Part shown: piece by piece, positions 1-64,000 of the stretch | Numbering within the stretch: position 1 is the first letter of the stretch | Layout of the letters: every line of letters begins with the position of its first letter | Origin: Aurantibacter crassamenti | GTDB taxonomy: Bacteria > Bacteroidota > Bacteroidia > Flavobacteriales > Flavobacteriaceae | Length of the DNA: 64,000 nucleotides | Reading direction: 5' to 3' | Assembly: GCF_016811105.1 (NCBI RefSeq) | Contig: NZ_JAFBGM010000001.1 | Coordinates: 2,422,126 to 2,486,125 of the forward strand | Notes under the pieces: model-generated | Database searches by the model: none | Told to the model about the DNA's origin: nothing | Seen by the model: the letters and a program-made list of their open reading frames with translations, nothing else | Program-made: the position numbers and the translations under genes

Positions 1-1913
1 GTTGTACCAATTAGTACCGGCCTGCCTTGTTGCGAAAGTTTGGTAACCTCATCAATAATAGCATTGTATTTTTCACGCTTCGTTTTATAAATTAAATCGT
101 GTCTATCATCACGAGCGATAGGTCTGTTTGTTGGGATTTCCATCACATCTAACTTGTAGATTTCCCAAAATTCACCAGCTTCTGTAATGGCAGTACCTGT
201 CATACCTGACAGCTTTCGATACATTCTAAAATAATTCTGTAACGTAACCGTAGCAAAGGTTTGAGTTAAGGCCTCAATTTTTACATTTTCTTTTGCTTCA
301 ATGGCTTGGTGAAGTCCGTCTGAATACCGACGACCATCCATAATACGACCGGTTTGTTCGTCTACAATCATCACCTTGTTATCCATCACTACATACTCAA
401 CATCTTTTTCGAATAGGGTATAGGCTTTTAATAATTGACGCATAGTATGAATGCGCTCACTTTTTACACCAAATTCTCTAAACAATTCATCTTTGAGCTC
501 GGCTTCTTCTTCAATATCAAGATTCTGATTTTCAATCTTTGCTATTTCACCACCAATATCAGGCATAACGAAGAAATCTTTATTTTCTTTATCACCAGAA
601 ATATATTCAATACCCTTATCAGTAAGTTCAATTTGATTGTTTTTCTCTTCAATTACGAATAACAATTCTTCATCAACAACCGGCATTTCTCGGTTGTTAT
701 CTTGCATATAGTAGTTTTCGGTTTTTTGCAATAATTGCTTTATACCTTCTTCACTCAAGTACTTTATAAGCGCTTTGTTTTTCGGAAGACCTCTATGCAC
801 ACGTAATAAAAGGAAACCACCTTCTTTGGTGTCACCTTCAGAAATTTTCTTTTTAGCTTCAGCAAGAACGCCAGTTAAATATTGTTTTTGTTTCTGAACG
901 ATATCAGAAATTTTCGGTTTTAATTCATTGAATTCATGGCGTTCACCTTCAGGTACTGGACCTGAAATAATTAATGGTGTACGGGCATCATCTACTAAAA
1001 CTGAATCTACCTCATCTACAATTGCAAAATTTTGTGGACGTTGAACCAAATCTTTTGGCGTATGAGCCATATTGTCACGTAGGTAGTCAAATCCAAATTC
1101 ATTGTTAGTACCATATGTAATATCTGCATTATAAGCAGCACGTCTACCATCAGAATTAGGTCTGTGGTAATCTATACAATCAACAGTAAGTCCGTGAAAT
1201 TCAAAAATAGGCGCCATCCAAGCACTATCACGTTTGGCGAGATAATCATTCACTGTAACTAAATGTGTACCATTGCCGGAAAGAGCATTTAAGTATAATG
1301 GCAAAGTAGCAACTAAGGTTTTACCTTCACCCGTATGCATCTCGGCAATTTTACCTTGGTGCATTGCAATACCACCAATCAATTGCACATCATAATGAAT
1401 CATATCCCAGGTAACTTCTTTACCAGCGGCATTCCAAGAGTTTTTCCAAAGGGCACTATCGCCGTCTAAGGTTACGTAATCTTTAGTTGCTGAAAGTTCT
1501 CTATCTCTCTCAGAGGCTATAACAGTTAAGGTTTCATTAGCTACAAAACGCTTTGCAGTTTCTTTTACAACGGCAAAGGCTTCAGGTAGAATTTCATTTA
1601 AGGTATTTTCAGAAATCGCATAGATTTCATCTTTTAGCTTATCTATTTCAGCATAGATATCTTCATTTTTGTCAATATCTTTTGAAGCTTGTACTTCTTC
1701 TTTAAGCGCTTCAATTTTGCTCGTTTCTGTCGCGTAGCTTTCTTTTATTTTATTCTTGAATTCTGACGTTTTATTCCGAAGCTCATCAATACTAAGACCT
1801 TCAAGGGCTTGTTCAAATGATTTTATTTTATTGAGGAGTGGCTGAAGTTCTTTGACATCTTTCTTAGACTTGTCGCCAACAAACGTTTTTATGATAGAAT
1901 TGATAAAACTCAT
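1..1913 (-). CDS. secA: Preprotein translocase ATPase SecA, N-terminal part (C-terminus beyond window)
   Basis: Reading leftwards from an ATG at 1911-1913 there is an uninterrupted frame of about 637 codons that leaves the window. SecA is the cytoplasmic motor that pushes unfolded preproteins through SecYEG. The frame begins [19 protein letters not shown]. It contains the Walker A segment [10 protein letters not shown], the conserved [16 protein letters not shown] region, the Walker B-like [20 protein letters not shown], and near the cut GRPVLIGTT of the second nucleotide-binding fold. The long insert between the first two blocks is usual in Bacteroidota SecA, which normally exceeds 1,000 residues, so the scaffold, wing and C-terminal zinc tail lie outside. 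The gene appears to be monocistronic. Identity is very secure; only completeness is unknown. Confidence 0.97.
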
Positions 1914-2046
1914 AATATGTTCATGTTATTTCTAAACCACTTAAAATTACAAGTGATTTCTTGAAAAATTATTGTTATCAGTAAAGCAAATGGTATTCCA
2001 GTTCTGATTTTCTTAGAAAAGATCTTTAATAGCTGACAAAATTACA

Positions 2047-2074
2047 TAAAAAAAAAGCCTCCGAAGAGACTTTT
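2047..2074 (-). terminator. Intrinsic terminator of the DUF2795 gene
   Basis: On the minus strand AAAAGTCTC and GAGGCTTTT pair around a TTCG tetraloop, with one G-T wobble, and are followed by a run of T. It lies about 20 bp after the stop codon of the DUF2795 gene and before secA. Confidence 0.75.
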
Positions 2075-2095
2075 ACGACACATTAGGTCTATATT

Positions 2096-2320
2096 TTAAT
2101 ATTCATCCTCGTTCCAGAGGTAGTCTTCTTCGGTAGGGTAGTCTGGCCAAATCTCTTCAATAGATTCGTAAATTTCTCCACCTTCTTCTTCCATTGATTG
2201 TAGATTCTCCACTACTTCTAGAGGAGCTCCGGTTCTAATAGAGTAATCTATTAGTTCGTCTTTTGTTGCGGGCCAGGGTGCATCACTTAAATAAGATGCT
2301 AATTCTAATGTCCAATACAT
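2096..2320 (-). CDS. DUF2795 domain protein, 74 aa
   Basis: A small acidic cytoplasmic protein beginning MYWTLELASYLSDAPWPATK. This segment, with the following DELIDYSIRTGAP, is the DUF2795 core widespread in Bacteroidota. The family has no established biochemical function. The frame stays open further upstream to 2371, but I chose the ATG at 2320. Homologous proteins as I know them start at MYW, and a good TAnnTTTG promoter box sits at 2348-2355, so the longer start would lie upstream of the transcript. The C-terminal half is rich in Glu and Asp. The gene is flanked by its own promoter and terminator, so it is probably transcribed alone. Confidence 0.85.
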   Translation of the reverse strand: MYWTLELASYLSDAPWPATKDELIDYSIRTGAPLEVVENLQSMEEEGGEIYESIEEIWPDYPTEEDYLWNEDEY

Positions 2321-2347
2321 GGTAGTAGTTTGATTTTTAAATTTTTG

Positions 2348-2378
2348 CAAAAATAATTTTATTACTGACACCTACAAG
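2348..2378 (-). promoter_or_regulatory. Bacteroidota-type promoter of the DUF2795 gene
   Basis: On the minus strand TATTTTTG (2355-2348) matches the TAnnTTTG -7 consensus exactly. A CTTG (2378-2375) lies 19 bp upstream, where TTTG is expected. The implied transcript start is about 24 bp before the chosen ATG. Confidence 0.5.
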
Positions 2379-2456
2379 CTATTTTGGACTTATTTTGTTC
2401 AGATTGTACAATTATTCCGACGTTAATAATTTGATAACGGAGAAATTAGGGAATTA

Positions 2457-3032
2457 TTAGCCTTTTTTGGCGGGCATCCATTTTATTTCATCCACATTAA
2501 GACTAAGTGACAATTTTCGTGCCAAGACAAACAAATAATCAGATAATCGATTTAAATAAGAAAGCACTTTACTATCAATGGTTTGATGCTCATTTAAAGT
2601 AGATGCGCTGCGTTCTGCTCGCCGACAAACTGTACGAGCAATATGGCAATATGATACCGTAGTATGACCGCCAGGAAGTATAAAATGCGTCATTTCAGGA
2701 AGCACTTCATTCATAAGGTCTATTTCATTTTCTAAAAAACTAACATCCGCTGCGTCTATTTTATTAATATTCAAACGCTCTTCGCCAGATTTTAAAATTG
2801 CTTTTTCAGGATCAGTTGCCAAAATGGCACCTATTATGAATAGTTTATGTTGAATGTTTAATAAATCAACTTTATAATTTGCATCTATTTCTTGGTCTTT
2901 AAGTAGACCTAGCCAAGAGTTTAACTCATCTACACAACCGAGTGCATCAATTCTAAGATTGTGTTTTGAAACACGCGTACCACCATATAATGAGGTTTGT
3001 CCTTTGTCACCGGTCTTAGTATAAATTTTCAT
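2457..3032 (-). CDS. Cob(I)yrinic acid a,c-diamide adenosyltransferase, PduO type
   Basis: A 191-residue cytoplasmic enzyme that transfers the 5'-deoxyadenosyl group of ATP to cob(I)alamin, giving adenosylcobalamin. The N-terminus MKIYTKTGDKGQTSLYGGTR is the ATP-binding signature of the PduO-type family. The second family motif RTVCRRAERS, about residues 134-143, carries the conserved arginines and glutamate. Helical segments rich in Leu between them fit the five-helix bundle, and the length is typical. No cobalamin biosynthesis genes and no cobalamin riboswitch-like leader were recognised nearby, so it probably serves a salvage pathway feeding B12-dependent enzymes elsewhere. A short membrane-protein gene lies upstream on the same strand and may be co-transcribed. 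Confidence 0.93.
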   Translation of the reverse strand: MKIYTKTGDKGQTSLYGGTRVSKHNLRIDALGCVDELNSWLGLLKDQEIDANYKVDLLNIQHKLFIIGAILATDPEKAILKSGEERLNINKIDAADVSFLENEIDLMNEVLPEMTHFILPGGHTTVSYCHIARTVCRRAERSASTLNEHQTIDSKVLSYLNRLSDYLFVLARKLSLSLNVDEIKWMPAKKG

Positions 3033-3081
3033 GCTAAAAGTTTAAATGCTATGAATTCGATTAAAATCTATTTCAACTTTT

Positions 3082-3228
3082 TTATTCTTCTTTTTTTCTG
3101 TCGCTACGGGTATTGCCTTCCATGAATTTTTTAGACTTTCGTTCTTTTGAACGATTTCTATTTCGCATAGATATAAAAAGATAAATTGCAAATAAACCTC
3201 CTGCTATATAATAAATTGATTTGTCCAT
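3082..3228 (-). CDS. Small single-pass membrane protein, 48 aa
   Basis: A short frame in the gap between the adenosyltransferase and methyltransferase-like genes. It starts at an ATG (3226-3228) and ends at a TAA (3082-3084). It begins MDKSIYYIAGGLFAIYLFIS, one hydrophobic segment of about 16 residues. The rest is strongly basic and hydrophilic (MRNRNRSKERKSKKF, then a Lys/Arg/Glu tail). The likely topology is one membrane anchor with a positively charged cytoplasmic tail. It shares strand and close spacing with both neighbours. I do not recognise a named family. It could be chance coding, but the clean membrane segment followed by a charged tail argues for a real gene. Confidence 0.6.
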   Translation of the reverse strand: MDKSIYYIAGGLFAIYLFISMRNRNRSKERKSKKFMEGNTRSDRKKEE

Positions 3229-3246
3229 ATTTCTAAAATTACTTGT

Positions 3247-3744
3247 TTAAAGTCTAATTTTAAAATGTTCTTTAACTTGTTCTTTTCGTTTAAATACAAC
3301 ACCACAACTAAAAAAGTCAATTGTTACGGTCGCCTTTTCAGCAGCTACAATTTGCTGCCATTGCTTTAATGTATTTTTATTTTTGTTAATGCTATTGATT
3401 AAAAGCATTGAATTATTATGTGTTTTTTCTTCGGATAAAAAGACATTAAATACCTTAGGTGTTAATTCATCAGCATACATCAAGTCAATTTTATTTTCAT
3501 CAAAATTACAGTTTTTGAATTTTTGACGTATCAAGTCCCTCACTATAGTATTGCCAATAACTTGTATATTTTGATAGTTAAAATAAGCAATGCTTTTTAG
3601 TAAGACATCTATTGTTTTTGATTGTTTGTATGTCTTTTTATGATAGATACATTTAGTAATATAATTAAAAACAAAAGGGGAGTGCAACCCATGTTGATTG
3701 GTTGCAGACGCTAAGAATTTTAAACGATTAAAAAATAGTGACAT
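3247..3744 (-). CDS. Short methyltransferase-like protein, 165 aa, SAM motif not recognisable
   Basis: The N-terminus carries TNQHGLHSPFVFNYITKCIY, which resembles the start of class I SAM-dependent methyltransferases common in Flavobacteriia, usually about 220-260 residues. Here the protein is only 165 residues. The expected glycine-rich SAM-binding loop is replaced by QNIQVIGNTIVRDLI, which has no GxGxG. The C-terminal part is Lys-rich with no catalytic motif that I can see. The gene starts 6 bp before the uup coding region ends its neighbourhood on the same strand and is probably co-transcribed with uup. It may be a diverged or catalytically lost member of the family. The function is unknown, and the family link rests on the N-terminal motif only. 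Confidence 0.7.
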   Translation of the reverse strand: MSLFFNRLKFLASATNQHGLHSPFVFNYITKCIYHKKTYKQSKTIDVLLKSIAYFNYQNIQVIGNTIVRDLIRQKFKNCNFDENKIDLMYADELTPKVFNVFLSEEKTHNNSMLLINSINKNKNTLKQWQQIVAAEKATVTIDFFSCGVVFKRKEQVKEHFKIRL

Positions 3745-3749
3745 GTTAA

Positions 3750-5630
3750 TTAGCCTTCAACAATTGCTGATAGTTCAAACCAGCGTTCAGTTTTTTGTTC
3801 AATAGAATCTATTACCTGTTTTAACTCATTAGAAAGTTTTTCAATTAATTCACCTTCTATGGTTTCTGTTGTAAAACGATGCTGAATCTTTTCTTTTTTA
3901 CTTTCAAGTTGTTGAATTTCTTTTTCAAGCTTGTTATATTCTTTCTGTTGAGAGTAGGTTAGTTTACTACTTTGGTCTTCTTTTTTCCAAGATTTTTTCT
4001 CTTTGGCTTCCTGCTTGTCAGCATCCTTTTGTGCACGGTCTGCAAGTAGTAAACTATTTTCATAATCACGATAATCTGAATAGTTACCCGGAAAATCAAG
4101 AATTTCACCTTCGCCCTGAAATACAAAAAGGTGGTCTACAATTTTGTCCATAAAATATCGATCATGCGAAACAACAATTAAACATCCTGGAAAATCTAAT
4201 AAAAAGTTTTCGAGAATATTGAGCGTTACAATATCAAGGTCATTAGTAGGTTCATCTAATATTAAAAAATTAGGATTCTGAATCAACACCGTACATAAAT
4301 ACAAACGCTTTCTTTCACCACCACTTAATTTGGCAACAAAATCATATTGCTTTTTTCTATCAAAAAGAAAGCGCTCTAGAAGTTGTTGTGCCGAAATTTG
4401 TTTTCCTTTTTTTAGAGGAATGAAATCACCAAAATCTCTGATAACATCAATCACCTTTTGGCCTTCTTTTATTTCTATTCCGCTTTGCGTGTAGTAACCA
4501 AATTTAAGTGTGTCACCTGTAACAACTTTACCGGCATCTGGTTGATCTTTACCAGTTATTATATTTAGAAAAGTTGATTTTCCTGTTCCGTTTTTACCAA
4601 TAATACCAATGCGATCACCGCGCTGAAAATTATAGTCAAATTGGTTTAAAATAGTTTTACCGGGGTATGATTTTGAAATCTTGTGCAGTTCCAAAATCTT
4701 ATTCCCCATACGGTCCATATTAATTTCTAATTGCACCTCATGCTCATCTCTTCTTTTGCCTGCTCGTGCCTTGATCTCAGAAAAATCATCAATACGTGAT
4801 TTTGATTTTGTGGTACGTGCTTTGGGTTGACGACGCATCCAATCAAGCTCTTTTTTGAAAAGTCTTTTAGATTTATGTAGTTCAACATCTTCTTGCTCTA
4901 TGCGCGCCTCCTTTTTTTCAAGGTAGTAACTATAATTTCCTTTATAAGGATAAAGTTGCCCGTTATCTAATTCTATAATTTCATTACAAACACGTTCTAA
5001 GAAATAGCGATCGTGTGTGACCATAAATAGTGATAGATTCTCTTTTGCAAAGTATTCTTCTAACCATTCAATCATTTCAAGATCAAGGTGATTGGTAGGC
5101 TCATCTAAAATTAATAAATCAGGTTTGTTAATAAGGGCATTTGCAAGTGCAAGTCTTTTCTTTTGTCCGCCAGAAAGCTTTCCAACTTTAGCAGATAAAT
5201 CATCCAATTTTAGTTTAAATAAAATTTGTTTGTATAGTGTTTCAAAATCCCAAGCTTGGTAGCGTTCCATGTCTTCAAAGGCAGCCTGATAAAGATCTGC
5301 ATTTTCAGGATTTTGAAGTGCTTTTTCATAGCGCTCAATAACTTTTAGAACTTCATTGTCAGATGCAAAAATTGCCTGCTCTACAGTTAGATTAGCATCA
5401 AGATCTGGCTCTTGTTGTAAAAATGAAACTCTAATATCTTTTCTGAAATTTACTTGTCCAGAATCAGCTGAATCTAGTCCTGCTAAAATTTTAAGTATTG
5501 ATGTTTTTCCAGTGCCATTTTTGGCAATTAGAGCAATTTTCTGATCCTTATTTATTCCGAAGGATAAGTCTTCAAACAAGACCAATTCGCCGTATGATTT
5601 GGAAATACGTTCTATTGTTGCAAGATTCAT
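3750..5630 (-). CDS. uup: ABC-F family ATPase, Uup type
   Basis: A 626-residue soluble protein with two ABC ATPase domains and no membrane segment, the ABC-F layout. These proteins act on ribosomes or, in the case of Uup, affect precise transposon excision and ribosome function. Domain 1 has Walker A AKNGTGKT (residues 36-43), signature LSGGQKKRLALANAL and LLILDEPTNHLD. Domain 2 has GKNGTGKST, signature LSGGERKRLYL and FLILDEPTNDLD. The linker between them is basic, with KARTTKSKSRID. The last roughly 80 residues are a charged coiled coil (KLEKEIQQLESKKEKIQ), which separates Uup from EttA-like paralogues. The downstream DUF4105-gene direction and 6-bp spacing suggest a minus-strand operon DUF4105-uup-methyltransferase-like. 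Confidence 0.93.
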   Translation of the reverse strand: MNLATIERISKSYGELVLFEDLSFGINKDQKIALIAKNGTGKTSILKILAGLDSADSGQVNFRKDIRVSFLQQEPDLDANLTVEQAIFASDNEVLKVIERYEKALQNPENADLYQAAFEDMERYQAWDFETLYKQILFKLKLDDLSAKVGKLSGGQKKRLALANALINKPDLLILDEPTNHLDLEMIEWLEEYFAKENLSLFMVTHDRYFLERVCNEIIELDNGQLYPYKGNYSYYLEKKEARIEQEDVELHKSKRLFKKELDWMRRQPKARTTKSKSRIDDFSEIKARAGKRRDEHEVQLEINMDRMGNKILELHKISKSYPGKTILNQFDYNFQRGDRIGIIGKNGTGKSTFLNIITGKDQPDAGKVVTGDTLKFGYYTQSGIEIKEGQKVIDVIRDFGDFIPLKKGKQISAQQLLERFLFDRKKQYDFVAKLSGGERKRLYLCTVLIQNPNFLILDEPTNDLDIVTLNILENFLLDFPGCLIVVSHDRYFMDKIVDHLFVFQGEGEILDFPGNYSDYRDYENSLLLADRAQKDADKQEAKEKKSWKKEDQSSKLTYSQQKEYNKLEKEIQQLESKKEKIQHRFTTETIEGELIEKLSNELKQVIDSIEQKTERWFELSAIVEG

Positions 5631-5635
5631 TTGGT

Positions 5636-6805
5636 TTATTGTTTAAAAGAGAATCTGTTGTATAAAAACAGATAACGAGTGATTAATACTAGTAAAAGAG
5701 GAATGATTAATACTGAGAATGATTGTAGCTTAAATATCCACAAGACTAGCATGATTACAATTAAGAATAATAAGAATGTTAGGTATTTTAAAAGCCAATT
5801 TGGCGGCGTTTTTTTAAGCAGAAAAAAGGCTGCAAAACTGTTTAGCGGAAATAGCCATAGTATATTGAAATTATTGACTGTCCATATGTGGTCTGTTAAA
5901 AACCAAAGATAAAAAATGAGCAAACCATGCAAGCCGATTACAAAAAATAAGATAAAATCAAACCAACGGCTGCGCTTATTATTCTTGAAATCTTTATAGG
6001 TTATTAAAATAGTAATGATAAGAACAAAAACGAACCAAAAAAGTGGTGTCAAGAAAAAGTTGCTTTCTGAATCTTGTTCAACAGCACTTATTAATTCAGT
6101 TTCGTTAGGGCATAAGAGTTGACCATTTAATTTTGTGCTTTTTAATTGTTTGCTGACATATTTGGGTAAAAACATATGCTCTAGCGGAGTTGCTTTTCTA
6201 TCTATTGCAGAGCCTAAGGCAAGATCAATACCAAATTGCCCCCATGAATTGGTCTGTAAATTATGACGCATGAGCTCTCTAAAAGTATATGTAGTGTCTA
6301 TATATTGCTCGTTATAAATAAGTTTGTCACCAAACACTTCTTTTTGAACGTCCCATATTTTGGTTGCACAATTGTTTAATAGATAATCATATTTATAGAC
6401 TCTATTTTCGGGTCTCGCATTATTTTCTAAAAACAGAAACAACGCGTTTCGCTCTGCTAAATCAATATGTAATTCTTGTTCTTTTACCCATCTACCTTCC
6501 GTTTTGTATTCATATAGAAAATCGGTAAAATAGTTTCGGGCTAACAAATAATCCATCCTTCCTTGCGAAAATTCATAGTAGAATTGTGTTCCGCTAGCAT
6601 CAAAAACACCGTAATTATAGACCACATCAATTTTCTGAGCTGGGTCTTGAACACGTATAGCACTATGGCCAAAAGCAGTATATAATATCTCGCCAGGGCC
6701 ACAGGTTAAAACACTTATTTTTGAAGCTGGCGAAAGTTCTACTTGCTGAGCAAAAGCAATAGCTCCAAAAAATAGTATGAAAACAAGAAGAAAACCTTTC
6801 TGCAT
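5636..6805 (-). CDS. DUF4105 (Lnb N-terminal-like) membrane protein
   Basis: A 389-residue envelope protein. From the ATG at 6805 it begins MQKGFLLVFILFFGAIAFAQ, a clean signal peptide. A start further upstream would place a foreign hydrophobic stretch before it. The periplasmic part (about residues 25-240) carries YTAFGHSAIRV and YLLNNCATKIWD. These His and Cys motifs are characteristic of DUF4105, a family related to the N-terminal domain of the lacto-N-biosidase Lnb. The last roughly 150 residues form about five membrane segments. No substrate is established for the Bacteroidota members. The gene diverges from pssA, with about 100 bp between the starts, and lies 5 bp upstream of uup. Confidence 0.85.
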   Translation of the reverse strand: MQKGFLLVFILFFGAIAFAQQVELSPASKISVLTCGPGEILYTAFGHSAIRVQDPAQKIDVVYNYGVFDASGTQFYYEFSQGRMDYLLARNYFTDFLYEYKTEGRWVKEQELHIDLAERNALFLFLENNARPENRVYKYDYLLNNCATKIWDVQKEVFGDKLIYNEQYIDTTYTFRELMRHNLQTNSWGQFGIDLALGSAIDRKATPLEHMFLPKYVSKQLKSTKLNGQLLCPNETELISAVEQDSESNFFLTPLFWFVFVLIITILITYKDFKNNKRSRWFDFILFFVIGLHGLLIFYLWFLTDHIWTVNNFNILWLFPLNSFAAFFLLKKTPPNWLLKYLTFLLFLIVIMLVLWIFKLQSFSVLIIPLLLVLITRYLFLYNRFSFKQ

Positions 6806-6905
6806 TAATGATTTATCTGGGTGTAGGGTACAAATATCCGAATAAAATATGGCACTAGGTAAAAGCAATGTAATTTGTATTATTTTTACCAAAATGGTCT
6901 AGTAT

Positions 6906-7643
6906 ATGAAAAGGCATATTCCTAATTTTATTACACTACTTAATGTTTTCTGCGGATGTATTGCCTGTGTTTTTGCAGTTAATAATCAGCTTGAAATTGC
7001 AGCAATCTTTGTGTTTCTAGGTATATTTTTTGATTTTTTTGATGGATTAGCAGCTAGACTTTTAGATGTGCGCAGTGAACTGGGAGTACAATTAGATTCA
7101 TTGGCAGATATGATTACAAGCGGTCTTGTGCCTGGTATAGTGATGTATCAGCTGTTAAGAATGGCTGAAACAGGTGGCTGGAATATAACTGCAAGTACAT
7201 CAAGCATGGAAGTTTCAATAATACCTTTTTTCGGATTTTTAATTACCATGGCATCTGCATATAGATTGGCAAAATTTAATATAGATGAAAACCAGCAAGA
7301 TAGTTTTATAGGGTTGCCGACACCTGCAAATGCACTATTAATTATCTCATTGCCCTTAATTATGATTTTCCATTCGAATGAATTTTTAAACGATATAATT
7401 TTAAATGAATGGTTCTTACTCGGCTTAACACTACTAAGCGCGTATCTTTTAAACTCTAATATTGAATTATTTGCGCTTAAATTCAAAAAGTGGGGGTTTA
7501 AAGAAAATGCCTTACGATACATTTTTATTATAATTAGCATTGTTCTTTTAGTTACAATGAAATATATAGCAGTGCCATTAATTATCATTTTCTACATTTT
7601 AAGTTCTATTGTGGCAAATATGCAATCAAAGAATGCTAATTGA
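6906..7643 (+). CDS. pssA: CDP-diacylglycerol--serine O-phosphatidyltransferase
   Basis: A 245-residue integral membrane enzyme that makes phosphatidylserine from CDP-diacylglycerol and L-serine, the first step towards phosphatidylethanolamine. The CDP-alcohol phosphatidyltransferase signature DG-x2-AR-x8-G-x3-D-x3-D is complete in DGLAARLLDVRSELGVQLD followed by SLAD, about residues 46-68. Both metal-binding aspartate pairs are present. About seven hydrophobic segments cover the rest. The start MKRHIPNFITLLNVFCGC matches the family's usual N-terminus. The gene stands alone on the plus strand, divergent from the DUF4105 gene. The decarboxylase that would follow in the pathway is not in the window. 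Confidence 0.95.
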   Translation: MKRHIPNFITLLNVFCGCIACVFAVNNQLEIAAIFVFLGIFFDFFDGLAARLLDVRSELGVQLDSLADMITSGLVPGIVMYQLLRMAETGGWNITASTSSMEVSIIPFFGFLITMASAYRLAKFNIDENQQDSFIGLPTPANALLIISLPLIMIFHSNEFLNDIILNEWFLLGLTLLSAYLLNSNIELFALKFKKWGFKENALRYIFIIISIVLLVTMKYIAVPLIIIFYILSSIVANMQSKNAN

Positions 7644-7809
7644 TTAATAGCAAACACATTGACTTCAATTTGGGTTGCAGAAAGCTGATTTAGTTACCAC
7701 AGGCTATTAAGTTCCATTTTAAATAAGACCGCTGAGACTGCCAAAATAGGCTGTTTATTAGGGTAGGAGAGCGAGAATTCGTAAATTTATACGATACAAC
7801 CTAACGACC

Positions 7810-8151
7810 ATGAATAAAATTAAAGAAGTAACGGATTATATTGCTGGTGCTTCAAGTGAGCAAAAAGAAATGCTCGGTACACTTAGAGAGTTAATTGCAA
7901 AAGCCAACCCCGAAGTGGCGGAAAACTTTAAATGGAGTCGACCGGTTTATGCAACAGAAAAAGATTTCTGTTATTTACAATTCACTAAAAAGCACGTAAA
8001 CTTGGGCTTTTTTGAATTTGATAATATTGATGATCCCAACAATTTATTAGAGGGTACAGGTAAAGAGATGCGTCATATTAAAATTGAAGACGGCTCAAAA
8101 TTGAATCCACCTGTGCTTTATAAAATGATTAAGCAGGCTTCGAAGTTTTAA
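7810..8151 (+). CDS. DUF1801 domain protein, 113 aa
   Basis: A small soluble protein of the DUF1801 (YdhG-like) fold. It opens MNKIKEVTDYIAGASSEQKE, followed by the recurrent LRELIAKANPEVAENFKWSR segment. A later FTKKHVNLGFFEFD strand segment and a C-terminal helix complete the domain. The family is common but has no proven biochemical role. There is no signal peptide. It is convergent with lptB, with only about 12 bp between stop codons and no clear terminator there. A TAAATTTA box at 7782-7789 could be its -7 element, but this is a weak match. Confidence 0.85.
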   Translation: MNKIKEVTDYIAGASSEQKEMLGTLRELIAKANPEVAENFKWSRPVYATEKDFCYLQFTKKHVNLGFFEFDNIDDPNNLLEGTGKEMRHIKIEDGSKLNPPVLYKMIKQASKF

Positions 8152-8163
8152 TTAGTTGGCGAA

Positions 8164-8904
8164 TTAAGTAATAACCTTCTTTTTACGTAGTTCAAAGTTT
8201 TTACCGAGATAAACTTTACGCACCATTTCATCGGCTGCGAGTTCTTCGGGTTCGCCAGATTTTAATATTCCACCTTCAAACATTAGGTATGAGCGCTCAG
8301 TGATGGCTAAGGTTTCTTGTACATTATGATCTGTGATTAATATACCAATGTTCTTATCTTTTAATTGAGCCACAATGGTTTGAATGTCTTCAACAGCAAC
8401 AGGGTCAACCCCAGCAAAAGGTTCGTCTAGTAATATAAACTTTGGGTCTGTAGCAAGAGCACGTGCAATTTCTGTTCTTCGACGTTCACCACCTGAAAGT
8501 AAATCACCTCGGCTTTTGCGTATATGACCTAGGCTAAATTCTTCAATTAGTGCTTCCATCTTCATGAGCTGCTCTTTCTTGCTCATTTTAGTTAATTGAA
8601 GCACACTCATAATGTTTTTTTCGATACTCAGTTTTCTAAAAACCGAAGCTTCTTGCGCCAAATAACCAATTCCATTTTGCGCACGTTTATACATGGCGAA
8701 GTTGGTAATTTCCATGTCATCTAAAAATATCTTTCCGCCGTTGGGTTTAATTAGACCAACAATCATGTAGAACGAAGTAGTTTTACCAGCACCATTTGGC
8801 CCTAGTAATCCAACAATTTCCCCTTGATTTACTTCCAAAGAAATACCTTTAACAACCCTTCGGCCACTATAGGTCTTCATGATATTTTCAGCTCTTAACT
8901 TCAT
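8164..8904 (-). CDS. lptB: LPS export ABC transporter ATP-binding protein LptB
   Basis: A 246-residue ATPase of the LptB2FGC complex, which extracts lipopolysaccharide from the inner membrane and drives it across the periplasmic bridge. Walker A GPNGAGKTT is at residues 35-43. The signature LSGGERRRTEIARAL, Walker B FILLDEPFAGVDP and switch histidine ITDHNVQET are all present, and the DEPFAGVDP wording is characteristic of LptB. It lies 52 bp downstream of tatC on the same strand, with kdsD further upstream. kdsD makes an LPS-core (Kdo) precursor, so the cluster combines Kdo synthesis and LPS export around the Tat gene. Confidence 0.95.
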   Translation of the reverse strand: MKLRAENIMKTYSGRRVVKGISLEVNQGEIVGLLGPNGAGKTTSFYMIVGLIKPNGGKIFLDDMEITNFAMYKRAQNGIGYLAQEASVFRKLSIEKNIMSVLQLTKMSKKEQLMKMEALIEEFSLGHIRKSRGDLLSGGERRRTEIARALATDPKFILLDEPFAGVDPVAVEDIQTIVAQLKDKNIGILITDHNVQETLAITERSYLMFEGGILKSGEPEELAADEMVRKVYLGKNFELRKKKVIT

Positions 8905-8956
8905 GATTTCAAATCTAAAACATATACTTCGACTTTATCTCGAAACACTATGTTTT

Positions 8957-9811
8957 TTAACTTTTTTTGGCACGCTTAGCGGCTAATTTCGCCTCTCTCT
9001 TAGCCTCATTCTTCAATACTCTTCTAGAAATGTAGATACTAATTTGATATAAAACCAATATTGGTAGAGCTACTAATATTTGACTGACAACATCTGGAGG
9101 AGTAACTACAGCGGCAATAATCAATACAACTACCAATGAGATTTTGCGATATTTTTTTAATATTTCAGGAGTAACTAGTCCTACTTTAGTTAAAAAATAA
9201 ACAATAATCGGTAGCTCAAAAATTAATCCGCAAGCAACTACAGATGTTCTAACGGTAGAAATGAAAGACGCTAAATCTATATTGTTACTTACTTGAGAAC
9301 TTACGGTAAAAGTTCCTAAGAAATTAATAGAAAGTGGTGCCACTAAATAATAACCAAATAATGCCCCGGTAAAAAAGAGGAGGGAAGCGGTAAAAATGAA
9401 ACCTCTAGAATGTTTACGCTCATTTGGGTGCAGGCCTGGGCTTATAAACTTCCACATTTCGTACAGTAAATACGGAAACCCTACTATAAAACCAACCCAG
9501 ATTGAGGTCCAGATATAAGCAGAAAATTGCCCTGACATTTCACGACTTTGAATAATAAAGGGTAATTCATCAGCACAAAAATCAGATTCAATACCTACAA
9601 AATTACCCATTTTGCATAAAAATCTGTATGTCGGAAAATCCATGCTTTTAGGTCCAAAAAGAATGGTGTCAAACAAAAAATCACTCATTAAAAGTGCGAC
9701 ACTAGCAATAATGACAATTGCTAAAACTGAACGAATTAAATGCCAGCGTAATTCCTCTAGATGATCTAAAAATGACATTTCATCTGGAGATTTTGTATTT
9801 TTCTTTGCCAT
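8957..9811 (-). CDS. tatC: Twin-arginine translocase subunit TatC
   Basis: A 284-residue inner-membrane receptor for folded proteins carrying twin-arginine signal peptides. The N-terminal MSFLDHLEELRWHLIRS segment is the signature of the cytoplasmic binding site. About six membrane spans follow, with the conserved FxFTASLLFFTGALFGYYL-like region and a Pro-rich VTPPDVVSQILVALP near the end. The tail is Lys/Ala-rich. Its ATG shares one base with the stop codon of kdsD (TAATG), a sign of translational coupling. TatA is not in the window. A Tat-type Gfo/Idh/MocA protein at 27.6 kb is a plausible client. Confidence 0.96.
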   Translation of the reverse strand: MAKKNTKSPDEMSFLDHLEELRWHLIRSVLAIVIIASVALLMSDFLFDTILFGPKSMDFPTYRFLCKMGNFVGIESDFCADELPFIIQSREMSGQFSAYIWTSIWVGFIVGFPYLLYEMWKFISPGLHPNERKHSRGFIFTASLLFFTGALFGYYLVAPLSINFLGTFTVSSQVSNNIDLASFISTVRTSVVACGLIFELPIIVYFLTKVGLVTPEILKKYRKISLVVVLIIAAVVTPPDVVSQILVALPILVLYQISIYISRRVLKNEAKREAKLAAKRAKKS

Positions 9812-10800
9812 TATAGGATGCCTTCGTTGATTAAGTTGTGCAAATGTACAACGCCTGAATATTTTATGCCATCTACAGCCAATAATTGTGAGATGCCTTT
9901 TTCTTGCATTATTTTAAGTGCTTCAACTGCTAATACTTGCGTTGATATTGTTTTCGGATTTGATGTCATGATGTCTTTGGCTTGTAATCCATTTATGCTA
10001 TCAAATTTATTAAGCATGCGTCTGATATCACCATCTGTAATTATACCAACAACCTTATTGTCTTGAAGAACTGCAGCTGCGCCAAGCATTTTTTCAGATA
10101 TTTCAATAATTACATCTTTAATATCCGCATCGTGTGCAACCATCGGTTTTTGATTGTTTTTTGAAATATCTAAAACTCTCAAGTATAATTTCTTACCAAG
10201 TGAGCCCCCAGGATGATATTTAGCGAAATCAGCACTATCAAACCCTTTTATGTCTAATAGACAAATGGCAAGTGCATCTCCCATTACCATTTGTGCTGTT
10301 GTGCTAGTAGTTGGGGCCAAATTATTTGGGCAAGCTTCTTTTTCTACATACGTGTTCAAAACAAAATCTGAATGATTTGCTAAAAATGAATCCGTTTTAC
10401 CGGTCATGCCTACTAAAATATTGCTTCCTCGTTTTATTAGCGGTACCAACATTTTAATTTCAGGGGTATTTCCACTTTTTGAAATACAAATAACTACATC
10501 GTTTTCTTGAATGGTGCCTAAGTCGCCATGTATAGCATCAGCTGCATGCATAAAAATTGCCGGAGTACCAGTAGAATTCAAGGTTGCAACTATTTTGCTC
10601 GCCACAATTGCACTTTTTCCAATACCCGATACTATTACACGACCTTTTGATGCAATAATGCACTCAACTATTTTAGTAAAATCATTGTCTAATAAATTTG
10701 CTAGATTTTGAATAGCTGCCGCTTCATCAAAAATCGTTTTCTTTGCTAATTGTAAAATTTGTTCTGTATTACTCAAGAATAAAGTAGGTGTTCGTTTCAC
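9811..10800 (-). CDS. kdsD: Arabinose-5-phosphate isomerase (KpsF/GutQ family)
   Basis: A 329-residue cytoplasmic enzyme interconverting ribulose 5-phosphate and arabinose 5-phosphate, the entry to Kdo synthesis for lipopolysaccharide. A SIS sugar-isomerase domain (about residues 40-180) contains VSGIGKSAIVASKIVATLNS and the phosphate-binding CISKSGNTPEI. Two CBS domains follow, including GIITDGDIRRML. The frame starts at GTG (10800): a stop lies two codons upstream and there is no early ATG. A TTG at codon 9 is the only nearby alternative. It is the first gene of the kdsD-tatC-lptB cluster and diverges from recQ. Confidence 0.93.
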   Translation of the reverse strand: MKRTPTLFLSNTEQILQLAKKTIFDEAAAIQNLANLLDNDFTKIVECIIASKGRVIVSGIGKSAIVASKIVATLNSTGTPAIFMHAADAIHGDLGTIQENDVVICISKSGNTPEIKMLVPLIKRGSNILVGMTGKTDSFLANHSDFVLNTYVEKEACPNNLAPTTSTTAQMVMGDALAICLLDIKGFDSADFAKYHPGGSLGKKLYLRVLDISKNNQKPMVAHDADIKDVIIEISEKMLGAAAVLQDNKVVGIITDGDIRRMLNKFDSINGLQAKDIMTSNPKTISTQVLAVEALKIMQEKGISQLLAVDGIKYSGVVHLHNLINEGIL

Positions 10801-11017
10801 TAATTAATAAAACTCTCATAATATGTAAACATTTTTAAAAGAATGTTTTATATTTATATGAATACAAAATTAAGTAATCTAAGCGTATACTGTGATAATT
10901 GTTATAATCAATTGATATTATATGTGCTAGCTAACTAAAAATGACACCAATCTTCTCAAACTATACTTTTCAATCAGTAAGAATTGCGTTACTAAATTGT
11001 AAAACTAAAACCCCGTT

Positions 11018-13210
11018 TTGAAGGAAATAAATATACATGCACCCTTAAAAAAGTACTTTGGCTTCAATAAGTTTAAAGGACTACAAGAAGGCGTAATCCA
11101 AAATATAGTTCAAGGTAATAATACATTTGTGATAATGCCAACAGGTGGTGGTAAATCACTTTGCTATCAGTTGCCAGCATTAATGCAAGAGGGTACTGCA
11201 ATTGTTGTATCGCCATTAATTGCTTTGATGAAAAATCAAGTAGATGCCATTCGTGGTATTTCGTCTGAACATGGCATTGCTCATGTACTCAACTCATCTT
11301 TGAACAAAACTGAAATAAAACAAGTAAAAGAAGATATTGTTAATGGAGTAACCAAACTGCTTTATGTTGCGCCAGAATCATTAACTAAAGACGAGAATGT
11401 TGAATTCTTTCAGTCTGTAAAAGTTTCTTTTGTAGCTGTTGATGAGGCTCATTGTATTTCTGAATGGGGTCATGATTTTAGACCAGAATACCGAAACTTA
11501 AGGTCAATTGTAAGTCGGTTAGGTGAAAATATACCAATAATAGGTTTAACGGCTACTGCAACACCTAAAGTACAAGAAGATATAATTAAAAATTTAGGAA
11601 TAACAGATGCTAAAGTTTTTAAAGCTTCATTTAATAGGCCTAATTTATATTATGAGGTACGCCCAAAAACCTCTCAAGTAGATTCAGATATTATTCGATT
11701 TGTAAAAAAGAATGCTGGTAAGTCTGGTATTATATATTGTTTAAGTCGTAAACGAGTAGAAGAATTAGCTCAGGTGCTTCAGGTGAATGGTGTTAGTGCT
11801 GTTCCGTATCATGCTGGTTTTGATGCTAAAACGCGATCTAAATACCAAGATATGTTCTTGATGCAAGATGTTGATGTAGTGGTTGCAACTATTGCCTTTG
11901 GAATGGGTATAGATAAGCCAGATGTACGTTTTGTAATTCACCATGACATACCTAAGAGTATTGAAAGTTATTATCAAGAAACAGGTAGGGCTGGTCGTGA
12001 TGACGGTGAGGGGCATTGCTTAGCATTCTATGCTTATAAAGACATTGAAAAATTAGAAAAATTCATGTCTAATAAACCAGTGGCTGAACAAGAAATTGGA
12101 AATGCACTTTTACAAGAGGTTGTAGCCTATGCTGAAACATCTATGTCACGTAGAAAATTCATGCTGCATTATTTTGGTGAAGAGTTTGATGAGGTAAATG
12201 GTGATGGGGCTGATATGGATGACAATGCTCGGAATCCAAAACCTAGGCAAGAAGCTAAGGATGAGGTGATTAAATTAATTACTGCTGTTCAAGAGACCAA
12301 TGAAAAATTCAAATCCAAAGAAGTAGTAAATACTCTTTTGGGTAATGTGAATGCGCTTATCAAATCACATAAGGCTAATGAGAAAGAGATATTTGGAGCC
12401 GGTGCTAATAAAGACAAAGGGTTCTGGATGGCGTTAATTCGTCAGGTGTTAGTTGCGAAATTATTGAAGAAAGAAATAGAGCAATATGGTATTTTAAATA
12501 TAACGGATTTGGGCCAAGCTTTTTTAAAGAAGCCAGAATCATTTATGATGACGCATGACCATGCTTATGAAGAAACTGACACTAAAGATATTGTAGGTGC
12601 AGAGAAAAGCACAGGTGCTACCGATGAAAAATTATTAAAACAGCTAAAGTCGTTGCGAAAAGCACAAGCAGATAAATTAGGAGTACCACCTTTTGTAGTA
12701 TTTCAAGATCCTTCATTAGATGATATGGCGCTGAAATACCCCATAACAATTGAAGAGCTCTTAAATATTCATGGGGTAGGTGAGGGCAAAGCTAAAAAAT
12801 ATGGTAAGCCATTTATTCAATATATTTCGGAATACGTTGAAGAGAATGATGTTATTAGGCCTGATGATTTAGTTGTAAAGAGTACTGGTGCTAATTCAGC
12901 TCTGAAACTGTATATCATTCAGAATGTTGACCGCAAATTACCCTTGAGTGATATTGCATCAGCAAAAGGATTAGAAATTCCGGAACTTATTAAGGAGATG
13001 GAGCAGATTGTATTTAGTGGCACAAAACTGAATTTGGCCTATTGGGTAGATGAAGTTCTAGATGAAGATCAACAAGAAGAAATACATGAATACTTTCTTG
13101 AAGCAGAGTCTGATGATTTAGATGATGCCATGGAAGAATTTGATGGTGATTATGAAGACGAAGAATTACGATTGTACCGTCTGAAGTTTATTAGTGAGGT
13201 AGCGAATTAA
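11018..13210 (+). CDS. recQ: ATP-dependent DNA helicase RecQ (flavobacterial type)
   Basis: A 730-residue 3'-5' DNA helicase used in recombination and stalled-fork repair. The helicase core has Walker A PTGGGKSLCYQ (residues 41-51), DEAH at 142-145 followed by CISEWGHDFRPEY, GLTATATPKV, and QETGRAGRDD. A winged-helix (RQC-like) part and a C-terminal HRDC domain (about residues 540-610) follow. The zinc-binding segment that normally carries four cysteines reads SRRKFMLHYFGEEF then an acidic stretch without cysteine. The start is TTG at 11018, because an in-frame stop lies at 11006-11008 and the next Met is inside the helicase motif. It is followed by a strong terminator. Confidence 0.94.
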   Translation: MKEINIHAPLKKYFGFNKFKGLQEGVIQNIVQGNNTFVIMPTGGGKSLCYQLPALMQEGTAIVVSPLIALMKNQVDAIRGISSEHGIAHVLNSSLNKTEIKQVKEDIVNGVTKLLYVAPESLTKDENVEFFQSVKVSFVAVDEAHCISEWGHDFRPEYRNLRSIVSRLGENIPIIGLTATATPKVQEDIIKNLGITDAKVFKASFNRPNLYYEVRPKTSQVDSDIIRFVKKNAGKSGIIYCLSRKRVEELAQVLQVNGVSAVPYHAGFDAKTRSKYQDMFLMQDVDVVVATIAFGMGIDKPDVRFVIHHDIPKSIESYYQETGRAGRDDGEGHCLAFYAYKDIEKLEKFMSNKPVAEQEIGNALLQEVVAYAETSMSRRKFMLHYFGEEFDEVNGDGADMDDNARNPKPRQEAKDEVIKLITAVQETNEKFKSKEVVNTLLGNVNALIKSHKANEKEIFGAGANKDKGFWMALIRQVLVAKLLKKEIEQYGILNITDLGQAFLKKPESFMMTHDHAYEETDTKDIVGAEKSTGATDEKLLKQLKSLRKAQADKLGVPPFVVFQDPSLDDMALKYPITIEELLNIHGVGEGKAKKYGKPFIQYISEYVEENDVIRPDDLVVKSTGANSALKLYIIQNVDRKLPLSDIASAKGLEIPELIKEMEQIVFSGTKLNLAYWVDEVLDEDQQEEIHEYFLEAESDDLDDAMEEFDGDYEDEELRLYRLKFISEVAN

Positions 13211-13230
13211 TACTTTAGATGCTTCAAAAT

Positions 13231-13268
13231 AAAAAGGGTGTTGCTTATTTTTAAGCAACACCCTTTTT
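13231..13268. terminator. Bidirectional intrinsic terminator between recQ and the DUF5686-like gene
   Basis: A perfect 17-bp stem, AAAAAGGGTGTTGCTTA with TAAGCAACACCCTTTTT, around a TTTT loop. It has an A tract on one side and a T tract on the other, so it can serve both convergent genes. Confidence 0.9.
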
Positions 13269-13292
13269 ATTTTGGTTATGATATTTTTGAAA

Positions 13293-14624
13293 TTAAAGAC
13301 CAGTGCCTCCGCTAGGTTTAGCACGCTTAAGCTGTCTCTGAATTTTTTTGATTGCCGACTCAATTGATTTTTCTGGTTCAATAATGTTGTGAGCACCCCA
13401 GAAATCAGGATCAGAAAATCCGATAGCTTCATCAATAAGAATAATTGATGATCTTATTCTATCTTTTCCTTTTGGCAGACTGCCATCAAGATTTTTCTTC
13501 CAGTTGGTAACGGCCATTTCACATGTCATGCTATATACTGAATTAAATAGTTTTCTATCCCAATCAATTTTAAATTCTAACATCACATTACTATAACCAT
13601 AATACCATTTATTTTTTTTTTCACGATAGTCAACCCTATAAGCTACTTCAGTAGGCCATACTTTTGCGTTTTTAGGTTTTTTGCGCACAAAAAGCCTTGA
13701 TGCCTCATCTTTATCAGTAATATTTAAGGTGTAGATGGCACTAGTAAGAATTTTGTTTTCTGCGTTTATATACAATTTTCCTTTATATAAAGGGTGTTTC
13801 AGGTCTTCTCGTTGTTTAAAATCTATAATGTAAATTAACTTATCATTGACTCGGGTAGAACCATCAAACGAATAAACATAGTCTGAAATGGTCTCATCCG
13901 TAAAAATATACTCGGGGTATTTCATCACATCTACAAATAGGGTGTTAAAAGGACCTCCTTGTAATTTAAGAGTTAAGGTATCTAACTTCTCATAATCAGT
14001 GCTTTTACGTGCTTTGTATAATTGCACGGCATCTCGGCGACTACTAGTGTAAGGGGTTTTGTAAATATTTACTACGGCTTCAGATAATGAAACATTTCTT
14101 TTACGTTTTTTAATGGTTTCTCTATAAAAGGCAGTCATTAACGTAGGGTCTTCAAAATAATTTTCGCCTTTTCTTTTAAGTGTTTCGCGCACCAAATTTT
14201 CAGCATCTTTTGGCACTTCTATATTTACTTCTGAAAGTTCAGTAATTGATATATTTAATAAAATCTTATTGCCGTTTGCTTTTAATTCACTCAGCGATAA
14301 TGTTTGAGATGCATAACCCAAAAATGAAACAAGTACTTTGCCATCTGCTACAGATTCAGGAATCTTTAAAGAAAACTCTCCTTCAGAATTGCTTATAGTA
14401 CTCACATTACTGTCAATTAGCGCTATAGTAGCAAACACCAGCGGTTTTTTAGAATTACTGTCTAGTATTTTACCTTTGTATTCTTTGAATGAAGCCTCTT
14501 CATTTTGAATTTCTGACTGAAATGCAAATGCGTTAGGGCTTCCTATAACTAATAACATAAGAACTACAACTAGCACATTAAATACACGACTTTTTGAAAC
14601 TAATTTTTGTGTCTTTTTCATCAT
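13293..14624 (-). CDS. Envelope protein with carboxypeptidase-like regulatory domain (DUF5686-like)
   Basis: A 443-residue exported protein. The N-terminal signal sequence ends near VIGSPNAFAFQ. A carboxypeptidase D regulatory-like (beta-sandwich) domain covers about residues 45-130, shown by GKILDSNSKKPLVFATIALI, SNSEGEFSLKIP and VSFLGYASQ. The rest (about residues 140-440) resembles the region after this domain in DUF5686-type Bacteroidota outer-membrane proteins, but it is shorter than the roughly 800-residue members and lacks an obvious beta-barrel end. The family has no assigned reaction and is thought to act in the periplasm or outer membrane. It is monocistronic, convergent with recQ, with a 210-bp untranslated region upstream in which I see nothing specific. 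Confidence 0.8.
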   Translation of the reverse strand: MMKKTQKLVSKSRVFNVLVVVLMLLVIGSPNAFAFQSEIQNEEASFKEYKGKILDSNSKKPLVFATIALIDSNVSTISNSEGEFSLKIPESVADGKVLVSFLGYASQTLSLSELKANGNKILLNISITELSEVNIEVPKDAENLVRETLKRKGENYFEDPTLMTAFYRETIKKRKRNVSLSEAVVNIYKTPYTSSRRDAVQLYKARKSTDYEKLDTLTLKLQGGPFNTLFVDVMKYPEYIFTDETISDYVYSFDGSTRVNDKLIYIIDFKQREDLKHPLYKGKLYINAENKILTSAIYTLNITDKDEASRLFVRKKPKNAKVWPTEVAYRVDYREKKNKWYYGYSNVMLEFKIDWDRKLFNSVYSMTCEMAVTNWKKNLDGSLPKGKDRIRSSIILIDEAIGFSDPDFWGAHNIIEPEKSIESAIKKIQRQLKRAKPSGGTGL

Positions 14625-14834
14625 AATTGTATTGAATTAAAAAAACATTTGCGACGAATTTTAAATACAAAGCGCAACATATGTACCTAAGTTAGTGAAT
14701 ATTAAGAGGATTTGCTGTTAAAATTTTTCCTTTTTCAACATTTTAGAAACAATTAAAAGGAAAGCCTTTTCGTAAGCTAAAATAGTTGGAGGTTGGTTCT
14801 TAACTAAGATGCATTAGTACTACTTTGAAGTATT

Positions 14835-15569
14835 CTAGTTATCATGGGTTTTATAAGAATCAGATACCAGCCTATTAATCTCATCAATTTCAGCTTTAGT
14901 AAGGTCACGATATTTGCCTAGTGGCACATCTAATTGCACATTCATAATACGAACGCGCTGTAACTTTTTCACGCGGTAATCAAGAAACTCACACATTCGA
15001 CGTATTTGCCGATTAAGACCTTGTGTTAGAACAATTTTGAAGGTATTATTGTTTACTTTTTCAACCTCACATTTTCTAGTGACCGTATCTAATATTGGCA
15101 CCCCGTTACGCATTTTACGAAGAAAATGTTCAGTAACTGGTTTGTCAACCATCACAATATATTCCTTCTCATGATGATTTCTAGCGCGTAGAATTTTATT
15201 CACTATATCGCCATCGTTAGTCATGAAAATAAGACCTTCGCTAGGTTTATCTAATCTACCAATAGGAAAAATGCGTTTCGGATAATTAATGAAATCAATT
15301 ATGTTATCCTTTTCAACTCTGTTATCTGTTGTGCAAACAATACCAATGGGCTTATTAAAGGCAAGGTACACAGGTTTTTCATTCGAATCTGAAATTAATT
15401 CTCCATCAACGCGTACTTCATCGCCCTCAGAAATTTTAGTTCCCATTTCAGGAACACTACCATTTATAGATACACGACCTTGTTCAATTAATTTGTCGGC
15501 TGCCCGACGTGAACAATAGCCTACTTCGCTGAGGTACTTATTAATACGGGTTAATTTGGGTTCGCTCAT
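14835..15569 (-). CDS. rluF: 23S rRNA pseudouridine synthase, RluF type
   Basis: A 244-residue enzyme of the RsuA/RluB/E/F family. The N-terminal S4 RNA-binding domain (about residues 5-60) reads RINKYLSEVGYCSRRAADKL then GRVSINGSVPEMGTKI. The catalytic domain contains GRLDKPSEGLIFMTNDGD with the catalytic aspartate, and QGLNRQIRRMCEFLDYRVKK near the end. The GRLDKPSEGLI wording (rather than GRLD-x-x-TSGLL) and NKILRARNHHEKEY fit RluF, which modifies U2604 of 23S rRNA in E. coli. The exact target nucleotide in this organism is inferred from that. A promoter with an exact -7 box lies 35 bp upstream, so the gene is probably transcribed alone. Confidence 0.9.
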   Translation of the reverse strand: MSEPKLTRINKYLSEVGYCSRRAADKLIEQGRVSINGSVPEMGTKISEGDEVRVDGELISDSNEKPVYLAFNKPIGIVCTTDNRVEKDNIIDFINYPKRIFPIGRLDKPSEGLIFMTNDGDIVNKILRARNHHEKEYIVMVDKPVTEHFLRKMRNGVPILDTVTRKCEVEKVNNNTFKIVLTQGLNRQIRRMCEFLDYRVKKLQRVRIMNVQLDVPLGKYRDLTKAEIDEINRLVSDSYKTHDN

Positions 15570-15604
15570 AATTCAGACAACAATGTATTGTGTAAAGTTA
15601 ATAG

Positions 15605-15637
15605 CAAAGATAGTTATTCGATTTATCTGTTGTCAAC
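15605..15637 (-). promoter_or_regulatory. Bacteroidota-type promoter of rluF
   Basis: On the minus strand TATCTTTG (15612-15605) is an exact TAnnTTTG box. GTTG (15637-15634) lies 21 bp further upstream, in the TTTG position. The predicted transcript starts about 30 bp before the ATG. Confidence 0.5.
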
Positions 15638-15703
15638 ATTTAAAATTGGCGAATTGGGTATATTTTATTGGATAAATTGTTTCTGAACAGAAAAAGATAA
15701 AAT

Positions 15704-16081
15704 TCACTTTGTAGTATTGAACTGTCCGAAATGCCAGAGCACGCCAGACGGATCATGCATAAAAATTTCTTTACCCCAGTCTTCTTCTTTTATTTCAGTA
15801 AAGCGAACGGTAGCGTATTTTTCTGTTAATCCTCTTGACAATAAGTCTACTTTGCACTTTTCTACATCATCAACTTCTAAGAATAACATGGAGTTATTAA
15901 TCCAATTTTTCACATAAGCGTCCTGCAAATAGAAGCTAAGCGCATCATTTACTTTAATAAGGCACATATTTGAACTCAATACAATTTCTTCAAAACCAAG
16001 GTCTTTGTAAAACGCTCGAGATTCTGAGTAATTCTTTGCGCCAATAAATGCTCGTATACTTTTTGGGTTATAATTTATCAT
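15704..16081 (-). CDS. VOC (glyoxalase/bleomycin-resistance fold) protein, 125 aa
   Basis: A small cytoplasmic protein with the vicinal-oxygen-chelate fold. It has the characteristic opening AFIGAKNYSESRAFYKDLGF with the family's paired-helix motif, a central FYLQDAYVKNW, and the end segment FMHDPSGVLWHFGQF. The terminal DPSG-x-x-WHF(G) wording is typical of the family's second beta-alpha-beta repeat. The set of metal ligands cannot be assigned from sequence alone, so neither glyoxalase nor resistance activity is implied. The start ATG is at 16079-16081. It is encoded on the same strand as, and about 50 bp downstream of, the serine-hydrolase gene and may be its operon partner. Confidence 0.85.
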   Translation of the reverse strand: MINYNPKSIRAFIGAKNYSESRAFYKDLGFEEIVLSSNMCLIKVNDALSFYLQDAYVKNWINNSMLFLEVDDVEKCKVDLLSRGLTEKYATVRFTEIKEEDWGKEIFMHDPSGVLWHFGQFNTTK

Positions 16082-16132
16082 TGTGTGCTTTTGAATTAAA
16101 ATAAATACTGGTTTCTTACGGTAAGACTTGAT

Positions 16133-17305
16133 TCATTGTTTTGAATTTTCTTTATGTGTTAATTCATAGCTGTAAAATTGCCTTCCTAATTCAGCTAAAA
16201 AAGGAATTCCGATGGTTTCATACTCATAATCATCATCATTGAAAATGCCATTCTTATTTACCAGTATAGTAGCGGTAAGCATGAATTCGACTTTATTTTT
16301 AGAATCAATTATATAAGCACTATCTGTTAAAGTGCCATATGCCCCTCCAATTTTATTATAGATTTTTATATGCTCAGGAATATTCTCTTTAGTATCTCCA
16401 AACATAAAAAATTTATTATATCCGTCATAAAATGAATCACTATCATAACCCGCCTGCCTTGGTGTTTTAGACATTGCAGTTAGAAGAAAATCACGCTGTT
16501 CTTGACTAAGATTGAAACGTTGTTCCCGTGCAAATTTCTCTGGAAAAATTATTCTTTTTAAAAGTGCATGTTGCGTTTGAATCGGATAATAGTTTTTTAG
16601 CTTGAAATTGAAGGGTTCATGCATAAGTGAATCCTCTTCGTAAAAACCAATACCTTTTTGAATTCTATTAATGTTAAGCGGCTTAGGCGTGGCATTAATT
16701 GTACCCGTATAGTTTGCAGTGGTGCTGTCATTCAGATAAATAACTAAAGGTCTAGTCGCAGTATCATCATAATCAAAACCCAAACGGTGTGCAATACGAA
16801 TGGGTGCAATACCTCTATTTCGCATTCTCTTATTCAAATCGTCTTGCCCTAAAAATTCAATTAAGCGATTATTAGCCGAATTATTGCTGACGGCAAAAAT
16901 TTCAGTGATTGCTTTTGTAAATGTGGTTTCAACAGAATCACCTTCAATATAAAATCTAGTATTTCGGTTAATAGAATCGTTTTCCTTTAATTTCTCTAGT
17001 GTAGCAACGGTTGCCGGAAATTTTACTGTACTGGCTGGGTAGAAATAATTTAAACTATCTACCTGAAAATCATAATCTGTGAAATATACAGTATCATCTT
17101 TTCTGTCAATATGGGTATATCTAATTTGAACTTCAAATTGTGCAACACTATCTAATACATTTTTAATTTTTGAATTCTCAGAATTGAGAACATAATCCAT
17201 AGGGTTGACCCTAATTTGATTCTCTTGATTTTTGCATGAATATAGTACCAACACAGCTAAGAATGGTAGTAATAATTTTCTGCAAAATAAAAATTTAAAG
17301 TTCAT
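16133..17305 (-). CDS. Lipoprotein serine hydrolase, class A beta-lactamase-like fold
   Basis: A 390-residue predicted periplasmic lipoprotein. The signal ends in LYSC, giving an acylated Cys at about residue 24. The serine-hydrolase motifs are recognisable: YPASTVKFPA supplies the S-x-x-K nucleophile, VSNNSANNRLIEFLG stands where the SDN loop of class A enzymes is found, and KIGGAYGTLTDSAY replaces the KTG triad near the C-terminus. The fold is that of the beta-lactamase 2 family, but neighbours and motif divergence do not indicate antibiotic hydrolysis. A role in peptidoglycan or peptide turnover is possible. The start ATG overlaps the stop of the preceding 106-codon gene by four bases (ATGA), so the two are coupled. 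Confidence 0.87.
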   Translation of the reverse strand: MNFKFLFCRKLLLPFLAVLVLYSCKNQENQIRVNPMDYVLNSENSKIKNVLDSVAQFEVQIRYTHIDRKDDTVYFTDYDFQVDSLNYFYPASTVKFPATVATLEKLKENDSINRNTRFYIEGDSVETTFTKAITEIFAVSNNSANNRLIEFLGQDDLNKRMRNRGIAPIRIAHRLGFDYDDTATRPLVIYLNDSTTANYTGTINATPKPLNINRIQKGIGFYEEDSLMHEPFNFKLKNYYPIQTQHALLKRIIFPEKFAREQRFNLSQEQRDFLLTAMSKTPRQAGYDSDSFYDGYNKFFMFGDTKENIPEHIKIYNKIGGAYGTLTDSAYIIDSKNKVEFMLTATILVNKNGIFNDDDYEYETIGIPFLAELGRQFYSYELTHKENSKQ

Positions 17306-17622
17306 GACTGATTATTATAAAGTTCGCCTCTATGTGGCTTAAGGGCATCACGAACTGTTATCATTTCATTTTCAGAAACAACCATAAAAGCAATACTATG
17401 CATTTCAGTTAGTTGCTGATAGCCGGTAATATTTAGGTTTGTTTTTTCAAGCGCCACATAGTCTTTCAAATGTATTTCATGGTGTTCAGCAGTTTTATGA
17501 GCATCGGCACCTCTAAAATCCCAAATCAATTTTATTTTTTTCAAATTCTGTTTTATTAAATGATTAATTGTAGACTCCTTGTTTTGACCAAATAAAATAA
17601 GGGTTTGATAAAACAATCTCAC
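17302..17622 (-). CDS. Conserved-looking hypothetical protein, 106 aa
   Basis: A small soluble protein beginning at GTG (17622), since a stop codon lies just upstream and no ATG is available early. Notable segments are TLILFGQNKESTINHLIKQN, IWDFRGADAHKTAEHHEIHL and SIAFMVVSENEMITVRDALK. The charged AEHHEIHL helix could bind a metal, but this is speculation. I do not recognise a named family, although the organised motifs look like a conserved flavobacterial protein. It overlaps the serine-hydrolase gene by four bases, implying co-translation, and diverges from the PPIase operon. Confidence 0.72.
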   Translation of the reverse strand: MRLFYQTLILFGQNKESTINHLIKQNLKKIKLIWDFRGADAHKTAEHHEIHLKDYVALEKTNLNITGYQQLTEMHSIAFMVVSENEMITVRDALKPHRGELYNNQS

Positions 17623-17717
17623 AATTTATTAGGTGACTAAAGTAATAAATTTGAATGCTAGCTACCTAAAAATCTGTTAAGTAAACTTTTGTAGGTTGCT
17701 TGGCAAAATGTATTTCT

Positions 17718-17725
17718 TATTTTTG
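17718..17725 (+). promoter_or_regulatory. TAnnTTTG promoter box directly before the PPIase operon
   Basis: TATTTTTG is an exact -7 match, with a TTG about 19 bp upstream at 17695. It ends only 4 bp before the ATG at 17730, so transcription from it would give a leaderless or near-leaderless mRNA. Confidence 0.4.
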
Positions 17726-17729
17726 CCAC

Positions 17730-18617
17730 ATGCAAATTGTAGCAACGTATATTAGAATTACCATTTTAGCACTTGTATTTGGCTTTTTATTGCTGCTTCC
17801 AGTGGCTTGTGGGCTAAAGGATCATGAAGCAGGTGGTATATTGGCACGTGTTGGTGAAAATTATTTATATGTAGAAGACGTTAGTCCACTTTTACATGAT
17901 GATATAAACGCACAAGATAGTGCCACAATTGTTTCAAACTTCATTAATAATTGGGCTGCTAAACAACTTTTGCTTGATAAAGCAAAAATTAATCTATCAG
18001 AAGAAAAGCTTGTTGGGTTTGATGCTCTGGTTAATGATTACAGGGCAGATTTATATACTAGGGCTTACAAAGATGCTTTAGTATGGAAGGGTACAGATAC
18101 TGTAATAAGTAAAGAGCAACTGAGTATTTTTTACGATAACGAAAAAGAAAATTTCAAGCTTAAAGAACGTGTTGTTAAACTGCGGTATGTAGAATTGCCA
18201 AAAGAATTCTCAGATAAAAAGAAAGTAAGTAGTAGTCTTAAAAATTTCACGGACAATGACAGAAGGTATCTAGATTCAATTGCAGTTCATTTTAAGAAGA
18301 TGAATTTTAATGATTCATTATGGATAGGAGCCTCAAAAGTGATAAATGAGATACCACCATTGAATCATGAAAATGAGGATAAATACCTAAAAAAATCACA
18401 ATTTGTCGAGCTAGAGGACGCAAAGGGGGTATATTTGGCAATGATTATTGAGGTGCGCAATAGTAATGATATTGCCCCGCTTTCTTTTGTTGAACCCACT
18501 TTAAGACAGGTACTTTTAAATCGACGAAAATTAGAATATGCACGAAAGCTTGAAACCGAAATCATCGATGAAGCCATTAAAGATAAAGAATTTGAAGTCT
18601 ATGCGAAAAGCGAGTAA
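17730..18617 (+). CDS. Periplasmic peptidyl-prolyl isomerase-like (SurA-related) lipoprotein
   Basis: A 295-residue exported protein. From the ATG at 17730 it begins MQIVATYIRITILALVFGFL, and the hydrophobic signal ends near LLPVACG, a possible although imperfect lipobox. The body is helical and charged, like the chaperone part of SurA/PrsA proteins (KQLLLDKAKINLSEEKLVGF, FYDNEKENFKLKERVVKLRY). No complete parvulin rotamase domain is evident. It probably acts as a chaperone for outer-membrane proteins together with the next gene product. The 3' end overlaps the next gene by 17 bp, indicating an operon. A TTG start further upstream at 17700 was rejected because it lies upstream of the promoter box and before the signal. 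Confidence 0.8.
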   Translation: MQIVATYIRITILALVFGFLLLLPVACGLKDHEAGGILARVGENYLYVEDVSPLLHDDINAQDSATIVSNFINNWAAKQLLLDKAKINLSEEKLVGFDALVNDYRADLYTRAYKDALVWKGTDTVISKEQLSIFYDNEKENFKLKERVVKLRYVELPKEFSDKKKVSSSLKNFTDNDRRYLDSIAVHFKKMNFNDSLWIGASKVINEIPPLNHENEDKYLKKSQFVELEDAKGVYLAMIIEVRNSNDIAPLSFVEPTLRQVLLNRRKLEYARKLETEIIDEAIKDKEFEVYAKSE

Positions 18618-20061
18618 ATTCATTTTAGCAATTGTATTAGTATTATCAACGGGGTTGGTAACTAGCCAAGAAACTAATGATAGTGTAACAGAACCATCAA
18701 CAGAAATAGTAGAGGTTGCTACTGATTCACTTGATGTAAGTATGGTAGAGAAAGATTCTATACCATTTGATAGAATAAAATTGGATGGCATATCGTCAGT
18801 AATTGGAGACTATGTAATTTTAGATTCAGATGTTGAAAAAGCATTAATAGATCTTAAAACACAGGGTGTTTCTACTGAAGATATTACAAAATGTGGACTT
18901 TTAGGTAAGTTAATGGAAGATCGCTTGTATGCGCATCAAGCAGTACAAGATAGTCTTCTAGTTTCAGATGATGAAGTAGCTGCTACCAGTGATCGTCAAT
19001 TACAAGGCTTAGTGCAGCAAGTAGGTTCTATGGAAAAAGTGCTTAAGTTTTATAGAAAAGATGATGAAGCAAGTTTGAGACTAGAAATTCAAAAAATAAA
19101 TAAACTTCAAATGCTTTCTGGTAAAATGCAACAAAGTATTGTTGAAGGCATAGAAATTACTCCAGAAGAAGTACGTCAGTTTTTCAGCAAGATACCTGAA
19201 GATGAACGACCTGTATTTGGCGCGGAGATGGAAATCTCACAAATTACAAAACAACCAGAAGCAACTGAAGAAGAAAAGCAGCGGACTATTGATAAATTAA
19301 ACGCAATAAAAGCAGATATTGAGGATAACGATGCCAGCTTCAATGTAAAAGCAATATTATATTCACAAGGACCTTCAAAATCACAAGGTGGACTTCTTGG
19401 AGTTATTACTAAAGAATCAGGATTTGATAAGCACTTTAAAGATGTGGTGTTTAGTTTAAGAGAAGGTGAAATTTCAGAACCATTCGAAACCCAATTTGGA
19501 TATCATATAGCATTTGTTGAGAAGATTAGGGGGCAAGAGCGAGATGTTAGACATATAATAATGATTCCTGAAATTTCAGAAGAATCTTTAAATAAAGCGA
19601 AGACCGAGCTTGATACCATAAGAAAACATATTATGGAAGGGAAATATACTTTTGCTCAAGCTGCGCAGAATTTCTCAGATGAAAAAGAAACAAAATTTGA
19701 TGGTGGTTTATTGAGAAACCCAATCAACTTTGATTCTCGTTTTGAATTAACAAAAATGGATCCTACTTTGTACAATCAGGTACGGAACTTAAAGGATAAT
19801 GAAATTTCTAATCCTATTTTTGAAAAGGACCCTAGAGGTGGTGCTTCAAAGTACAAATTATTGCAGATTACGAATCGTTATGATGAACATACAGCAGATT
19901 TTTCTAAAGATTATATGAAAATTCAGCAGTTAGCCAAAACAGAAAAACAATACAAAGCCATTAAAAAATGGATGGACGAGCACATTGAAGATACCTACAT
20001 CAGTGTTAATGGCGCCAGTAGAGAATGTGAGTTTGAGAATAATTGGCTAAAAGCAGAATAG
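18601..20061 (+). CDS. Periplasmic chaperone / peptidyl-prolyl cis-trans isomerase, SurA type
   Basis: A 486-residue exported protein starting MRKASKFILAIVLVLSTGLV, with a signal peptide cleaved near VTSQE. A SurA N-terminal chaperone part (about residues 50-190) precedes two parvulin-type rotamase domains. The first is marked by SQGPSKSQGGLLGVITKES and PFETQFGYHIAFVEKI. The second is marked by RHIIMIPEISEES, FSDEKETKFDGGLLRNPIN and a terminal QITNRYDEHTADF. It should assist folding of outer-membrane beta-barrels such as SusC, upstream of the BAM machinery. The ATG at 18601 lies inside the end of the previous gene; a longer start at 18538 would remove the signal from the N-terminus. moxR follows after 1 bp. 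Confidence 0.88.
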   Translation: MRKASKFILAIVLVLSTGLVTSQETNDSVTEPSTEIVEVATDSLDVSMVEKDSIPFDRIKLDGISSVIGDYVILDSDVEKALIDLKTQGVSTEDITKCGLLGKLMEDRLYAHQAVQDSLLVSDDEVAATSDRQLQGLVQQVGSMEKVLKFYRKDDEASLRLEIQKINKLQMLSGKMQQSIVEGIEITPEEVRQFFSKIPEDERPVFGAEMEISQITKQPEATEEEKQRTIDKLNAIKADIEDNDASFNVKAILYSQGPSKSQGGLLGVITKESGFDKHFKDVVFSLREGEISEPFETQFGYHIAFVEKIRGQERDVRHIIMIPEISEESLNKAKTELDTIRKHIMEGKYTFAQAAQNFSDEKETKFDGGLLRNPINFDSRFELTKMDPTLYNQVRNLKDNEISNPIFEKDPRGGASKYKLLQITNRYDEHTADFSKDYMKIQQLAKTEKQYKAIKKWMDEHIEDTYISVNGASRECEFENNWLKAE

Positions 20062-20062
20062 C

Positions 20063-21016
20063 ATGTCAGATGTAACTGCGGTTCAAAACTTGGTTAAAAG
20101 GCATATTGCGCTCAAGAATGAGATTGCAAAAGTTATTGTTGGTCAAGATTCAGTTATAGATCAAATTTTATTATCCATCTATACAGGTGGGCACTCGCTG
20201 TTGATAGGTGTTCCGGGTTTAGCGAAAACCTTAATGGTTAATACTATTGCTAAAACCCTAGGTTTAGATTTCAAACGAATACAATTTACACCAGATTTAA
20301 TGCCTAGTGATATTTTAGGTAGTGAGGTATTAGATCAGAATCGAAATTTCAAGTTTATTAAGGGGCCAATTTTCGCTAATATAATATTGGCAGATGAAAT
20401 TAACCGAACCCCTCCAAAAACGCAAGCTGCGCTATTAGAAGCGATGCAAGAACGTTCGGTGACCATTGCAGGTCAACAACATCAATTAGAATTACCATAT
20501 TTTGTACTAGCAACACAGAACCCGATAGAGCAAGAAGGTACTTATCCGCTTCCTGAGGCACAATTAGACCGCTTCATGTTTGCTATTGAGTTGAAATATC
20601 CTTCTAAATCAGAAGAAATACAAGTAGTAAAGAATACAACTTCAGATATTTCAAAAGATGTGAACGCTTTATTTAATGCAGAAGAGATTATTCAGGTACA
20701 GCAATTGGTGCGACGCATACCAGTGCCAGATAATGTAATTGACTATGCGGTTACTTTAGTGACAGCAACACGGCCTAAAGAACCTAATGCTACAGATTTT
20801 GTAAAGCAATATCTAGATTGGGGAGCAGGGCCTAGAGCTTCACAAAGTTTAATAATGGGAGCAAAAGCACATGCTGCGATTTCAGGAAAATTTTCACCAG
20901 ATATTGAAGATGTACAGGCAGTAGCGCACGGTATTCTCAGACATAGAATTATTAAAAACTATAAAGCAGAGGCAGAGGGGATATCGGAAGAAGATATTAT
21001 CACTAAGCTAATGTAG
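20063..21016 (+). CDS. MoxR-family AAA+ ATPase
   Basis: A 317-residue cytoplasmic AAA+ protein of the MoxR subgroup. These act as chaperones that help mature metal-containing or von Willebrand-domain protein complexes. Walker A GVPGLAKT, Walker B ILADEINRTPPKTQAALLEA and sensor 1 FVLATQNPIEQEGTYPLPEA are present, followed by the lid helix domain ending in HGILRHRI. In Bacteroidota moxR is often followed by BatA-E and DUF58 genes. Here none follows, and the next gene is aconitase after 158 bp. It begins one base after the SurA stop and is therefore in the PPIase operon. Confidence 0.92.
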   Translation: MSDVTAVQNLVKRHIALKNEIAKVIVGQDSVIDQILLSIYTGGHSLLIGVPGLAKTLMVNTIAKTLGLDFKRIQFTPDLMPSDILGSEVLDQNRNFKFIKGPIFANIILADEINRTPPKTQAALLEAMQERSVTIAGQQHQLELPYFVLATQNPIEQEGTYPLPEAQLDRFMFAIELKYPSKSEEIQVVKNTTSDISKDVNALFNAEEIIQVQQLVRRIPVPDNVIDYAVTLVTATRPKEPNATDFVKQYLDWGAGPRASQSLIMGAKAHAAISGKFSPDIEDVQAVAHGILRHRIIKNYKAEAEGISEEDIITKLM

Positions 21017-21174
21017 TTTTTTGTTAATATTTTACCGTAAAAAAGTGATATTCATAGAATTTTAGTCTAATTTTTCCGTTAACAATAAACAAAAATTTAC
21101 AAGAGATAAAATTTCTCAAAACTTGTAGATTTTCTTAATTTTACATAATTACACAAATTCAAAACAACAAGATA

Positions 21175-23448
21175 ATGGCATTCGATATCGACATGATTAA
21201 AGGGGTATATGCTAGTATGGCGGAGCGCGTTGATAAAGCTCGCGAAATCGTAGGCAAACCGTTAACCCTTTCAGAAAAGATTTTATATTCTCATTTATGG
21301 GATGGTAACCCCACAACGGCCTTTTCAAGAGGAAAAGACTACGTTGATTTTGCGCCAGATCGAATTGCATGTCAAGATGCTACTGCTCAAATGGCTTTAT
21401 TGCAATTTATGCAGGCAGGAAAGAAAAAAGTTGCTGTGCCAACAACTGTACATTGTGATCACTTGATACAAGCAAAAAGTGGTGCAGCTGCAGATTTAAA
21501 GATGGCAAATAGCACAAGTGCTGAGGTTTTTGATTTTTTAGAATCTGTTTCTAATAAATATGGAATAGGTTTTTGGAAACCAGGTGCCGGTATTATTCAC
21601 CAAGTTGTATTGGAAAATTATGCTTTTCCTGGAGGAATGATGATTGGTACTGATTCACATACAGTAAATGCTGGTGGATTAGGTATGGTTGCTATTGGTG
21701 TTGGTGGTGCTGATGCTGTTGATGTAATGGCAGGTATGGCTTGGGAATTAAAATTCCCGAAATTAATTGGTGTTCGTTTGACTGGAACTATTTCAGGATG
21801 GACGGCTCCTAAAGATGTAATATTAAAAGTTGCTGAAATACTTACTGCCAAAGGAGGTACAGGGGCAATTGTAGAATATTTTGGTTCTGGTGCTAAATCA
21901 CTTTCATGTACCGGAAAAGGTACCATTTGTAACATGGGTGCTGAAATAGGAGCTACAACTTCAACCTTCGGTTATGATGAGTCTATGGAGCGTTATTTAC
22001 GTGCCACTGACCGTTCTGATGTAGCTGATGCAGCAAATGTTGTTAAAGAATATTTAACTGCAGATGATGAAGTATATGCTAATCCAGAAAATTACTTTGA
22101 TCAGGTTATTGATATTGACCTTTCTAAATTAACTCCGTTATTAAATGGTCCGTTTACGCCAGATTTGTCTACTGCTGCTGGATCTGATATGACAGCAAAA
22201 GCCACTAAAAATGAGTGGCCATTGCAAGTAGAGTGGGGTTTAATAGGGTCTTGTACCAACTCTTCTTATGAAGATTTGTCTCGTGCTTCTTCAATAGCGC
22301 AACAAGCTTTAGATAAAGGACTAAAAATGAAAGCTGAATTGGGTATTAACCCAGGTTCAGAGCAAGTACGTTTCACGGCAGCTCGTGATGGTATTATAGA
22401 GGTTTTCGAAAAATTAGATGCGAAAATATTCACTAATGCTTGTGGTCCATGTATTGGGCAATGGGCAAGATATAGTGATCCAAAGAACGCGCCAAAGAAT
22501 AGTATTGTACATTCTTTCAACAGAAACTTTGCTAAAAGAGCTGATGGTAACCCAAATACGCATGCTTTTGTTGCCTCACCTGAATTGACAGCAGCTATTG
22601 CAATTGCAGGTCGATTAGATTTTAACCCAGTTACTGATACCTTAATTAATGAAAACGGTCAAGAGGTTAAATTTGATGAGCCTACAGGGTGGGAGTTACC
22701 ACCAAAAGGTTTTGAAGTTGAAGACGCAGGTTTCTTAGCACCAGATGAAGATGGTTCAGGTGTTGAAGTAGTTGTAGCTGATAGTTCAGAACGTTTGCAA
22801 TTATTAGAGCCCTTTGTGCCTATCAGAGATGAAGAATTAAAAGGAGCTAAATTGCTTATCAAAGCTTTCGGAAAATGTACTACGGATCATATTTCTATGG
22901 CCGGACCATGGTTACGTTATAGAGGTCACTTAGATAACATTTCAAATAACTGTTTGATTGGCGCTGTTAATGCATTCAATAAGCAAACTAATTTGGTGAA
23001 AAATCAAATTGACGGTGAATATGGTGGTGTGCCAGATACGCAGCGTGCATATAAAGCATCTGGTATAAAAACAGTAGTTGTTGGTGACCATAACTATGGT
23101 GAAGGTTCATCGCGTGAACACGCAGCTATGGAGCCTCGTCATTTGGGTGTAGCGGCAGTAATAGTTAAATCTTTTGCTCGTATTCATGAAACAAACTTGA
23201 AAAAGCAAGGTATGTTAGGTTTAACCTTTGCTACTGAAAGTGATTATGATTTAATACAAGAAGACGATACTTTCAATTTTGTTGACATCGCTGATTTCGC
23301 CCCTGGTAAACCGTTAACTATAGAAGTTGCGCATGCCGATGGTAGTTCTGACACTATTCTTGTAAATCATACATATAATGCGGCGCAAATAGGTTGGTAC
23401 AGAGAAGGTTCTGCACTAAACGTTATTAAACGTGAAAGCGCAGCATAA
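21175..23448 (+). CDS. acn: Aconitate hydratase (mitochondrial-type)
   Basis: A 757-residue TCA-cycle enzyme interconverting citrate and isocitrate through cis-aconitate. The three [4Fe-4S] cysteines are in [11 protein letters not shown] and [11 protein letters not shown]. The substrate-binding [14 protein letters not shown] and [16 protein letters not shown] are also complete. The swivelling domain 4 near the C-terminus contains [20 protein letters not shown]. The length and motif wording match the mitochondrial ACO2-like form used by Bacteroidota rather than the E. coli AcnA or AcnB forms. The gene has its own 158-bp leader with a weak inverted repeat and is followed by a terminator, so it is probably monocistronic. 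Confidence 0.97.
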
Positions 23449-23466
23449 TTACGGTAGATAAAAAAT

Positions 23467-23494
23467 AAAACTCCTGATATTAGTCAGGAGTTTT
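23467..23494 (+). terminator. Intrinsic terminator of aconitase
   Basis: AAAACTCCTGA and TCAGGAGTTTT form a perfect 11-bp stem around a TATTAG loop, followed by further T bases. It starts 18 bp after the aconitase stop codon. Confidence 0.88.
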
Positions 23495-23522
23495 TTAGTT
23501 TTGAGTAAATCCTCCACATCTA

Positions 23523-24083
23523 ATGATAAAGAAAAAGACGGTACTTAATGTTCTATTGATAGGCCTAGTATTGTCATTTTTTGTAACACCCTTGGGTGAT
23601 TTCAGTAAAGAACTGTTGAACAAATGGTTTGCCACTTCACCAACAATAATCAGTGTTAATAAGCAAGGTAAAATTGATAATTACAATTGGAAGTTAAAAG
23701 ATGCGAATTGGGATTTTTTTAATTTTAAAAAATCAGAAGGTAAAGTAGTATTTATTAATTTTTGGACTACCTGGCATTTGCCATCAAGGGCACAGTTAGA
23801 TGATATTCAAAAACTTTATGATCGATACAAAGGTCAAGTTGATTTTTATATCATTACGGATGAAGAACAATCGTTGCCAAATGAATTTATGGCTAAAAAG
23901 GGATATACCTTTCCGATTACATACCAGATAATTGACGAGCCAAGTCCTATTAAATTATTGAAACCTTCAGGAACTTATCTTCTTGATAAAAAAGGAAATA
24001 TTGTTATACATCAAACAGCAATAGCAGATTGGGATAATAATAAAGTTTTTGAGTTAATTAATAGACTTTTAACGGAGCAATAG
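23523..24083 (+). CDS. Thioredoxin-fold (TlpA-like) protein without catalytic cysteines
   Basis: A 186-residue membrane-anchored periplasmic protein. One hydrophobic anchor (LNVLLIGLVLSFFVTPLG) is followed by a TlpA-type thioredoxin fold: GKVVFINFWTTWHLPSRAQL, FYIITDEEQ, the cis-Pro region KGYTFPITYQ, and the strand GTYLLDKKGNIVIHQTA. In active TlpA proteins the segment reads W-A-T-W-C-x-x-C. Here it reads WTTWHLPS, so both cysteines are replaced, by His and Ser. There is no other Cys in the protein. It therefore cannot act as a thiol oxidoreductase by the usual mechanism and may be a binding or structural relative. It sits 74 bp after aconitase, behind a terminator. Confidence 0.87.
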   Translation: MIKKKTVLNVLLIGLVLSFFVTPLGDFSKELLNKWFATSPTIISVNKQGKIDNYNWKLKDANWDFFNFKKSEGKVVFINFWTTWHLPSRAQLDDIQKLYDRYKGQVDFYIITDEEQSLPNEFMAKKGYTFPITYQIIDEPSPIKLLKPSGTYLLDKKGNIVIHQTAIADWDNNKVFELINRLLTEQ

Positions 24084-24240
24084 ATTCAAGTGTAATTATT
24101 ATTTAAGAATTAATTTTACTGTCCACATTATTTTAAAGGAAATAGATGTTTAGATAAAAGGAAGCCACCTACAAGTGTTTTTTTTATGTGTGAAAGCACC
24201 GTATTCTCTGTGATTTTTCAAGTAATTAATATGAATAAAG

Positions 24241-24269
24241 AAAGCCATCCGTACAGTACGAATGGCTTT
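24241..24269 (-). terminator. Intrinsic terminator of tRNA-Leu
   Basis: AAAGCCAT and ATGGCTTT pair, with an inner CGTA/TACG stem and a short loop, and a T-rich stretch follows on the minus strand. It begins 4 bp after the tRNA 3' end. Confidence 0.75.
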
Positions 24270-24272
24270 TTG

Positions 24273-24356
24273 TGCGCACGAGAAGACTCGAACTTCCACG
24301 GCCTAGTGGCCACCAGCCCCTCAAGCTGGCGCGTCTACCAATTCCGCCACGTGCGC
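24273..24356 (-). tRNA. tRNA-Leu (anticodon GAG)
   Basis: Read on the minus strand, the gene starts GCGCACGTGGCGGAATTGG. The acceptor stem GCGCACG/CGTGCGC is perfect. The D arm carries the GGTAGACGC loop. The anticodon stem CCAGC/GCTGG surrounds the loop TTGAGGG with anticodon GAG. There is a long variable arm (GTGGCCACTAGGCCGTG region), and the T arm contains GTTCGAGTC. The long variable arm is diagnostic for leucine or serine, and the anticodon assigns leucine (CUC/CUU codons). CCA is not encoded. Confidence 0.97.
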
Positions 24357-24374
24357 CTATTTTGATAGAGAGGG

Positions 24375-24382
24375 CAAATATA
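24375..24382 (-). promoter_or_regulatory. TAnnTTTG promoter box of tRNA-Leu
   Basis: On the minus strand TATATTTG is an exact -7 match 18 bp before the tRNA 5' end. No convincing TTTG was seen at the -33 position. Confidence 0.4.
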
Positions 24383-24550
24383 ATATCCTTTTTGATTTAT
24401 AGATTAAGAACTTGTTTAAAGTTTTACGATTAACATCAGAAATAATAGAAATATACCTGTTTAATGCCTTTTAAGAGTTACAGATTAGATTTGTAAAACA
24501 AAAAAGGAAAAAACAGGTATATCAGTTGATTAATTGAGTTGATGTGCGTA

Positions 24551-25939
24551 TTAAAACTTGAAATATTCTTTAGCGTTGTTGTAACAGATATCTTCAACCA
24601 TTTTACCAATCCATTCCATATCGTTAGGTAATTCTCCACTTTGAATTTCCTTACCGAAAAGGTTGCAGAGTATTCTTCTAAAATATTCATGACGTGGAAA
24701 AGAAAGAAAGCTTCTTGAATCTGTAAGCATACCAACAAAAGTACTTAGTATGCCCATGTTTGAAAGTGCATCTAATTGGTCAATCATTCCATTCTTTTGG
24801 TCTAAGAACCACCAACCTGAACCCCATTGCACCTTACCTTTAACACTACCATCATTATAGTTGCCAATCATAGTGGCCATAATTTCATTATCGGCAGGGT
24901 TAAGATTGTAGATAATAGTTTTAGTTAATTGGTCAGTAGCATCAAGGCCATTAAGAAATGACGATAGACCCTCGGCTTGTTTGAAGTCTCCAATGGAATC
25001 CCAGCCTGTATCCGGACCTAGAATTTGATGCATTCGACTGTTGTTATTACGTAATGCACCTAAGTGAAACTGTTGTACCCATCCGAATTCATGATACGTT
25101 TCAGAAAGAAACTGTAGTAGTGCCATCTGAAACTTTTGCGCATCTTGAAAACCTATTACTTTTCCTTCTCTTTTTTTGCTAAAGATGGCAGCAACCTCAG
25201 ATTCAGTATAATCAATCTTATATAATTGATTCAATCCGTGATCACATAATCTACATCCATTTTCATGAAAATATGCAATACGGTTTTTAAGTGCTTCACA
25301 TAATTCATTAAAAGTTGAAATAGTACTATCAGCAGCAACGCTTAGACTATTTATATAATCATTATAGCCTTCGTTTTGAATTAATATCGATTTATCAGGT
25401 CTAAATGCAGTGCTCACTTTGGTGGTAAAATCACTCTTAGCAAGACTTTTATGGTGTTCTAAGTTGTCCGTAGGATCTTCGGTTGTACAAAGAAATTCAA
25501 CATTCATTTTAGAAATTAGACCTCGCGAACTGTATTCTTGCGTTTGTAATTTTGCTTGAGTTTCTTCAAAAATTCTATTTGAACTTTTAGGAGATAATAA
25601 CTCATCTATACCAAAGTATGCAGAGAGTTCTAAGTGTGTCCAGTGGAATAGGGGATTCCTCATTGTGTAGGGTACAGCATAGGCCCACTTTTCAAATTTT
25701 TCAGCGTCAGTAGCATTTCCGGTAATATACTTTTCGTTTATGCCTAAGGTTCGCATGGCGCGCCATTTGTAATGGTCACCATTTATCCATGCTTGTGTTA
25801 TATTGTCAAAACCATGGTTTGTCGCCAATTGTTCAGGAGGTAAATGATTGTGATAATCAATTATTGGCATTTTTTTTGCAAAATTATGGTAAAGCTCTTC
25901 TGAATATTTATTCTCTAATAAAAAATTAGCGTGTATCAA
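24551..25939 (-). CDS. uxaC: Uronate isomerase (glucuronate isomerase)
   Basis: A 462-residue cytoplasmic enzyme converting D-glucuronate to D-fructuronate and D-galacturonate to D-tagaturonate. Family hallmarks are PIIDYHNHLPPEQLATN near residue 25 with the metal-site histidines, NPLFHWTHLELSAYFGI, FLCTTEDPTDNLEHH, and WVQQFHLGALRNNN, GPDTGWDSIGDF and RHEYFRRILCNLFG towards the end. The frame must begin at TTG (25939), since a stop precedes it in frame and the following ANFLLENKYSEELYHNFAKK aligns with the family N-terminus. It diverges from the DUF1080 operon across 270 bp that contain a large LacI-type dyad. This suggests that the sugar released by the locus is, or contains, a uronic acid. 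Confidence 0.94.
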   Translation of the reverse strand: MIHANFLLENKYSEELYHNFAKKMPIIDYHNHLPPEQLATNHGFDNITQAWINGDHYKWRAMRTLGINEKYITGNATDAEKFEKWAYAVPYTMRNPLFHWTHLELSAYFGIDELLSPKSSNRIFEETQAKLQTQEYSSRGLISKMNVEFLCTTEDPTDNLEHHKSLAKSDFTTKVSTAFRPDKSILIQNEGYNDYINSLSVAADSTISTFNELCEALKNRIAYFHENGCRLCDHGLNQLYKIDYTESEVAAIFSKKREGKVIGFQDAQKFQMALLQFLSETYHEFGWVQQFHLGALRNNNSRMHQILGPDTGWDSIGDFKQAEGLSSFLNGLDATDQLTKTIIYNLNPADNEIMATMIGNYNDGSVKGKVQWGSGWWFLDQKNGMIDQLDALSNMGILSTFVGMLTDSRSFLSFPRHEYFRRILCNLFGKEIQSGELPNDMEWIGKMVEDICYNNAKEYFKF

Positions 25940-26100
25940 ATTGATTGTTTTTTTATGAAAAAGTCATGATTGCCTTGCTATTTAAATGAGTCCAACTGCG
26001 ATAACTAAAAAAAATATCGCTTTCTCCATTTATTATAATAGTGACGGTAATTGAATTAACTTACTTCGTTATTAATTTAACCAGAATAATTGGGTACAAG

Positions 26101-26148
26101 TTAAAAATATTTTTTACATTCGTTAACGTTAACGTAAAATATTTTTAA
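26101..26148. promoter_or_regulatory. Large dyad with CGTTAACGTTAACG core, putative LacI-type operator
   Basis: CGTTAACGTTAACG (26121-26134) is a perfect 14-bp palindrome. It is embedded in a wider inverted repeat, TTAAAAATATTTT...AC on the left and GTAAAATATTTTTAA on the right. It lies 75 bp before the DUF1080 operon and about 180 bp before the divergent uxaC. The 11-mer TTCGTTAACGT recurs upstream of susC at 37089-37099. A regulator of LacI type is encoded at the end of the operon. Confidence 0.65.
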
Positions 26149-26209
26149 CAACCTTTTTTCTACTTAAGAAACGAAAAAATACAACTAACTAACTTAAAAA
26201 GAAGTACTT

Positions 26210-27586
26210 ATGATTAAAAATGCAACTTTGAATTTGGTTTTTGCACTACTAATCGGATTTTCATGTTCTGCTCAAGACAATTGGGAAATGTTATTCAATG
26301 GAAAAGACTTGAAGAATTTTGAGCAATTGAATGGAACTGCTCCATATGAAATAAAAAACAAGGAACTAATAGGCACATCAAAAATGGGTACGCCAAATAG
26401 TTTCATGGCTACCAAAAAGAAATATTCAGATTTTATTTTAGAGTTTGATGTTTTTGTAGAAAACGGTTTGAATTCTGGTGTTCAATTTAGAAGTATTAGT
26501 TCTCCTGATATTATGGATGGGCGAGTACACGGTTATCAATGTGAAATTGAAACTAGTTCAAGAAAATGGGCTGGTGGAATTTATGACGAAGCTAGAAATG
26601 GATGGCTTTATCCGTTGTCACGTAATAAAAAAGGTCAGCAAGCTTTTGTTCCAGGTCAATGGAATCATTACCGTATTGAGGCAATTGGTAATACTATTCG
26701 CACTTGGGTAAATAATGTTCAATGTGCTAATTTGGTTGATGATACAACTGCTGAAGGTATTATTGCATTTCAAGTTCATGGAATTGGTGATCATAAAGAA
26801 CTAGAAGGAAAAATTGTTAAGTGGAAAAACATTAAAATCAAAACAACTGATTTAGAGAATTCAAGAAACGCGGTTGATTCTGATGTTCCTGAATTTAGTT
26901 ATTTATCAAATAAACTTACAGAAAATGAAGTACGTACCGGCTGGCGTTTTCTTTGGGATGGTAAAACTACTAATGGATGGAGAGGAGCAAAGCTTGATAA
27001 GTTTCCAGAAAAAGGTTGGGAGATGAATGATGGTATACTTACTGTTCTTTCTTCTGGCGGTGCTGAATCTAGAAATGGTGGTGATATTGTTACTACAGAT
27101 TCTTTTAGTGATTTTGAATTAAGTGTTGATTTTAAAATGACCAAAGGTGCTAATAGTGGTATTAAGTATTTTGTAGATTCTGAATTAAATAAAGGTGAAG
27201 GGTCTGCAATTGGTATGGAATTTCAAGTGTTAGATGATAAAGTTCACCCAGACGCGAAACAAGGAAAAAACGGAAACAGAACAGTTGGCTCTTTATATGA
27301 TTTAATTCGTGCAGAAAATAGTGATAGTTCAAGAGGTAAAAACTTTAAAGGAATTGGGAAGTGGAACAATGCAAGAATTGTTGTGAAAGGTGGCCATGTT
27401 GAGCATTGGTTAAACCAAGTTAAAGTTGTTGAGTTTGATCGTTTCAGTCAAATGTTCAAAGCCCTTGTAGAAAGAAGTAAGTACGAAAAATGGGAAAATT
27501 TCGGACGTATACCTGAAGGTTTGATTTTGTTACAAGATCATGGTGATGAGGTTTCGTTTAAAAATATAAAGATTAGAGAGTACTAA
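26210..27586 (+). CDS. Double DUF1080 (3-keto-disaccharide hydrolase-type) protein
   Basis: A 458-residue exported protein. A signal peptide ends near FSCSAQ. Two concanavalin-like DUF1080 domains follow. The first (about residues 25-215) has [27 protein letters not shown] and [20 protein letters not shown]. The second (about residues 245-458) has [32 protein letters not shown] and [20 protein letters not shown]. Members of this family cleave glycosides already oxidised at C3. The gene starts a four-gene operon with a Gfo/Idh/MocA oxidoreductase that could supply such a 3-keto substrate. Which sugar is handled cannot be read from the sequence. Confidence 0.9.
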
Positions 27587-27601
27587 TAAATAAATATAAG
27601 A

Positions 27602-28960
27602 ATGGATAAGGCAAGGCGAAATTTTATTAAGAAAAGTACACTTGCATCAAGTGGAATTATTTTAGGAACCAATGCTATGACCGCCAAGAGTTATAATAAA
27701 ATAATTGGCGCAAATGACCGTGTTAGAGTGGGTATAGCTGGTTTTTCAAATAGAGCTAAAGGCGCATTACTACCTGCATTTAATGGACATAGTAAGGCAC
27801 AAAACTTCGAGATTGTAGGTGTATCTGATATTTGGAATAGAAGACGTGATGAAGGCGCAGCTTTTATTAAAGAATTGACAGGTGATAAAATTGCCCAGTG
27901 GAAGAATAATGAAGAAATGTATGATAAGAACAAGATTGACGCTGTTCTTATTTCCACAGCAGATTTTCAACATGCCTTACATACAGTTCAAGCTGCTACT
28001 GCAAAAAAAGATGTGTATTGTGAAAAGCCTTTTGCAGAAACTATGGACGATGCCCGAGTAGGTATGAAAGCTGTAAAAGATTCAGGTATAGTTTTTCAAA
28101 TTGGATCACAAAGAAGAAGTGGTGCAAACTATCACACTGCAAATGATTATATAAAATCTGGTAAGTTTGGTGATATCGTTATGGTTGAAATGACCTGGAA
28201 TGTGAATCAACCAGGTAGATGGCGTTTGCCAAAATTGACGAAAGAGATTAAAGAATCTGATGTTGATTGGAAACGCTATCAAATGAACAGACCTGAGGCC
28301 GCTTGGGATCCCAGAAAGTATTTAGAATATCGATTATTTTGGCCGTATTCTTCAGGTATACCAGGACAATGGATGTCACATCAAATAGATACGGTTCACT
28401 GGTTCTCAGGGTATAATCACCCAAGAAGTGTTGCTGCCAACGGTGGTATTTACTTATGGAAAGATGGAAGAAAGAATTTTGATACCATGTCAGCCGTTTT
28501 TGATTATGGTCCTTCTGATGATTTAAGTTCAGGTTTTCAAGTAACCTATTCTTCTCGTTTCACAAATTCTGCTGGTGGTACAAAAGAAATATATTATTCA
28601 AATGCAGGTGAATTAAATTTAGATACCAATAAAGTAAGTGATAATGGTGGGTTAACAGAAAAGTATGCCAAGGCTATGGATATGCAACCAAACCGATTAA
28701 AAGGATTTAATCTTTCTGAAAATGCGCCTAAAGTTGTAACATCTGCAAATACGGGTGCTGATAATATGACCTCACTTCATATGCTGAATTGGATGGAATG
28801 TGTGCGTAGTAGAAAAACAACAAACGGGCCAATTGAAGCGGGTTACAATCATTCTATTGCAAATATAATGACAACGGCCGCATTGAGAACAGGTTTAAAA
28901 GCTACGTTTGATGAAGCAACTCAAAATGTATTAGCAGGTGGTAAAGTGTTTAAATATTAA
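27602..28960 (+). CDS. Gfo/Idh/MocA family oxidoreductase with Tat-type signal
   Basis: A 452-residue NAD(P)-dependent sugar oxidoreductase. The N-terminus MDKARRNFIKKSTLASSGII has a twin-arginine-like RRNFIKKS followed by a hydrophobic stretch, so export in folded, cofactor-bound form through Tat is likely. The dinucleotide fold follows (VRVGIAGFSNRAKGALL, GVSDIWNRR), then the family motif YCEKPFAETMDDAR with the catalytic lysine, and GQWMSHQIDTVHWFSG with the putative catalytic histidine. In the 3-keto pathway this enzyme class oxidises the C3 hydroxyl of a glycoside before DUF1080 cleavage. It sits 15 bp behind the double-DUF1080 gene and 9 bp ahead of the DUF6807 gene. Confidence 0.92.
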   Translation: MDKARRNFIKKSTLASSGIILGTNAMTAKSYNKIIGANDRVRVGIAGFSNRAKGALLPAFNGHSKAQNFEIVGVSDIWNRRRDEGAAFIKELTGDKIAQWKNNEEMYDKNKIDAVLISTADFQHALHTVQAATAKKDVYCEKPFAETMDDARVGMKAVKDSGIVFQIGSQRRSGANYHTANDYIKSGKFGDIVMVEMTWNVNQPGRWRLPKLTKEIKESDVDWKRYQMNRPEAAWDPRKYLEYRLFWPYSSGIPGQWMSHQIDTVHWFSGYNHPRSVAANGGIYLWKDGRKNFDTMSAVFDYGPSDDLSSGFQVTYSSRFTNSAGGTKEIYYSNAGELNLDTNKVSDNGGLTEKYAKAMDMQPNRLKGFNLSENAPKVVTSANTGADNMTSLHMLNWMECVRSRKTTNGPIEAGYNHSIANIMTTAALRTGLKATFDEATQNVLAGGKVFKY

Positions 28961-28969
28961 ATTATAACT

Positions 28970-30055
28970 ATGTTGAAATTTTCAAAGAGTATCCTATTAA
29001 ACTGTACAGTTGTTTTATTGGTATTAGTTTCTTGTAAAGAGAAAAAAAACAGTACCTCAGAAGAAACTGAAGCAAAAGAAGTTATGCAAGAATCATCAAA
29101 GGTGAGTTTTAGTACAGACGAGGCCAATAAAAAAGTGGATGTAAAAATCGACGGAGAATTATTTACAAGCTACGTTTATGATGGGCAGACACCAAAACCT
29201 ATTTTGTATCCTGTTATTACAAAAAGTGGTAAAACAATTACGAGAGGTTTTCCTTATGCGCCCAGACCAAATGAACGAGTTGATCACCCACATCATGCTG
29301 GTTTGTGGTTTAATTATGGTGATGTAAATGGTTTAGATTTTTGGAATAATTCGTATGCAATCCCTGATGAAGACAAGCATAAATATGGTAGCATTATTCA
29401 TCAAGAAATAATAGGAAGTGATGATGCAACTGGGAGTTTGAAAATTAGAGCTGTATGGCGTTCACCAAAGGATGTTGATCTATTAGAAGAGATTACGGAA
29501 TTCCATTTTTCTGAAGATGGAGATACAAGAATCATAGATCGTTCTTCTACTTTGAAAGCACTTGAAGATGTGTCTTTTAAAGATAATAAAGAAGGTATGA
29601 TTGCGATTCGAGTGGCGCGTGAACTTGAATTACCAACAGATAAACCTGCGGCATATACAGATGCTGAAGGAAATGTCACAGAAGTAAAAGCACTAAATAA
29701 TGAAGGTGTAAATGGTAATTACTTTGCTAGTGAAGGTCAAACCGGAAATGATGTTTGGGGTACTCGTAACAAATGGGTAAAACTTGAAAGTAACATTGAT
29801 GGTGACCCTGTGTCAATTACAATTTTAGATAATAAAAAGAACGTTGGTTACCCTACATATTGGCATGCACGTGATTACGGTCTTTTTGCTGCAAATACTT
29901 TAGGTCAAGAAGTTTTTTCTGAAGGAAAAGAGGTTTTGAATTTTAAATTAGCTAAAGGTGAATCAACTACTTTTTCGTATCGCATAATAGTGCATAATGG
30001 TTCTGAACTTTCTAGTGAGCGAATCAATGAATCATTTGATGATTTTAATAACTAA
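28970..30055 (+). CDS. DUF6807 (PmoA-like) lipoprotein
   Basis: A 361-residue predicted lipoprotein with lipobox VLVSC at about residues 18-22, followed by a Ser/Glu-rich linker. The main domain (about residues 45-350) carries the hallmark YDGQTPKPILYPVITKSGK and VDHPHHAGLWFNYGDVNG, with two adjacent histidines. This family was named PmoA-like after an unrelated annotation and is common in sugar-degradation loci next to Gfo/Idh/MocA and DUF1080 genes. No reaction is firmly established to my knowledge. The conserved HPHH motif suggests a metal- or sugar-binding active site. It is the third gene of the operon, 12 bp before the last. Confidence 0.85.
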   Translation: MLKFSKSILLNCTVVLLVLVSCKEKKNSTSEETEAKEVMQESSKVSFSTDEANKKVDVKIDGELFTSYVYDGQTPKPILYPVITKSGKTITRGFPYAPRPNERVDHPHHAGLWFNYGDVNGLDFWNNSYAIPDEDKHKYGSIIHQEIIGSDDATGSLKIRAVWRSPKDVDLLEEITEFHFSEDGDTRIIDRSSTLKALEDVSFKDNKEGMIAIRVARELELPTDKPAAYTDAEGNVTEVKALNNEGVNGNYFASEGQTGNDVWGTRNKWVKLESNIDGDPVSITILDNKKNVGYPTYWHARDYGLFAANTLGQEVFSEGKEVLNFKLAKGESTTFSYRIIVHNGSELSSERINESFDDFNN

Positions 30056-30067
30056 AATAATAAGAAC

Positions 30068-30682
30068 ATGAATATGAAACCTATTTTTTTGGTTGTCTTA
30101 GCCTTGATTTTGACAACGAATTGTTTTGGACAAAATACAGATTCTAAGAAAGAAATTCTTTTTGATGGTACTGATCTAAGTCAGTGGGTAGTGCCAGATA
30201 ATAATGTGTTTTGGTTGATAGAAGATTCAAACCTTTGGGCTAAAAGTGACCCAGAAAAAACGGGGTCAATATTATGGACTAAGAATTCATATAAAAATTT
30301 TAGTGTTCAACTAGATTTTAAATTTGGAGAGGGTACAGTTGATTCAGGTATTTTTATGCGAGGTGATGATGAAAAGAATGCACAAATTCAAATAGGAGAA
30401 TCAGGATCTTTAAAAAGAGACATGACAGGTTCACCATATGTTCCTAAATTAAGTTACCCGGTAGAAGCAGAGGGGATAAAGGAATTATTGAAAATGGATG
30501 ATTGGAATACGATGAAAGCAACAGCTGAAGGTAACACCTACACTGCGTGGCTTAACGGAGTTAAGGTGATGACTTATACCCTAAAAGATGCTAATCTTGA
30601 AGGCCCAATCGGTATACAGTTGCATCCGAATAGAGATATGAGTATTCAGTTTAAAAATATCTCCGTTGAAACATTAGATTAA
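30068..30682 (+). CDS. Single-domain DUF1080 exported protein
   Basis: A 204-residue protein with signal peptide NMKPIFLVVLALILTTNCFG, then one DUF1080 domain. The domain shows KEILFDGTDLSQWVVPDN, the internal strand SVQLDFKFGEGTVDSGIFMR, and the end segment DWNTMKATAEGNTYTAWLNG followed by GIQLHPNRDMSIQFKNI. It is a shorter relative of the first gene of the operon, so the locus encodes three DUF1080 domains in two proteins. The single-domain form may differ in substrate or may cleave a second bond. A strong hairpin follows the stop codon, closing the operon. Confidence 0.88.
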   Translation: MNMKPIFLVVLALILTTNCFGQNTDSKKEILFDGTDLSQWVVPDNNVFWLIEDSNLWAKSDPEKTGSILWTKNSYKNFSVQLDFKFGEGTVDSGIFMRGDDEKNAQIQIGESGSLKRDMTGSPYVPKLSYPVEAEGIKELLKMDDWNTMKATAEGNTYTAWLNGVKVMTYTLKDANLEGPIGIQLHPNRDMSIQFKNISVETLD

Positions 30683-30695
30683 TAAGAGTAAGATA

Positions 30696-30724
30696 TTAGT
30701 TCACCTGACTTTCAGGTGAACTAA
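30696..30724 (+). terminator. Hairpin between DUF1080 operon and lacI-type gene
   Basis: TTAGTTCACCTGA and TCAGGTGAACTAA form a perfect 13-bp stem with a CTT loop, followed by a weak TCTTTC tract. It is most likely a terminator; a regulatory dyad for the downstream lacI-type gene is the alternative. Confidence 0.65.
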
Positions 30725-30761
30725 TCTTTCGGTTTGAATTTTAACTTTATAAGATTCTGTT

Positions 30762-31796
30762 ATGAGTATCAAAAGAATAGCCAAGTTGGCAAATGTGTCT
30801 ATTGGCACCGTTGATCGTGTATTACATAATAGAACAGGTGTATCAAAAGAAACAGAAAGAAGAGTACTTGAGATTATCAAAGAAACTGGCTATGTTAGAA
30901 ATACTACGGCCAGCCGGTTAAAACTTGCCTCATTAAAAAAAATAAAAATTGCAGTACTATTTCCTGAGGCTAAGCATAATTGGAACTATTGGAAGCTACC
31001 AAAAAAGGGAATTACAAAAGCTGTAAATGAGTTAAATGAGCTTGGTGTAGTTGTTGACGAATTTTTATTTTTTGACTCAACATCTTTTAGAAACCAGGCT
31101 GATAAAATTGTGCTCGATGATTATGATGCATTAGTGACAGTTGCATTTTTTAAAGAGGAGAGCAATGTTTTACTTCAAAAAGCAAATGCTAAGAAAGTTC
31201 CATTAGTATTTATTGATACTGAAATGGATTTAGATAGTCCTGCAAATTTCATTCGACAAGATTCGATTAAAGCGGGAATGGTGGCAGGTAGACTGCTACA
31301 TGGATTGGTTGGTGAAACTGGACAATACTTTGTTGTTAATATGCTAAATGATCGCGGTATTCATGCGAATAATAAACAAAGAGAATCTGGTTTTAGAGCA
31401 TATTTTGATAAAAAGGGGATACAAGTACCGATAAAAACTATTAATTATTCTATGGTTAATGAGTTTGAAGTCACTGAAGAAATGAAAATTTGGTTTGATT
31501 CTGAAGGTCCTAAAGGAATTTTTGTTACGAATTCTAAATCGCATTTACTACCTGAGATTTTTGAAACCTATAATGTAACTAATACCTCAATTGTTGGTTT
31601 CGATGTAAACAAATCCAATTTAAAGTATTTAAAAAAAGACAAGATAAATTTTTTAATACATCAACAACCAAGAAATCAGGGTTACGCCGCTATAAAAGGC
31701 TTGTTTGATTTTTTAACAAAAGGAGATGCTGCTGCCTTAAATTTAGATATTCCAGTAGAAATAGTAGTCAAAGAGAACGTACCTTCTTCTAAATAG
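30762..31796 (+). CDS. LacI-family transcriptional regulator
   Basis: A 344-residue DNA-binding repressor. The N-terminal helix-turn-helix (residues 1-55) reads MSIKRIAKLANVSIGTVDRV then LHNRTGVSKETERRVLEII, with the hinge helix near TASRLKLASLKK. The rest is a periplasmic-binding-protein-like sugar sensor (residues 60-340): IKIAVLFPEAKHNWNYWKLP, YDALVTVAFFKEE, VPLVFIDTEMD, and IVGFDVNKSN near the end. The DNA-binding specificity of such proteins usually involves a central CG dyad, which fits the CGTTAACG elements at 26.12 kb and 37.09 kb. Its position between the two predicted target operons supports local control. The effector sugar is unknown. Confidence 0.93.
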   Translation: MSIKRIAKLANVSIGTVDRVLHNRTGVSKETERRVLEIIKETGYVRNTTASRLKLASLKKIKIAVLFPEAKHNWNYWKLPKKGITKAVNELNELGVVVDEFLFFDSTSFRNQADKIVLDDYDALVTVAFFKEESNVLLQKANAKKVPLVFIDTEMDLDSPANFIRQDSIKAGMVAGRLLHGLVGETGQYFVVNMLNDRGIHANNKQRESGFRAYFDKKGIQVPIKTINYSMVNEFEVTEEMKIWFDSEGPKGIFVTNSKSHLLPEIFETYNVTNTSIVGFDVNKSNLKYLKKDKINFLIHQQPRNQGYAAIKGLFDFLTKGDAAALNLDIPVEIVVKENVPSSK

Positions 31797-31968
31797 GCCT
31801 AAGAAATAGCTTTATTTTTCTACAATCCGCTATTACAAAGACAAATAGTCCCTATTTTTTTACCCTAACTTAATTGTATTTATATAAAAGACAAATATTC
31901 ATTATTTGTTAATTGGTTTCTTTTGCTTCTAAAATTTATTTCTATTCTTAAAACTACTATAATTAAAA

Positions 31969-31996
31969 ACCCTCTCATTTAAAAAAATGAGAGGGT
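31969..31996 (-). terminator. Intrinsic terminator of susC-susD
   Basis: ACCCTCTCATTT and AAATGAGAGGGT form a perfect 12-bp stem. On the minus strand it is followed by a T-rich tract. It begins 30 bp after the susD stop codon. Confidence 0.85.
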
Positions 31997-32025
31997 CAAA
32001 AAAACTAACTCAAACAAATACTTTA

Positions 32026-33663
32026 TTATTGAGGGTAACCTGGGTTTTGCTGATAGCCACCTACAGTTCTATCAATTTGGTTTTGTCCAATTGGACGAAC
32101 ATTATGATATTCTTGTATGTTTCCTGCAGCTTGTATGTTGTGTAATTTAACTCGCTCTACTAATTTTCCAGTTCTTGTAAGATCCCACCATCGTGCATGT
32201 TCACCGTACATTTCTCTAGCGCGTTCATCTAGTAAAAAGTCTAATGTAACATCGGCTCCCGTAATCTGCATAGCAGCTTCTTGACCTGGAACAGCAGCTC
32301 TTGCGCGCACCACATTTATATCATCCGCAGCACCACCTGGATTACTCTGCTTAAGTTTTGCCTCTGCTCTTAACAAATAAGCATCTGCCAATCTCATAAG
32401 AACAACATCTCTTTGCCCTTGTGTTTTTTGACGATCAGGTCTAGTATCATCAATCCACTTGTTCATAGAAGGAAATACACGCTCTGAATAGTCTTCATCA
32501 GCAGTATATACCACGTATGGCGCTGCATCTTTTCGCGCTTGCGGCCATTCGATATCCTTTCCTGGTCCAGGAATATATAACGCCGTATCGCCTACAGCTA
32601 GATTTCCTCTTTCATCACTGACTTCTTTATTTGCATAGAATACGTGCTTAAAGCCTTTATCATATCGGGTATCGATAGTTCTGTCTATAAGTCCTAAAAA
32701 GAATGGTGTTGGTCGAAATCGTTTCCAAGGTCTACCATTTGCAATATCTCTAGACATACCTCTACGAACATCATATTCCATCAAGAAATATAAATGTCCT
32801 CTATGACCTTCATCATCTGTACCATCATCAACTGCTGCTTTTGAAATTGTCAAATTCCAAATGATTTCTGAGTTTTCTTGATTGTTGATGTCCCATAAGT
32901 CACCGTAATCAGGTAATAACTCAAATCCGTAATTATTAATTACATTTCCAAATAATGTTTCAGCTCTTGAAGCATCATCTGCACCTGCATATGATGTATA
33001 ACTGCGTCTTAGTAACACTTTTCCTAATAGCATTTCGGCAGCTGCTTTTGTAGCCCTACCATATTCTTCCGCTACATTTGGAAGGTTGGCAATTGCAAAT
33101 TCTAAATCCGGTATAATTGCTTGAGAATAAACCTCTGCTGCTGCTGTTTTATTAGCTTCCGTCTCAACTCCAACGGTTTCTTCTAATGTTAAATGCACGT
33201 CACCATAAGTTCTAACCAAATCAAAATAATAAAATGCGCGCAACCAACGTACTTCAGCAATGCGAAGTGTTTTTAATGCTTCATCCATTTCTACATCTGG
33301 AGCTCTATTGATAACTCCATTTGCTTGGTTAATACCTCTATACCAATCTCTCCAGCACTCATTCACGTAACTATGTGATGCATTAAAGGAACCATCATAT
33401 AAATTTACTCTTTTATGGCTTCCATCTGCTCCGTTGGTGAAAATATCGGTACCAAAAGTTGTCATGGTGAATCCTCTTTCGGGACCATAGAAACCTTTTA
33501 ACCATGCGTAAGTTGCATCAACGGCATCATCTAACCCTTCTGAGGTCGAATAATGGTTTCCTGCCGCTACATCAGAAATAAGTTCTTCTTCTAAAAACTT
33601 CTCACACGACTGCGTTATAAATAGCAGTGCTAACAGCAAGAATGTATATTTTTTTATATTCAT
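32026..33663 (-). CDS. susD: SusD/RagB-family outer-membrane nutrient-binding lipoprotein
   Basis: A 545-residue surface lipoprotein that forms the lid over its SusC partner and captures the substrate. The signal ends FITQSC, giving the lipidated Cys near residue 20, followed by the typical EKFLEEELISDVAAGNHY. The helical TPR-like core includes LRIAEVRWLRAFYYFDLVRT. The C-terminal SusD/RagB region includes DVVLMRLADAYLLRAEAKLK and FLLDERAREMYGEHARWWDL, both family hallmarks. It lies 34 bp downstream of susC on the same strand. No endo-acting enzyme or surface glycan-binding gene follows, so the ligand is probably short or monomeric. Confidence 0.95.
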   Translation of the reverse strand: MNIKKYTFLLLALLFITQSCEKFLEEELISDVAAGNHYSTSEGLDDAVDATYAWLKGFYGPERGFTMTTFGTDIFTNGADGSHKRVNLYDGSFNASHSYVNECWRDWYRGINQANGVINRAPDVEMDEALKTLRIAEVRWLRAFYYFDLVRTYGDVHLTLEETVGVETEANKTAAAEVYSQAIIPDLEFAIANLPNVAEEYGRATKAAAEMLLGKVLLRRSYTSYAGADDASRAETLFGNVINNYGFELLPDYGDLWDINNQENSEIIWNLTISKAAVDDGTDDEGHRGHLYFLMEYDVRRGMSRDIANGRPWKRFRPTPFFLGLIDRTIDTRYDKGFKHVFYANKEVSDERGNLAVGDTALYIPGPGKDIEWPQARKDAAPYVVYTADEDYSERVFPSMNKWIDDTRPDRQKTQGQRDVVLMRLADAYLLRAEAKLKQSNPGGAADDINVVRARAAVPGQEAAMQITGADVTLDFLLDERAREMYGEHARWWDLTRTGKLVERVKLHNIQAAGNIQEYHNVRPIGQNQIDRTVGGYQQNPGYPQ

Positions 33664-33697
33664 AATATTTAATTTATCTTGTTTAACAATACAATTT

Positions 33698-36600
33698 TTA
33701 AAAAGTCACGTTCAGCCCTACGGAGAACATTTTGTTACTTGGAACGGTACTACTAGAAACACCATTACCACCATCATCATCATCTTCAGAAACTTCTGGA
33801 TCGAAGGTTTCATAATCAGATAAAAACCATAGGTTTTGACCAGCAACATACAATCTTAAATTAGAAATATTCAATTTCTCTGTTAACTTACTCGGAAAAT
33901 TATAACCTAATTGTAAGTTTCTAAGTTTTACATAGCTACCATCAAAATACGATAAAGTAGATGCGTTTCTTGGACTTTCTTGATTCTCATTTGGTCTTGG
34001 ATTGGCATTTGTTGGATTATCAGGTGTCCAAAAATCTACATCTAGGTTATTATATCGTCCAAATAAACCATTATTACTATCATGAAAACGCGACCTGATC
34101 ATTTGACCTTGACGGAAATAGAAGAAGAAACTTAAATCCCATCCTTTATAATTGAAAGTATTAGTAATACCCCCGTAGTAATCAGGAATATCTGATCCTA
34201 AAATAACTCTGTCTTCATCAGTAATTACACCACCACCATCTTGATCTTTTAATTTTATTTCACCTGGCACCTTATCTTCAGCACTAGCTGCTAAAGCTGC
34301 TTCACTAGTCTGATAGATTCCAATTTTCTCATAATCATAGAAAACGTTTAATGGTTGACCAATAAACCATCGGTTACCAATATCATCGGCAGGGTTGCCA
34401 TTTTCATCCAACTTATTTAGTGCCACAATTTCCTCTTTATAGCTTGCAATGTTAAAACCAACATTCCAATTAAAGTTATCAGTGCTTACAATGTCACCGT
34501 TGATGCCAAATTCAACACCTTTAGTTGCAGTGTTACCCACATTTAATAAAGCACTTTCATAGCCTGATGTTGATGGTATACCTGCACTTAAAAGAAGGTC
34601 ACTAGTTTTAGTTGAGAAATAGTCAAAGGAACCGGATACCCTGTTATTTAAGAAACCGTAATCAAAACCAACATCAATTGTTTTTGAAACTTCCCATTTC
34701 AAAGCATCATTTGGTATATCTTGCAAGTAAAATCCTAAAGCAGGACTTTCACCAAATGCATAATCTGAACCACCAAGTGCACCTTGAGTTTTGTAAGGGT
34801 CTATAGCTTGGTTACCAACTTCACCATAAGAAACTCTTAGTTTTAAGTCAGATATGAAATTTGAATCAACCAAGAAGTCTTCTTTAGAAATTCTCCAACC
34901 AGCTGAAACTCCTGGAAAATAATCCCATTGAGATCCTTTTGCCAATCTTGAAGATCCATCAGCTCTTAATGAAGCTTGAAATAAATACTTACCATCAAAA
35001 TCATAATTCAATCTACCCATGAATGATGCAAGGGTTGATTCTTCTAATCTAGAAGTAATTGGACCTTTTACTGAAGCAGTACCTAAGTTGTAAAATTGTT
35101 GCGATTCATACGGAAGATTAGAAACTTCTGACTTCGAACGTTCTTCTCTTGAACTTTGAATACTTTGAAGTAAGGTCATTCCAAAATTATGTTTGTCATT
35201 TATGGAAGTGTTATAATTCAAAATATTCTCTAAAGTATATCCAAAGTTTTGAATATTTTCTATTTCTGCATCACCTGGTCCACCACGATTGTCATTTGTT
35301 TTACTACCTCTGAACTCACCTCTTCTATAGTAGCGAATGTCAGGTCCAAAATTGGTTGTCCATTTTAAACCTTTCGCAATATTTATATTTAAGTAAACAG
35401 GGGCGAATATACGGGTCACTTTTCGTTCATCAGCAAAAGCACCATCTACTAATTCGCTTAAAGGGTTGGTTCGAATACCATCATTAGTAGGTAACAATTT
35501 AAGATTACCTTCAGCATCATGTGTCGTTCCTAATGGGTTGTTTGACAAAGATTCGCCCATTACTGCATTTGATCCATAATTTTGAATAGAATGTGAAATA
35601 GTAAAAGACATTCCTATTTTAAATACATCACTAATTTTATGATCCAAGTTTAATCTTCCGGTAAAACGTTCAAAGTCCATATTGCTAATGATACCTTGTT
35701 CATTAAAATAACCAACAGAACTATTGAAATTAGTTTTCTCAGATCCCCCGCTAACACTTACTTGGTGGTTGGTTTGCCAACCATTATTCAATACTAAATC
35801 TAAATAATCAGTACTACGACCTAATGCTAAAGATTCTAATTCAATTGGGTCTTCAAAAACTTGATCATCTGCAGGAATTGTGCCACTCCACGCAGGATCG
35901 CCTTCGTTTGCACCTCTTCTTCTAGATTCACGTTTTAATGCAGCAAATTCTTCACCATTCATCATATCTACTAATCGAGTTGCCGAAGTAACACCATAGT
36001 GCGAACTATAAGTGACTTTGGTGTCGCCTACACGACCTCTTTTGGTTGTAATTAAAATTACACCATTCGAACCTCTTGAACCATAGATGGCTGTGGCAGC
36101 AGCATCTTTTAGTACGTTCATTGATTCAATATCTTGCGGGTTGATATCAGCAACTGCTGACGTACCACTTATTTGTGGAATTCCGTCAATTACGTAAAGA
36201 GGATCATTTGATGCTGAAATCGAACGACGACCACGAATACGAACTGTAGAGTTTTCACCAGGTCTTCCACCATTAGCCTGAATATCAACACCAGCTACTT
36301 GCCCTTTAATTGCATCAATACTACTTGAAGTAGCAATTTTTTCAATGGCATCGGCACCAATTGTTGCGATAGAGCCTGTTACAGACCCTTTCTTCTGAGT
36401 ACCATAACCTACAACTACTACCTCGTCTAGTTGGCTTGCATCAACCTCTAAACCAACATTAACAATTGATTTTCCATTGACAGCAACTTGAGCAGTTTGA
36501 TAACCAACATAACTAACGAGTAAAACCGCATCAGAGCTAGCACTAATCGAATAATTTCCATCAAAATCAGTTACAGCTCCAGTAGTTGTACCTCTAACTA

Positions 36601-36802
36601 CAACACTGGCACCTGGTAGTGGAGAATTGTTTTCATCGGTAACAGTACCTGTTATTGTTGTCTGTAATTCTTCGATAGAAGTAATGTATTCATTTATTCC
36701 AATATCGGCATGGACAGAAGTCATGCCTACTGCACAACATACGAACAGTAGTAAAAAACTTCTTGCCTTAGGCAATTGTCTTTTTAGAAATAATTTTTTC
36801 AT
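33698..36802 (-). CDS. susC: SusC/RagA-family TonB-dependent outer-membrane transporter
   Basis: A 1,034-residue 22-strand beta-barrel importer energised by TonB. A signal peptide ends around residue 33. A carboxypeptidase-like regulatory domain (about 48-125) reads TITGTVTDENNSPLPGASVV and LVSYVGYQTAQV. Next come the SusC signature DEVVVVGYGTQKKGSVTGSI and the plug domain to about residue 250 (DPLYVIDGIPQ, DAAATAIYGSRGSNGVILIT). The barrel runs to the terminal aromatic strand SVGLNVTF. No STN domain precedes the regulatory domain, so no anti-sigma signalling is expected. It is the first gene of the susCD pair, behind a 773-bp leader region holding two LacI-type operator-like repeats. Confidence 0.96.
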   Translation of the reverse strand: MKKLFLKRQLPKARSFLLLFVCCAVGMTSVHADIGINEYITSIEELQTTITGTVTDENNSPLPGASVVVRGTTTGAVTDFDGNYSISASSDAVLLVSYVGYQTAQVAVNGKSIVNVGLEVDASQLDEVVVVGYGTQKKGSVTGSIATIGADAIEKIATSSSIDAIKGQVAGVDIQANGGRPGENSTVRIRGRRSISASNDPLYVIDGIPQISGTSAVADINPQDIESMNVLKDAAATAIYGSRGSNGVILITTKRGRVGDTKVTYSSHYGVTSATRLVDMMNGEEFAALKRESRRRGANEGDPAWSGTIPADDQVFEDPIELESLALGRSTDYLDLVLNNGWQTNHQVSVSGGSEKTNFNSSVGYFNEQGIISNMDFERFTGRLNLDHKISDVFKIGMSFTISHSIQNYGSNAVMGESLSNNPLGTTHDAEGNLKLLPTNDGIRTNPLSELVDGAFADERKVTRIFAPVYLNINIAKGLKWTTNFGPDIRYYRRGEFRGSKTNDNRGGPGDAEIENIQNFGYTLENILNYNTSINDKHNFGMTLLQSIQSSREERSKSEVSNLPYESQQFYNLGTASVKGPITSRLEESTLASFMGRLNYDFDGKYLFQASLRADGSSRLAKGSQWDYFPGVSAGWRISKEDFLVDSNFISDLKLRVSYGEVGNQAIDPYKTQGALGGSDYAFGESPALGFYLQDIPNDALKWEVSKTIDVGFDYGFLNNRVSGSFDYFSTKTSDLLLSAGIPSTSGYESALLNVGNTATKGVEFGINGDIVSTDNFNWNVGFNIASYKEEIVALNKLDENGNPADDIGNRWFIGQPLNVFYDYEKIGIYQTSEAALAASAEDKVPGEIKLKDQDGGGVITDEDRVILGSDIPDYYGGITNTFNYKGWDLSFFFYFRQGQMIRSRFHDSNNGLFGRYNNLDVDFWTPDNPTNANPRPNENQESPRNASTLSYFDGSYVKLRNLQLGYNFPSKLTEKLNISNLRLYVAGQNLWFLSDYETFDPEVSEDDDDGGNGVSSSTVPSNKMFSVGLNVTF

Positions 36803-37575
36803 ATTAAATAGTTGTTAAGTGAATTAATTTTTGAGTTAAATATTGGTTTCATTAGTTGAAGACGAAATCAATTTAAAATGTAATAAAATAAAGTGATGTA
36901 ATATCTTACTTAATTTAAAAGTGTTCATGGGCTTTTGTTTGTGCTCTTCATTTCGTTTTTTTTCGTTAATAATTTGATAAAATATGCAGTTTAGAAATGC
37001 ATCAATCAGATAAAATTAACATAATTTTTAGATAATGAGCTATAATTGCAGCAAAAAATTATTGTTTGTCAAGAATACTTATAGGGTGTTCGTTAACGTA
37101 CACGTTGCGTATCGTTAACGTACACGGGGTTCAAAGTACTTTTAGACATAAAAAAATGCTGTTAAAAAAAAGTAAAAGAAAATTAAAATATTATTGTTAA
37201 AAAAATAGGGAATGCGATGTAGATATTAATTTCTTAATTTTTTATGGTTTGGTTGTATTGAAATAATCCATTCCATAGCCTCATGCACAAAATAATTATT
37301 GTACTTGAAGCTTAACAATTTCATTATTTGTTAAATAAGATTGCTATAAATAGAAAATACGATGCATTCTGTTGTATACAAAGGGCAACTATTCAATACC
37401 TAGTTTATAGATAGGTAAGAAATCACCTTTCAAACGAATACTATTGATATTAACGAAATGAGATAAATGATTTCGAGAATATAGAAAAACTGGCAGTTAT
37501 CTGTATTAATGATTTTCTATTAGGTAATCTTACGAAATACCAAAAGAAACTGCGCATACCAGGTATAAATCGCTT
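36803..37575. other. 773-bp A+T-rich intergenic region upstream of susC
   Basis: No credible open frame and no RNA gene were recognised. The region contains the operator-like repeats at 37086-37126. On the left of these, towards susC, about 280 bp of A+T-rich sequence form the putative promoter and leader. On the right lies the 3' flank of the ATPase gene, which has no clear terminator. Confidence 0.6.
37086..37126. promoter_or_regulatory. Two operator-like repeats upstream of susC
   Basis: TCGTTAACGTACACG occurs at 37090-37104 and again at 37112-37126, exactly 22 bp apart (two helical turns). The first copy is part of GTGTTCGTTAACGTACAC (37086-37103), an 18-bp palindrome with eight of nine pairs matching. 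The CGTTAACG core is shared with the dyad before the DUF1080 operon. Confidence 0.65.
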
Positions 37576-38238
37576 TTAAATTTTACGACCATCTAGTAAA
37601 TTGATAATACGTTTACCATATTGGGCATTTTTTTCAGAATGTGTAACTTGAATTATGGTAACACCTTCCTCGTTTAATTCTTTAAAGAGTTCCATAATTT
37701 CTATGCCTTGTTGCGAATTTAAATTGCCGGTTGGTTCGTCAGCCAAAATAAGTTTGGGTTTAGATATTAACGCACGGGCCACACCAACTAGTTGCTGCTG
37801 GCCACCACTTAATTGACTTGGAAACAAATCTTTCTTACCAACAATATTAAAACGGTCTAGCATATCAGCTACCATAGCTTTTCGTTCTGAACCTTTAAGT
37901 TTTTTGTATAATAGGGGCATCTCTAAGTTTTCATAAACAGTTAGTTCATCTATTAAATGATAGGCTTGAAATACGAAACCGATATATTGCTTATATAAGT
38001 TGGCGCGATGCTTCTCTTTGAGTTGATGTACGGGTTCATCGAAAAAATTATATTCACCTTCATCAAAACCATCGAGCATTCCGATAACATTGAGCAAAGT
38101 AGATTTTCCTGAACCAGAAGGTCCCATAATAGAAATAAATTCACCTTCTTCAACTTGAAGGTTAATATCCTTTAAAAGGAAAACACGTTGTCCACCTTGT
38201 TGTACCCATTTGAAAATGTTGTTTAATTGTAGTAGCAT
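37576..38238 (-). CDS. ABC transporter ATP-binding protein, MacB/LolD type, with altered signature and D-loop
   Basis: A 220-residue ATPase expected to energise the FtsX-type permeases encoded just upstream. Walker [10 protein letters not shown] is at residues 39-47, the Q-loop is in [13 protein letters not shown], and Walker B is in [10 protein letters not shown]. Two motifs differ from the family. The signature reads [14 protein letters not shown], where Arg is normal after QQQ (here Leu150). The D-loop reads NLNS instead of NLDS (Asn174). The switch histidine is present in [10 protein letters not shown]. The fold is intact, so it may hydrolyse slowly or serve as the degenerate partner of the canonical ATPase at 59.7 kb. 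It is the last gene of the unit starting at 43.1 kb. Confidence 0.9.
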
Positions 38239-38273
38239 TTTATTAAGTTAAGATATTAGATTATAAAATTAAA

Positions 38274-40634
38274 TCATTCCGTTCGTAAGCTTTTTGAAGG
38301 ATTTGTGGTGGCAACTTTTAGGGTCTGATAACTAACAGTTACTAATGCAATAGCTAGCAGAAGTACACCTGCTGAAAGAAACATCCACCATTGAATGGTG
38401 ATGTGAAAAGCAAAGTTTTGTATCCAATGCTGCATTACGTACCATGAAATAGGCACTGCAATTAATAACGCTAGACCAACTAATTTTATAAAATCTTTAG
38501 AGAGTAATTTGAACAACCCTGCAATATTTGCCCCTAAAACTTTGCGTACAGCAATTTCTTTGATTCTTTGATTGGCAGTGAACATAGCCAGCCCGAAAAG
38601 TCCTAAACATGAGATGATAATAGCTAAGGTTGTAAAAATGGTAGACAGTTGTTGTATTTTTTGCTCTTCTCGATATCCATTTTCAATTGCCTCATCTAAA
38701 AAATGATATGAAAATGGCAGGTCACTGAATTTTTGATGTGTTTTCTGCATATGAGCAATAGCATCTTGAGTGTTACCTGCTGTTGTTTTTATATACAGCA
38801 ACCATGTTTCATTGGGTCTGCAACGTAAGATCATTGGTGCAATTTGGTTATGCAAAGAGTTGAAATGAAAGTCTTTTACGACACCCACAATTTTGCCGCC
38901 TTCATCACCCCAAAACTGCATCGATTTTCCTATTGGGTCATCCAAGTTCATAAGTTTTAAGGCAGCTTCGTTAATCATATAATTAAGTGTATCAGTGGCG
39001 AATGTTTTTGAAAAACTACGACCTTCTACAACCTGAATATTGAGCATTTCTAAAAGTTCAAAATCTAAGTCTAGAATTGAAAATGATTTTATAGGATCGT
39101 TTGCTGGTCGACCTTCCCATGTTGGATCTTGTGTTGAACCACCCATATCTATAAAATTAGTTCCTGCAGCACTAACATTTTTTATTCCTGAGAAACTAGC
39201 GAGTTCTTCTTTGATGGTTTTTGATTGCAATATGGTTTGTCCATCCAAAGGCATAAAAATGATGTTCTCTTTGTTAAGACCTAAATTTTTATTTTGAATG
39301 AAATCAAGTTGAAGATATACAACCAATGTTCCCGAAATCATGGCCATGCATAAAATGAATTGGAAAACTACCAAACCTTTGCGTAATGCTGATTCAGCAC
39401 CTTTGCCCTGCAGTTTTTCATGGAGTGCATTTGTGCTTTTAAAAGAAGCCATACTGTATGCAGGATAAATTCCGGAAAGTAGTATTGTAGCTAATGCGAT
39501 GGTACTCAAAATACCATAAAAACGTGGTTCAGTAAAATCTAATGCAAGCGACTTTTCTGTAATAACGTTAAAGAATGGTATTGAAATATAAGAAAGCATA
39601 AGAGCGACCAGTACTGAAATAAAAACCAAGACAATAGATTCAACAAAAAACTGGGTTAACAAAGAAAGTTTACCAGCTCCTAAAACCTTTTTTATTCCAA
39701 CCTCTTTGGAACGTTTTATGGCCCACGCCGTGGTTAAATTAATAAAATTGAAACAAGCGATTAGTAAGGTGAAAACTGCTATAATTCCAAACAAAATTAC
39801 ATTGTCTATTCGCCCGCCAATAGGAGATCCATTTTCAAATTTAGAATAGAGATATCTATCCTTTAATAGTTGTAATGATAAAGTTCTATTAGCATCACCA
39901 CCAATTGTATTAGGAATGTCTTTTATCTTTTTACTTAGTTCAGTTAAATCGGCGTTTTTTTTATTCAAAATATAGGTTTGTACCCACGTGTTACCCCAAC
40001 TTTTATTATTCATTGGCAAAAAAGTATCTAACGGAACTACGGCTTCAAATTGAATAGTGGAATTTTCAGGTAGCGATTCAAAAACAGCAGTAACCATAAA
40101 GGGTTCTTCTGTTTCATCTAAAATGAGATTTACCGTTTTACCTAATGCATTTCCATCAGGAAAAAGAAGCTGTGCCTTTTCTACAGATAGCACAATATTT
40201 TTTAAATCGGTCAAACAATTTTTTACGTCACCTTCTTTTAACGGAAATGAAAACAATTCAAAAAATCCTACATCAGCGCCAATTACTTTTGCGTTTATGG
40301 TTTTTTCGCCAAAGTTTGTTACAACGTCACGTTGCCAAGTAGTTCGAACAACTTTTTCAATCTCAGGTACGTTATCTAAAAGCGCTTCGCCAACAGGGTA
40401 ACCTGTACCATTCCATGAATCGCCTATACCATCTTCAGAAACAAAAGTGCTCATTACTTGACTAATTCGGTCTCCATTGGTATGAAAACCATCTTTGTCT
40501 AATTCATCAACAATCCACAACCCAATCAATAACGTACACCACAGGCCAAGCGATAGACCAACAATATTAATTGTAGCATAGCCTTTTCTTTTTAAGAGAT
40601 TTCTGAAGGCTATTTTAAAGTGATTCTTTAGCAT
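38274..40634 (-). CDS. Duplicated MacB/FtsX-type ABC permease (permease 1)
   Basis: A 786-residue inner-membrane protein built of two MacB-like halves: a first membrane helix (LGLWCTLLIGLWIVDEL), a periplasmic MacB_PCD domain, then an FtsX domain of three helices, all repeated once. The first FtsX begins at KEVGIKKVLGAGKLSLLTQF and the second at KEIAVRKVLGANIAGLF. The chain ends NPSKSLRTE. With about eight membrane spans it is a pseudo-dimer that could form a complete transporter with two ATPase copies. The start MLKNHFKIAF at 40634 is chosen by comparison with its paralogues and lies one base after the stop of the preceding gene. The substrate is unknown; MacB relatives export peptides or lipoproteins. 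Confidence 0.9.
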   Translation of the reverse strand: MLKNHFKIAFRNLLKRKGYATINIVGLSLGLWCTLLIGLWIVDELDKDGFHTNGDRISQVMSTFVSEDGIGDSWNGTGYPVGEALLDNVPEIEKVVRTTWQRDVVTNFGEKTINAKVIGADVGFFELFSFPLKEGDVKNCLTDLKNIVLSVEKAQLLFPDGNALGKTVNLILDETEEPFMVTAVFESLPENSTIQFEAVVPLDTFLPMNNKSWGNTWVQTYILNKKNADLTELSKKIKDIPNTIGGDANRTLSLQLLKDRYLYSKFENGSPIGGRIDNVILFGIIAVFTLLIACFNFINLTTAWAIKRSKEVGIKKVLGAGKLSLLTQFFVESIVLVFISVLVALMLSYISIPFFNVITEKSLALDFTEPRFYGILSTIALATILLSGIYPAYSMASFKSTNALHEKLQGKGAESALRKGLVVFQFILCMAMISGTLVVYLQLDFIQNKNLGLNKENIIFMPLDGQTILQSKTIKEELASFSGIKNVSAAGTNFIDMGGSTQDPTWEGRPANDPIKSFSILDLDFELLEMLNIQVVEGRSFSKTFATDTLNYMINEAALKLMNLDDPIGKSMQFWGDEGGKIVGVVKDFHFNSLHNQIAPMILRCRPNETWLLYIKTTAGNTQDAIAHMQKTHQKFSDLPFSYHFLDEAIENGYREEQKIQQLSTIFTTLAIIISCLGLFGLAMFTANQRIKEIAVRKVLGANIAGLFKLLSKDFIKLVGLALLIAVPISWYVMQHWIQNFAFHITIQWWMFLSAGVLLLAIALVTVSYQTLKVATTNPSKSLRTE

Positions 40635-40635
40635 A

Positions 40636-43119
40636 TTATTCATTTCGTAATGCTTCAGCAGGATTTATTAATGCTGATTTTAAAGATTGTGAAATAATTG
40701 AAATGGCCGCAACAAATAAAACAATGAGTAAGGGCACAAGAAACATCCAAATATTTAGGTCAATCTTAAAAGCATAGTTGTCTAGCCAATTAATGGTAAT
40801 TAAGTAAATAATGGGGAGTGCAATAAGGCCAGATATGAGAACTAAGCTGAGTAATTTTTTGGGGATTATTGAAAGTGCTTGAATCACTGTTGCCCCCATA
40901 ACTTTTCGCACACTTATTTCCTTTGTTTTTTGCATTGCCATATGTGACCCTAGACCGAACAGACCCAAAGCAGCTATAAATATTGCGAGAATTGAAAATA
41001 TTAGACAGATTGTACCGAATTTTGAATCCGCTTGATATTGTCGATTGAAATAATCGTCGATAAAAAATGAATTGTAAATATCATCTGGAAAAAATTCTTT
41101 GAACGTACTTTCTATTTGATTTGAAGTTTCTCTAATGTTATCACCAGCAAGATTTACTGTAATATACGATGCACCAAAGCCTTTAAAATTCATAAAAACG
41201 ATGGGGTCGTATGCTTTTTGTAAAGATTGTTGATGATGATCTTCAACTACACCTATTATTTCGGCTGTGCGATCTATTGGCCCAAATTTATAAATCATCT
41301 TTTGATCTATTGCATGTTCAGGATTCATAAAACCTAAAGATTTAGCTGCGGAACGATTGATCAGTACGCGGTGTCCATTGGCTATGGGTCCATTACGAGA
41401 ATACATTGTTGTCGCATCTTCTTTAACAAAATCTCTACCCGCCAAAAGATTAATAGCATAAGTTTTAATGAAATCTTGATCTATGGTAACAAAATTGGCA
41501 TTTACACCTTGTTCTATTTGTTCATGCGCTTGTCGTATAGTATTCCCTTGAATTATGGCACTGCCAGGAACTTCATCAGATAATGCAGCATTGTTAACCT
41601 GAGGATTTTGAATTAACTCGCGTTTAAAAGTTTCGATTTTATGTTGTGTTGTAGAATCTTTATATGTTGGCGCAGCAAGTACTAAGTTTTGACTGGAATT
41701 GAATCCGAGGTCTTGATTTTGCATAAAAGAAAATTGATTGTACACAATGTACGTGCCTGATATAAGTGCAATTGATATTGCAAATTGCGCAATTACCAAT
41801 CCTTTTTGTAAAGCATTTCCTTTTGTGGTTTTGTGAAATTTTCCTCTTAAGACTTCAATAGGTTCAAAACCCGATAAAACAAAAGCGGGGTAGAGACCAG
41901 CTAAAATTCCACCTACAAGAAAAATTCCGAACAAGGATAACCAGACTTGCCATTTAGCCCACATTCCAAAATTTAAAACTTCAAATCCGATTAAAGAATT
42001 AAAAGAAGAAATTAATACATTTATTAAAACAAATGATACAATTATTGCGAAGAAATTAATTATCAACGATTCATATAGAAATTGATTTATAAGTGTAGTT
42101 CTATTCGCGCCAACAACTTTTTTAAGTCCGACTTCTTTAGCGCGCTCCATTGATTTTGCTGTCGATAAATTAATAAAATTTATCATTGCTATAGCGATGA
42201 TAAAACCCGCCACAAGTAATAAAAAGTATAAGGTACCGTTACTTCCGTTTGGTGATATTTCTTTTAGTAAATTTGATTTTAAATGAATGTCTTTAACGGG
42301 TTGTAATGCCATTCTAGCTTCAAAACCATGTTCGTTCATTATATCACCCAAATATTTTTTTACAAAGGATGGGAATTTTGCATTAACAGTACTTGGATCC
42401 ATGCCTGGTTTTAATTTTACATAATTGTAAAATTCAGGCCATACCCAACTATTTGCAAAATCGCCCTCCTGACCGAAAATATTAAAGGAGATAATCATAC
42501 CCATAGGTAAATGAGTATTTTCTGGTCTTTCTTCAAAAACACCCGAAACTTGTAATGCGAAATTATCGTTGATTTCTAAAAGCTTACCGATTGGATCTTC
42601 ATTACCGAAAAAACGTTGTGCTATTTTCTTGGTCAGAATTATTGAATTAGGTTCAGTAAGTGCAGTTAAAGCATCACCTTGTATTAATGAAATATCAAAA
42701 AGGTTGATTATTTCATTGTTAGCAAAATAGATATAATCATCTTTTGCTGAGGTTTTTATTTCTTCGCCTAATGGGTTAGTATAAGAAAAATGCACTGTTC
42801 CTCCTAACGGAATAGGTTTATCCATTAAGCGGGCGTAACTATCAACCTCTGGAAAATCGGCAACCATTGCAGCGCCCACTGTGGGATGATTTGTAGCAGA
42901 GGTTACAAAACCATTATCTCCTAAATTTGTAGTTAAGGTTACACGGTATAAATCATCTACATCAGTAATAAAATCATCATAACTTTTTTCAAAGGAAATG
43001 TATTGAATCAACAAAATAAAGGCTGTAATACCTATTGAAAGTCCAAATACATTAATAGCCGTAAAAAGTTTGTTCTTTAAAAAGAACCGTAATGCGATTT
43101 TTAGATGATTTCTGAACAT
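40636..43119 (-). CDS. Duplicated MacB/FtsX-type ABC permease (permease 2)
   Basis: An 827-residue permease of the same two-half plan and the first gene of the unit containing permease 1 and the altered ATPase. The first FtsX domain starts KEVGLKKVVGANRTTLINQF and the second KEISVRKVMGATVIQALSII. It ends NPAEALRNE, which departs slightly from the KSLR tail of the others. The second-half cytoplasmic loop (IIPKKLLSLV) is also unlike the LLSKDF wording of its neighbours, so it looks like the most diverged member by eye. The start at 43119 (MFRNHLKIAL) is preferred over an ATG three codons earlier. The sigma-54-like promoter at 43166-43181 implies a leader of about 37 bases. Confidence 0.9.
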   Translation of the reverse strand: MFRNHLKIALRFFLKNKLFTAINVFGLSIGITAFILLIQYISFEKSYDDFITDVDDLYRVTLTTNLGDNGFVTSATNHPTVGAAMVADFPEVDSYARLMDKPIPLGGTVHFSYTNPLGEEIKTSAKDDYIYFANNEIINLFDISLIQGDALTALTEPNSIILTKKIAQRFFGNEDPIGKLLEINDNFALQVSGVFEERPENTHLPMGMIISFNIFGQEGDFANSWVWPEFYNYVKLKPGMDPSTVNAKFPSFVKKYLGDIMNEHGFEARMALQPVKDIHLKSNLLKEISPNGSNGTLYFLLLVAGFIIAIAMINFINLSTAKSMERAKEVGLKKVVGANRTTLINQFLYESLIINFFAIIVSFVLINVLISSFNSLIGFEVLNFGMWAKWQVWLSLFGIFLVGGILAGLYPAFVLSGFEPIEVLRGKFHKTTKGNALQKGLVIAQFAISIALISGTYIVYNQFSFMQNQDLGFNSSQNLVLAAPTYKDSTTQHKIETFKRELIQNPQVNNAALSDEVPGSAIIQGNTIRQAHEQIEQGVNANFVTIDQDFIKTYAINLLAGRDFVKEDATTMYSRNGPIANGHRVLINRSAAKSLGFMNPEHAIDQKMIYKFGPIDRTAEIIGVVEDHHQQSLQKAYDPIVFMNFKGFGASYITVNLAGDNIRETSNQIESTFKEFFPDDIYNSFFIDDYFNRQYQADSKFGTICLIFSILAIFIAALGLFGLGSHMAMQKTKEISVRKVMGATVIQALSIIPKKLLSLVLISGLIALPIIYLITINWLDNYAFKIDLNIWMFLVPLLIVLFVAAISIISQSLKSALINPAEALRNE

Positions 43120-43165
43120 GGTTCTCATTTTTATTAATTAAAATGCGCGATACTGGAAATTATAG

Positions 43166-43181
43166 GACGATTTTCGTGCCA
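43166..43181 (-). promoter_or_regulatory. Sigma-54-like promoter of the permease 2 - permease 1 - ATPase unit
   Basis: On the minus strand TGGCACGAAAATCGTC has the exact -24 half TGGCAC, with G in the -12 position after GG-N10 but T where C is usual. Its flanks (TATGGCAC) match the other two promoters of the array. The leader would be about 37 bases. Confidence 0.5.
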
Positions 43182-43234
43182 TATATTTAAAGTGCTGAAA
43201 TTCAATTAACTACTTAAATTTATGTGTCGGGTTA

Positions 43235-43273
43235 TTTTATTTTGTGTCAAAATATTTTACATAATTTGTATAA
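43235..43273. promoter_or_regulatory. Paired dyads (upstream activator sites) for the 43.17-kb promoter
   Basis: TTTTAT...TGTCAAAA (43235-43252) and TTTTACA-TAATT-TGTATAA (43255-43273) have centres about 20 bp apart. They are centred about 64 and 85 bp upstream of the -24 GG. Their form and spacing match those at 63.2 kb. Confidence 0.55.
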
Positions 43274-43497
43274 TATTTTGACAATATTCCTTCGTATTCT
43301 AAAAAGTAATTTCAGCCACCAAACTTCTATTTTGTTGATTGAATTTACCTAAAAACGCAATACACTTTTTAATTAAATTAATTTCACTTGGGATATTTGG
43401 TATTGGGCTATTAGTAAAGGTAGAAGTACTAATTATTGATAAATAAAATTATATTTATATCGATAAGATTAACACCACATTTGACTTCCTTTAAAAT

Positions 43498-44583
43498 ATG
43501 AAAATTTGGATTAGAAAAATACATCTATGGTTAGGGCTGCCCTTAGGTGTTTTGTTTTTTATAATTGCATTTAGTGGAGCTTTATATAGTTGGGCACCGG
43601 AGATTTCAACTATAATTTATAAAGAGAAAATTAATCCTCAAAATATTCCTTTTGTTTCAGTAACTAAAATTGTGGAATCTGTTAACAACGCTTTGCCAAA
43701 GGGCGATTTTAGAACAGTTTATTATCGAGGACCATCACTTGCCACTCAAGTATTACTTTACGCACCTGGCACCTATTATATTGCTAATGTTAATCCGTAT
43801 ACTGGTAAACTTATTCATCTACAAGATATGAATACGGGGTGGTTAAATAATTTGAAAAAATTACATCGGAATTTATTGTTGGGAGATATAGGCCGCGAAA
43901 TTGTGCATTGGGGAACGCTTTTATTTTTCATTATGGTGCTATCTGGGATTGCGCTTTGGTGGCCTTCAAAACTTTCACGAATTAAAAATGGTTTAACTAT
44001 TAATTGGAAAGCGCGACCGAAAGCACTCAATTATAATTTTCACAATGTAATGGGTTTTTATGCTAGTCTGATATTAATTTTTATTATAGGAACTGGACTT
44101 TTTTGGGGATTTAAAGTTGTGAAAAATACGTTTCGCTCATTGAGCAATGAACAATCCATTACGTATGACATTCCAACTTCTAATGTAAATCTAAAAACAA
44201 ACAACTTGCACAATGGGTTTCAAATTATGGAGCAGCTAGGCGTACGATTTAGAAAAGATTTTCCTCAACATTACATTCGAATTAGTAATCCACATAAACC
44301 TAAAGATCCCATACATGTTTCTATAATAGATAAAAGCCAAAAGGATAGTTCCGTTAATCATTTTTATTTTGATCAATATACGGGTAGAAACTTACAAGGC
44401 AATTTTGAATATGGACTTAGTGAAAAGGCCAGTATATTTACAAAAGTGAATAGCTTAGCGTATGATATTCATTTTGGCTCAGTTTTAGGATTTCCAGGTA
44501 GGCTATTAGCCTTTTTAGCATCATTGATTGCTGCTTCTCTCCCTATAACTGGATTTTATATCTGGTGGGGAAAGAGGAAATGA
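43498..44583 (+). CDS. PepSY-domain membrane protein (iron-uptake-associated type)
   Basis: A 361-residue inner-membrane protein of the PepSY-associated TM family. It starts MKIWIRKIHLWLGLPLGVLF with the typical KIHLWLGL motif and first span. A periplasmic PepSY segment (about 50-120) precedes RNLLLGDIGREIVHWGTLLF, a second span ending IALWWPSK, a third near residues 190-205 with GLFWG, a second periplasmic part, and a last span ending FYIWWGKRK. Conserved histidines near the spans suggest haem or metal handling. Members are often found with siderophore receptors and may reduce ferric complexes, but none is nearby here. It is read opposite to the permeases and separates two of their units. 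Confidence 0.88.
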   Translation: MKIWIRKIHLWLGLPLGVLFFIIAFSGALYSWAPEISTIIYKEKINPQNIPFVSVTKIVESVNNALPKGDFRTVYYRGPSLATQVLLYAPGTYYIANVNPYTGKLIHLQDMNTGWLNNLKKLHRNLLLGDIGREIVHWGTLLFFIMVLSGIALWWPSKLSRIKNGLTINWKARPKALNYNFHNVMGFYASLILIFIIGTGLFWGFKVVKNTFRSLSNEQSITYDIPTSNVNLKTNNLHNGFQIMEQLGVRFRKDFPQHYIRISNPHKPKDPIHVSIIDKSQKDSSVNHFYFDQYTGRNLQGNFEYGLSEKASIFTKVNSLAYDIHFGSVLGFPGRLLAFLASLIAASLPITGFYIWWGKRK

Positions 44584-44618
44584 AATTTTCATTTTCGTAG
44601 TAGTATTTTCATGTTTAC

Positions 44619-47015
44619 TTACTCCGTTCGTAAACTTTTAACCGGGTTTGCATTTGCGGCTTTTATAGCTTGGAAACTTACCGTTAGTATTGTTATTGCC
44701 ATTGCACCAATAACTGCTAGTGCAAAAATCCACCATTCGAGTAATACGTGATACGGATAGTCTTGCAGCCATCCGTTCATTACATAGTACGAAATGGGAA
44801 TAGCTATAAAACATGAAATAATTACCAATTTTAAAAAGTCTTTTGAAAGCATGTTCCAAACATTAAAGACAGATGCTCCTAACACTTTTCGCACTCCAAT
44901 TTCTTTGGTGCGTTGCTCAGCAACAAATGATGTTAGCCCAAATAATCCTAGACAACTAATAAGTATTGCCAAGGCTGTGAAAACTCCGGATAATGTGCCA
45001 ATACGTTCTTCGGCGGCAAACTTCTCTCCATATTCATCATCGATAAAATCATACTCAAATGGTAAATCTGGAAAATGTTGTTTAAATACGCTCTCAATTG
45101 TCGATAAATTTTGAGTAGCACTTTGCTCAGGGTTTAAACGCAAGTTGTAATAGCTAGAACCATTTTTAGCAAAGACATAAACACCTTGTTTTACTGGCTC
45201 GTAAGGCGATTGCGTAATCATATCTTCGACAACACCAATAATTTTTAAAGGTGGGTTTGGGTCTTCTTCATCGTCATCGATTAAAAATTTGCCAATAGGA
45301 TCTTTCAGCCCCATATATTTTACTGCAGTCTGATTGATGAGTAAAGCATTTGTATCTGATGCGAATTCTCTTGAGAAATCTCGACCATCAACAATTTTCA
45401 TGTTCAAAGTTTTTGCGTAGTCGTATGAAACCTCTGTCCATGCTAAATCTTCTTGAAAACCTTCAGGTTTCCCTTCCCAATTGAAGCCTCCACGATTCGA
45501 CCAAATTTGAGTAGTCGGGCTACTAGATGCAGACATTTCTATAACAGCATTTGAGGCTAAAAATTCGCTTCGCATTAATTCATATTTACCAGCAAAATCT
45601 TCACTAAAAGTGGGGATCTGCACTAAACCTTCTTTATCATAACCAACAGGTCTATTTTTCGCATGATTTATCTGCTGCATTACTATTACGGTTCCGATAA
45701 TAAAAGCAACTGAGACTGTAAACTGCACAACTACGAGTATTTTTCTTGGCAGCCCTGCATATTTGCCAGCTTTAAATGTTCCTTTTAAAACATCAACAGG
45801 TTTAAAAGATGATAAATAAAGTGCTGGGTAACTACCGGCAATTAAAGAAGTGAATGCGATAAATAGGAGGGAGCTCATCCAAAAAAGGCCATTGCTCCAA
45901 GGAAATGATATTTCTTTTTTCGATAAATCATTAAATCCATTTAATGAAAGTAAAACAATGACAATTGCAATAAAAAACGCGAATAGAACGACTAAAAAAG
46001 ATTCACTTAAAAATTGATAGATTAGCTGGTTTCTTTGAGACCCAATAGATTTTCGAATACCAACTTCTTTTGCTCGTTTTTCAGAACGCGCTGTGCTCAA
46101 ATTCATAAAGTTTATACAAGCAAGTAATAACACAAACAAGCCTATAATACCAAAAAGCCAGACATATTTTATACGACCACCAACTTGCTTTCCGTTTTCG
46201 AAACTACCGCGTAAGTGCCAGTCTTTCATTGGGTGAAGAAACAATTGTGGATTGAATTCGGCAGTGTCTTCATTCAATTCTTTTTTGACATTTACAATGG
46301 TTTGAGTCACTTTATCCATTGTGGTGTTTTCCGGAATTTCAACAAACATTTGAAACGAATTATTTCCCCATTGATCTTCGGCATTGCGCATCCACTCTTG
46401 ATGCGCCAATAAATTGTCCCATGGCATTAAATAATCTGTGTCGTGAAAAGTATTGTTTATTGGTATATCTTCATATACAGCTGTAACCGTGACATGATAT
46501 TGATTATTGATTTCTATGTCTTTACCAATAGGGTCTTCATTTTCAAAAATTGCAGTTGCAATAGATTCAGAAAGCATTATAGAGTTAATATCTCGTAAAC
46601 CGTCTTTTTCACCTTTTACTATTTTTAAATCAAAAAGTTCAGGCCCCTCTGGCTGCATAAAATTTCCATTTTTAGAAATCTGTTTTTCCTTATAGCCTAA
46701 GTATCTAGAAATGGACCAAGATGACATAACCAGATGTTTAAAATTATCTGAATAACCGTCTCTAAAAGCTTTTTCTAAAGGTCGTGGTATTGCAGGCCCG
46801 GTGCCAGTTTCACCATTAAAAGTTTGCGATTGATATACTTGAGCTATTTTCGATTTTTTACTGAAGTAGCTGTTATAGTTCAACTCATCTTGAATCCATA
46901 GTCCAATAATTAATGTTACCGCCATACCTAATGCGAGCCCACCAATATTAATTATTGAATAGCCTTTGTTTTTCCAGAGATTTCGCCAGGCAATTTTTAA
47001 ATAGTTTTTAAACAT
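44619..47015 (-). CDS. Duplicated MacB/FtsX-type ABC permease (permease 3)
   Basis: A 798-residue permease with start MFKNYLKIAWRN, periplasmic domains after spans at about residues 20-42 and 430-450, first FtsX at KEVGIRKSIGSQRNQLIYQF, second at KEIGVRKVLGASVFNVWNML, and tail NPVKSLRTE. Its first half shares HPMKDWHL and FVLLLACINFMNLSTAR with permease 4 next to it, making these two the closest pair by eye. It is the only gene of its transcription unit and has its own sigma-54-like promoter and paired dyads at 47.1 kb. There is no ATPase beside it, so it must borrow one from another unit. The substrate is unknown. Confidence 0.9.
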   Translation of the reverse strand: MFKNYLKIAWRNLWKNKGYSIINIGGLALGMAVTLIIGLWIQDELNYNSYFSKKSKIAQVYQSQTFNGETGTGPAIPRPLEKAFRDGYSDNFKHLVMSSWSISRYLGYKEKQISKNGNFMQPEGPELFDLKIVKGEKDGLRDINSIMLSESIATAIFENEDPIGKDIEINNQYHVTVTAVYEDIPINNTFHDTDYLMPWDNLLAHQEWMRNAEDQWGNNSFQMFVEIPENTTMDKVTQTIVNVKKELNEDTAEFNPQLFLHPMKDWHLRGSFENGKQVGGRIKYVWLFGIIGLFVLLLACINFMNLSTARSEKRAKEVGIRKSIGSQRNQLIYQFLSESFLVVLFAFFIAIVIVLLSLNGFNDLSKKEISFPWSNGLFWMSSLLFIAFTSLIAGSYPALYLSSFKPVDVLKGTFKAGKYAGLPRKILVVVQFTVSVAFIIGTVIVMQQINHAKNRPVGYDKEGLVQIPTFSEDFAGKYELMRSEFLASNAVIEMSASSSPTTQIWSNRGGFNWEGKPEGFQEDLAWTEVSYDYAKTLNMKIVDGRDFSREFASDTNALLINQTAVKYMGLKDPIGKFLIDDDEEDPNPPLKIIGVVEDMITQSPYEPVKQGVYVFAKNGSSYYNLRLNPEQSATQNLSTIESVFKQHFPDLPFEYDFIDDEYGEKFAAEERIGTLSGVFTALAILISCLGLFGLTSFVAEQRTKEIGVRKVLGASVFNVWNMLSKDFLKLVIISCFIAIPISYYVMNGWLQDYPYHVLLEWWIFALAVIGAMAITILTVSFQAIKAANANPVKSLRTE

Positions 47016-47030
47016 GATTGTTCGTTTTCT

Positions 47031-47062
47031 GATCCACCCGAGGCGGACAGGTTGATGATTAC
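47031..47062 (-). repeat. Intergenic hairpin repeat, copy 1
   Basis: Minus-strand TCCGCC-TCG-GGTGGA can fold into a six-pair hairpin. It belongs to a four-copy family found only in spacers of the permease array, each followed by a GTTGATG-type segment. Confidence 0.7.
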
Positions 47063-47084
47063 TACTAGTTGATGATTACTACTA
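47051..47084. repeat. Tandem 17-bp duplication in the leader of permease 3
   Basis: GTTGATGATTACTACTA is present twice without a spacer (47051-47067 and 47068-47084). The first copy overlaps the end of hairpin repeat copy 1. Confidence 0.9.
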
Positions 47085-47093
47085 TTTAATAGC

Positions 47094-47109
47094 GACTAAT
47101 TTCATGCCA
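47094..47109 (-). promoter_or_regulatory. Sigma-54-like promoter of permease 3
   Basis: On the minus strand TGGCATGAAATTAGTC has GG-N10-GT and the shared TATGGCA context. The -24 half differs from consensus at one base. The predicted start is close to 47084, leaving a leader of about 70 bases. Confidence 0.45.
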
Positions 47110-47154
47110 TACTACTAAGTAGTTATTTTACAGTAGATTGTGGTGAATTTAGTT

Positions 47155-47191
47155 TTTTATAGTGTAAAATTTTTTGACAGTACATGTACAA
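47155..47191. promoter_or_regulatory. Paired dyads (upstream activator sites) for the 47.1-kb promoter
   Basis: TTTTATA-G-TGTAAAA (47155-47169) and TTTTGACA-GTACA-TGTACAA (47172-47191) have centres about 20 bp apart. They lie about 54 and 74 bp from the -24 GG, one helical turn closer than at the other two promoters. Confidence 0.55.
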
Positions 47192-47260
47192 TATATTTAC
47201 AAAGACTATTTTATTTACGAATCGTTACAGTCACGTAAATATCAGTTAGTTAAAGTTGTA

Positions 47261-49681
47261 TTATTCTTTCCTTAAACTTTTTATTGGGTCAACATTAGCA
47301 GCTTTAACAGCTTGAAAACTGATGGTTAAAAGTGCAATTAGTAATACACCCATAATAGCGGCAGCAAATACCCACCAAGGTATAACAATACGGTTGGTAT
47401 AGTTTTCCAACCATTGTTCCATAAAATAATAAGAAACAGGAATCGATATAAGCCCTGAAACCAATATCAATATTGCAAATTCTTTGGAGAGCATTTTAAA
47501 TAGACTTGAAATGGATGCCCCCAACACTTTTCTGATTCCGATTTCTTTGGTGCGTTGTTCCGCCATAAATATAGCCAGACCAAACAACCCTAAGCAGCTT
47601 ATAAGAAGTGCCAAAAATGAGAATATTCCCGATAATTTTCTCATACGTTCTTCAGCTTTAAATTTGTTTCCGAAGGCGGTATCAACAAATTGATAATCAA
47701 ACGGAACACTAGGCGCAAATTTTTGAAAAACCGATTCTATTTGAGCCAACGATTCCGTAACACTTTTGCCCGGTGCTAATTTTAGATTGATTAAATTGGT
47801 TTCATCGTATTGTATAGTATATATACATTGCTTCACCGGTTCAAAGGGCGATTCTGTTATCAGGTTTTTGACCACACCTATGATTTTATGCTCCCCATCA
47901 GACCATCGTATGGTTTTCCCAATTGGGTCTAGCAGGTTCATATATTTTACGGCAGCTTCGTTCAAGATGTACGCAGAGGAGTCCGAAGCAAAATCCCTTG
48001 AAAAATCGCGCCCCTGAGCCATTTCCCATCCTACGGTTTTTCCAAAATCGTGCGACACGTAATTACTATTAATATTGGTTATAAAATTAGAATCCTTTCC
48101 TTCCCATTCATATCCGCCGTTACTGTGCCAGACATCTGTTAGTGGGCTTGAAGATTCTGTCATTTCGGTAACTGCTCCTGTTTTTTTCAATGCTTCACGT
48201 AGTGAATTGTACTTGCCATCAAAATCTTCAGTACTTTTTTCTATCATGATAAGTTCGTTCTTATCATAGCCTATTGGTAGATTTTTGGCATGTTGAATCT
48301 GCCGATTAACCACTACAGTGCCCACTATCAGAATAATGGAAACTGTAAATTGAATTATGACAAGTGCTTTGCGAAACGACATTGTTGATGATCCTGTACG
48401 AAGCGTTCCCTTTAATACAGTTATCGGGCGGAATGATGACAGGTAGAGTGCTGGGTAGCTTCCTGCCAATATGCTTGTAACCATGACCAACCCCAAACCA
48501 ATGGACCAAAATATAGGATTAAAGAGTGGGAAAATTATGTTTTTGTCGGCCAATTGATTGAACAACGGCAAAACCAACGCAACAAGTGCAATGGCTAGTA
48601 AAAAGGCACTAAGAGTTACTATAAACGATTCAAACATAAACTGCCCAACCAATTGCTTTTTGTTTGACCCTACGGTTTTTCGTATACCTACTTCTTTGGC
48701 TCTTTTTTGAGCTCTAGCGGTAGAAAGATTCATGAAATTAATGCAGGCCAATAACAGTACAAAAATTCCGATGATACCGAACATTCGAACATATTGAATA
48801 GCCCCGCCAACAGATACCCCGTTTTTAAAACTGGATTTTAAATGCCAATCTTTCATAGGATGAAGAAAGATTTGCGGTTTACTTTGTTTGCTGTAATCAG
48901 GAACATGATTATAAAGTATATTCTCTATTTTATCATTAACGTCTTGCATAGAAGACCGATCGGATATTTGCACATATATTTGATAGGAATTGTTGTCCCA
49001 TAATTTTCTGTCTCGTGCCGTTTTCACCCAATCGTTTGAGGCAACGTAAAGATCCCAAGGAGCTATAAATTGGAGTTTCTTTGGTTCTGAAAAAGCACTA
49101 AGGGCGTCAAAAATATTTGAATTGCTGGGTAGCTCTTCAAAAACACCTTTTATGGTCACGTATTTGTCGTTATTTACCTTAATGGTTTTGCCCATAGGAT
49201 CTTCATAGCCGAAGAATGCTTTGGCTGTAGATTCAGAAATTACAATGGAATTTGGGTCGTTTAGGGCATCATGATTTCCCTTTAGCATATTTAATGAGAA
49301 CATCCGAAGGGCGTCTTTCTCCATAAAGGCACCGTATTCGTTCAGGTTTTTTTCTTCTACGGATAAAATATTGTCCCCTGGGAAGCAACCCATAACTACA
49401 TGTTCAAAATCATCTGCGTAGGTATTTCGTAATTCATCAGCCAACGGATAGGGTAAGGTATATCGGGTACGGGTTTCGCCATTGTTTGTTTTATTAACCA
49501 ATATTTGCGCAATGTACTGATGGTTCTTAAAATTTGTATTGTAACTTGTTTCATCATAGATCCATAACCCTATTAGAATGGTGATGGCAAGACCCAAAGC
49601 CAGTCCACCAATATTGAGAAGGGAATAGGTCTTGTTCTTTAACAAGTTCCTAAACGTGATTTTTATATAGTTTTTAAACAT
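47261..49681 (-). CDS. Duplicated MacB/FtsX-type ABC permease (permease 4)
   Basis: An 806-residue permease of the two-half plan. From the ATG at 49681 it begins MFKNYIKITFRNLLKNKTYS; an ATG seven codons earlier lies in the spacer hairpin region and is less likely. The first FtsX starts KEVGIRKTVGSNKKQLVGQF and the second KEIGIRKVLGASISSLFKML. The tail NPVKSLR is here DPIKSLRKE. The closest relative in the array is permease 3. It is the last gene of the long unit from 63.1 kb and is followed by 245 bp holding the permease 3 promoter. No terminator was recognised after it. Confidence 0.9.
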   Translation of the reverse strand: MFKNYIKITFRNLLKNKTYSLLNIGGLALGLAITILIGLWIYDETSYNTNFKNHQYIAQILVNKTNNGETRTRYTLPYPLADELRNTYADDFEHVVMGCFPGDNILSVEEKNLNEYGAFMEKDALRMFSLNMLKGNHDALNDPNSIVISESTAKAFFGYEDPMGKTIKVNNDKYVTIKGVFEELPSNSNIFDALSAFSEPKKLQFIAPWDLYVASNDWVKTARDRKLWDNNSYQIYVQISDRSSMQDVNDKIENILYNHVPDYSKQSKPQIFLHPMKDWHLKSSFKNGVSVGGAIQYVRMFGIIGIFVLLLACINFMNLSTARAQKRAKEVGIRKTVGSNKKQLVGQFMFESFIVTLSAFLLAIALVALVLPLFNQLADKNIIFPLFNPIFWSIGLGLVMVTSILAGSYPALYLSSFRPITVLKGTLRTGSSTMSFRKALVIIQFTVSIILIVGTVVVNRQIQHAKNLPIGYDKNELIMIEKSTEDFDGKYNSLREALKKTGAVTEMTESSSPLTDVWHSNGGYEWEGKDSNFITNINSNYVSHDFGKTVGWEMAQGRDFSRDFASDSSAYILNEAAVKYMNLLDPIGKTIRWSDGEHKIIGVVKNLITESPFEPVKQCIYTIQYDETNLINLKLAPGKSVTESLAQIESVFQKFAPSVPFDYQFVDTAFGNKFKAEERMRKLSGIFSFLALLISCLGLFGLAIFMAEQRTKEIGIRKVLGASISSLFKMLSKEFAILILVSGLISIPVSYYFMEQWLENYTNRIVIPWWVFAAAIMGVLLIALLTISFQAVKAANVDPIKSLRKE

Positions 49682-49695
49682 GATGCGTGTTTTTT

Positions 49696-49730
49696 GATCC
49701 ACCAGAGGCGGACAAGTTGATGCTGTTATT
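49696..49730 (-). repeat. Intergenic hairpin repeat, copy 2
   Basis: Minus-strand TCCGCC-TCT-GGTGGA forms a six-pair stem with one G-T pair. It is followed in the plus direction by AAGTTGATGCTGTTAT, the same flank as in copies 3 and 4. Confidence 0.75.
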
Positions 49731-49733
49731 TAT

Positions 49734-52208
49734 TCATTCTGAGCGTAAACTTTTTGTTGGGTTAGCCATTGCTGATTTTAAAGATTGAAAACCAATAGTT
49801 AACATAGCAATTGTTAATGCAATAATCCCTGACAATAAAAACAACCACCAAGGCATTTCAATTTTATATGCAAAATCTTGCAACCACTTATCCATAAAAT
49901 ACCAAGCAATTGGGGAAGCAATTAGCATGGCAATTACAAGCACTTTTATAAAGTCGCTTGCTAGTAAGCTTACGATTTCAGTAATAGTTGCACCCAATAC
50001 TTTTCGTATGCCTATTTCTTTTGTTTTCTGCTGTGCTGTGAAAGCAATTAGCCCTAAAAGGCCCATACAAGCAATAAAAATGGTTAAGAATGCGAATACA
50101 CTAAATAGGTTTGCCTGCCTTTGGTCTGAATCATAAGCGGCGTTTAAATCATCATCTAAAAAAGCATACTCGAATGGGATATTGGGCTGGTAGCTAGTCC
50201 ATTTGCTTTCAATATTTGCTATAAGTTTTGCAACGTTTTTAGATTTTATTTTTATGGTGATATAAGAAACACCTGTTGAATAACTTTTCGATGCGTTTGA
50301 GAATAGTGCAAAGGGTTGAATATGGCTATGTAGCGATTCCAAGTTAAAATCCTTTAAAACACCAACCACCTTGTAAGATTCCATTTTGCCGCCTGGGTAT
50401 TGAATCATACTACCGATGGGGTTTTGCCATCCTATTTCTTTGGCCGCAGCTTCATTAATAATTACAGATAAAGAATCATTGAATTTGGGCTCAAAACCTC
50501 TTCCTTCAGTAAGTTTTAAATCTAAAGTTGACATAAAATGTTCATCAACCAAGTAAGATTGTAAAATAATATCTTTTGCAATAGTATCGTCCGAATTAAT
50601 TGTTTCTGGAAAGTAAAAATCTCCAAAAGCATCTTTAGTAATCATACCTGAAGAAATTGAAGCACTATTTACTTCTGATAACCCTTCAAGTTCTGATCTA
50701 AAGGTTTCTTCACTACCCTCAAGTTTTTCGGTATTTTGAACAACTAATAAATTTTCTTTATCATACCCTAAGTCTCGATTTTGCGCATAGTTCAATTGCA
50801 GATAAATAACTCCAGTGGCAATAATCATAATTATAGCAATGGTAAACTGAAAAACTACGAGTCCATTTCCAATAAATCCACCTTTATTAGTTGATGTGCC
50901 TGCCACCCCTTTTAGCACATGAACCGCCTTGAAGGAAGTTAAATAAAAAGCGGGATATATACCCGCCAAAAGGGCAGTTAATAAACTAAGACAAAGAATA
51001 AATAACCAGATTCCATTTTGAAATATCGTTTCAAAAGGAAGTGTTTTACCTGCTAACTGATTAAATACTGGTAAAATAAACCAAACGATTAAAATTGCTA
51101 AAATTGTAGCAATAATTGTATAGAACATAGCTTCAACAAGAAATTGTTTTACAAGCTGAATTCTAGGCGAACCTAACACTTTACGGATGCCAATTTCTTT
51201 ACTTCTTTTTGATGCCTGAGCCGTCGCTAAATTCACAAAATTAACAGAAGCTAAAACGATTATAAAAAATGCAATAACACCAAATATGTATAAATTATTG
51301 ATGCTGTTTTGTTCGGTAATTGCAGATTCTATTTCACCTGAATGCAAATGAATATCTGTCAATGCTTGTAAGTGTAAGTCCCATTTATTTCCATTTTCTA
51401 AAAACTCTTCATAGGGCTGTCCAATTCGATCAAAAGCATTTGCGGCGTGTACTCTAATGAATTCAGGAAATTGAGATTCTAAATGAGCCACTGTTCTCGG
51501 ATTTGAAGCAGCTTTTTCTGTCAATTTCACGTAGGTTGCCATTTGCAGCCAAACCCAACTCCAGTTAAAGTAAGTGACACTTCCAAAATTTTTAACAGGC
51601 ATTAGTATATCAAAAGTTACTGAAGTTTGTAATTCAGTCATATCTTGCAAAACACCTGTGACTTTTAAAGGCTTTCTTTCTTTTCCGTAGAAAAGAATTT
51701 TTCCCATAGGGTCAACATCGCCAAAATATTTTTGTGCGATTTGATTTGTAATAACAATACTGTTTAATTCTGAAAGGCAAGTTTGTGGATTGCCTTTTAG
51801 CAATGGATAACTTAAGATATCTAGAAAATTTGCATCTACAGCATAGACATTATTTTCATTAAATGTTTGCTTTTCTGTACCATTGGAATATTCAATAACA
51901 TCAACGCCGGGTCTATAAATTCGGGTATAGCTCTCAATCTCAGGGAAATTAGCAACAAGTGTTTCTCCTGCTGGTGGTGGTGTGTAGCCATTATAAAATT
52001 CGCCATCACCCATCTTCCCATTTATATTAACGCGATATACTTGGTCAGCATCTTTGAAGAAACGGTCGTAGCCTAATTCATCAGTAATAAATAAAGCAAT
52101 CAAAATCACACAGGTTAACCCAATAGCAAGACTAGAAATATTGATAATGCTATAGCTCTTCTGCCTAATAGCATTTCTAAATGCGATTTTGAAATAGTTT
52201 TTAAACAT
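49734..52208 (-). CDS. Duplicated MacB/FtsX-type ABC permease (permease 5)
   Basis: An 824-residue permease starting MFKNYFKIAFRNAIRQKSYS. The first helix pair region reads ISSLAIGLTCVILIALFITD. The first FtsX starts KEIGIRKVLGSPRIQLVKQF and the second KEIGIRKVLGATITEIVSLL, and it ends NPTKSLRSE. The periplasmic domain of the first half is longer than in permeases 3 and 4 and contains WSWVWLQMATYVKL. This WVW wording is also seen in permease 2 (NSWVWPEFYNYVKL), so these two may share substrate-facing features. It is in the middle of the long unit, 27 bp downstream of permease 6. Confidence 0.9.
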   Translation of the reverse strand: MFKNYFKIAFRNAIRQKSYSIINISSLAIGLTCVILIALFITDELGYDRFFKDADQVYRVNINGKMGDGEFYNGYTPPPAGETLVANFPEIESYTRIYRPGVDVIEYSNGTEKQTFNENNVYAVDANFLDILSYPLLKGNPQTCLSELNSIVITNQIAQKYFGDVDPMGKILFYGKERKPLKVTGVLQDMTELQTSVTFDILMPVKNFGSVTYFNWSWVWLQMATYVKLTEKAASNPRTVAHLESQFPEFIRVHAANAFDRIGQPYEEFLENGNKWDLHLQALTDIHLHSGEIESAITEQNSINNLYIFGVIAFFIIVLASVNFVNLATAQASKRSKEIGIRKVLGSPRIQLVKQFLVEAMFYTIIATILAILIVWFILPVFNQLAGKTLPFETIFQNGIWLFILCLSLLTALLAGIYPAFYLTSFKAVHVLKGVAGTSTNKGGFIGNGLVVFQFTIAIIMIIATGVIYLQLNYAQNRDLGYDKENLLVVQNTEKLEGSEETFRSELEGLSEVNSASISSGMITKDAFGDFYFPETINSDDTIAKDIILQSYLVDEHFMSTLDLKLTEGRGFEPKFNDSLSVIINEAAAKEIGWQNPIGSMIQYPGGKMESYKVVGVLKDFNLESLHSHIQPFALFSNASKSYSTGVSYITIKIKSKNVAKLIANIESKWTSYQPNIPFEYAFLDDDLNAAYDSDQRQANLFSVFAFLTIFIACMGLLGLIAFTAQQKTKEIGIRKVLGATITEIVSLLASDFIKVLVIAMLIASPIAWYFMDKWLQDFAYKIEMPWWLFLLSGIIALTIAMLTIGFQSLKSAMANPTKSLRSE

Positions 52209-52235
52209 GATGCGTGTTTTTAGCTGATAAATGAT

Positions 52236-54617
52236 TTACTCCGTTCGCAAACTTTTTACGGGGTTGGCTTTTGCTGCTTTTATACTTTGAAAACTGATAG
52301 TAACCATAGCGATTATTAATGAAATAAAACCTACTAATACGAACACCCACCAATCTATCTCTATTCGGTAAGCGAAACCTTGAAGCCAGTCATTCATAAA
52401 ATAATACGCTATAGGAAAAGCAACAAGCAATGCAATAACCACCAATTTTAAAAAATCTTTGGAAACGAGTAACACTATGGCAACAGTAGAAGAACCCAAT
52501 ACTTTTCTTATGCCTATTTCTTTGGTTCGTTGAATAACACTATGCGATACCAAACCAAACATACCGATACTTGCTATAAAAAGTGCCAGCATTGTAAAAA
52601 TGTTAAATGTACTGCCCAATCTTACTTCACTATTATAAAGTTGGGCATACGTATCATCCAAAAATTTAACGTCAAAAGGCACCAATGGCACCGCCTCATT
52701 CATTACTGAAATGATATACTTTTTTGTTTCTTCAAAATTATTGGGGTTAATAGTCATAATTACCTCACCAAAAGTTTTGGCCCATTGAGGCCTCATTCGC
52801 ATATAAAGAGGTTCAATAGCCAGATCGAATTTTTGAATATGAAAATCTTTAACAACCCCAATTATGTGTCCATCATCAAACTCTTTTCCTACTGATGTTT
52901 TCCAACCTAAAGACTTGGCCGCCGTCTCGTTAATGATATAGGCCTCTTTTTCATCTGTTGCAAAATCTTCAGAAAACGCTCTGCCCTCAACGATCTCCAT
53001 ACCTAAAACATCTATGAAATCATAATCTACAAAAGCTCTATAAATTCCGAGCTGTTCCTTGTTGGTATTGCCCTCCCAGTTATAAATGGGCCCTTGATTA
53101 TCAAAATCAAGAGGTATTTGAGAACTTATGGAAACCTTATTTATCCTAGAATTTTTAAGCAGTTCGTTTCTTATAACAGCTTCATTCTCGGCAATTTCAT
53201 TGGTCGAATAGGTTACGTGAACAATATGTTCTTTATCGTAACCTAAGTTTTTGTTTTGCGTAAATTGAAGTTGTTGGTATATGATTAAACTGCCTATTGC
53301 TAAAACAGTTGCTGTAGTAAATTGTCCTACTACCAAACCGTTTCTAAGTCTGGCATTTCTTCCTTTATTTTTTAAAAAGTTGCCCTTAAAAGCTTTAATC
53401 GGTGAAACACTTGAAAGGAAAACTGCTGGGTAAAGACCGGAAAGACTTCCTACTATAATAGCCATACAAAACATACCAGGTAGTAACCACTTATTACCTA
53501 CTATGTCGAACGGAATGTTCTTGTCTAGCAACTGACCAAATTCAGGTAAAAGTAGAAAGGCCAACCCCAAGGCGAGTAAAAAACTAAAAATGGTAAAAAG
53601 AAATGATTCGCCTAAGAACTGAGCTATAAGATGTTGTCTATTGGCTCCTAAAACCTTGGTCATGCCAATTTCTCTTGCTCTTTGCGCCGACCGTACTGTG
53701 GTCAAGTTCATATAATTAATAGACGCCAATAATAAGATAACAAAAGCGATCAGGCTGTAGAGATAAACGTATTTCATATCTCCATTCGGCGTCAGTTCAA
53801 AATTAACTTTGGAGTATAGATGAATATCTTTTAAAGGCTGAAGTTTATAAATAGGTGGTTTTAGCCCTTCCTTTGCATAGGCTTCTTTGGGATGCTTTCG
53901 ATAAACTAATAGCTTAGCTTCCAATTCTCTAAAATCAGTTCCTTGGGCCAATTTCACGTAAGTTACTGCGGCATTATTTCCCCATGCATTACTATTTTTT
54001 AAGTATGACGGAGCGGCACTTATTGAAGCAATATAAGAGTAGTTAAAATGTTGATTTTTGGGAGGGTCAGCAATGACTCCTTTAATCGTAAACTCGGCAC
54101 TACGATTAAAAGTTATGGTTTGGTTTAAGGGAGATTCACTTCCAAAAAACTTTTTAGCCAAGCTTTCGGTAAGTAGAACATTCAAAGGATCCTCTAAGGC
54201 GGATTTTCCCACCCCTGAAATCAGCTTAACAGTAAAAACATCAAAAAAGCCTCTGTCTGCGAAAATACCTTTCTCGTTAAATACCTCTTCGCCTCTGTTT
54301 AACAGATTCGAACGCAAATCAATACCTGTTTTAGCCTCTACTTCCGGAAAATCACTAACCATGGCCGTGCCTAACGGCAAAGGCGTACCAGAAAACAAAT
54401 CGGTGCCTTTAAATTCATTGCCCGGTTGTTTGCTAATAACCCTATAAATATCATCTACATTTTCGTGTTGCTTATCATAACTGAGTTCATACTGCACAAA
54501 AAGAGCTATTAGAATAAAAGAGGTCATCCCAATGGTCAAACCAGATAAATTAATAATGGAATACAATCTTCCTTTTTTAAAATTTCGCCAGGCGATTTTT
54601 AGATAGTTTTTGAACAT
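52236..54617 (-). CDS. Duplicated MacB/FtsX-type ABC permease (permease 6)
   Basis: A 793-residue permease starting MFKNYLKIAWRNFKKGRLYS. Its first FtsX motif reads REIGMTKVLGANRQHLIAQF, with Met-Thr where the others have an Ile/Val/Leu-Arg/Lys pair. The second reads KEIGIRKVLGSSTVAIVLLV, preceded by LVSHSVIQRT instead of the AxxAEQ(R/K) wording. It ends NPVKSLRTE. The periplasmic part has a QPLKDIHLYSKVNFELTPNG segment related to the one in permeases 2 and 8. It lies between permeases 5 and 7 in the long unit, and the spacer on its 5' side carries hairpin repeat copy 3. Confidence 0.9.
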   Translation of the reverse strand: MFKNYLKIAWRNFKKGRLYSIINLSGLTIGMTSFILIALFVQYELSYDKQHENVDDIYRVISKQPGNEFKGTDLFSGTPLPLGTAMVSDFPEVEAKTGIDLRSNLLNRGEEVFNEKGIFADRGFFDVFTVKLISGVGKSALEDPLNVLLTESLAKKFFGSESPLNQTITFNRSAEFTIKGVIADPPKNQHFNYSYIASISAAPSYLKNSNAWGNNAAVTYVKLAQGTDFRELEAKLLVYRKHPKEAYAKEGLKPPIYKLQPLKDIHLYSKVNFELTPNGDMKYVYLYSLIAFVILLLASINYMNLTTVRSAQRAREIGMTKVLGANRQHLIAQFLGESFLFTIFSFLLALGLAFLLLPEFGQLLDKNIPFDIVGNKWLLPGMFCMAIIVGSLSGLYPAVFLSSVSPIKAFKGNFLKNKGRNARLRNGLVVGQFTTATVLAIGSLIIYQQLQFTQNKNLGYDKEHIVHVTYSTNEIAENEAVIRNELLKNSRINKVSISSQIPLDFDNQGPIYNWEGNTNKEQLGIYRAFVDYDFIDVLGMEIVEGRAFSEDFATDEKEAYIINETAAKSLGWKTSVGKEFDDGHIIGVVKDFHIQKFDLAIEPLYMRMRPQWAKTFGEVIMTINPNNFEETKKYIISVMNEAVPLVPFDVKFLDDTYAQLYNSEVRLGSTFNIFTMLALFIASIGMFGLVSHSVIQRTKEIGIRKVLGSSTVAIVLLVSKDFLKLVVIALLVAFPIAYYFMNDWLQGFAYRIEIDWWVFVLVGFISLIIAMVTISFQSIKAAKANPVKSLRTE

Positions 54618-54632
54618 GATTCTAGTTTTTTT

Positions 54633-54668
54633 AATCCACTAGAAGCGGACAAGTTGATGCTGTTATTT
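54633..54668 (-). repeat. Intergenic hairpin repeat, copy 3
   Basis: Minus-strand TCCGCT-TCT-AGTGGA forms a six-pair stem. Its loop-closing pair is T-A where copies 1 and 2 have C-G, a compensatory change that keeps the stem. Confidence 0.75.
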
Positions 54669-54670
54669 TT

Positions 54671-57103
54671 TCACTCTGAACGTAAACTTTTCACTGGGTT
54701 AACTATAGCTGCTTTTATGCTTTGATAACTAACTGTTGCTATGGCTATGCCAATTGCCATTAACGCGGCAAGACCAAAAACCCACCAGGCGATTTCAATT
54801 CGATATGAAAAATCTTGTAGCCATCTATCCATGGCGAACCACCCAAGTGGAATTGAAATTAAAATTCCAATAAAAACTAGTTTTAAAAAGTCTACGGTTA
54901 ATCTATATGAGATTTGACCTACTGATGCACCGAGCACTTTTCTAACACCTATTTCTTTTTTTCGTTTCTCGGCGTTAAATGCTGCCAACCCAAATAAACC
55001 AAGACATGCGATAAGAATTGAAAGAATAGTGAACACGATAAATATTTGTCCTAATTTTTTTTCTGCCTTATACGTTGTATTAAAAGCCTCGTCCATAAAA
55101 GTGTAGTCAAAGGGCTGACCTGGGGCAAGTTTGTTCCAAATATTTTCTATTTGAGCCAAAGAGGTTGATAAATTATCTATCTGCAATTTAATGGCTAGTG
55201 AACCTCTTGATTCACCTATTTGCATGCTTAAACCTCTTATGTTTTTTTTCAAGGTTTCGAAATGGAAATCTTTGACCACGCCTACAATTGTAGTAAAGAC
55301 TACTCCATCATCATCTGTTGGTCTAGTAATTCGTAATCCGATTGCTTCTTCAGGGCTAACATTCATGATTTTCAATGCAGCTTCATTTACAATCAATCCT
55401 AACGAATCTGTTACAATAGACTGGTCAAAATCTCGCCCAGCAACTAATTTTAAATTCATGGTTTTGAGATAGTCATAGTCCACCGTCCAGCTTTGCATTT
55501 GAATGGCATGTTCTTGTTCCATCTTACCTTCTAGAAAATATGAATTGTCTCTTCTGTAAGATTCGGTTGGTAAATAACCAGTTAGGGTTGCATTTTCTAC
55601 GAATGCCAATTGTTGAATTTCTTCTTTAAAATTTTTGGCTTTATCACCTGCCGAATATACATTGTCAACTAGTACAATCTTTTCTTTAGAGTATCCTAAA
55701 TCTTTATTTTGGATAAAATCTAATTGTTGAAAAACCACTATTGTACTTATGATTAAGAATATAGAAATGGCAAATTGAAAAACGACTAATGAGCTTCTTA
55801 AACCAGAACCGCCTGCCGATTTATTGCCACCACCTTTTAAAACTTTGACTGGCATAAAACGTGACATGAAAAAAGCAGGGTAAATACCGGCAAGTAAACC
55901 GATTAGTAATGTAGCCGAAAGCAATACCATCCAAAAAACTGGATTAAGAAAAGGAATCGACATTTCTTTATCTGCCAATTGATTAAAAAATGGCATAGCA
56001 ATAAATGAAATTACCACAGCAAAGAGTAGGGAGAAAAAAGTGATAAGGCCAGATTCTGATAAAAACTGCTGCACCAATTCTCTTTTACCCGAACCTAAGG
56101 TTTTACGAACGCCAACTTCTTTGGCTCTTTTTAAAGAATACGCCGTGGAAAGATTCATAAAATTAACGCAGGCCAACACCATTAGAAACAAGGCTAAAAA
56201 TGATAAGATATATACGTCTTGTATATCACCATTTTCACTAAATTCTGGGTATCTATGTGACTTTAAATGAATATCGGTAAGCGGAATTGTATTGTAGCGA
56301 AGGTAATTTCCGGAAGCCAAAAACTGCTCTGCGGTTATGCCCGGAAAAGTTTCTTGTGCATACGGAATCACATATTGCTCAAACATTTTGTCTATGCCAA
56401 TTTGTACGTCTTCTATTTTTGCAGAAGGTATGAGTTTTACAAAAGTTGGAAAATCATGACTTCCCCATTCATCATCTCTAGATTCTTCCCAACCAGACAT
56501 CGCCATAAAAATATGATGGTCTTTTAAAAAGGAATTTTTAGGTAAATCTTCAATAATACCAGTTACTGTGTAGGTATCGGTATTGCTTAAAATCATTTTT
56601 TGCCCGATAGCATTATTAAGACTAAAATGTTTTTCTGCGGCAGTTTTGGTTAAAACCATTGTGTTTGGTTCTTTTAAAGCCGTTTTTACATCTCCGTGAA
56701 GTAAACTTAAATCAAACATCGTGAAGAACGTATCATCAACAAAGGTTGCATTCGATTCTTTTACATTGTCTGTCACATCACTTTTACGAATTAGCATACT
56801 ATACCTATTCCTAAAACGGGTTGTCATTTCAACTTGGGGAATATCATTTTTGATTGCTGCTGCCATAGGTGCAGAAACTTCGGCAAATTCACGAGCTTCA
56901 CCACCAAATTTTACGTCAGCATTAATACGGTGAATACGATTTGCATCAGTAAACATTTTATCATAACTGAATTCGTCGTAAATATATATTGTGATAAGTA
57001 ATGCCCCCGTCAAACCAATAGCAAGGCCGAATATATTTAGGCCTGTAAAAAAGGGTTGGTTTTTTAGACTTCGCCAAGCTATTTTTAGATGATTTTTAAA
57101 CAT
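54671..57103 (-). CDS. Duplicated MacB/FtsX-type ABC permease (permease 7)
   Basis: An 810-residue permease starting MFKNHLKIAWRSLKNQPFFT. The first FtsX motif is KEVGVRKTLGSGKRELVQQF and the second KEIGVRKVLGASVGQISYRL, preceded by FNAEKRKKE. It ends NPVKSLRSE. A Gly/Ser-rich stretch (GGGNKSAGGSGL) precedes the second-half membrane helix and probably forms the cytoplasmic linker between halves. The stop codon is 2 bp from hairpin repeat copy 3. By eye it is closest to permease 8 in the last quarter (FTILSILIACLGLFGL against FTILAILISCLGLFGL). Confidence 0.9.
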   Translation of the reverse strand: MFKNHLKIAWRSLKNQPFFTGLNIFGLAIGLTGALLITIYIYDEFSYDKMFTDANRIHRINADVKFGGEAREFAEVSAPMAAAIKNDIPQVEMTTRFRNRYSMLIRKSDVTDNVKESNATFVDDTFFTMFDLSLLHGDVKTALKEPNTMVLTKTAAEKHFSLNNAIGQKMILSNTDTYTVTGIIEDLPKNSFLKDHHIFMAMSGWEESRDDEWGSHDFPTFVKLIPSAKIEDVQIGIDKMFEQYVIPYAQETFPGITAEQFLASGNYLRYNTIPLTDIHLKSHRYPEFSENGDIQDVYILSFLALFLMVLACVNFMNLSTAYSLKRAKEVGVRKTLGSGKRELVQQFLSESGLITFFSLLFAVVISFIAMPFFNQLADKEMSIPFLNPVFWMVLLSATLLIGLLAGIYPAFFMSRFMPVKVLKGGGNKSAGGSGLRSSLVVFQFAISIFLIISTIVVFQQLDFIQNKDLGYSKEKIVLVDNVYSAGDKAKNFKEEIQQLAFVENATLTGYLPTESYRRDNSYFLEGKMEQEHAIQMQSWTVDYDYLKTMNLKLVAGRDFDQSIVTDSLGLIVNEAALKIMNVSPEEAIGLRITRPTDDDGVVFTTIVGVVKDFHFETLKKNIRGLSMQIGESRGSLAIKLQIDNLSTSLAQIENIWNKLAPGQPFDYTFMDEAFNTTYKAEKKLGQIFIVFTILSILIACLGLFGLAAFNAEKRKKEIGVRKVLGASVGQISYRLTVDFLKLVFIGILISIPLGWFAMDRWLQDFSYRIEIAWWVFGLAALMAIGIAIATVSYQSIKAAIVNPVKSLRSE

Positions 57104-57118
57104 GATTCTCGTTTTTTG

Positions 57119-57152
57119 ATCCGCTAGAGGCGGACAATTTGATGCTGTTATT
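57119..57152 (-). repeat. Intergenic hairpin repeat, copy 4
   Basis: Minus-strand TCCGC-CTCTA-GCGGA forms a five-pair perfect stem. The flank AATTTGATGCTGTTAT matches copies 2 and 3. Confidence 0.75.
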
Positions 57153-57155
57153 TTT

Positions 57156-59585
57156 TCATTCTGAACGTAAACTTTTAACTGGGTTGGCTACTGCAGATTT
57201 TAAAGATTGTAATCCTACAGTAAGTAATGTGATAACTATAGCAAAGCCACCTGCTAACCCAAATACCCACCATTGAATATCGATACGATAGGTAAAATCT
57301 TCAAGCCAACGTTCAATTAATAAATAGGAAATAGGCGTAGCAATTAAAAAAGCCATACATACTAATTTTATAAAATCTTTAGTGAGTAAGTGCACTACTG
57401 AATGAATGCTGGCACCTAATACTTTTCGAATGCCAATTTCTTTCTTCTTTTGTTCGGCCACATAGGAGATAAGACCGAAGAGTCCGAGACAACTGATTAA
57501 AATTGCAAGTATTGTAAAGACTATAGAAATTTGACCCAAGCGCTTTTCTTCGTCATATAGTTTCTCAACTTCTTTGTCTACAAATCTATAGTCGAAGGGA
57601 ATATTATTGACAGTTGATTTCCACTGTGATTCTAAATTTGAAAGTAGTTGTTCATAGTTGTCGGTTTCAGTTTTTATAAACAACCAGTTGGGTTCATTTT
57701 CTTTATGTAAAAATAATGGGGCAATTTCATCTTTTAAAGTGGCATAATGAAAGTCTGAAACAAGACCAATTATCTCCATCTCATACGTTTCATCACCGTA
57801 ACTTTGTACAAGTTTTGAGTTTAAGACTTCTTCTCTTTTTATATTAAAAGCTTTAATGGTAGCTTCATTCACTATAATTTGGTTGGTTGTATCCCCTTCA
57901 CGGAAATCTCTTCCTTTTAAAAATGGAATTCCCATTGTTTTAAAATAACCATCGCTTACACCATTGCGTTTTACAATAATATTTTTTTCTCTACTGCCAC
58001 CAGGTAAGTATAAACCGTTATCCGCTAGTACAATTTCTGATGGCGCATAATTTCCGCTAGATACATTAAGAACACCTGGGATATTTAAAAAAGCAGCTTT
58101 AATAGATTCAAACTTACTCGATGCTTCATTGGTGCCAATGCGTAACGCTAATAAATTATTTTTTTGAAAGCCTAGATTTTTACTCTGGGTATATTGAAAT
58201 TGTTGGGTAATAACAATAACTGTTGCGACTAAACCTATTGAAACAACAAACTGAAAAACAACCAAAGTCTTTCTAAAATTGCCATTCCCAGAGTTTAATA
58301 AATTTGAACCTTTTAATGCTTTTACGGGTTTTATTGAGGATAATATAATTGCGGGATATATACCAGCGACAAGACCCGTGAAAATTCCTAATCCAAATAA
58401 AATGAAACCGATTTTCCAGTTTAACAAATTAAGATAGCTCAAAGATTCTTGCGTAAGATCGTTGACAAATGGTAAAAGAAAAATAGCAATGGGTATACTA
58501 ATTATCATTGCGAAAATTGATAGCAAAATTGATTCGCTTAAGAACTGTCGCATTAGTGCATTTTTACCTGCACCTACTACTTTGCGAACCCCAATTTCTT
58601 TTGATCTTTTACTTGCACGTGCTGTACTTAGGTTTATGAAGTTGATACAAGCTACAAGTTGAATAAAAAATGCTAAAGTCAATAAAAAATACAGGTACTT
58701 AATATTCGATACTTTATCAATTTGGTTTTTTCGTCCATTAGAATATAAATGAATATCGGTTAGGTTAATAAGTGAGAGTATCTTATTATCCATACCAGCA
58801 TCAGAAAGATTTTTACCTCCTCGTTTTTGAATGAATTCTGGTAACTTATTTTGAAGACTAATAGGGTTGCCTTTGTTGGTAAGTTTTATGTAACTGTATA
58901 CAAAATTGTTGGTTGCGAAATCATCAAAAGTTTGTACAAAAGTTCCCATACCGGGAGTGCTCATACTAACAATGTAATTTGGGTTAAGGTGTGTTTTGTC
59001 AGATTTCTCATCAAAAACACCTTTTACAGTCAGTATTTGTGCATCTTCACCTGTACCCCAAACCACCGTTTTATCCAATACATCATAATTACCAAACATT
59101 TTATTTGCCAATTGCGATGAAAGTACCAAAGCATTCGGTCCGTTAAGTGCAGTTTTACTATTGCCTTTTAAAAACTTATAATCAAACATTTTAAAAAATG
59201 TAGAATCTGCCATGTAACTTCTAGGCTCATAAAAGGCATCATTACTTTCTGATGCTCGTATTAAATTGCTATAGAAAACATCGGTAAGTACAATTCTTGT
59301 TACTTCTTCAACTTCGCCAAAATCTTCTTTCATGGCAAAAGCAATTGGAGGTGAGGTGGTTGCAGAATCAAAATTTTCGTGACCGTCACGTTCAATAATG
59401 GTTTCTACTCTATAAATAGATGCTGCATCCGTAAAATGAACATCAAAACCAAACTGTGCAAAAACATAAAGTAGAATAGTAAGGCAACTAACTGTACCTA
59501 ATGTTAATCCTAGCAGATTAATAATAGTTTGTTGCTTATTCTTAGATAGATTTCTCCAAGCTATTTTGATGTTATTTTTTAACAT
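57156..59585 (-). CDS. Duplicated MacB/FtsX-type ABC permease (permease 8)
   Basis: An 809-residue permease starting MLKNNIKIAWRNLSKNKQQT, the first of six consecutive permease genes after the ATPase. The first FtsX motif is KEIGVRKVVGAGKNALMRQF and the second KEIGIRKVLGASIHSVVHLL. It ends NPVKSLRSE. The periplasmic domain of the second half includes YLPGGSREKNIIVKRNG, with no counterpart that I can see in the others. It lies 92 bp downstream of the canonical ATPase gene, a wider gap than in the rest of the unit, with no terminator or repeat in between. Confidence 0.9.
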   Translation of the reverse strand: MLKNNIKIAWRNLSKNKQQTIINLLGLTLGTVSCLTILLYVFAQFGFDVHFTDAASIYRVETIIERDGHENFDSATTSPPIAFAMKEDFGEVEEVTRIVLTDVFYSNLIRASESNDAFYEPRSYMADSTFFKMFDYKFLKGNSKTALNGPNALVLSSQLANKMFGNYDVLDKTVVWGTGEDAQILTVKGVFDEKSDKTHLNPNYIVSMSTPGMGTFVQTFDDFATNNFVYSYIKLTNKGNPISLQNKLPEFIQKRGGKNLSDAGMDNKILSLINLTDIHLYSNGRKNQIDKVSNIKYLYFLLTLAFFIQLVACINFINLSTARASKRSKEIGVRKVVGAGKNALMRQFLSESILLSIFAMIISIPIAIFLLPFVNDLTQESLSYLNLLNWKIGFILFGLGIFTGLVAGIYPAIILSSIKPVKALKGSNLLNSGNGNFRKTLVVFQFVVSIGLVATVIVITQQFQYTQSKNLGFQKNNLLALRIGTNEASSKFESIKAAFLNIPGVLNVSSGNYAPSEIVLADNGLYLPGGSREKNIIVKRNGVSDGYFKTMGIPFLKGRDFREGDTTNQIIVNEATIKAFNIKREEVLNSKLVQSYGDETYEMEIIGLVSDFHYATLKDEIAPLFLHKENEPNWLFIKTETDNYEQLLSNLESQWKSTVNNIPFDYRFVDKEVEKLYDEEKRLGQISIVFTILAILISCLGLFGLISYVAEQKKKEIGIRKVLGASIHSVVHLLTKDFIKLVCMAFLIATPISYLLIERWLEDFTYRIDIQWWVFGLAGGFAIVITLLTVGLQSLKSAVANPVKSLRSE

Positions 59586-59677
59586 GACTCTCGTTTTTTG
59601 ATTGATAACTGCAATGTTGTCCTTGATTAGGGGACCTTGATTGATGAATAAACTCCTTTTTCTTCGAGAATTTGCTT

Positions 59678-60373
59678 TTAAATGGTTGCCCCGATAGCTC
59701 TATTTTTATTTTCAGTAACAATTTGGCCATCGAATAAATTGATGACTCTGTGTGCGTAATGTGAATCTCGATCTGAGTGGGTTACCATAACAATTGTAGT
59801 ACCTTCTTGATTTAATTCTGTTAAAAGATTCATTACTTCAATTCCGTTTTTTGAATCTAAGTTACCCGTTGGTTCATCCGCAAGAATTAATTTTGGATTT
59901 GTTACTACGGCTCTTGCGATGGCAACTCGTTGTTGCTGACCACCAGATAATTGATGTGGAAAATGTTTTTCTCGGTGTGCGATCTTCATACGTTCGAGTA
60001 CTTTCATCACTTTTTCGCGACGTTCACTTTTTCCCATTTTAAGGTAAATCAACGGTAATTCTACATTTTCGAAAACCGTTAGCTCGTCAATAAGGTTAAA
60101 ACTCTGAAAAACGAAACCTAAGTTTCCTTTTCGCAGTTCGGTACGTTGGCGTTCTTTAAGTCCGCCCACCTCATGACCAGCAAATTGGTAGCTGCCTTCA
60201 GTAGGGTTGTCAAGCATACCGATAATGTTCAGCAGCGTAGATTTACCACAACCAGAGGGTCCCATAATTGCCGCAAATTCACCATCTTCAACTTTAAAGT
60301 TTACATTATTTAGTGCCAAGGTTTCTACTTCTTCAGTTCTAAAACTTTTCTTTAAGTTTTGTATTTGTATCAT
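59678..60373 (-). CDS. ABC transporter ATP-binding protein, MacB/LolD type (canonical)
   Basis: A 231-residue ATPase with all standard motifs: Walker A GPSGCGKST (residues 38-46), Q-loop GFVFQSFNLIDEL, signature LSGGQQQRVAIARAV, Walker [14 protein letters not shown] with the normal D-loop, and switch histidine in VTHSDRDSHY. It is the only fully canonical ATPase of the array and is encoded between the adaptor and permease 8. It is therefore the best candidate to energise permeases 3-8 and possibly all eight. A MacAB-TolC-like tripartite exporter is the natural model, with this protein as the cytoplasmic motor. Confidence 0.94.
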   Translation of the reverse strand: MIQIQNLKKSFRTEEVETLALNNVNFKVEDGEFAAIMGPSGCGKSTLLNIIGMLDNPTEGSYQFAGHEVGGLKERQRTELRKGNLGFVFQSFNLIDELTVFENVELPLIYLKMGKSERREKVMKVLERMKIAHREKHFPHQLSGGQQQRVAIARAVVTNPKLILADEPTGNLDSKNGIEVMNLLTELNQEGTTIVMVTHSDRDSHYAHRVINLFDGQIVTENKNRAIGATI

Positions 60374-60434
60374 ATCTTGTTTTCTAATTGATTGTTGTTA
60401 TAAAAGACTATTGTATTTCGTTTTCGTAACAGTT

Positions 60435-61685
60435 TTATTTTAAAACTATTTTTTCTGCTTCTCCAAAACTATCGTAATTACTGGTTATTACTTTTTCACC
60501 AGCCCGCAGGCCTTCTAACACTTCATAGTATCTAGAGTTTTGTTTTCCGATACGTATGTTTCGTTTTAATGCTTCATCACCGTCGGCGTTTACCACAAAA
60601 ATCCATTGACCACCCGTACTTTGAAAAAAGCTGCCTTTTGGCAACAATAAGGCATCGTTTGATTCACCTAATTGTAATTTGATATTATAGCTTTGCCCAG
60701 ATCTAATGGTTTCTGGTTTTTCTTCTGTAAAAACTAAATCCACTTTAAATTTTCCGTTACGTACTTCGGGGTATACTTTTCGCAATCGTAACGGGAACGC
60801 ATTGCCATTACGCTCTAGTACTGCAACTAAATCGCGTTGTACGCGATCAATATAATGTTCATCAATACTAGCTTCAATTTTGTAATCGGTAAGTACATTA
60901 ATTTGTCCGATGCGCTGACCTTGCGTTATATTTTGGCCAATTTCGGCATCAAGAAAACCCAGTTGTCCATCTGCAGGAGCACGTACGTTAAGATGATCTA
61001 AACGTTGGTAAACCATACCCAATGTTTTATGCATCCGATTTAAATCAGCTTCTAAAACAGGTAATGAAGTCTCTCTTAATTCATCGTCATTTTCGGTCTG
61101 TACTTTTACTATTTCATATTGTTTTTGAGAAAGTTCATAGTTTTCTTTAGAGAGTTGATATTCTTCTTTTGAAATCAATTCATCTTCAAACAGCGCTTGG
61201 TTTTGTTCAAAATTTCTTTTCAATCGTTGCAACTCCGTACTGGCCGTTGCTAAAGATTTTCTTCCATTTATTTGTCGTGAATCAAATTCAAGTCTTGTAG
61301 AACGTAAATTATTTTCCTTCAAGGCCATATTACTTTCACTGTTTAAAATCTGCTCGTAAAGGCCAATGTTATCAAGCTTTAAAATGATATCACCCTTTTT
61401 GACCATCGCACCTTCTTCTATCAATTTTTCATCAACTCGGCCACCTTCGTATGCATCCATATAAATAGTAGCAATAGGAGCAACATTACCATTTATAGTA
61501 ATGTAGTCATCAAATTTACCCTGCGTAACATCAGCTATTGATAGCTTATCTTTTTCAGTTCTAAAGGTTGACACCGATGTAGCGAATAGCAATTGATATC
61601 CCACAAAAAGTATTAAAATGCCAAGCGCAATATATCCGTAATGTTTTGGGCGTAATCCTTTTTTCTTTTCTAGTTGTATGTCCAT
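60435..61685 (-). CDS. HlyD/MacA-type periplasmic adaptor protein
   Basis: A 416-residue membrane-fusion protein. The first 16 residues are charged and cytoplasmic, followed by one anchor (YIALGILILFVGYQLLFA). The lipoyl half YEGGRVDEKLIEEGAMVKKG precedes a long coiled coil (about residues 110-225, rich in Leu, Glu and Gln) and the second lipoyl half VRAPADGQLGFLDAEIGQNI. Beta-barrel and membrane-proximal domains end with VLEGLRAGEKVITSNYDSFG. It would connect an ABC permease to the TolC-type channel encoded just upstream. It is the only adaptor in the window, so it probably serves several or all permeases. Confidence 0.92.
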   Translation of the reverse strand: MDIQLEKKKGLRPKHYGYIALGILILFVGYQLLFATSVSTFRTEKDKLSIADVTQGKFDDYITINGNVAPIATIYMDAYEGGRVDEKLIEEGAMVKKGDIILKLDNIGLYEQILNSESNMALKENNLRSTRLEFDSRQINGRKSLATASTELQRLKRNFEQNQALFEDELISKEEYQLSKENYELSQKQYEIVKVQTENDDELRETSLPVLEADLNRMHKTLGMVYQRLDHLNVRAPADGQLGFLDAEIGQNITQGQRIGQINVLTDYKIEASIDEHYIDRVQRDLVAVLERNGNAFPLRLRKVYPEVRNGKFKVDLVFTEEKPETIRSGQSYNIKLQLGESNDALLLPKGSFFQSTGGQWIFVVNADGDEALKRNIRIGKQNSRYYEVLEGLRAGEKVITSNYDSFGEAEKIVLK

Positions 61686-61753
61686 TTTTTCTTTGTTCGT
61701 TGTTTACTATCGCTTGATAGATTTTGAAATGCTAATACACTTCATGCTGCTTT

Positions 61754-63097
61754 TTAATTAATATTAAATACGGGTAACCCATTATAAAAATCGAGTGTAC
61801 TTTGATTGATTTCTGACCTTAATCGTACTTGTAAATTTTCGTTTTGAGCACTTGCAAATAGATTTTTAGCGGTAAAAAGTTCAATTGCATTTATCATCCC
61901 TTTTTCATAACGTTTCTGAGCAATAGTAAATGCCAGTTGCTGCGCTTCCATTTTTTTTGTACTCTGATCAACTTCTATTTGTAAGGCTTCATATTCTTGA
62001 ACTAATTGTTGAATGGTTTGAAAAAGTTCTTGTTCTTGAATTTCTAGATTATTCTCGCTACGCAGACGTTCTATTTTGGCTTGTTTTACTCTTGATCTTG
62101 CAGACCAACCATTACTAATAGGTACGCTTAAATTTAAACCAACATATTGAGAAGTGTTATCTCTAAACTGCTCACGAAAGGGTAGGGTGTTACCTAAAGT
62201 ATCTCTGGTTGTTTCAAAATAACCAGTACCCGTTCCGGCAAAAGCTGATAATGACGGATATAATCTACCACGAGCAATTGCAACCTGCTTTTTTGCAGCC
62301 ATAGCACGTAATTCTTGTGCTTTGATCATTGGAAAAAATTCTTTAGCAGTTGCATAAACAGAATCTGTCTGCACGGTATTTTGTTGTTCAATAGTCTCTT
62401 TTTGCAGCACTGATTGAATTTCAATTTCACTTGTGTTTTCAATATTCATTTCTTGAATTAAGAGCAACTTAGCAGCCTTTAACTGATTCTCGCTTTGTGT
62501 AAGATTCAATTTATCAGTAAGTAATAATGATTCTGCTTCATAACGATCAGCACCGGCTTTTAGACCAAGTTCAATTTGCTTATTAACTAAATCAAAATTT
62601 GATTGCGAAACGTCTAATTGTTCATTAGCAATGGCCACTAAACCTTCATAAAATTGAATGTCATAGAACACTTGCATTACCCGAAAGGCAAGTAAGTATT
62701 TTTGTTGCAATGCATCTTGTTGTGTTGCTTTATACAAAAATTTAGAGGCTTTAATTGAATTTAATTTTTGAAAGCCCTGAAAAAGATCAATTGATGATTC
62801 TAAAGAATAATTGTTAGAAAAGAAATCTTGGGTAACGAATGTTCCTGTATTTGGATCTTCAGCTCTACCAAAACTGATATTATAACTAGTACCTGCGTTT
62901 ATATTTGGTAGTAGATTTCGAACTGATTGCCGATAGGTTTCTTTACCAGATTGCTCTGTATAATTAAAATCATTGAGTTGTAAATTATGAGTTAAAGCGT
63001 AAGCAATACATTCGTCTAGTGTCCATTTTTCTTGGGCAGCAACTCGTGATCCAATAAGGACCAGCAATGTAAGTAGTATTGAAAATTTCAAATTCAT
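61754..63097 (-). CDS. TolC-family outer-membrane efflux protein
   Basis: A 447-residue outer-membrane channel. From the ATG at 63097 the N-terminus MNLKFSILLTLLVLIGSRVA is a signal peptide ending near VAAQE. An ATG six codons earlier would add an unneeded extension and is closer to the predicted transcript start. The typical WTLDECIAYALTHNLQL opening is followed by two outer-membrane-efflux repeats with long helices, for example DRYEAESLLLTDKLNLTQSE and KRYEKGMINAIELFTAKNLF. It is the first gene of the long unit, about 15 bases from a sigma-54-like promoter start. It diverges from the regulator at 63.4 kb. Confidence 0.93.
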   Translation of the reverse strand: MNLKFSILLTLLVLIGSRVAAQEKWTLDECIAYALTHNLQLNDFNYTEQSGKETYRQSVRNLLPNINAGTSYNISFGRAEDPNTGTFVTQDFFSNNYSLESSIDLFQGFQKLNSIKASKFLYKATQQDALQQKYLLAFRVMQVFYDIQFYEGLVAIANEQLDVSQSNFDLVNKQIELGLKAGADRYEAESLLLTDKLNLTQSENQLKAAKLLLIQEMNIENTSEIEIQSVLQKETIEQQNTVQTDSVYATAKEFFPMIKAQELRAMAAKKQVAIARGRLYPSLSAFAGTGTGYFETTRDTLGNTLPFREQFRDNTSQYVGLNLSVPISNGWSARSRVKQAKIERLRSENNLEIQEQELFQTIQQLVQEYEALQIEVDQSTKKMEAQQLAFTIAQKRYEKGMINAIELFTAKNLFASAQNENLQVRLRSEINQSTLDFYNGLPVFNIN

Positions 63098-63121
63098 AAT
63101 ATATTGATATGCCAATCTATT

Positions 63122-63137
63122 AGCTATTCATGTGCCA
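63122..63137 (-). promoter_or_regulatory. Sigma-54 promoter of the TolC - adaptor - ATPase - permease unit
   Basis: On the minus strand TGGCACATGAATAGCT has the exact TGGCAC -24 half and GG-N10-GC spacing, with one mismatch to TTGCW in the -12 half. Transcription would start near 63112, about 15 bases before the ATG of the TolC gene. It is the best of the three matches in the array. Confidence 0.65.
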
Positions 63138-63192
63138 TAAAATTAACAATCTGAATATCAGTTGGTTGCGATTAATTTTAAAAAATGAATCG

Positions 63193-63230
63193 TTTTACAC
63201 TGTAAAATAGTTTTACAAGTATTGTCAAAA
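63193..63230. promoter_or_regulatory. Paired dyads (upstream activator sites) for the 63.1-kb promoter
   Basis: TTTTACA-C-TGTAAAA (63193-63207) is a perfect palindrome. TTTTACA-AGTAT-TGTCAAAA (63211-63230) is near perfect. Their centres are about 20 bp apart, about 64 and 85 bp upstream of the -24 GG. The gene for a sigma-54 activator starts 147 bp further on. Confidence 0.6.
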
Positions 63231-63376
63231 AATTGGACACATTGCTCAAAAAGTAAATTACTAATTGTAGTTTTAAAAATACGTTGACTCCCATTAATAG
63301 GAGTCTCAATACAATTTTATAATTGATTGAATTTAATTGGAATGTTTTTTGGGAGCTTTTTACTAAACTGTGAAAT

Positions 63377-64000
63377 ATGTTAAATGCCAAGATTTTAGTT
63401 GTAGACGACAACAAAAGTGTATTGAGTGCTCTTGAGATACTTTTGCAGTTTGAGTATCAAACCGTTGAAACAATTTCAAACCCTAATCAATTACCCTCAT
63501 TTAAAGATTTACCTGATTTTGACATAGTATTACTTGATATGAATTTTTCGGCTGGAGTTAATACAGGTAATGAAGGACTTTATTGGTTGCGAGAAATTAG
63601 AAAGAAAGCACCTGAGATATCTGTTATTATGATGACTGCATATGGTGCTGTTGATTTAGCTGTAAAAGCATTAAAAGAGGGAGCTGCTGATTTTGTGTTG
63701 AAACCATGGAACAATGATAAACTTTTGGCAACAGTTAAGTCGGCTTATGAATTGCGAAAATCACGTAAAGAGGTTAATAAGCTAAAACAGAAAGAGGATA
63801 ATCTTAAGCAAGTAATCAATCAGCAAAAGAATTATATTATTGGTAATTCTAAGGCTTTAAACACCGTATTGAAATTGGTTGGTAAGGTGGCTAAAACAGA
63901 TGTAAATGTTTTAGTAACTGGTGAGAACGGAACAGGAAAAGAATTGATAGCTAGAGAATTACATAATTTGTCATTGCGAAAAAACGAAGTTTTTATTGCA
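63377..64000 (+). CDS. Sigma-54-dependent response regulator, NtrC family (C-terminus beyond window)
   Basis: The first 208 codons are present. A receiver domain (residues 1-120) begins MLNAKILVVDDNKSVLSALE, with phospho-acceptor Asp54 in VLLDMNF, MMTAYG and the conserved Lys in FVLKPWN. A helical linker rich in Lys and Gln follows. The AAA+ domain begins IIGNSKALNTVL and shows Walker A TGENGTGKELIAREL, the form of sigma-54 activators. The GAFTGA loop and DNA-binding domain lie outside. The gene diverges from the TolC gene, across the region holding the sigma-54 promoter and dyads. A partner histidine kinase is expected downstream but not seen here. Confidence 0.95.
   Translation, partial: MLNAKILVVDDNKSVLSALEILLQFEYQTVETISNPNQLPSFKDLPDFDIVLLDMNFSAGVNTGNEGLYWLREIRKKAPEISVIMMTAYGAVDLAVKALKEGAADFVLKPWNNDKLLATVKSAYELRKSRKEVNKLKQKEDNLKQVINQQKNYIIGNSKALNTVLKLVGKVAKTDVNVLVTGENGTGKELIARELHNLSLRKNEVFIA

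Follow-up and report, generated by a model that had tools for sequence, protein, structure and literature searches.

A predicted sigma-54 regulon joining a TolC-type export cluster and dispersed ADOP-like permeases in Aurantibacter crassamenti and other Flavobacteriaceae

Known sigma-54 activators and FtsX-type transporters

Sites of the form TGT-N10-12-ACA belong to a known class of sigma-54 activators, which includes FhlA, NifA, and Clostridiales groups; 170 of the 263 activators described control one operon and the others two to six, and most sites lie at 100-250 bp (PMC6615313). The locus described here resembles these systems in that a Fis-type HTH activator is encoded beside its target, together with multiple TGT...ACA dyads and a TTGGCA-type promoter. 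It differs from the regulons of that study by a tandem placed at 51-65 bp with a fixed phase, and by the 14 tandem places of a single genome, G020. The general link between sigma-54 and FtsX-type permeases is already known, since sigma-54 promoters are enriched at FtsX-like (COG0577) permeases, including those of the class Bacteroidia, in a report that calls this a first (PMC12316311). The present locus shares the association of sigma-54 with this permease type; in the part of that report drawn on here, no activator, operator, histidine kinase, or dispersed-permease regulon is named (PMC12316311). In Flavobacterium psychrophilum, transcription starts place a sigma-54 motif at genes for chaperones, envelope stress, and gliding, and a sigma-54 interaction domain has been noted in three proteins (PMC9723704). 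No published description of the regulator, operator, and dispersed-permease regulon presented below was found in literature searches that covered mainly openly accessible papers.

Regarding the permeases, their best NCBIfam match is the ADOP family of "duplicated orphan permeases" (TIGR03434), with which they share a length of about 800 aa and the presence of two FtsX and two MacB-like domains. In Group II ECF importers, one energising module serves many membrane parts scattered in the genome. These importers differ from the present system by the direction of transport and by their unrelated proteins, and the sharing of a module is in our case inferred only. As for two-component systems acting with FtsX-type transporters, BceR is OmpR-type and is not known to depend on sigma-54. 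The BceRS-BceAB system nevertheless resembles the present one in combining a kinase without a dedicated sensing domain, as read by eye for the present one, with an FtsX-type ABC transporter, and transporter cycling is the proposed signal for BceS (PMC10314905). Unlike the system examined here, Bce modules are described for Firmicutes and without TolC (PMC10314905). By analogy, the BceS-like layout of the kinase suggests that permease activity may be the signal here.

Gene content of the locus

All positions refer to the window, i.e., the whole stretch of 64,000 nucleotides of A. crassamenti DNA that was analyzed. As an earlier note on this DNA had proposed, a gene for an NtrC-type response regulator (63377..64000, plus strand; the first 208 of 453 aa, the remainder lying beyond the window) is divergent from a TolC unit. 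On L001:377-1738, its product displays the PF00072, PF00158, and PF02954 domains, namely a receiver, an AAA+ sigma-54 domain, and a Fis-type HTH. A histidine kinase gene follows beyond the window (L001:1829-3178). By eye, the kinase has two membrane helices with few residues between them and is without an extracytoplasmic domain, as are the 14 orthologues viewed out of 78. Downstream of the kinase gene, L001:3433-10053 carries an apparent uronate-catabolism set (dehydrogenase, mannonate-dehydratase, sugar-kinase, and aldolase types, named from the translations) together with a TRAP transporter.

The remaining genes are all on the minus strand. The promoter termed P1 precedes a TolC-type outer-membrane channel (61754..63097), a periplasmic adaptor (60435..61685), the MacB/LolD/DarD-like ABC ATPase 1 (59678..60373), and five ADOP-like permeases, A-E (47261..59585), which are separated by gaps of 27-53 bp and recognized by Pfam for A, B, and E and by TIGR03434 for all five. 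TolC is listed as an open reading frame from TTG 63115, a codon that coincides with or precedes the expected transcription start; read from the sequence, ATG 63097, with a signal-peptide-like sequence behind it, is the more likely start. Behind P3 lies permease F (44619..47015), and behind P2 are found permeases G (40636-43128) and H (38274-40643) and the ABC ATPase 2 (37576..38238). TolC, adaptor, ATPase, and MacB/FtsX permease are encoded together, which is the gene set of a MacAB-TolC-type exporter. The eight permeases of the earlier note are thus borne out as FtsX/MacB-type genes; the single ATPase that it placed in the unit corresponds to ATPase 1, but a second ATPase gene exists.

All eight full-length TIGR03434-like permeases found in the A. 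crassamenti genome sit behind P1-P3, and the other four TIGR03434 matches are half-length frames of 413-430 aa near C1:1.90 Mb. The scores (274.9-302.5 bits for the three permeases scanned, and up to 325.7) stay below the cut-off of 622.3 bits, and no match above it was found in 8 genomes; by that test, these permeases are relatives of ADOP rather than members.

The tandem dyads and the sigma-54 boxes

Read on the coding strand, the three promoter regions have in common a 17-bp dyad, TGTNAAA-N3-TTTNACA, present twice with 22 bp between centres. The candidate activator sites are all on the minus strand, at 63201..63239 for P1 (proximal dyad 63201-63217, TGTAAAACTATTTTACA; distal dyad 63223-63239, TGTCCAATTTTTTGACA; 22 bp apart), 47163..47201 for P3 (proximal 47163-47179, distal 47185-47201), and 43245..43283 for P2 (proximal 43245-43261, distal 43267-43283). 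The dyads are A+T-rich and near-palindromic, and at each promoter the distal copy is more degenerate than the proximal one.

With up to three mismatches, the tandem pattern matches exactly the three promoter sites in the window (0 in 100 shuffles) and exactly three places in the 4.52-Mb genome, namely P1, P2, and P3. These are the promoters named in the earlier note. The reversed control gives no match in this genome or in any of the 8 genomes searched. The pattern was built from sites of these same 8 genomes, which partly accounts for its being found there; no such circularity affects its absence from the remainder of their sequence, the control, or the survey of further genomes. A perfect single dyad occurs at five places in the 4.52-Mb genome, three of them the proximal dyads of P1-P3, against six in the reversed control, so that, taken singly, dyads are no rarer than expected by chance. 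The other two (C1:876133 and C2:1086648) are without a tandem partner, and no permease match is found in the 4.5 kb around each.

The dyads had previously been framed in another register, across the gap between the true dyads: each TTTTACA/TGTNAAAA pair combines the halves by which two neighbouring dyads face each other, and the gaps are unequal. In that register, TTTTACA-N-TGTAAAA with up to two mismatches has 2 matches in the window against a shuffle mean of 2.7, and the 43.2-kb promoter shows none. With the shifted register, all eight genomes compared display 3-bp centres and the 22-bp spacing. Hence the pair of dyads at all three promoters stands, with a spacing of 22 bp and not about 20, and the centres formerly placed 64 and 85 bp upstream of the -24 GG at P1 and P2 (54 and 74 bp at P3) move to about 73 and 95 bp (about 63 and 85 bp at P3). 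The intervals earlier suggested for binding tests cut off the distal half-site.

The predicted sigma-54 promoters, also on the minus strand, share the form TGGCAY-N5-TNG[CT]. P1 (63122..63137; TGGCACATGAATAGCT = TGGCAC-N5-TAGCT, the 63.1-kb copy reading TGGCACATGAATAGC) opens the TolC unit as first noticed, and the TGGCA-type boxes formerly reported at permeases 2 and 3 are found again at P2 (43167..43181; TGGCACGAAAATCGT = TGGCAC-N5-TCGT) and P3 (47095..47109; TGGCATGAAATTAGT = TGGCAT-N5-TAGT). The -24/-12 pair takes the form GG-N10-GC at P1 and GG-N10-GT at P2 and P3. The box begins 63 bp past the end of the tandem at P1 and P2 and 53 bp past it at P3; the third distance does differ by about one helical turn. 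A single rpoN match (PF04552) was obtained in each of the 12 genomes searched out of 12, A. crassamenti included.

Taken alone, the -24/-12 box was rejected as evidence, with 14 matches in the window against 11.5 expected and no excess over chance; a stricter form of the box is enriched genome-wide (23 against 6 in the reversed control). A loose half-site-to-box scan proved too permissive (82 matches against 47 in the reversed control). A promoter and terminator scan of 44500-63380 is uninformative on operon ends, since its counts are at or below those of shuffles (62 against 70.1 and 12 against 12.6, respectively).

Conservation and co-occurrence with the regulator

In a survey of 299 Flavobacteriaceae genomes, the tandem (up to two mismatches; 48 genomes) is present in 43 of the 44 genomes with an orthologous regulator (at least 62% identity) and in 5 of the 255 without. 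The corresponding table (both 43, regulator only 1, tandem only 5, neither 250) gives a Fisher p of 4e-45, a value that overstates independence because the genomes are related. The reversed control yields one match in one genome. In G062, the one genome with the regulator only, a contig ends 72 bp from the regulator match. Four of the five genomes with the tandem only have two-mismatch matches, and the fifth is G250. In G250, a gene for an 834-aa exported-looking protein is preceded by a strong tandem (L241:2179) and, 63 bp past the tandem, AGGCAC-N5-TGGC, no orthologous regulator being found in this genome at the threshold used.

The tandem lies between the regulator and TolC genes, always with 22 bp, in 8 genomes with an orthologous regulator (62-100% identity, A. 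crassamenti included), and is followed at 63-65 bp by a TGGCAY or CGGCAT box. A set of 80 named loci, mostly from Flavobacteriaceae (Maribacter, Zobellia, Cellulophaga, Arenibacter, Pricia, and others), repeats some survey genomes and overlaps these 8. Three of the loci have too little upstream DNA; in all 77 with at least 250 bp, the tandem (up to three mismatches) is found upstream of the regulator gene, and TGGCAY stands at 62 bp in 15, 63 bp in 56, and 64 bp in 4.

The comparison of orthologous promoters suggested by the earlier note gives an uneven result. Counterparts of P1 were seen in all genomes examined. For P3, one is present in G001, of the same genus, before the permease F orthologue, and tandems precede close relatives of permease F (77-80%) in G100, G310, and G075. 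P2, however, is without a counterpart in G001, where the permease G orthologue lies directly behind another permease. G003 and G013 have one tandem each. With P1 stable and P2 and P3 patchy, targets appear to be gained and lost fast around a stable core promoter.

Targets in other genomes

Further sites were taken from the matches listed for the 48 tandem-bearing genomes, the home sites of G241, G242, G252, and G260 being seen separately. By first gene, the 67 sites in the fetched regions comprise 32 regulator-TolC sites, 27 permease sites, 2 ATPase 2 sites, and 6 with none of these; 61 of the 67, among the matches listed, thus precede TolC, a permease, or ATPase 2. ATPase 2 is preceded by a tandem of its own and a GGCA-type -24 box in G154 and G075, and in G002 a second tandem lies ahead of a further permease (L064).

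In G020, 14 tandem places are found, one at home and 13 dispersed. Immediately downstream of ten of the 13 is an ADOP-like permease that does not belong to the home array. The other three lie before non-permease genes (L053:6760, L053:15262, and L056:6903), the first genes being a DUF2268/GldB-like protein, a DUF2807 protein, and genes without a Pfam match; these may possibly be further members of the regulon. Scored by a weight matrix, the G020 sites reach 27.7-38.9 bits; the 66 sites used to train the matrix included the window's three but none from G020, so that only the G020 scores are independent. It is these dispersed sites that turn a local observation into a predicted dispersed regulon.

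At least 45 TIGR03434 matches were counted in G020, 27 in the TolC-adjacent array and 18 dispersed. The true number may be higher, as 46 of 58 candidates were scored (E up to 1e-30) and one permease frame, L063:4101-6518, is outside the 45. Among the 18 dispersed matches, 10 have a tandem, one has dyads with a 23-bp spacing, and seven are without. Six dispersed permeases were rechecked: L236 has its tandem at 23 and not 22 bp, and none was found at L235 and L237-L240. The array itself (C2:754170-821642; L036-L038 and L066) has its 27 ADOP-like matches behind one TolC/adaptor/ATPase set. In G003 and G013, by comparison, 2 permeases adjoin TolC, suggesting rapid expansion and loss.

Distance to the -24 box and helical phase

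As the tandem was searched independently of the -24 box, the position of TGGCAY relative to it is an independent readout. Across 76 target-assigned sites, TGGCAY lies 61-65 bp past the tandem in 60 and 51-53 bp past it in 10 (70 of 76 in all). The first class contains all 33 TolC promoters, and the ten sites of the second are permease promoters; in the remaining six sites, near-matches (e.g., CGGCAT or TGGTAT) lie at 53 or 62-64 bp. The two classes are about 10.5 bp apart, i.e., one turn, and the 22 bp between dyads amounts to about two. Both spacings are compatible with an activator that stays on the same side of the helix close to the polymerase.

The 76 sites are the three of the window, 61 of the 67 from further genomes, L135 (where the gene is not a permease), the 10 dispersed permease sites of G020, and L064. 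Some come from close genomes (e.g., G100/G310 and G069/G177/G295), and the counts are therefore not independent events. L142 was scored as a TolC site from its regulator alone, the contig ending there. Not counted among the 76 are G020's two sites on L053 and one on L056; L105:5008, because its first gene is a 249-aa frame with the permease match behind it; L101, L138, L139, and L143, which are two-mismatch matches without a target; L065 (G034), a three-mismatch match; and the home sites and the G001 permease F site, which already belong to the 8-genome comparison.

Of the 33 TolC promoters, 24 have a second conserved TGGCAY, placed 23 bp below the first and 85-88 bp past the tandem, which the other 43 assigned sites all lack. 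Among the 77 named loci, this second TGGCAY was counted 59 times at 85-87 bp, and its copy in the window (63109-63114) overlaps the expected transcription start.

A related regulator group with another putative operator

The next-closest regulators (L011-L020, 44-51% identity) adjoin their own kinase. Divergent from them is an adaptor gene in 9 of 10 loci (some 900 bp off in L019), and an ATPase and a permease in L011. The tandem described above is absent at all loci L011-L032. A different one, mostly TGTTCG-N4-CGAACA or TGTATC-N5-CGAACA with copies 21-23 bp apart, is found in seven of the ten related loci, followed by a TGGYA- or CGGCA-type box at 63-65 bp in five and 52 bp in two; at L015, L017, and L019 the geometry script detected no tandem with a -24-like box. 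The recognition helix is mostly TRAALYRR or TRTALYRR in this group, against SRQTLYNK in the group of the window. With at most one mismatch, the second tandem is present in 20 of the 299 genomes and absent from A. crassamenti; among the 44 genomes bearing the first regulator, G160 alone has it. The reversed control is 0 in the listed genomes. In the 10 of these 20 genomes for which positions were compared, the second tandem lies 31-56 bp from the regulator match.

This paired change of helix and half-site at the same geometry is the strongest argument, drawn from comparison, that the regulator itself would read the dyads. As to contact with sigma-54, which is made by the GAFTGA loop, this loop is a variant in the 88 aligned rows of the group, GSFTDA in 74 and GAFTDA in 14. 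GAFTGA variants can be functional.

The proposed sigma-54 regulon and its alternatives

Taken as a whole, the data are very probably best explained by one sigma-54 regulon serving one export system. The histidine kinase, apparently devoid of an extracytoplasmic domain, would phosphorylate the NtrC-type regulator encoded next to it. The regulator would bind two 17-bp dyads separated by two helical turns and activate sigma-54 RNA polymerase at TGGCAY-N5-TNG[CT] through a short-range loop of about 60-70 bp. P1 would thus switch on TolC, the adaptor, ATPase 1, and five permeases, P3 permease F, and P2 permeases G and H and ATPase 2, with presumed co-transcription across gaps of 27-92 bp. In A. crassamenti, the regulon would take in every full-length ADOP-like permease detected. 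The regulon proposed in the earlier note gains support from the restriction of the tandem to three promoters, the co-occurrence with the regulator, the fixed distance of TGGCAY, the joint change of half-site and helix, and the single sigma-54 gene. Sequence comparison shows the composite element with its exclusive placement, conservation, and fixed helical phase, as well as its being inherited and diverging together with the regulator, and gives high confidence in the regulon. The regulon appears well supported, is of a known kind in its mechanism, and is unusual in that its permeases are dispersed. Less in line with it are the missing P2 counterpart in G001, the 7 dispersed permeases of G020 without a tandem and its 3 dispersed tandems before other genes, the tandem of G250, the variant GAFTGA loop, and the lack of ATPase 2 in 8 of the 44 regulator-bearing genomes.

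Some observations can also be read otherwise. Chance resemblance of A+T-rich intergenic DNA to dyads and -24/-12 boxes would account for the lack of excess of the dyad as first drawn and of the -24/-12 box alone in the window, but it is hardly credible given a tandem with no match in shuffles and a reversed control that is empty in 8 genomes and gives one match in 299. It is also improbable that the dyads are bound by another protein, such as a repressor or a DNA-bending protein inherited with the locus, the NtrC-type regulator acting elsewhere. Such a protein could well bind A+T-rich, near-palindromic sites, regulator binding is a prediction, and G250 has a tandem without an orthologous regulator; against this stand the tandem in 43 of 44 genomes with the regulator and 5 of 255 without, half-sites and recognition helices that differ together between regulator groups at the same geometry, and a fixed distance to the -24 box that fits an activator of the sigma-54 polymerase.

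A smaller regulon, in which the tandem would be used mainly at the TolC promoter and many permeases would be expressed from other promoters or by read-through, is unlikely but deserves more weight. The TolC site is the only one conserved throughout, G003 and G013 have a single tandem, and none is found at 7 of the 18 listed dispersed permeases of G020. Under such a restriction, however, the 27 further permease-linked sites elsewhere and the 10 of G020, which obey the same phase constraint, are difficult to understand. The regulon that includes the dispersed permeases provides a concrete assignment of regulator, operator, promoter, and targets for a marine flavobacterial export system whose permeases are otherwise unlinked genes, and its motif locates further candidate members anywhere in a genome. 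In addition, the joint difference in operator and recognition helix between two regulator groups, with the geometry fixed, represents a natural specificity switch, and the 63- or 53-bp spacing over dozens of genomes a natural experiment on the helical phasing of short-range sigma-54 activation.

The two ATPases and a possible shared export engine

Confidence that all permeases use one channel with one or two ATPases is moderate. The shared channel of the earlier note is deduced from the cluster's single TolC gene and single adaptor gene. If the permeases do share one engine, the system would be an export counterpart of shared-module importers. A more far-reaching and tentative proposal is a modular exporter, in which one TolC/adaptor/ATPase set would serve many interchangeable permeases recruited genome-wide by a promoter cassette of fixed geometry, with a kinase sensing inside the membrane, the signal being perhaps the cycling of the permeases themselves. 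Where both are present, ATPases 1 and 2 would then form a mixed pair under two unequal permease halves.

The two ATPases are indeed distinguished by constant differences, which suggest unequal roles and a mixed ATPase pair. The D-loop reads GNLD in 74 of 74 ATPase 1 sequences and GNLN in 27 of 32 ATPase 2 sequences, the other five being missed by the search string, and the residue just past the signature is R in 74/74 and L in 32/32, respectively. ATPase 2 (E up to 1e-95) occurs in 36 of the 44 regulator-bearing genomes and 27 of the 255 others, several of these 27 carrying the related regulator. It is absent in G003 and G013 and hence not required there. Among the dispersed permeases of G020 without a tandem, the one at L240:1-4028 adjoins a partial ATPase gene that is 90% identical to ATPase 1.
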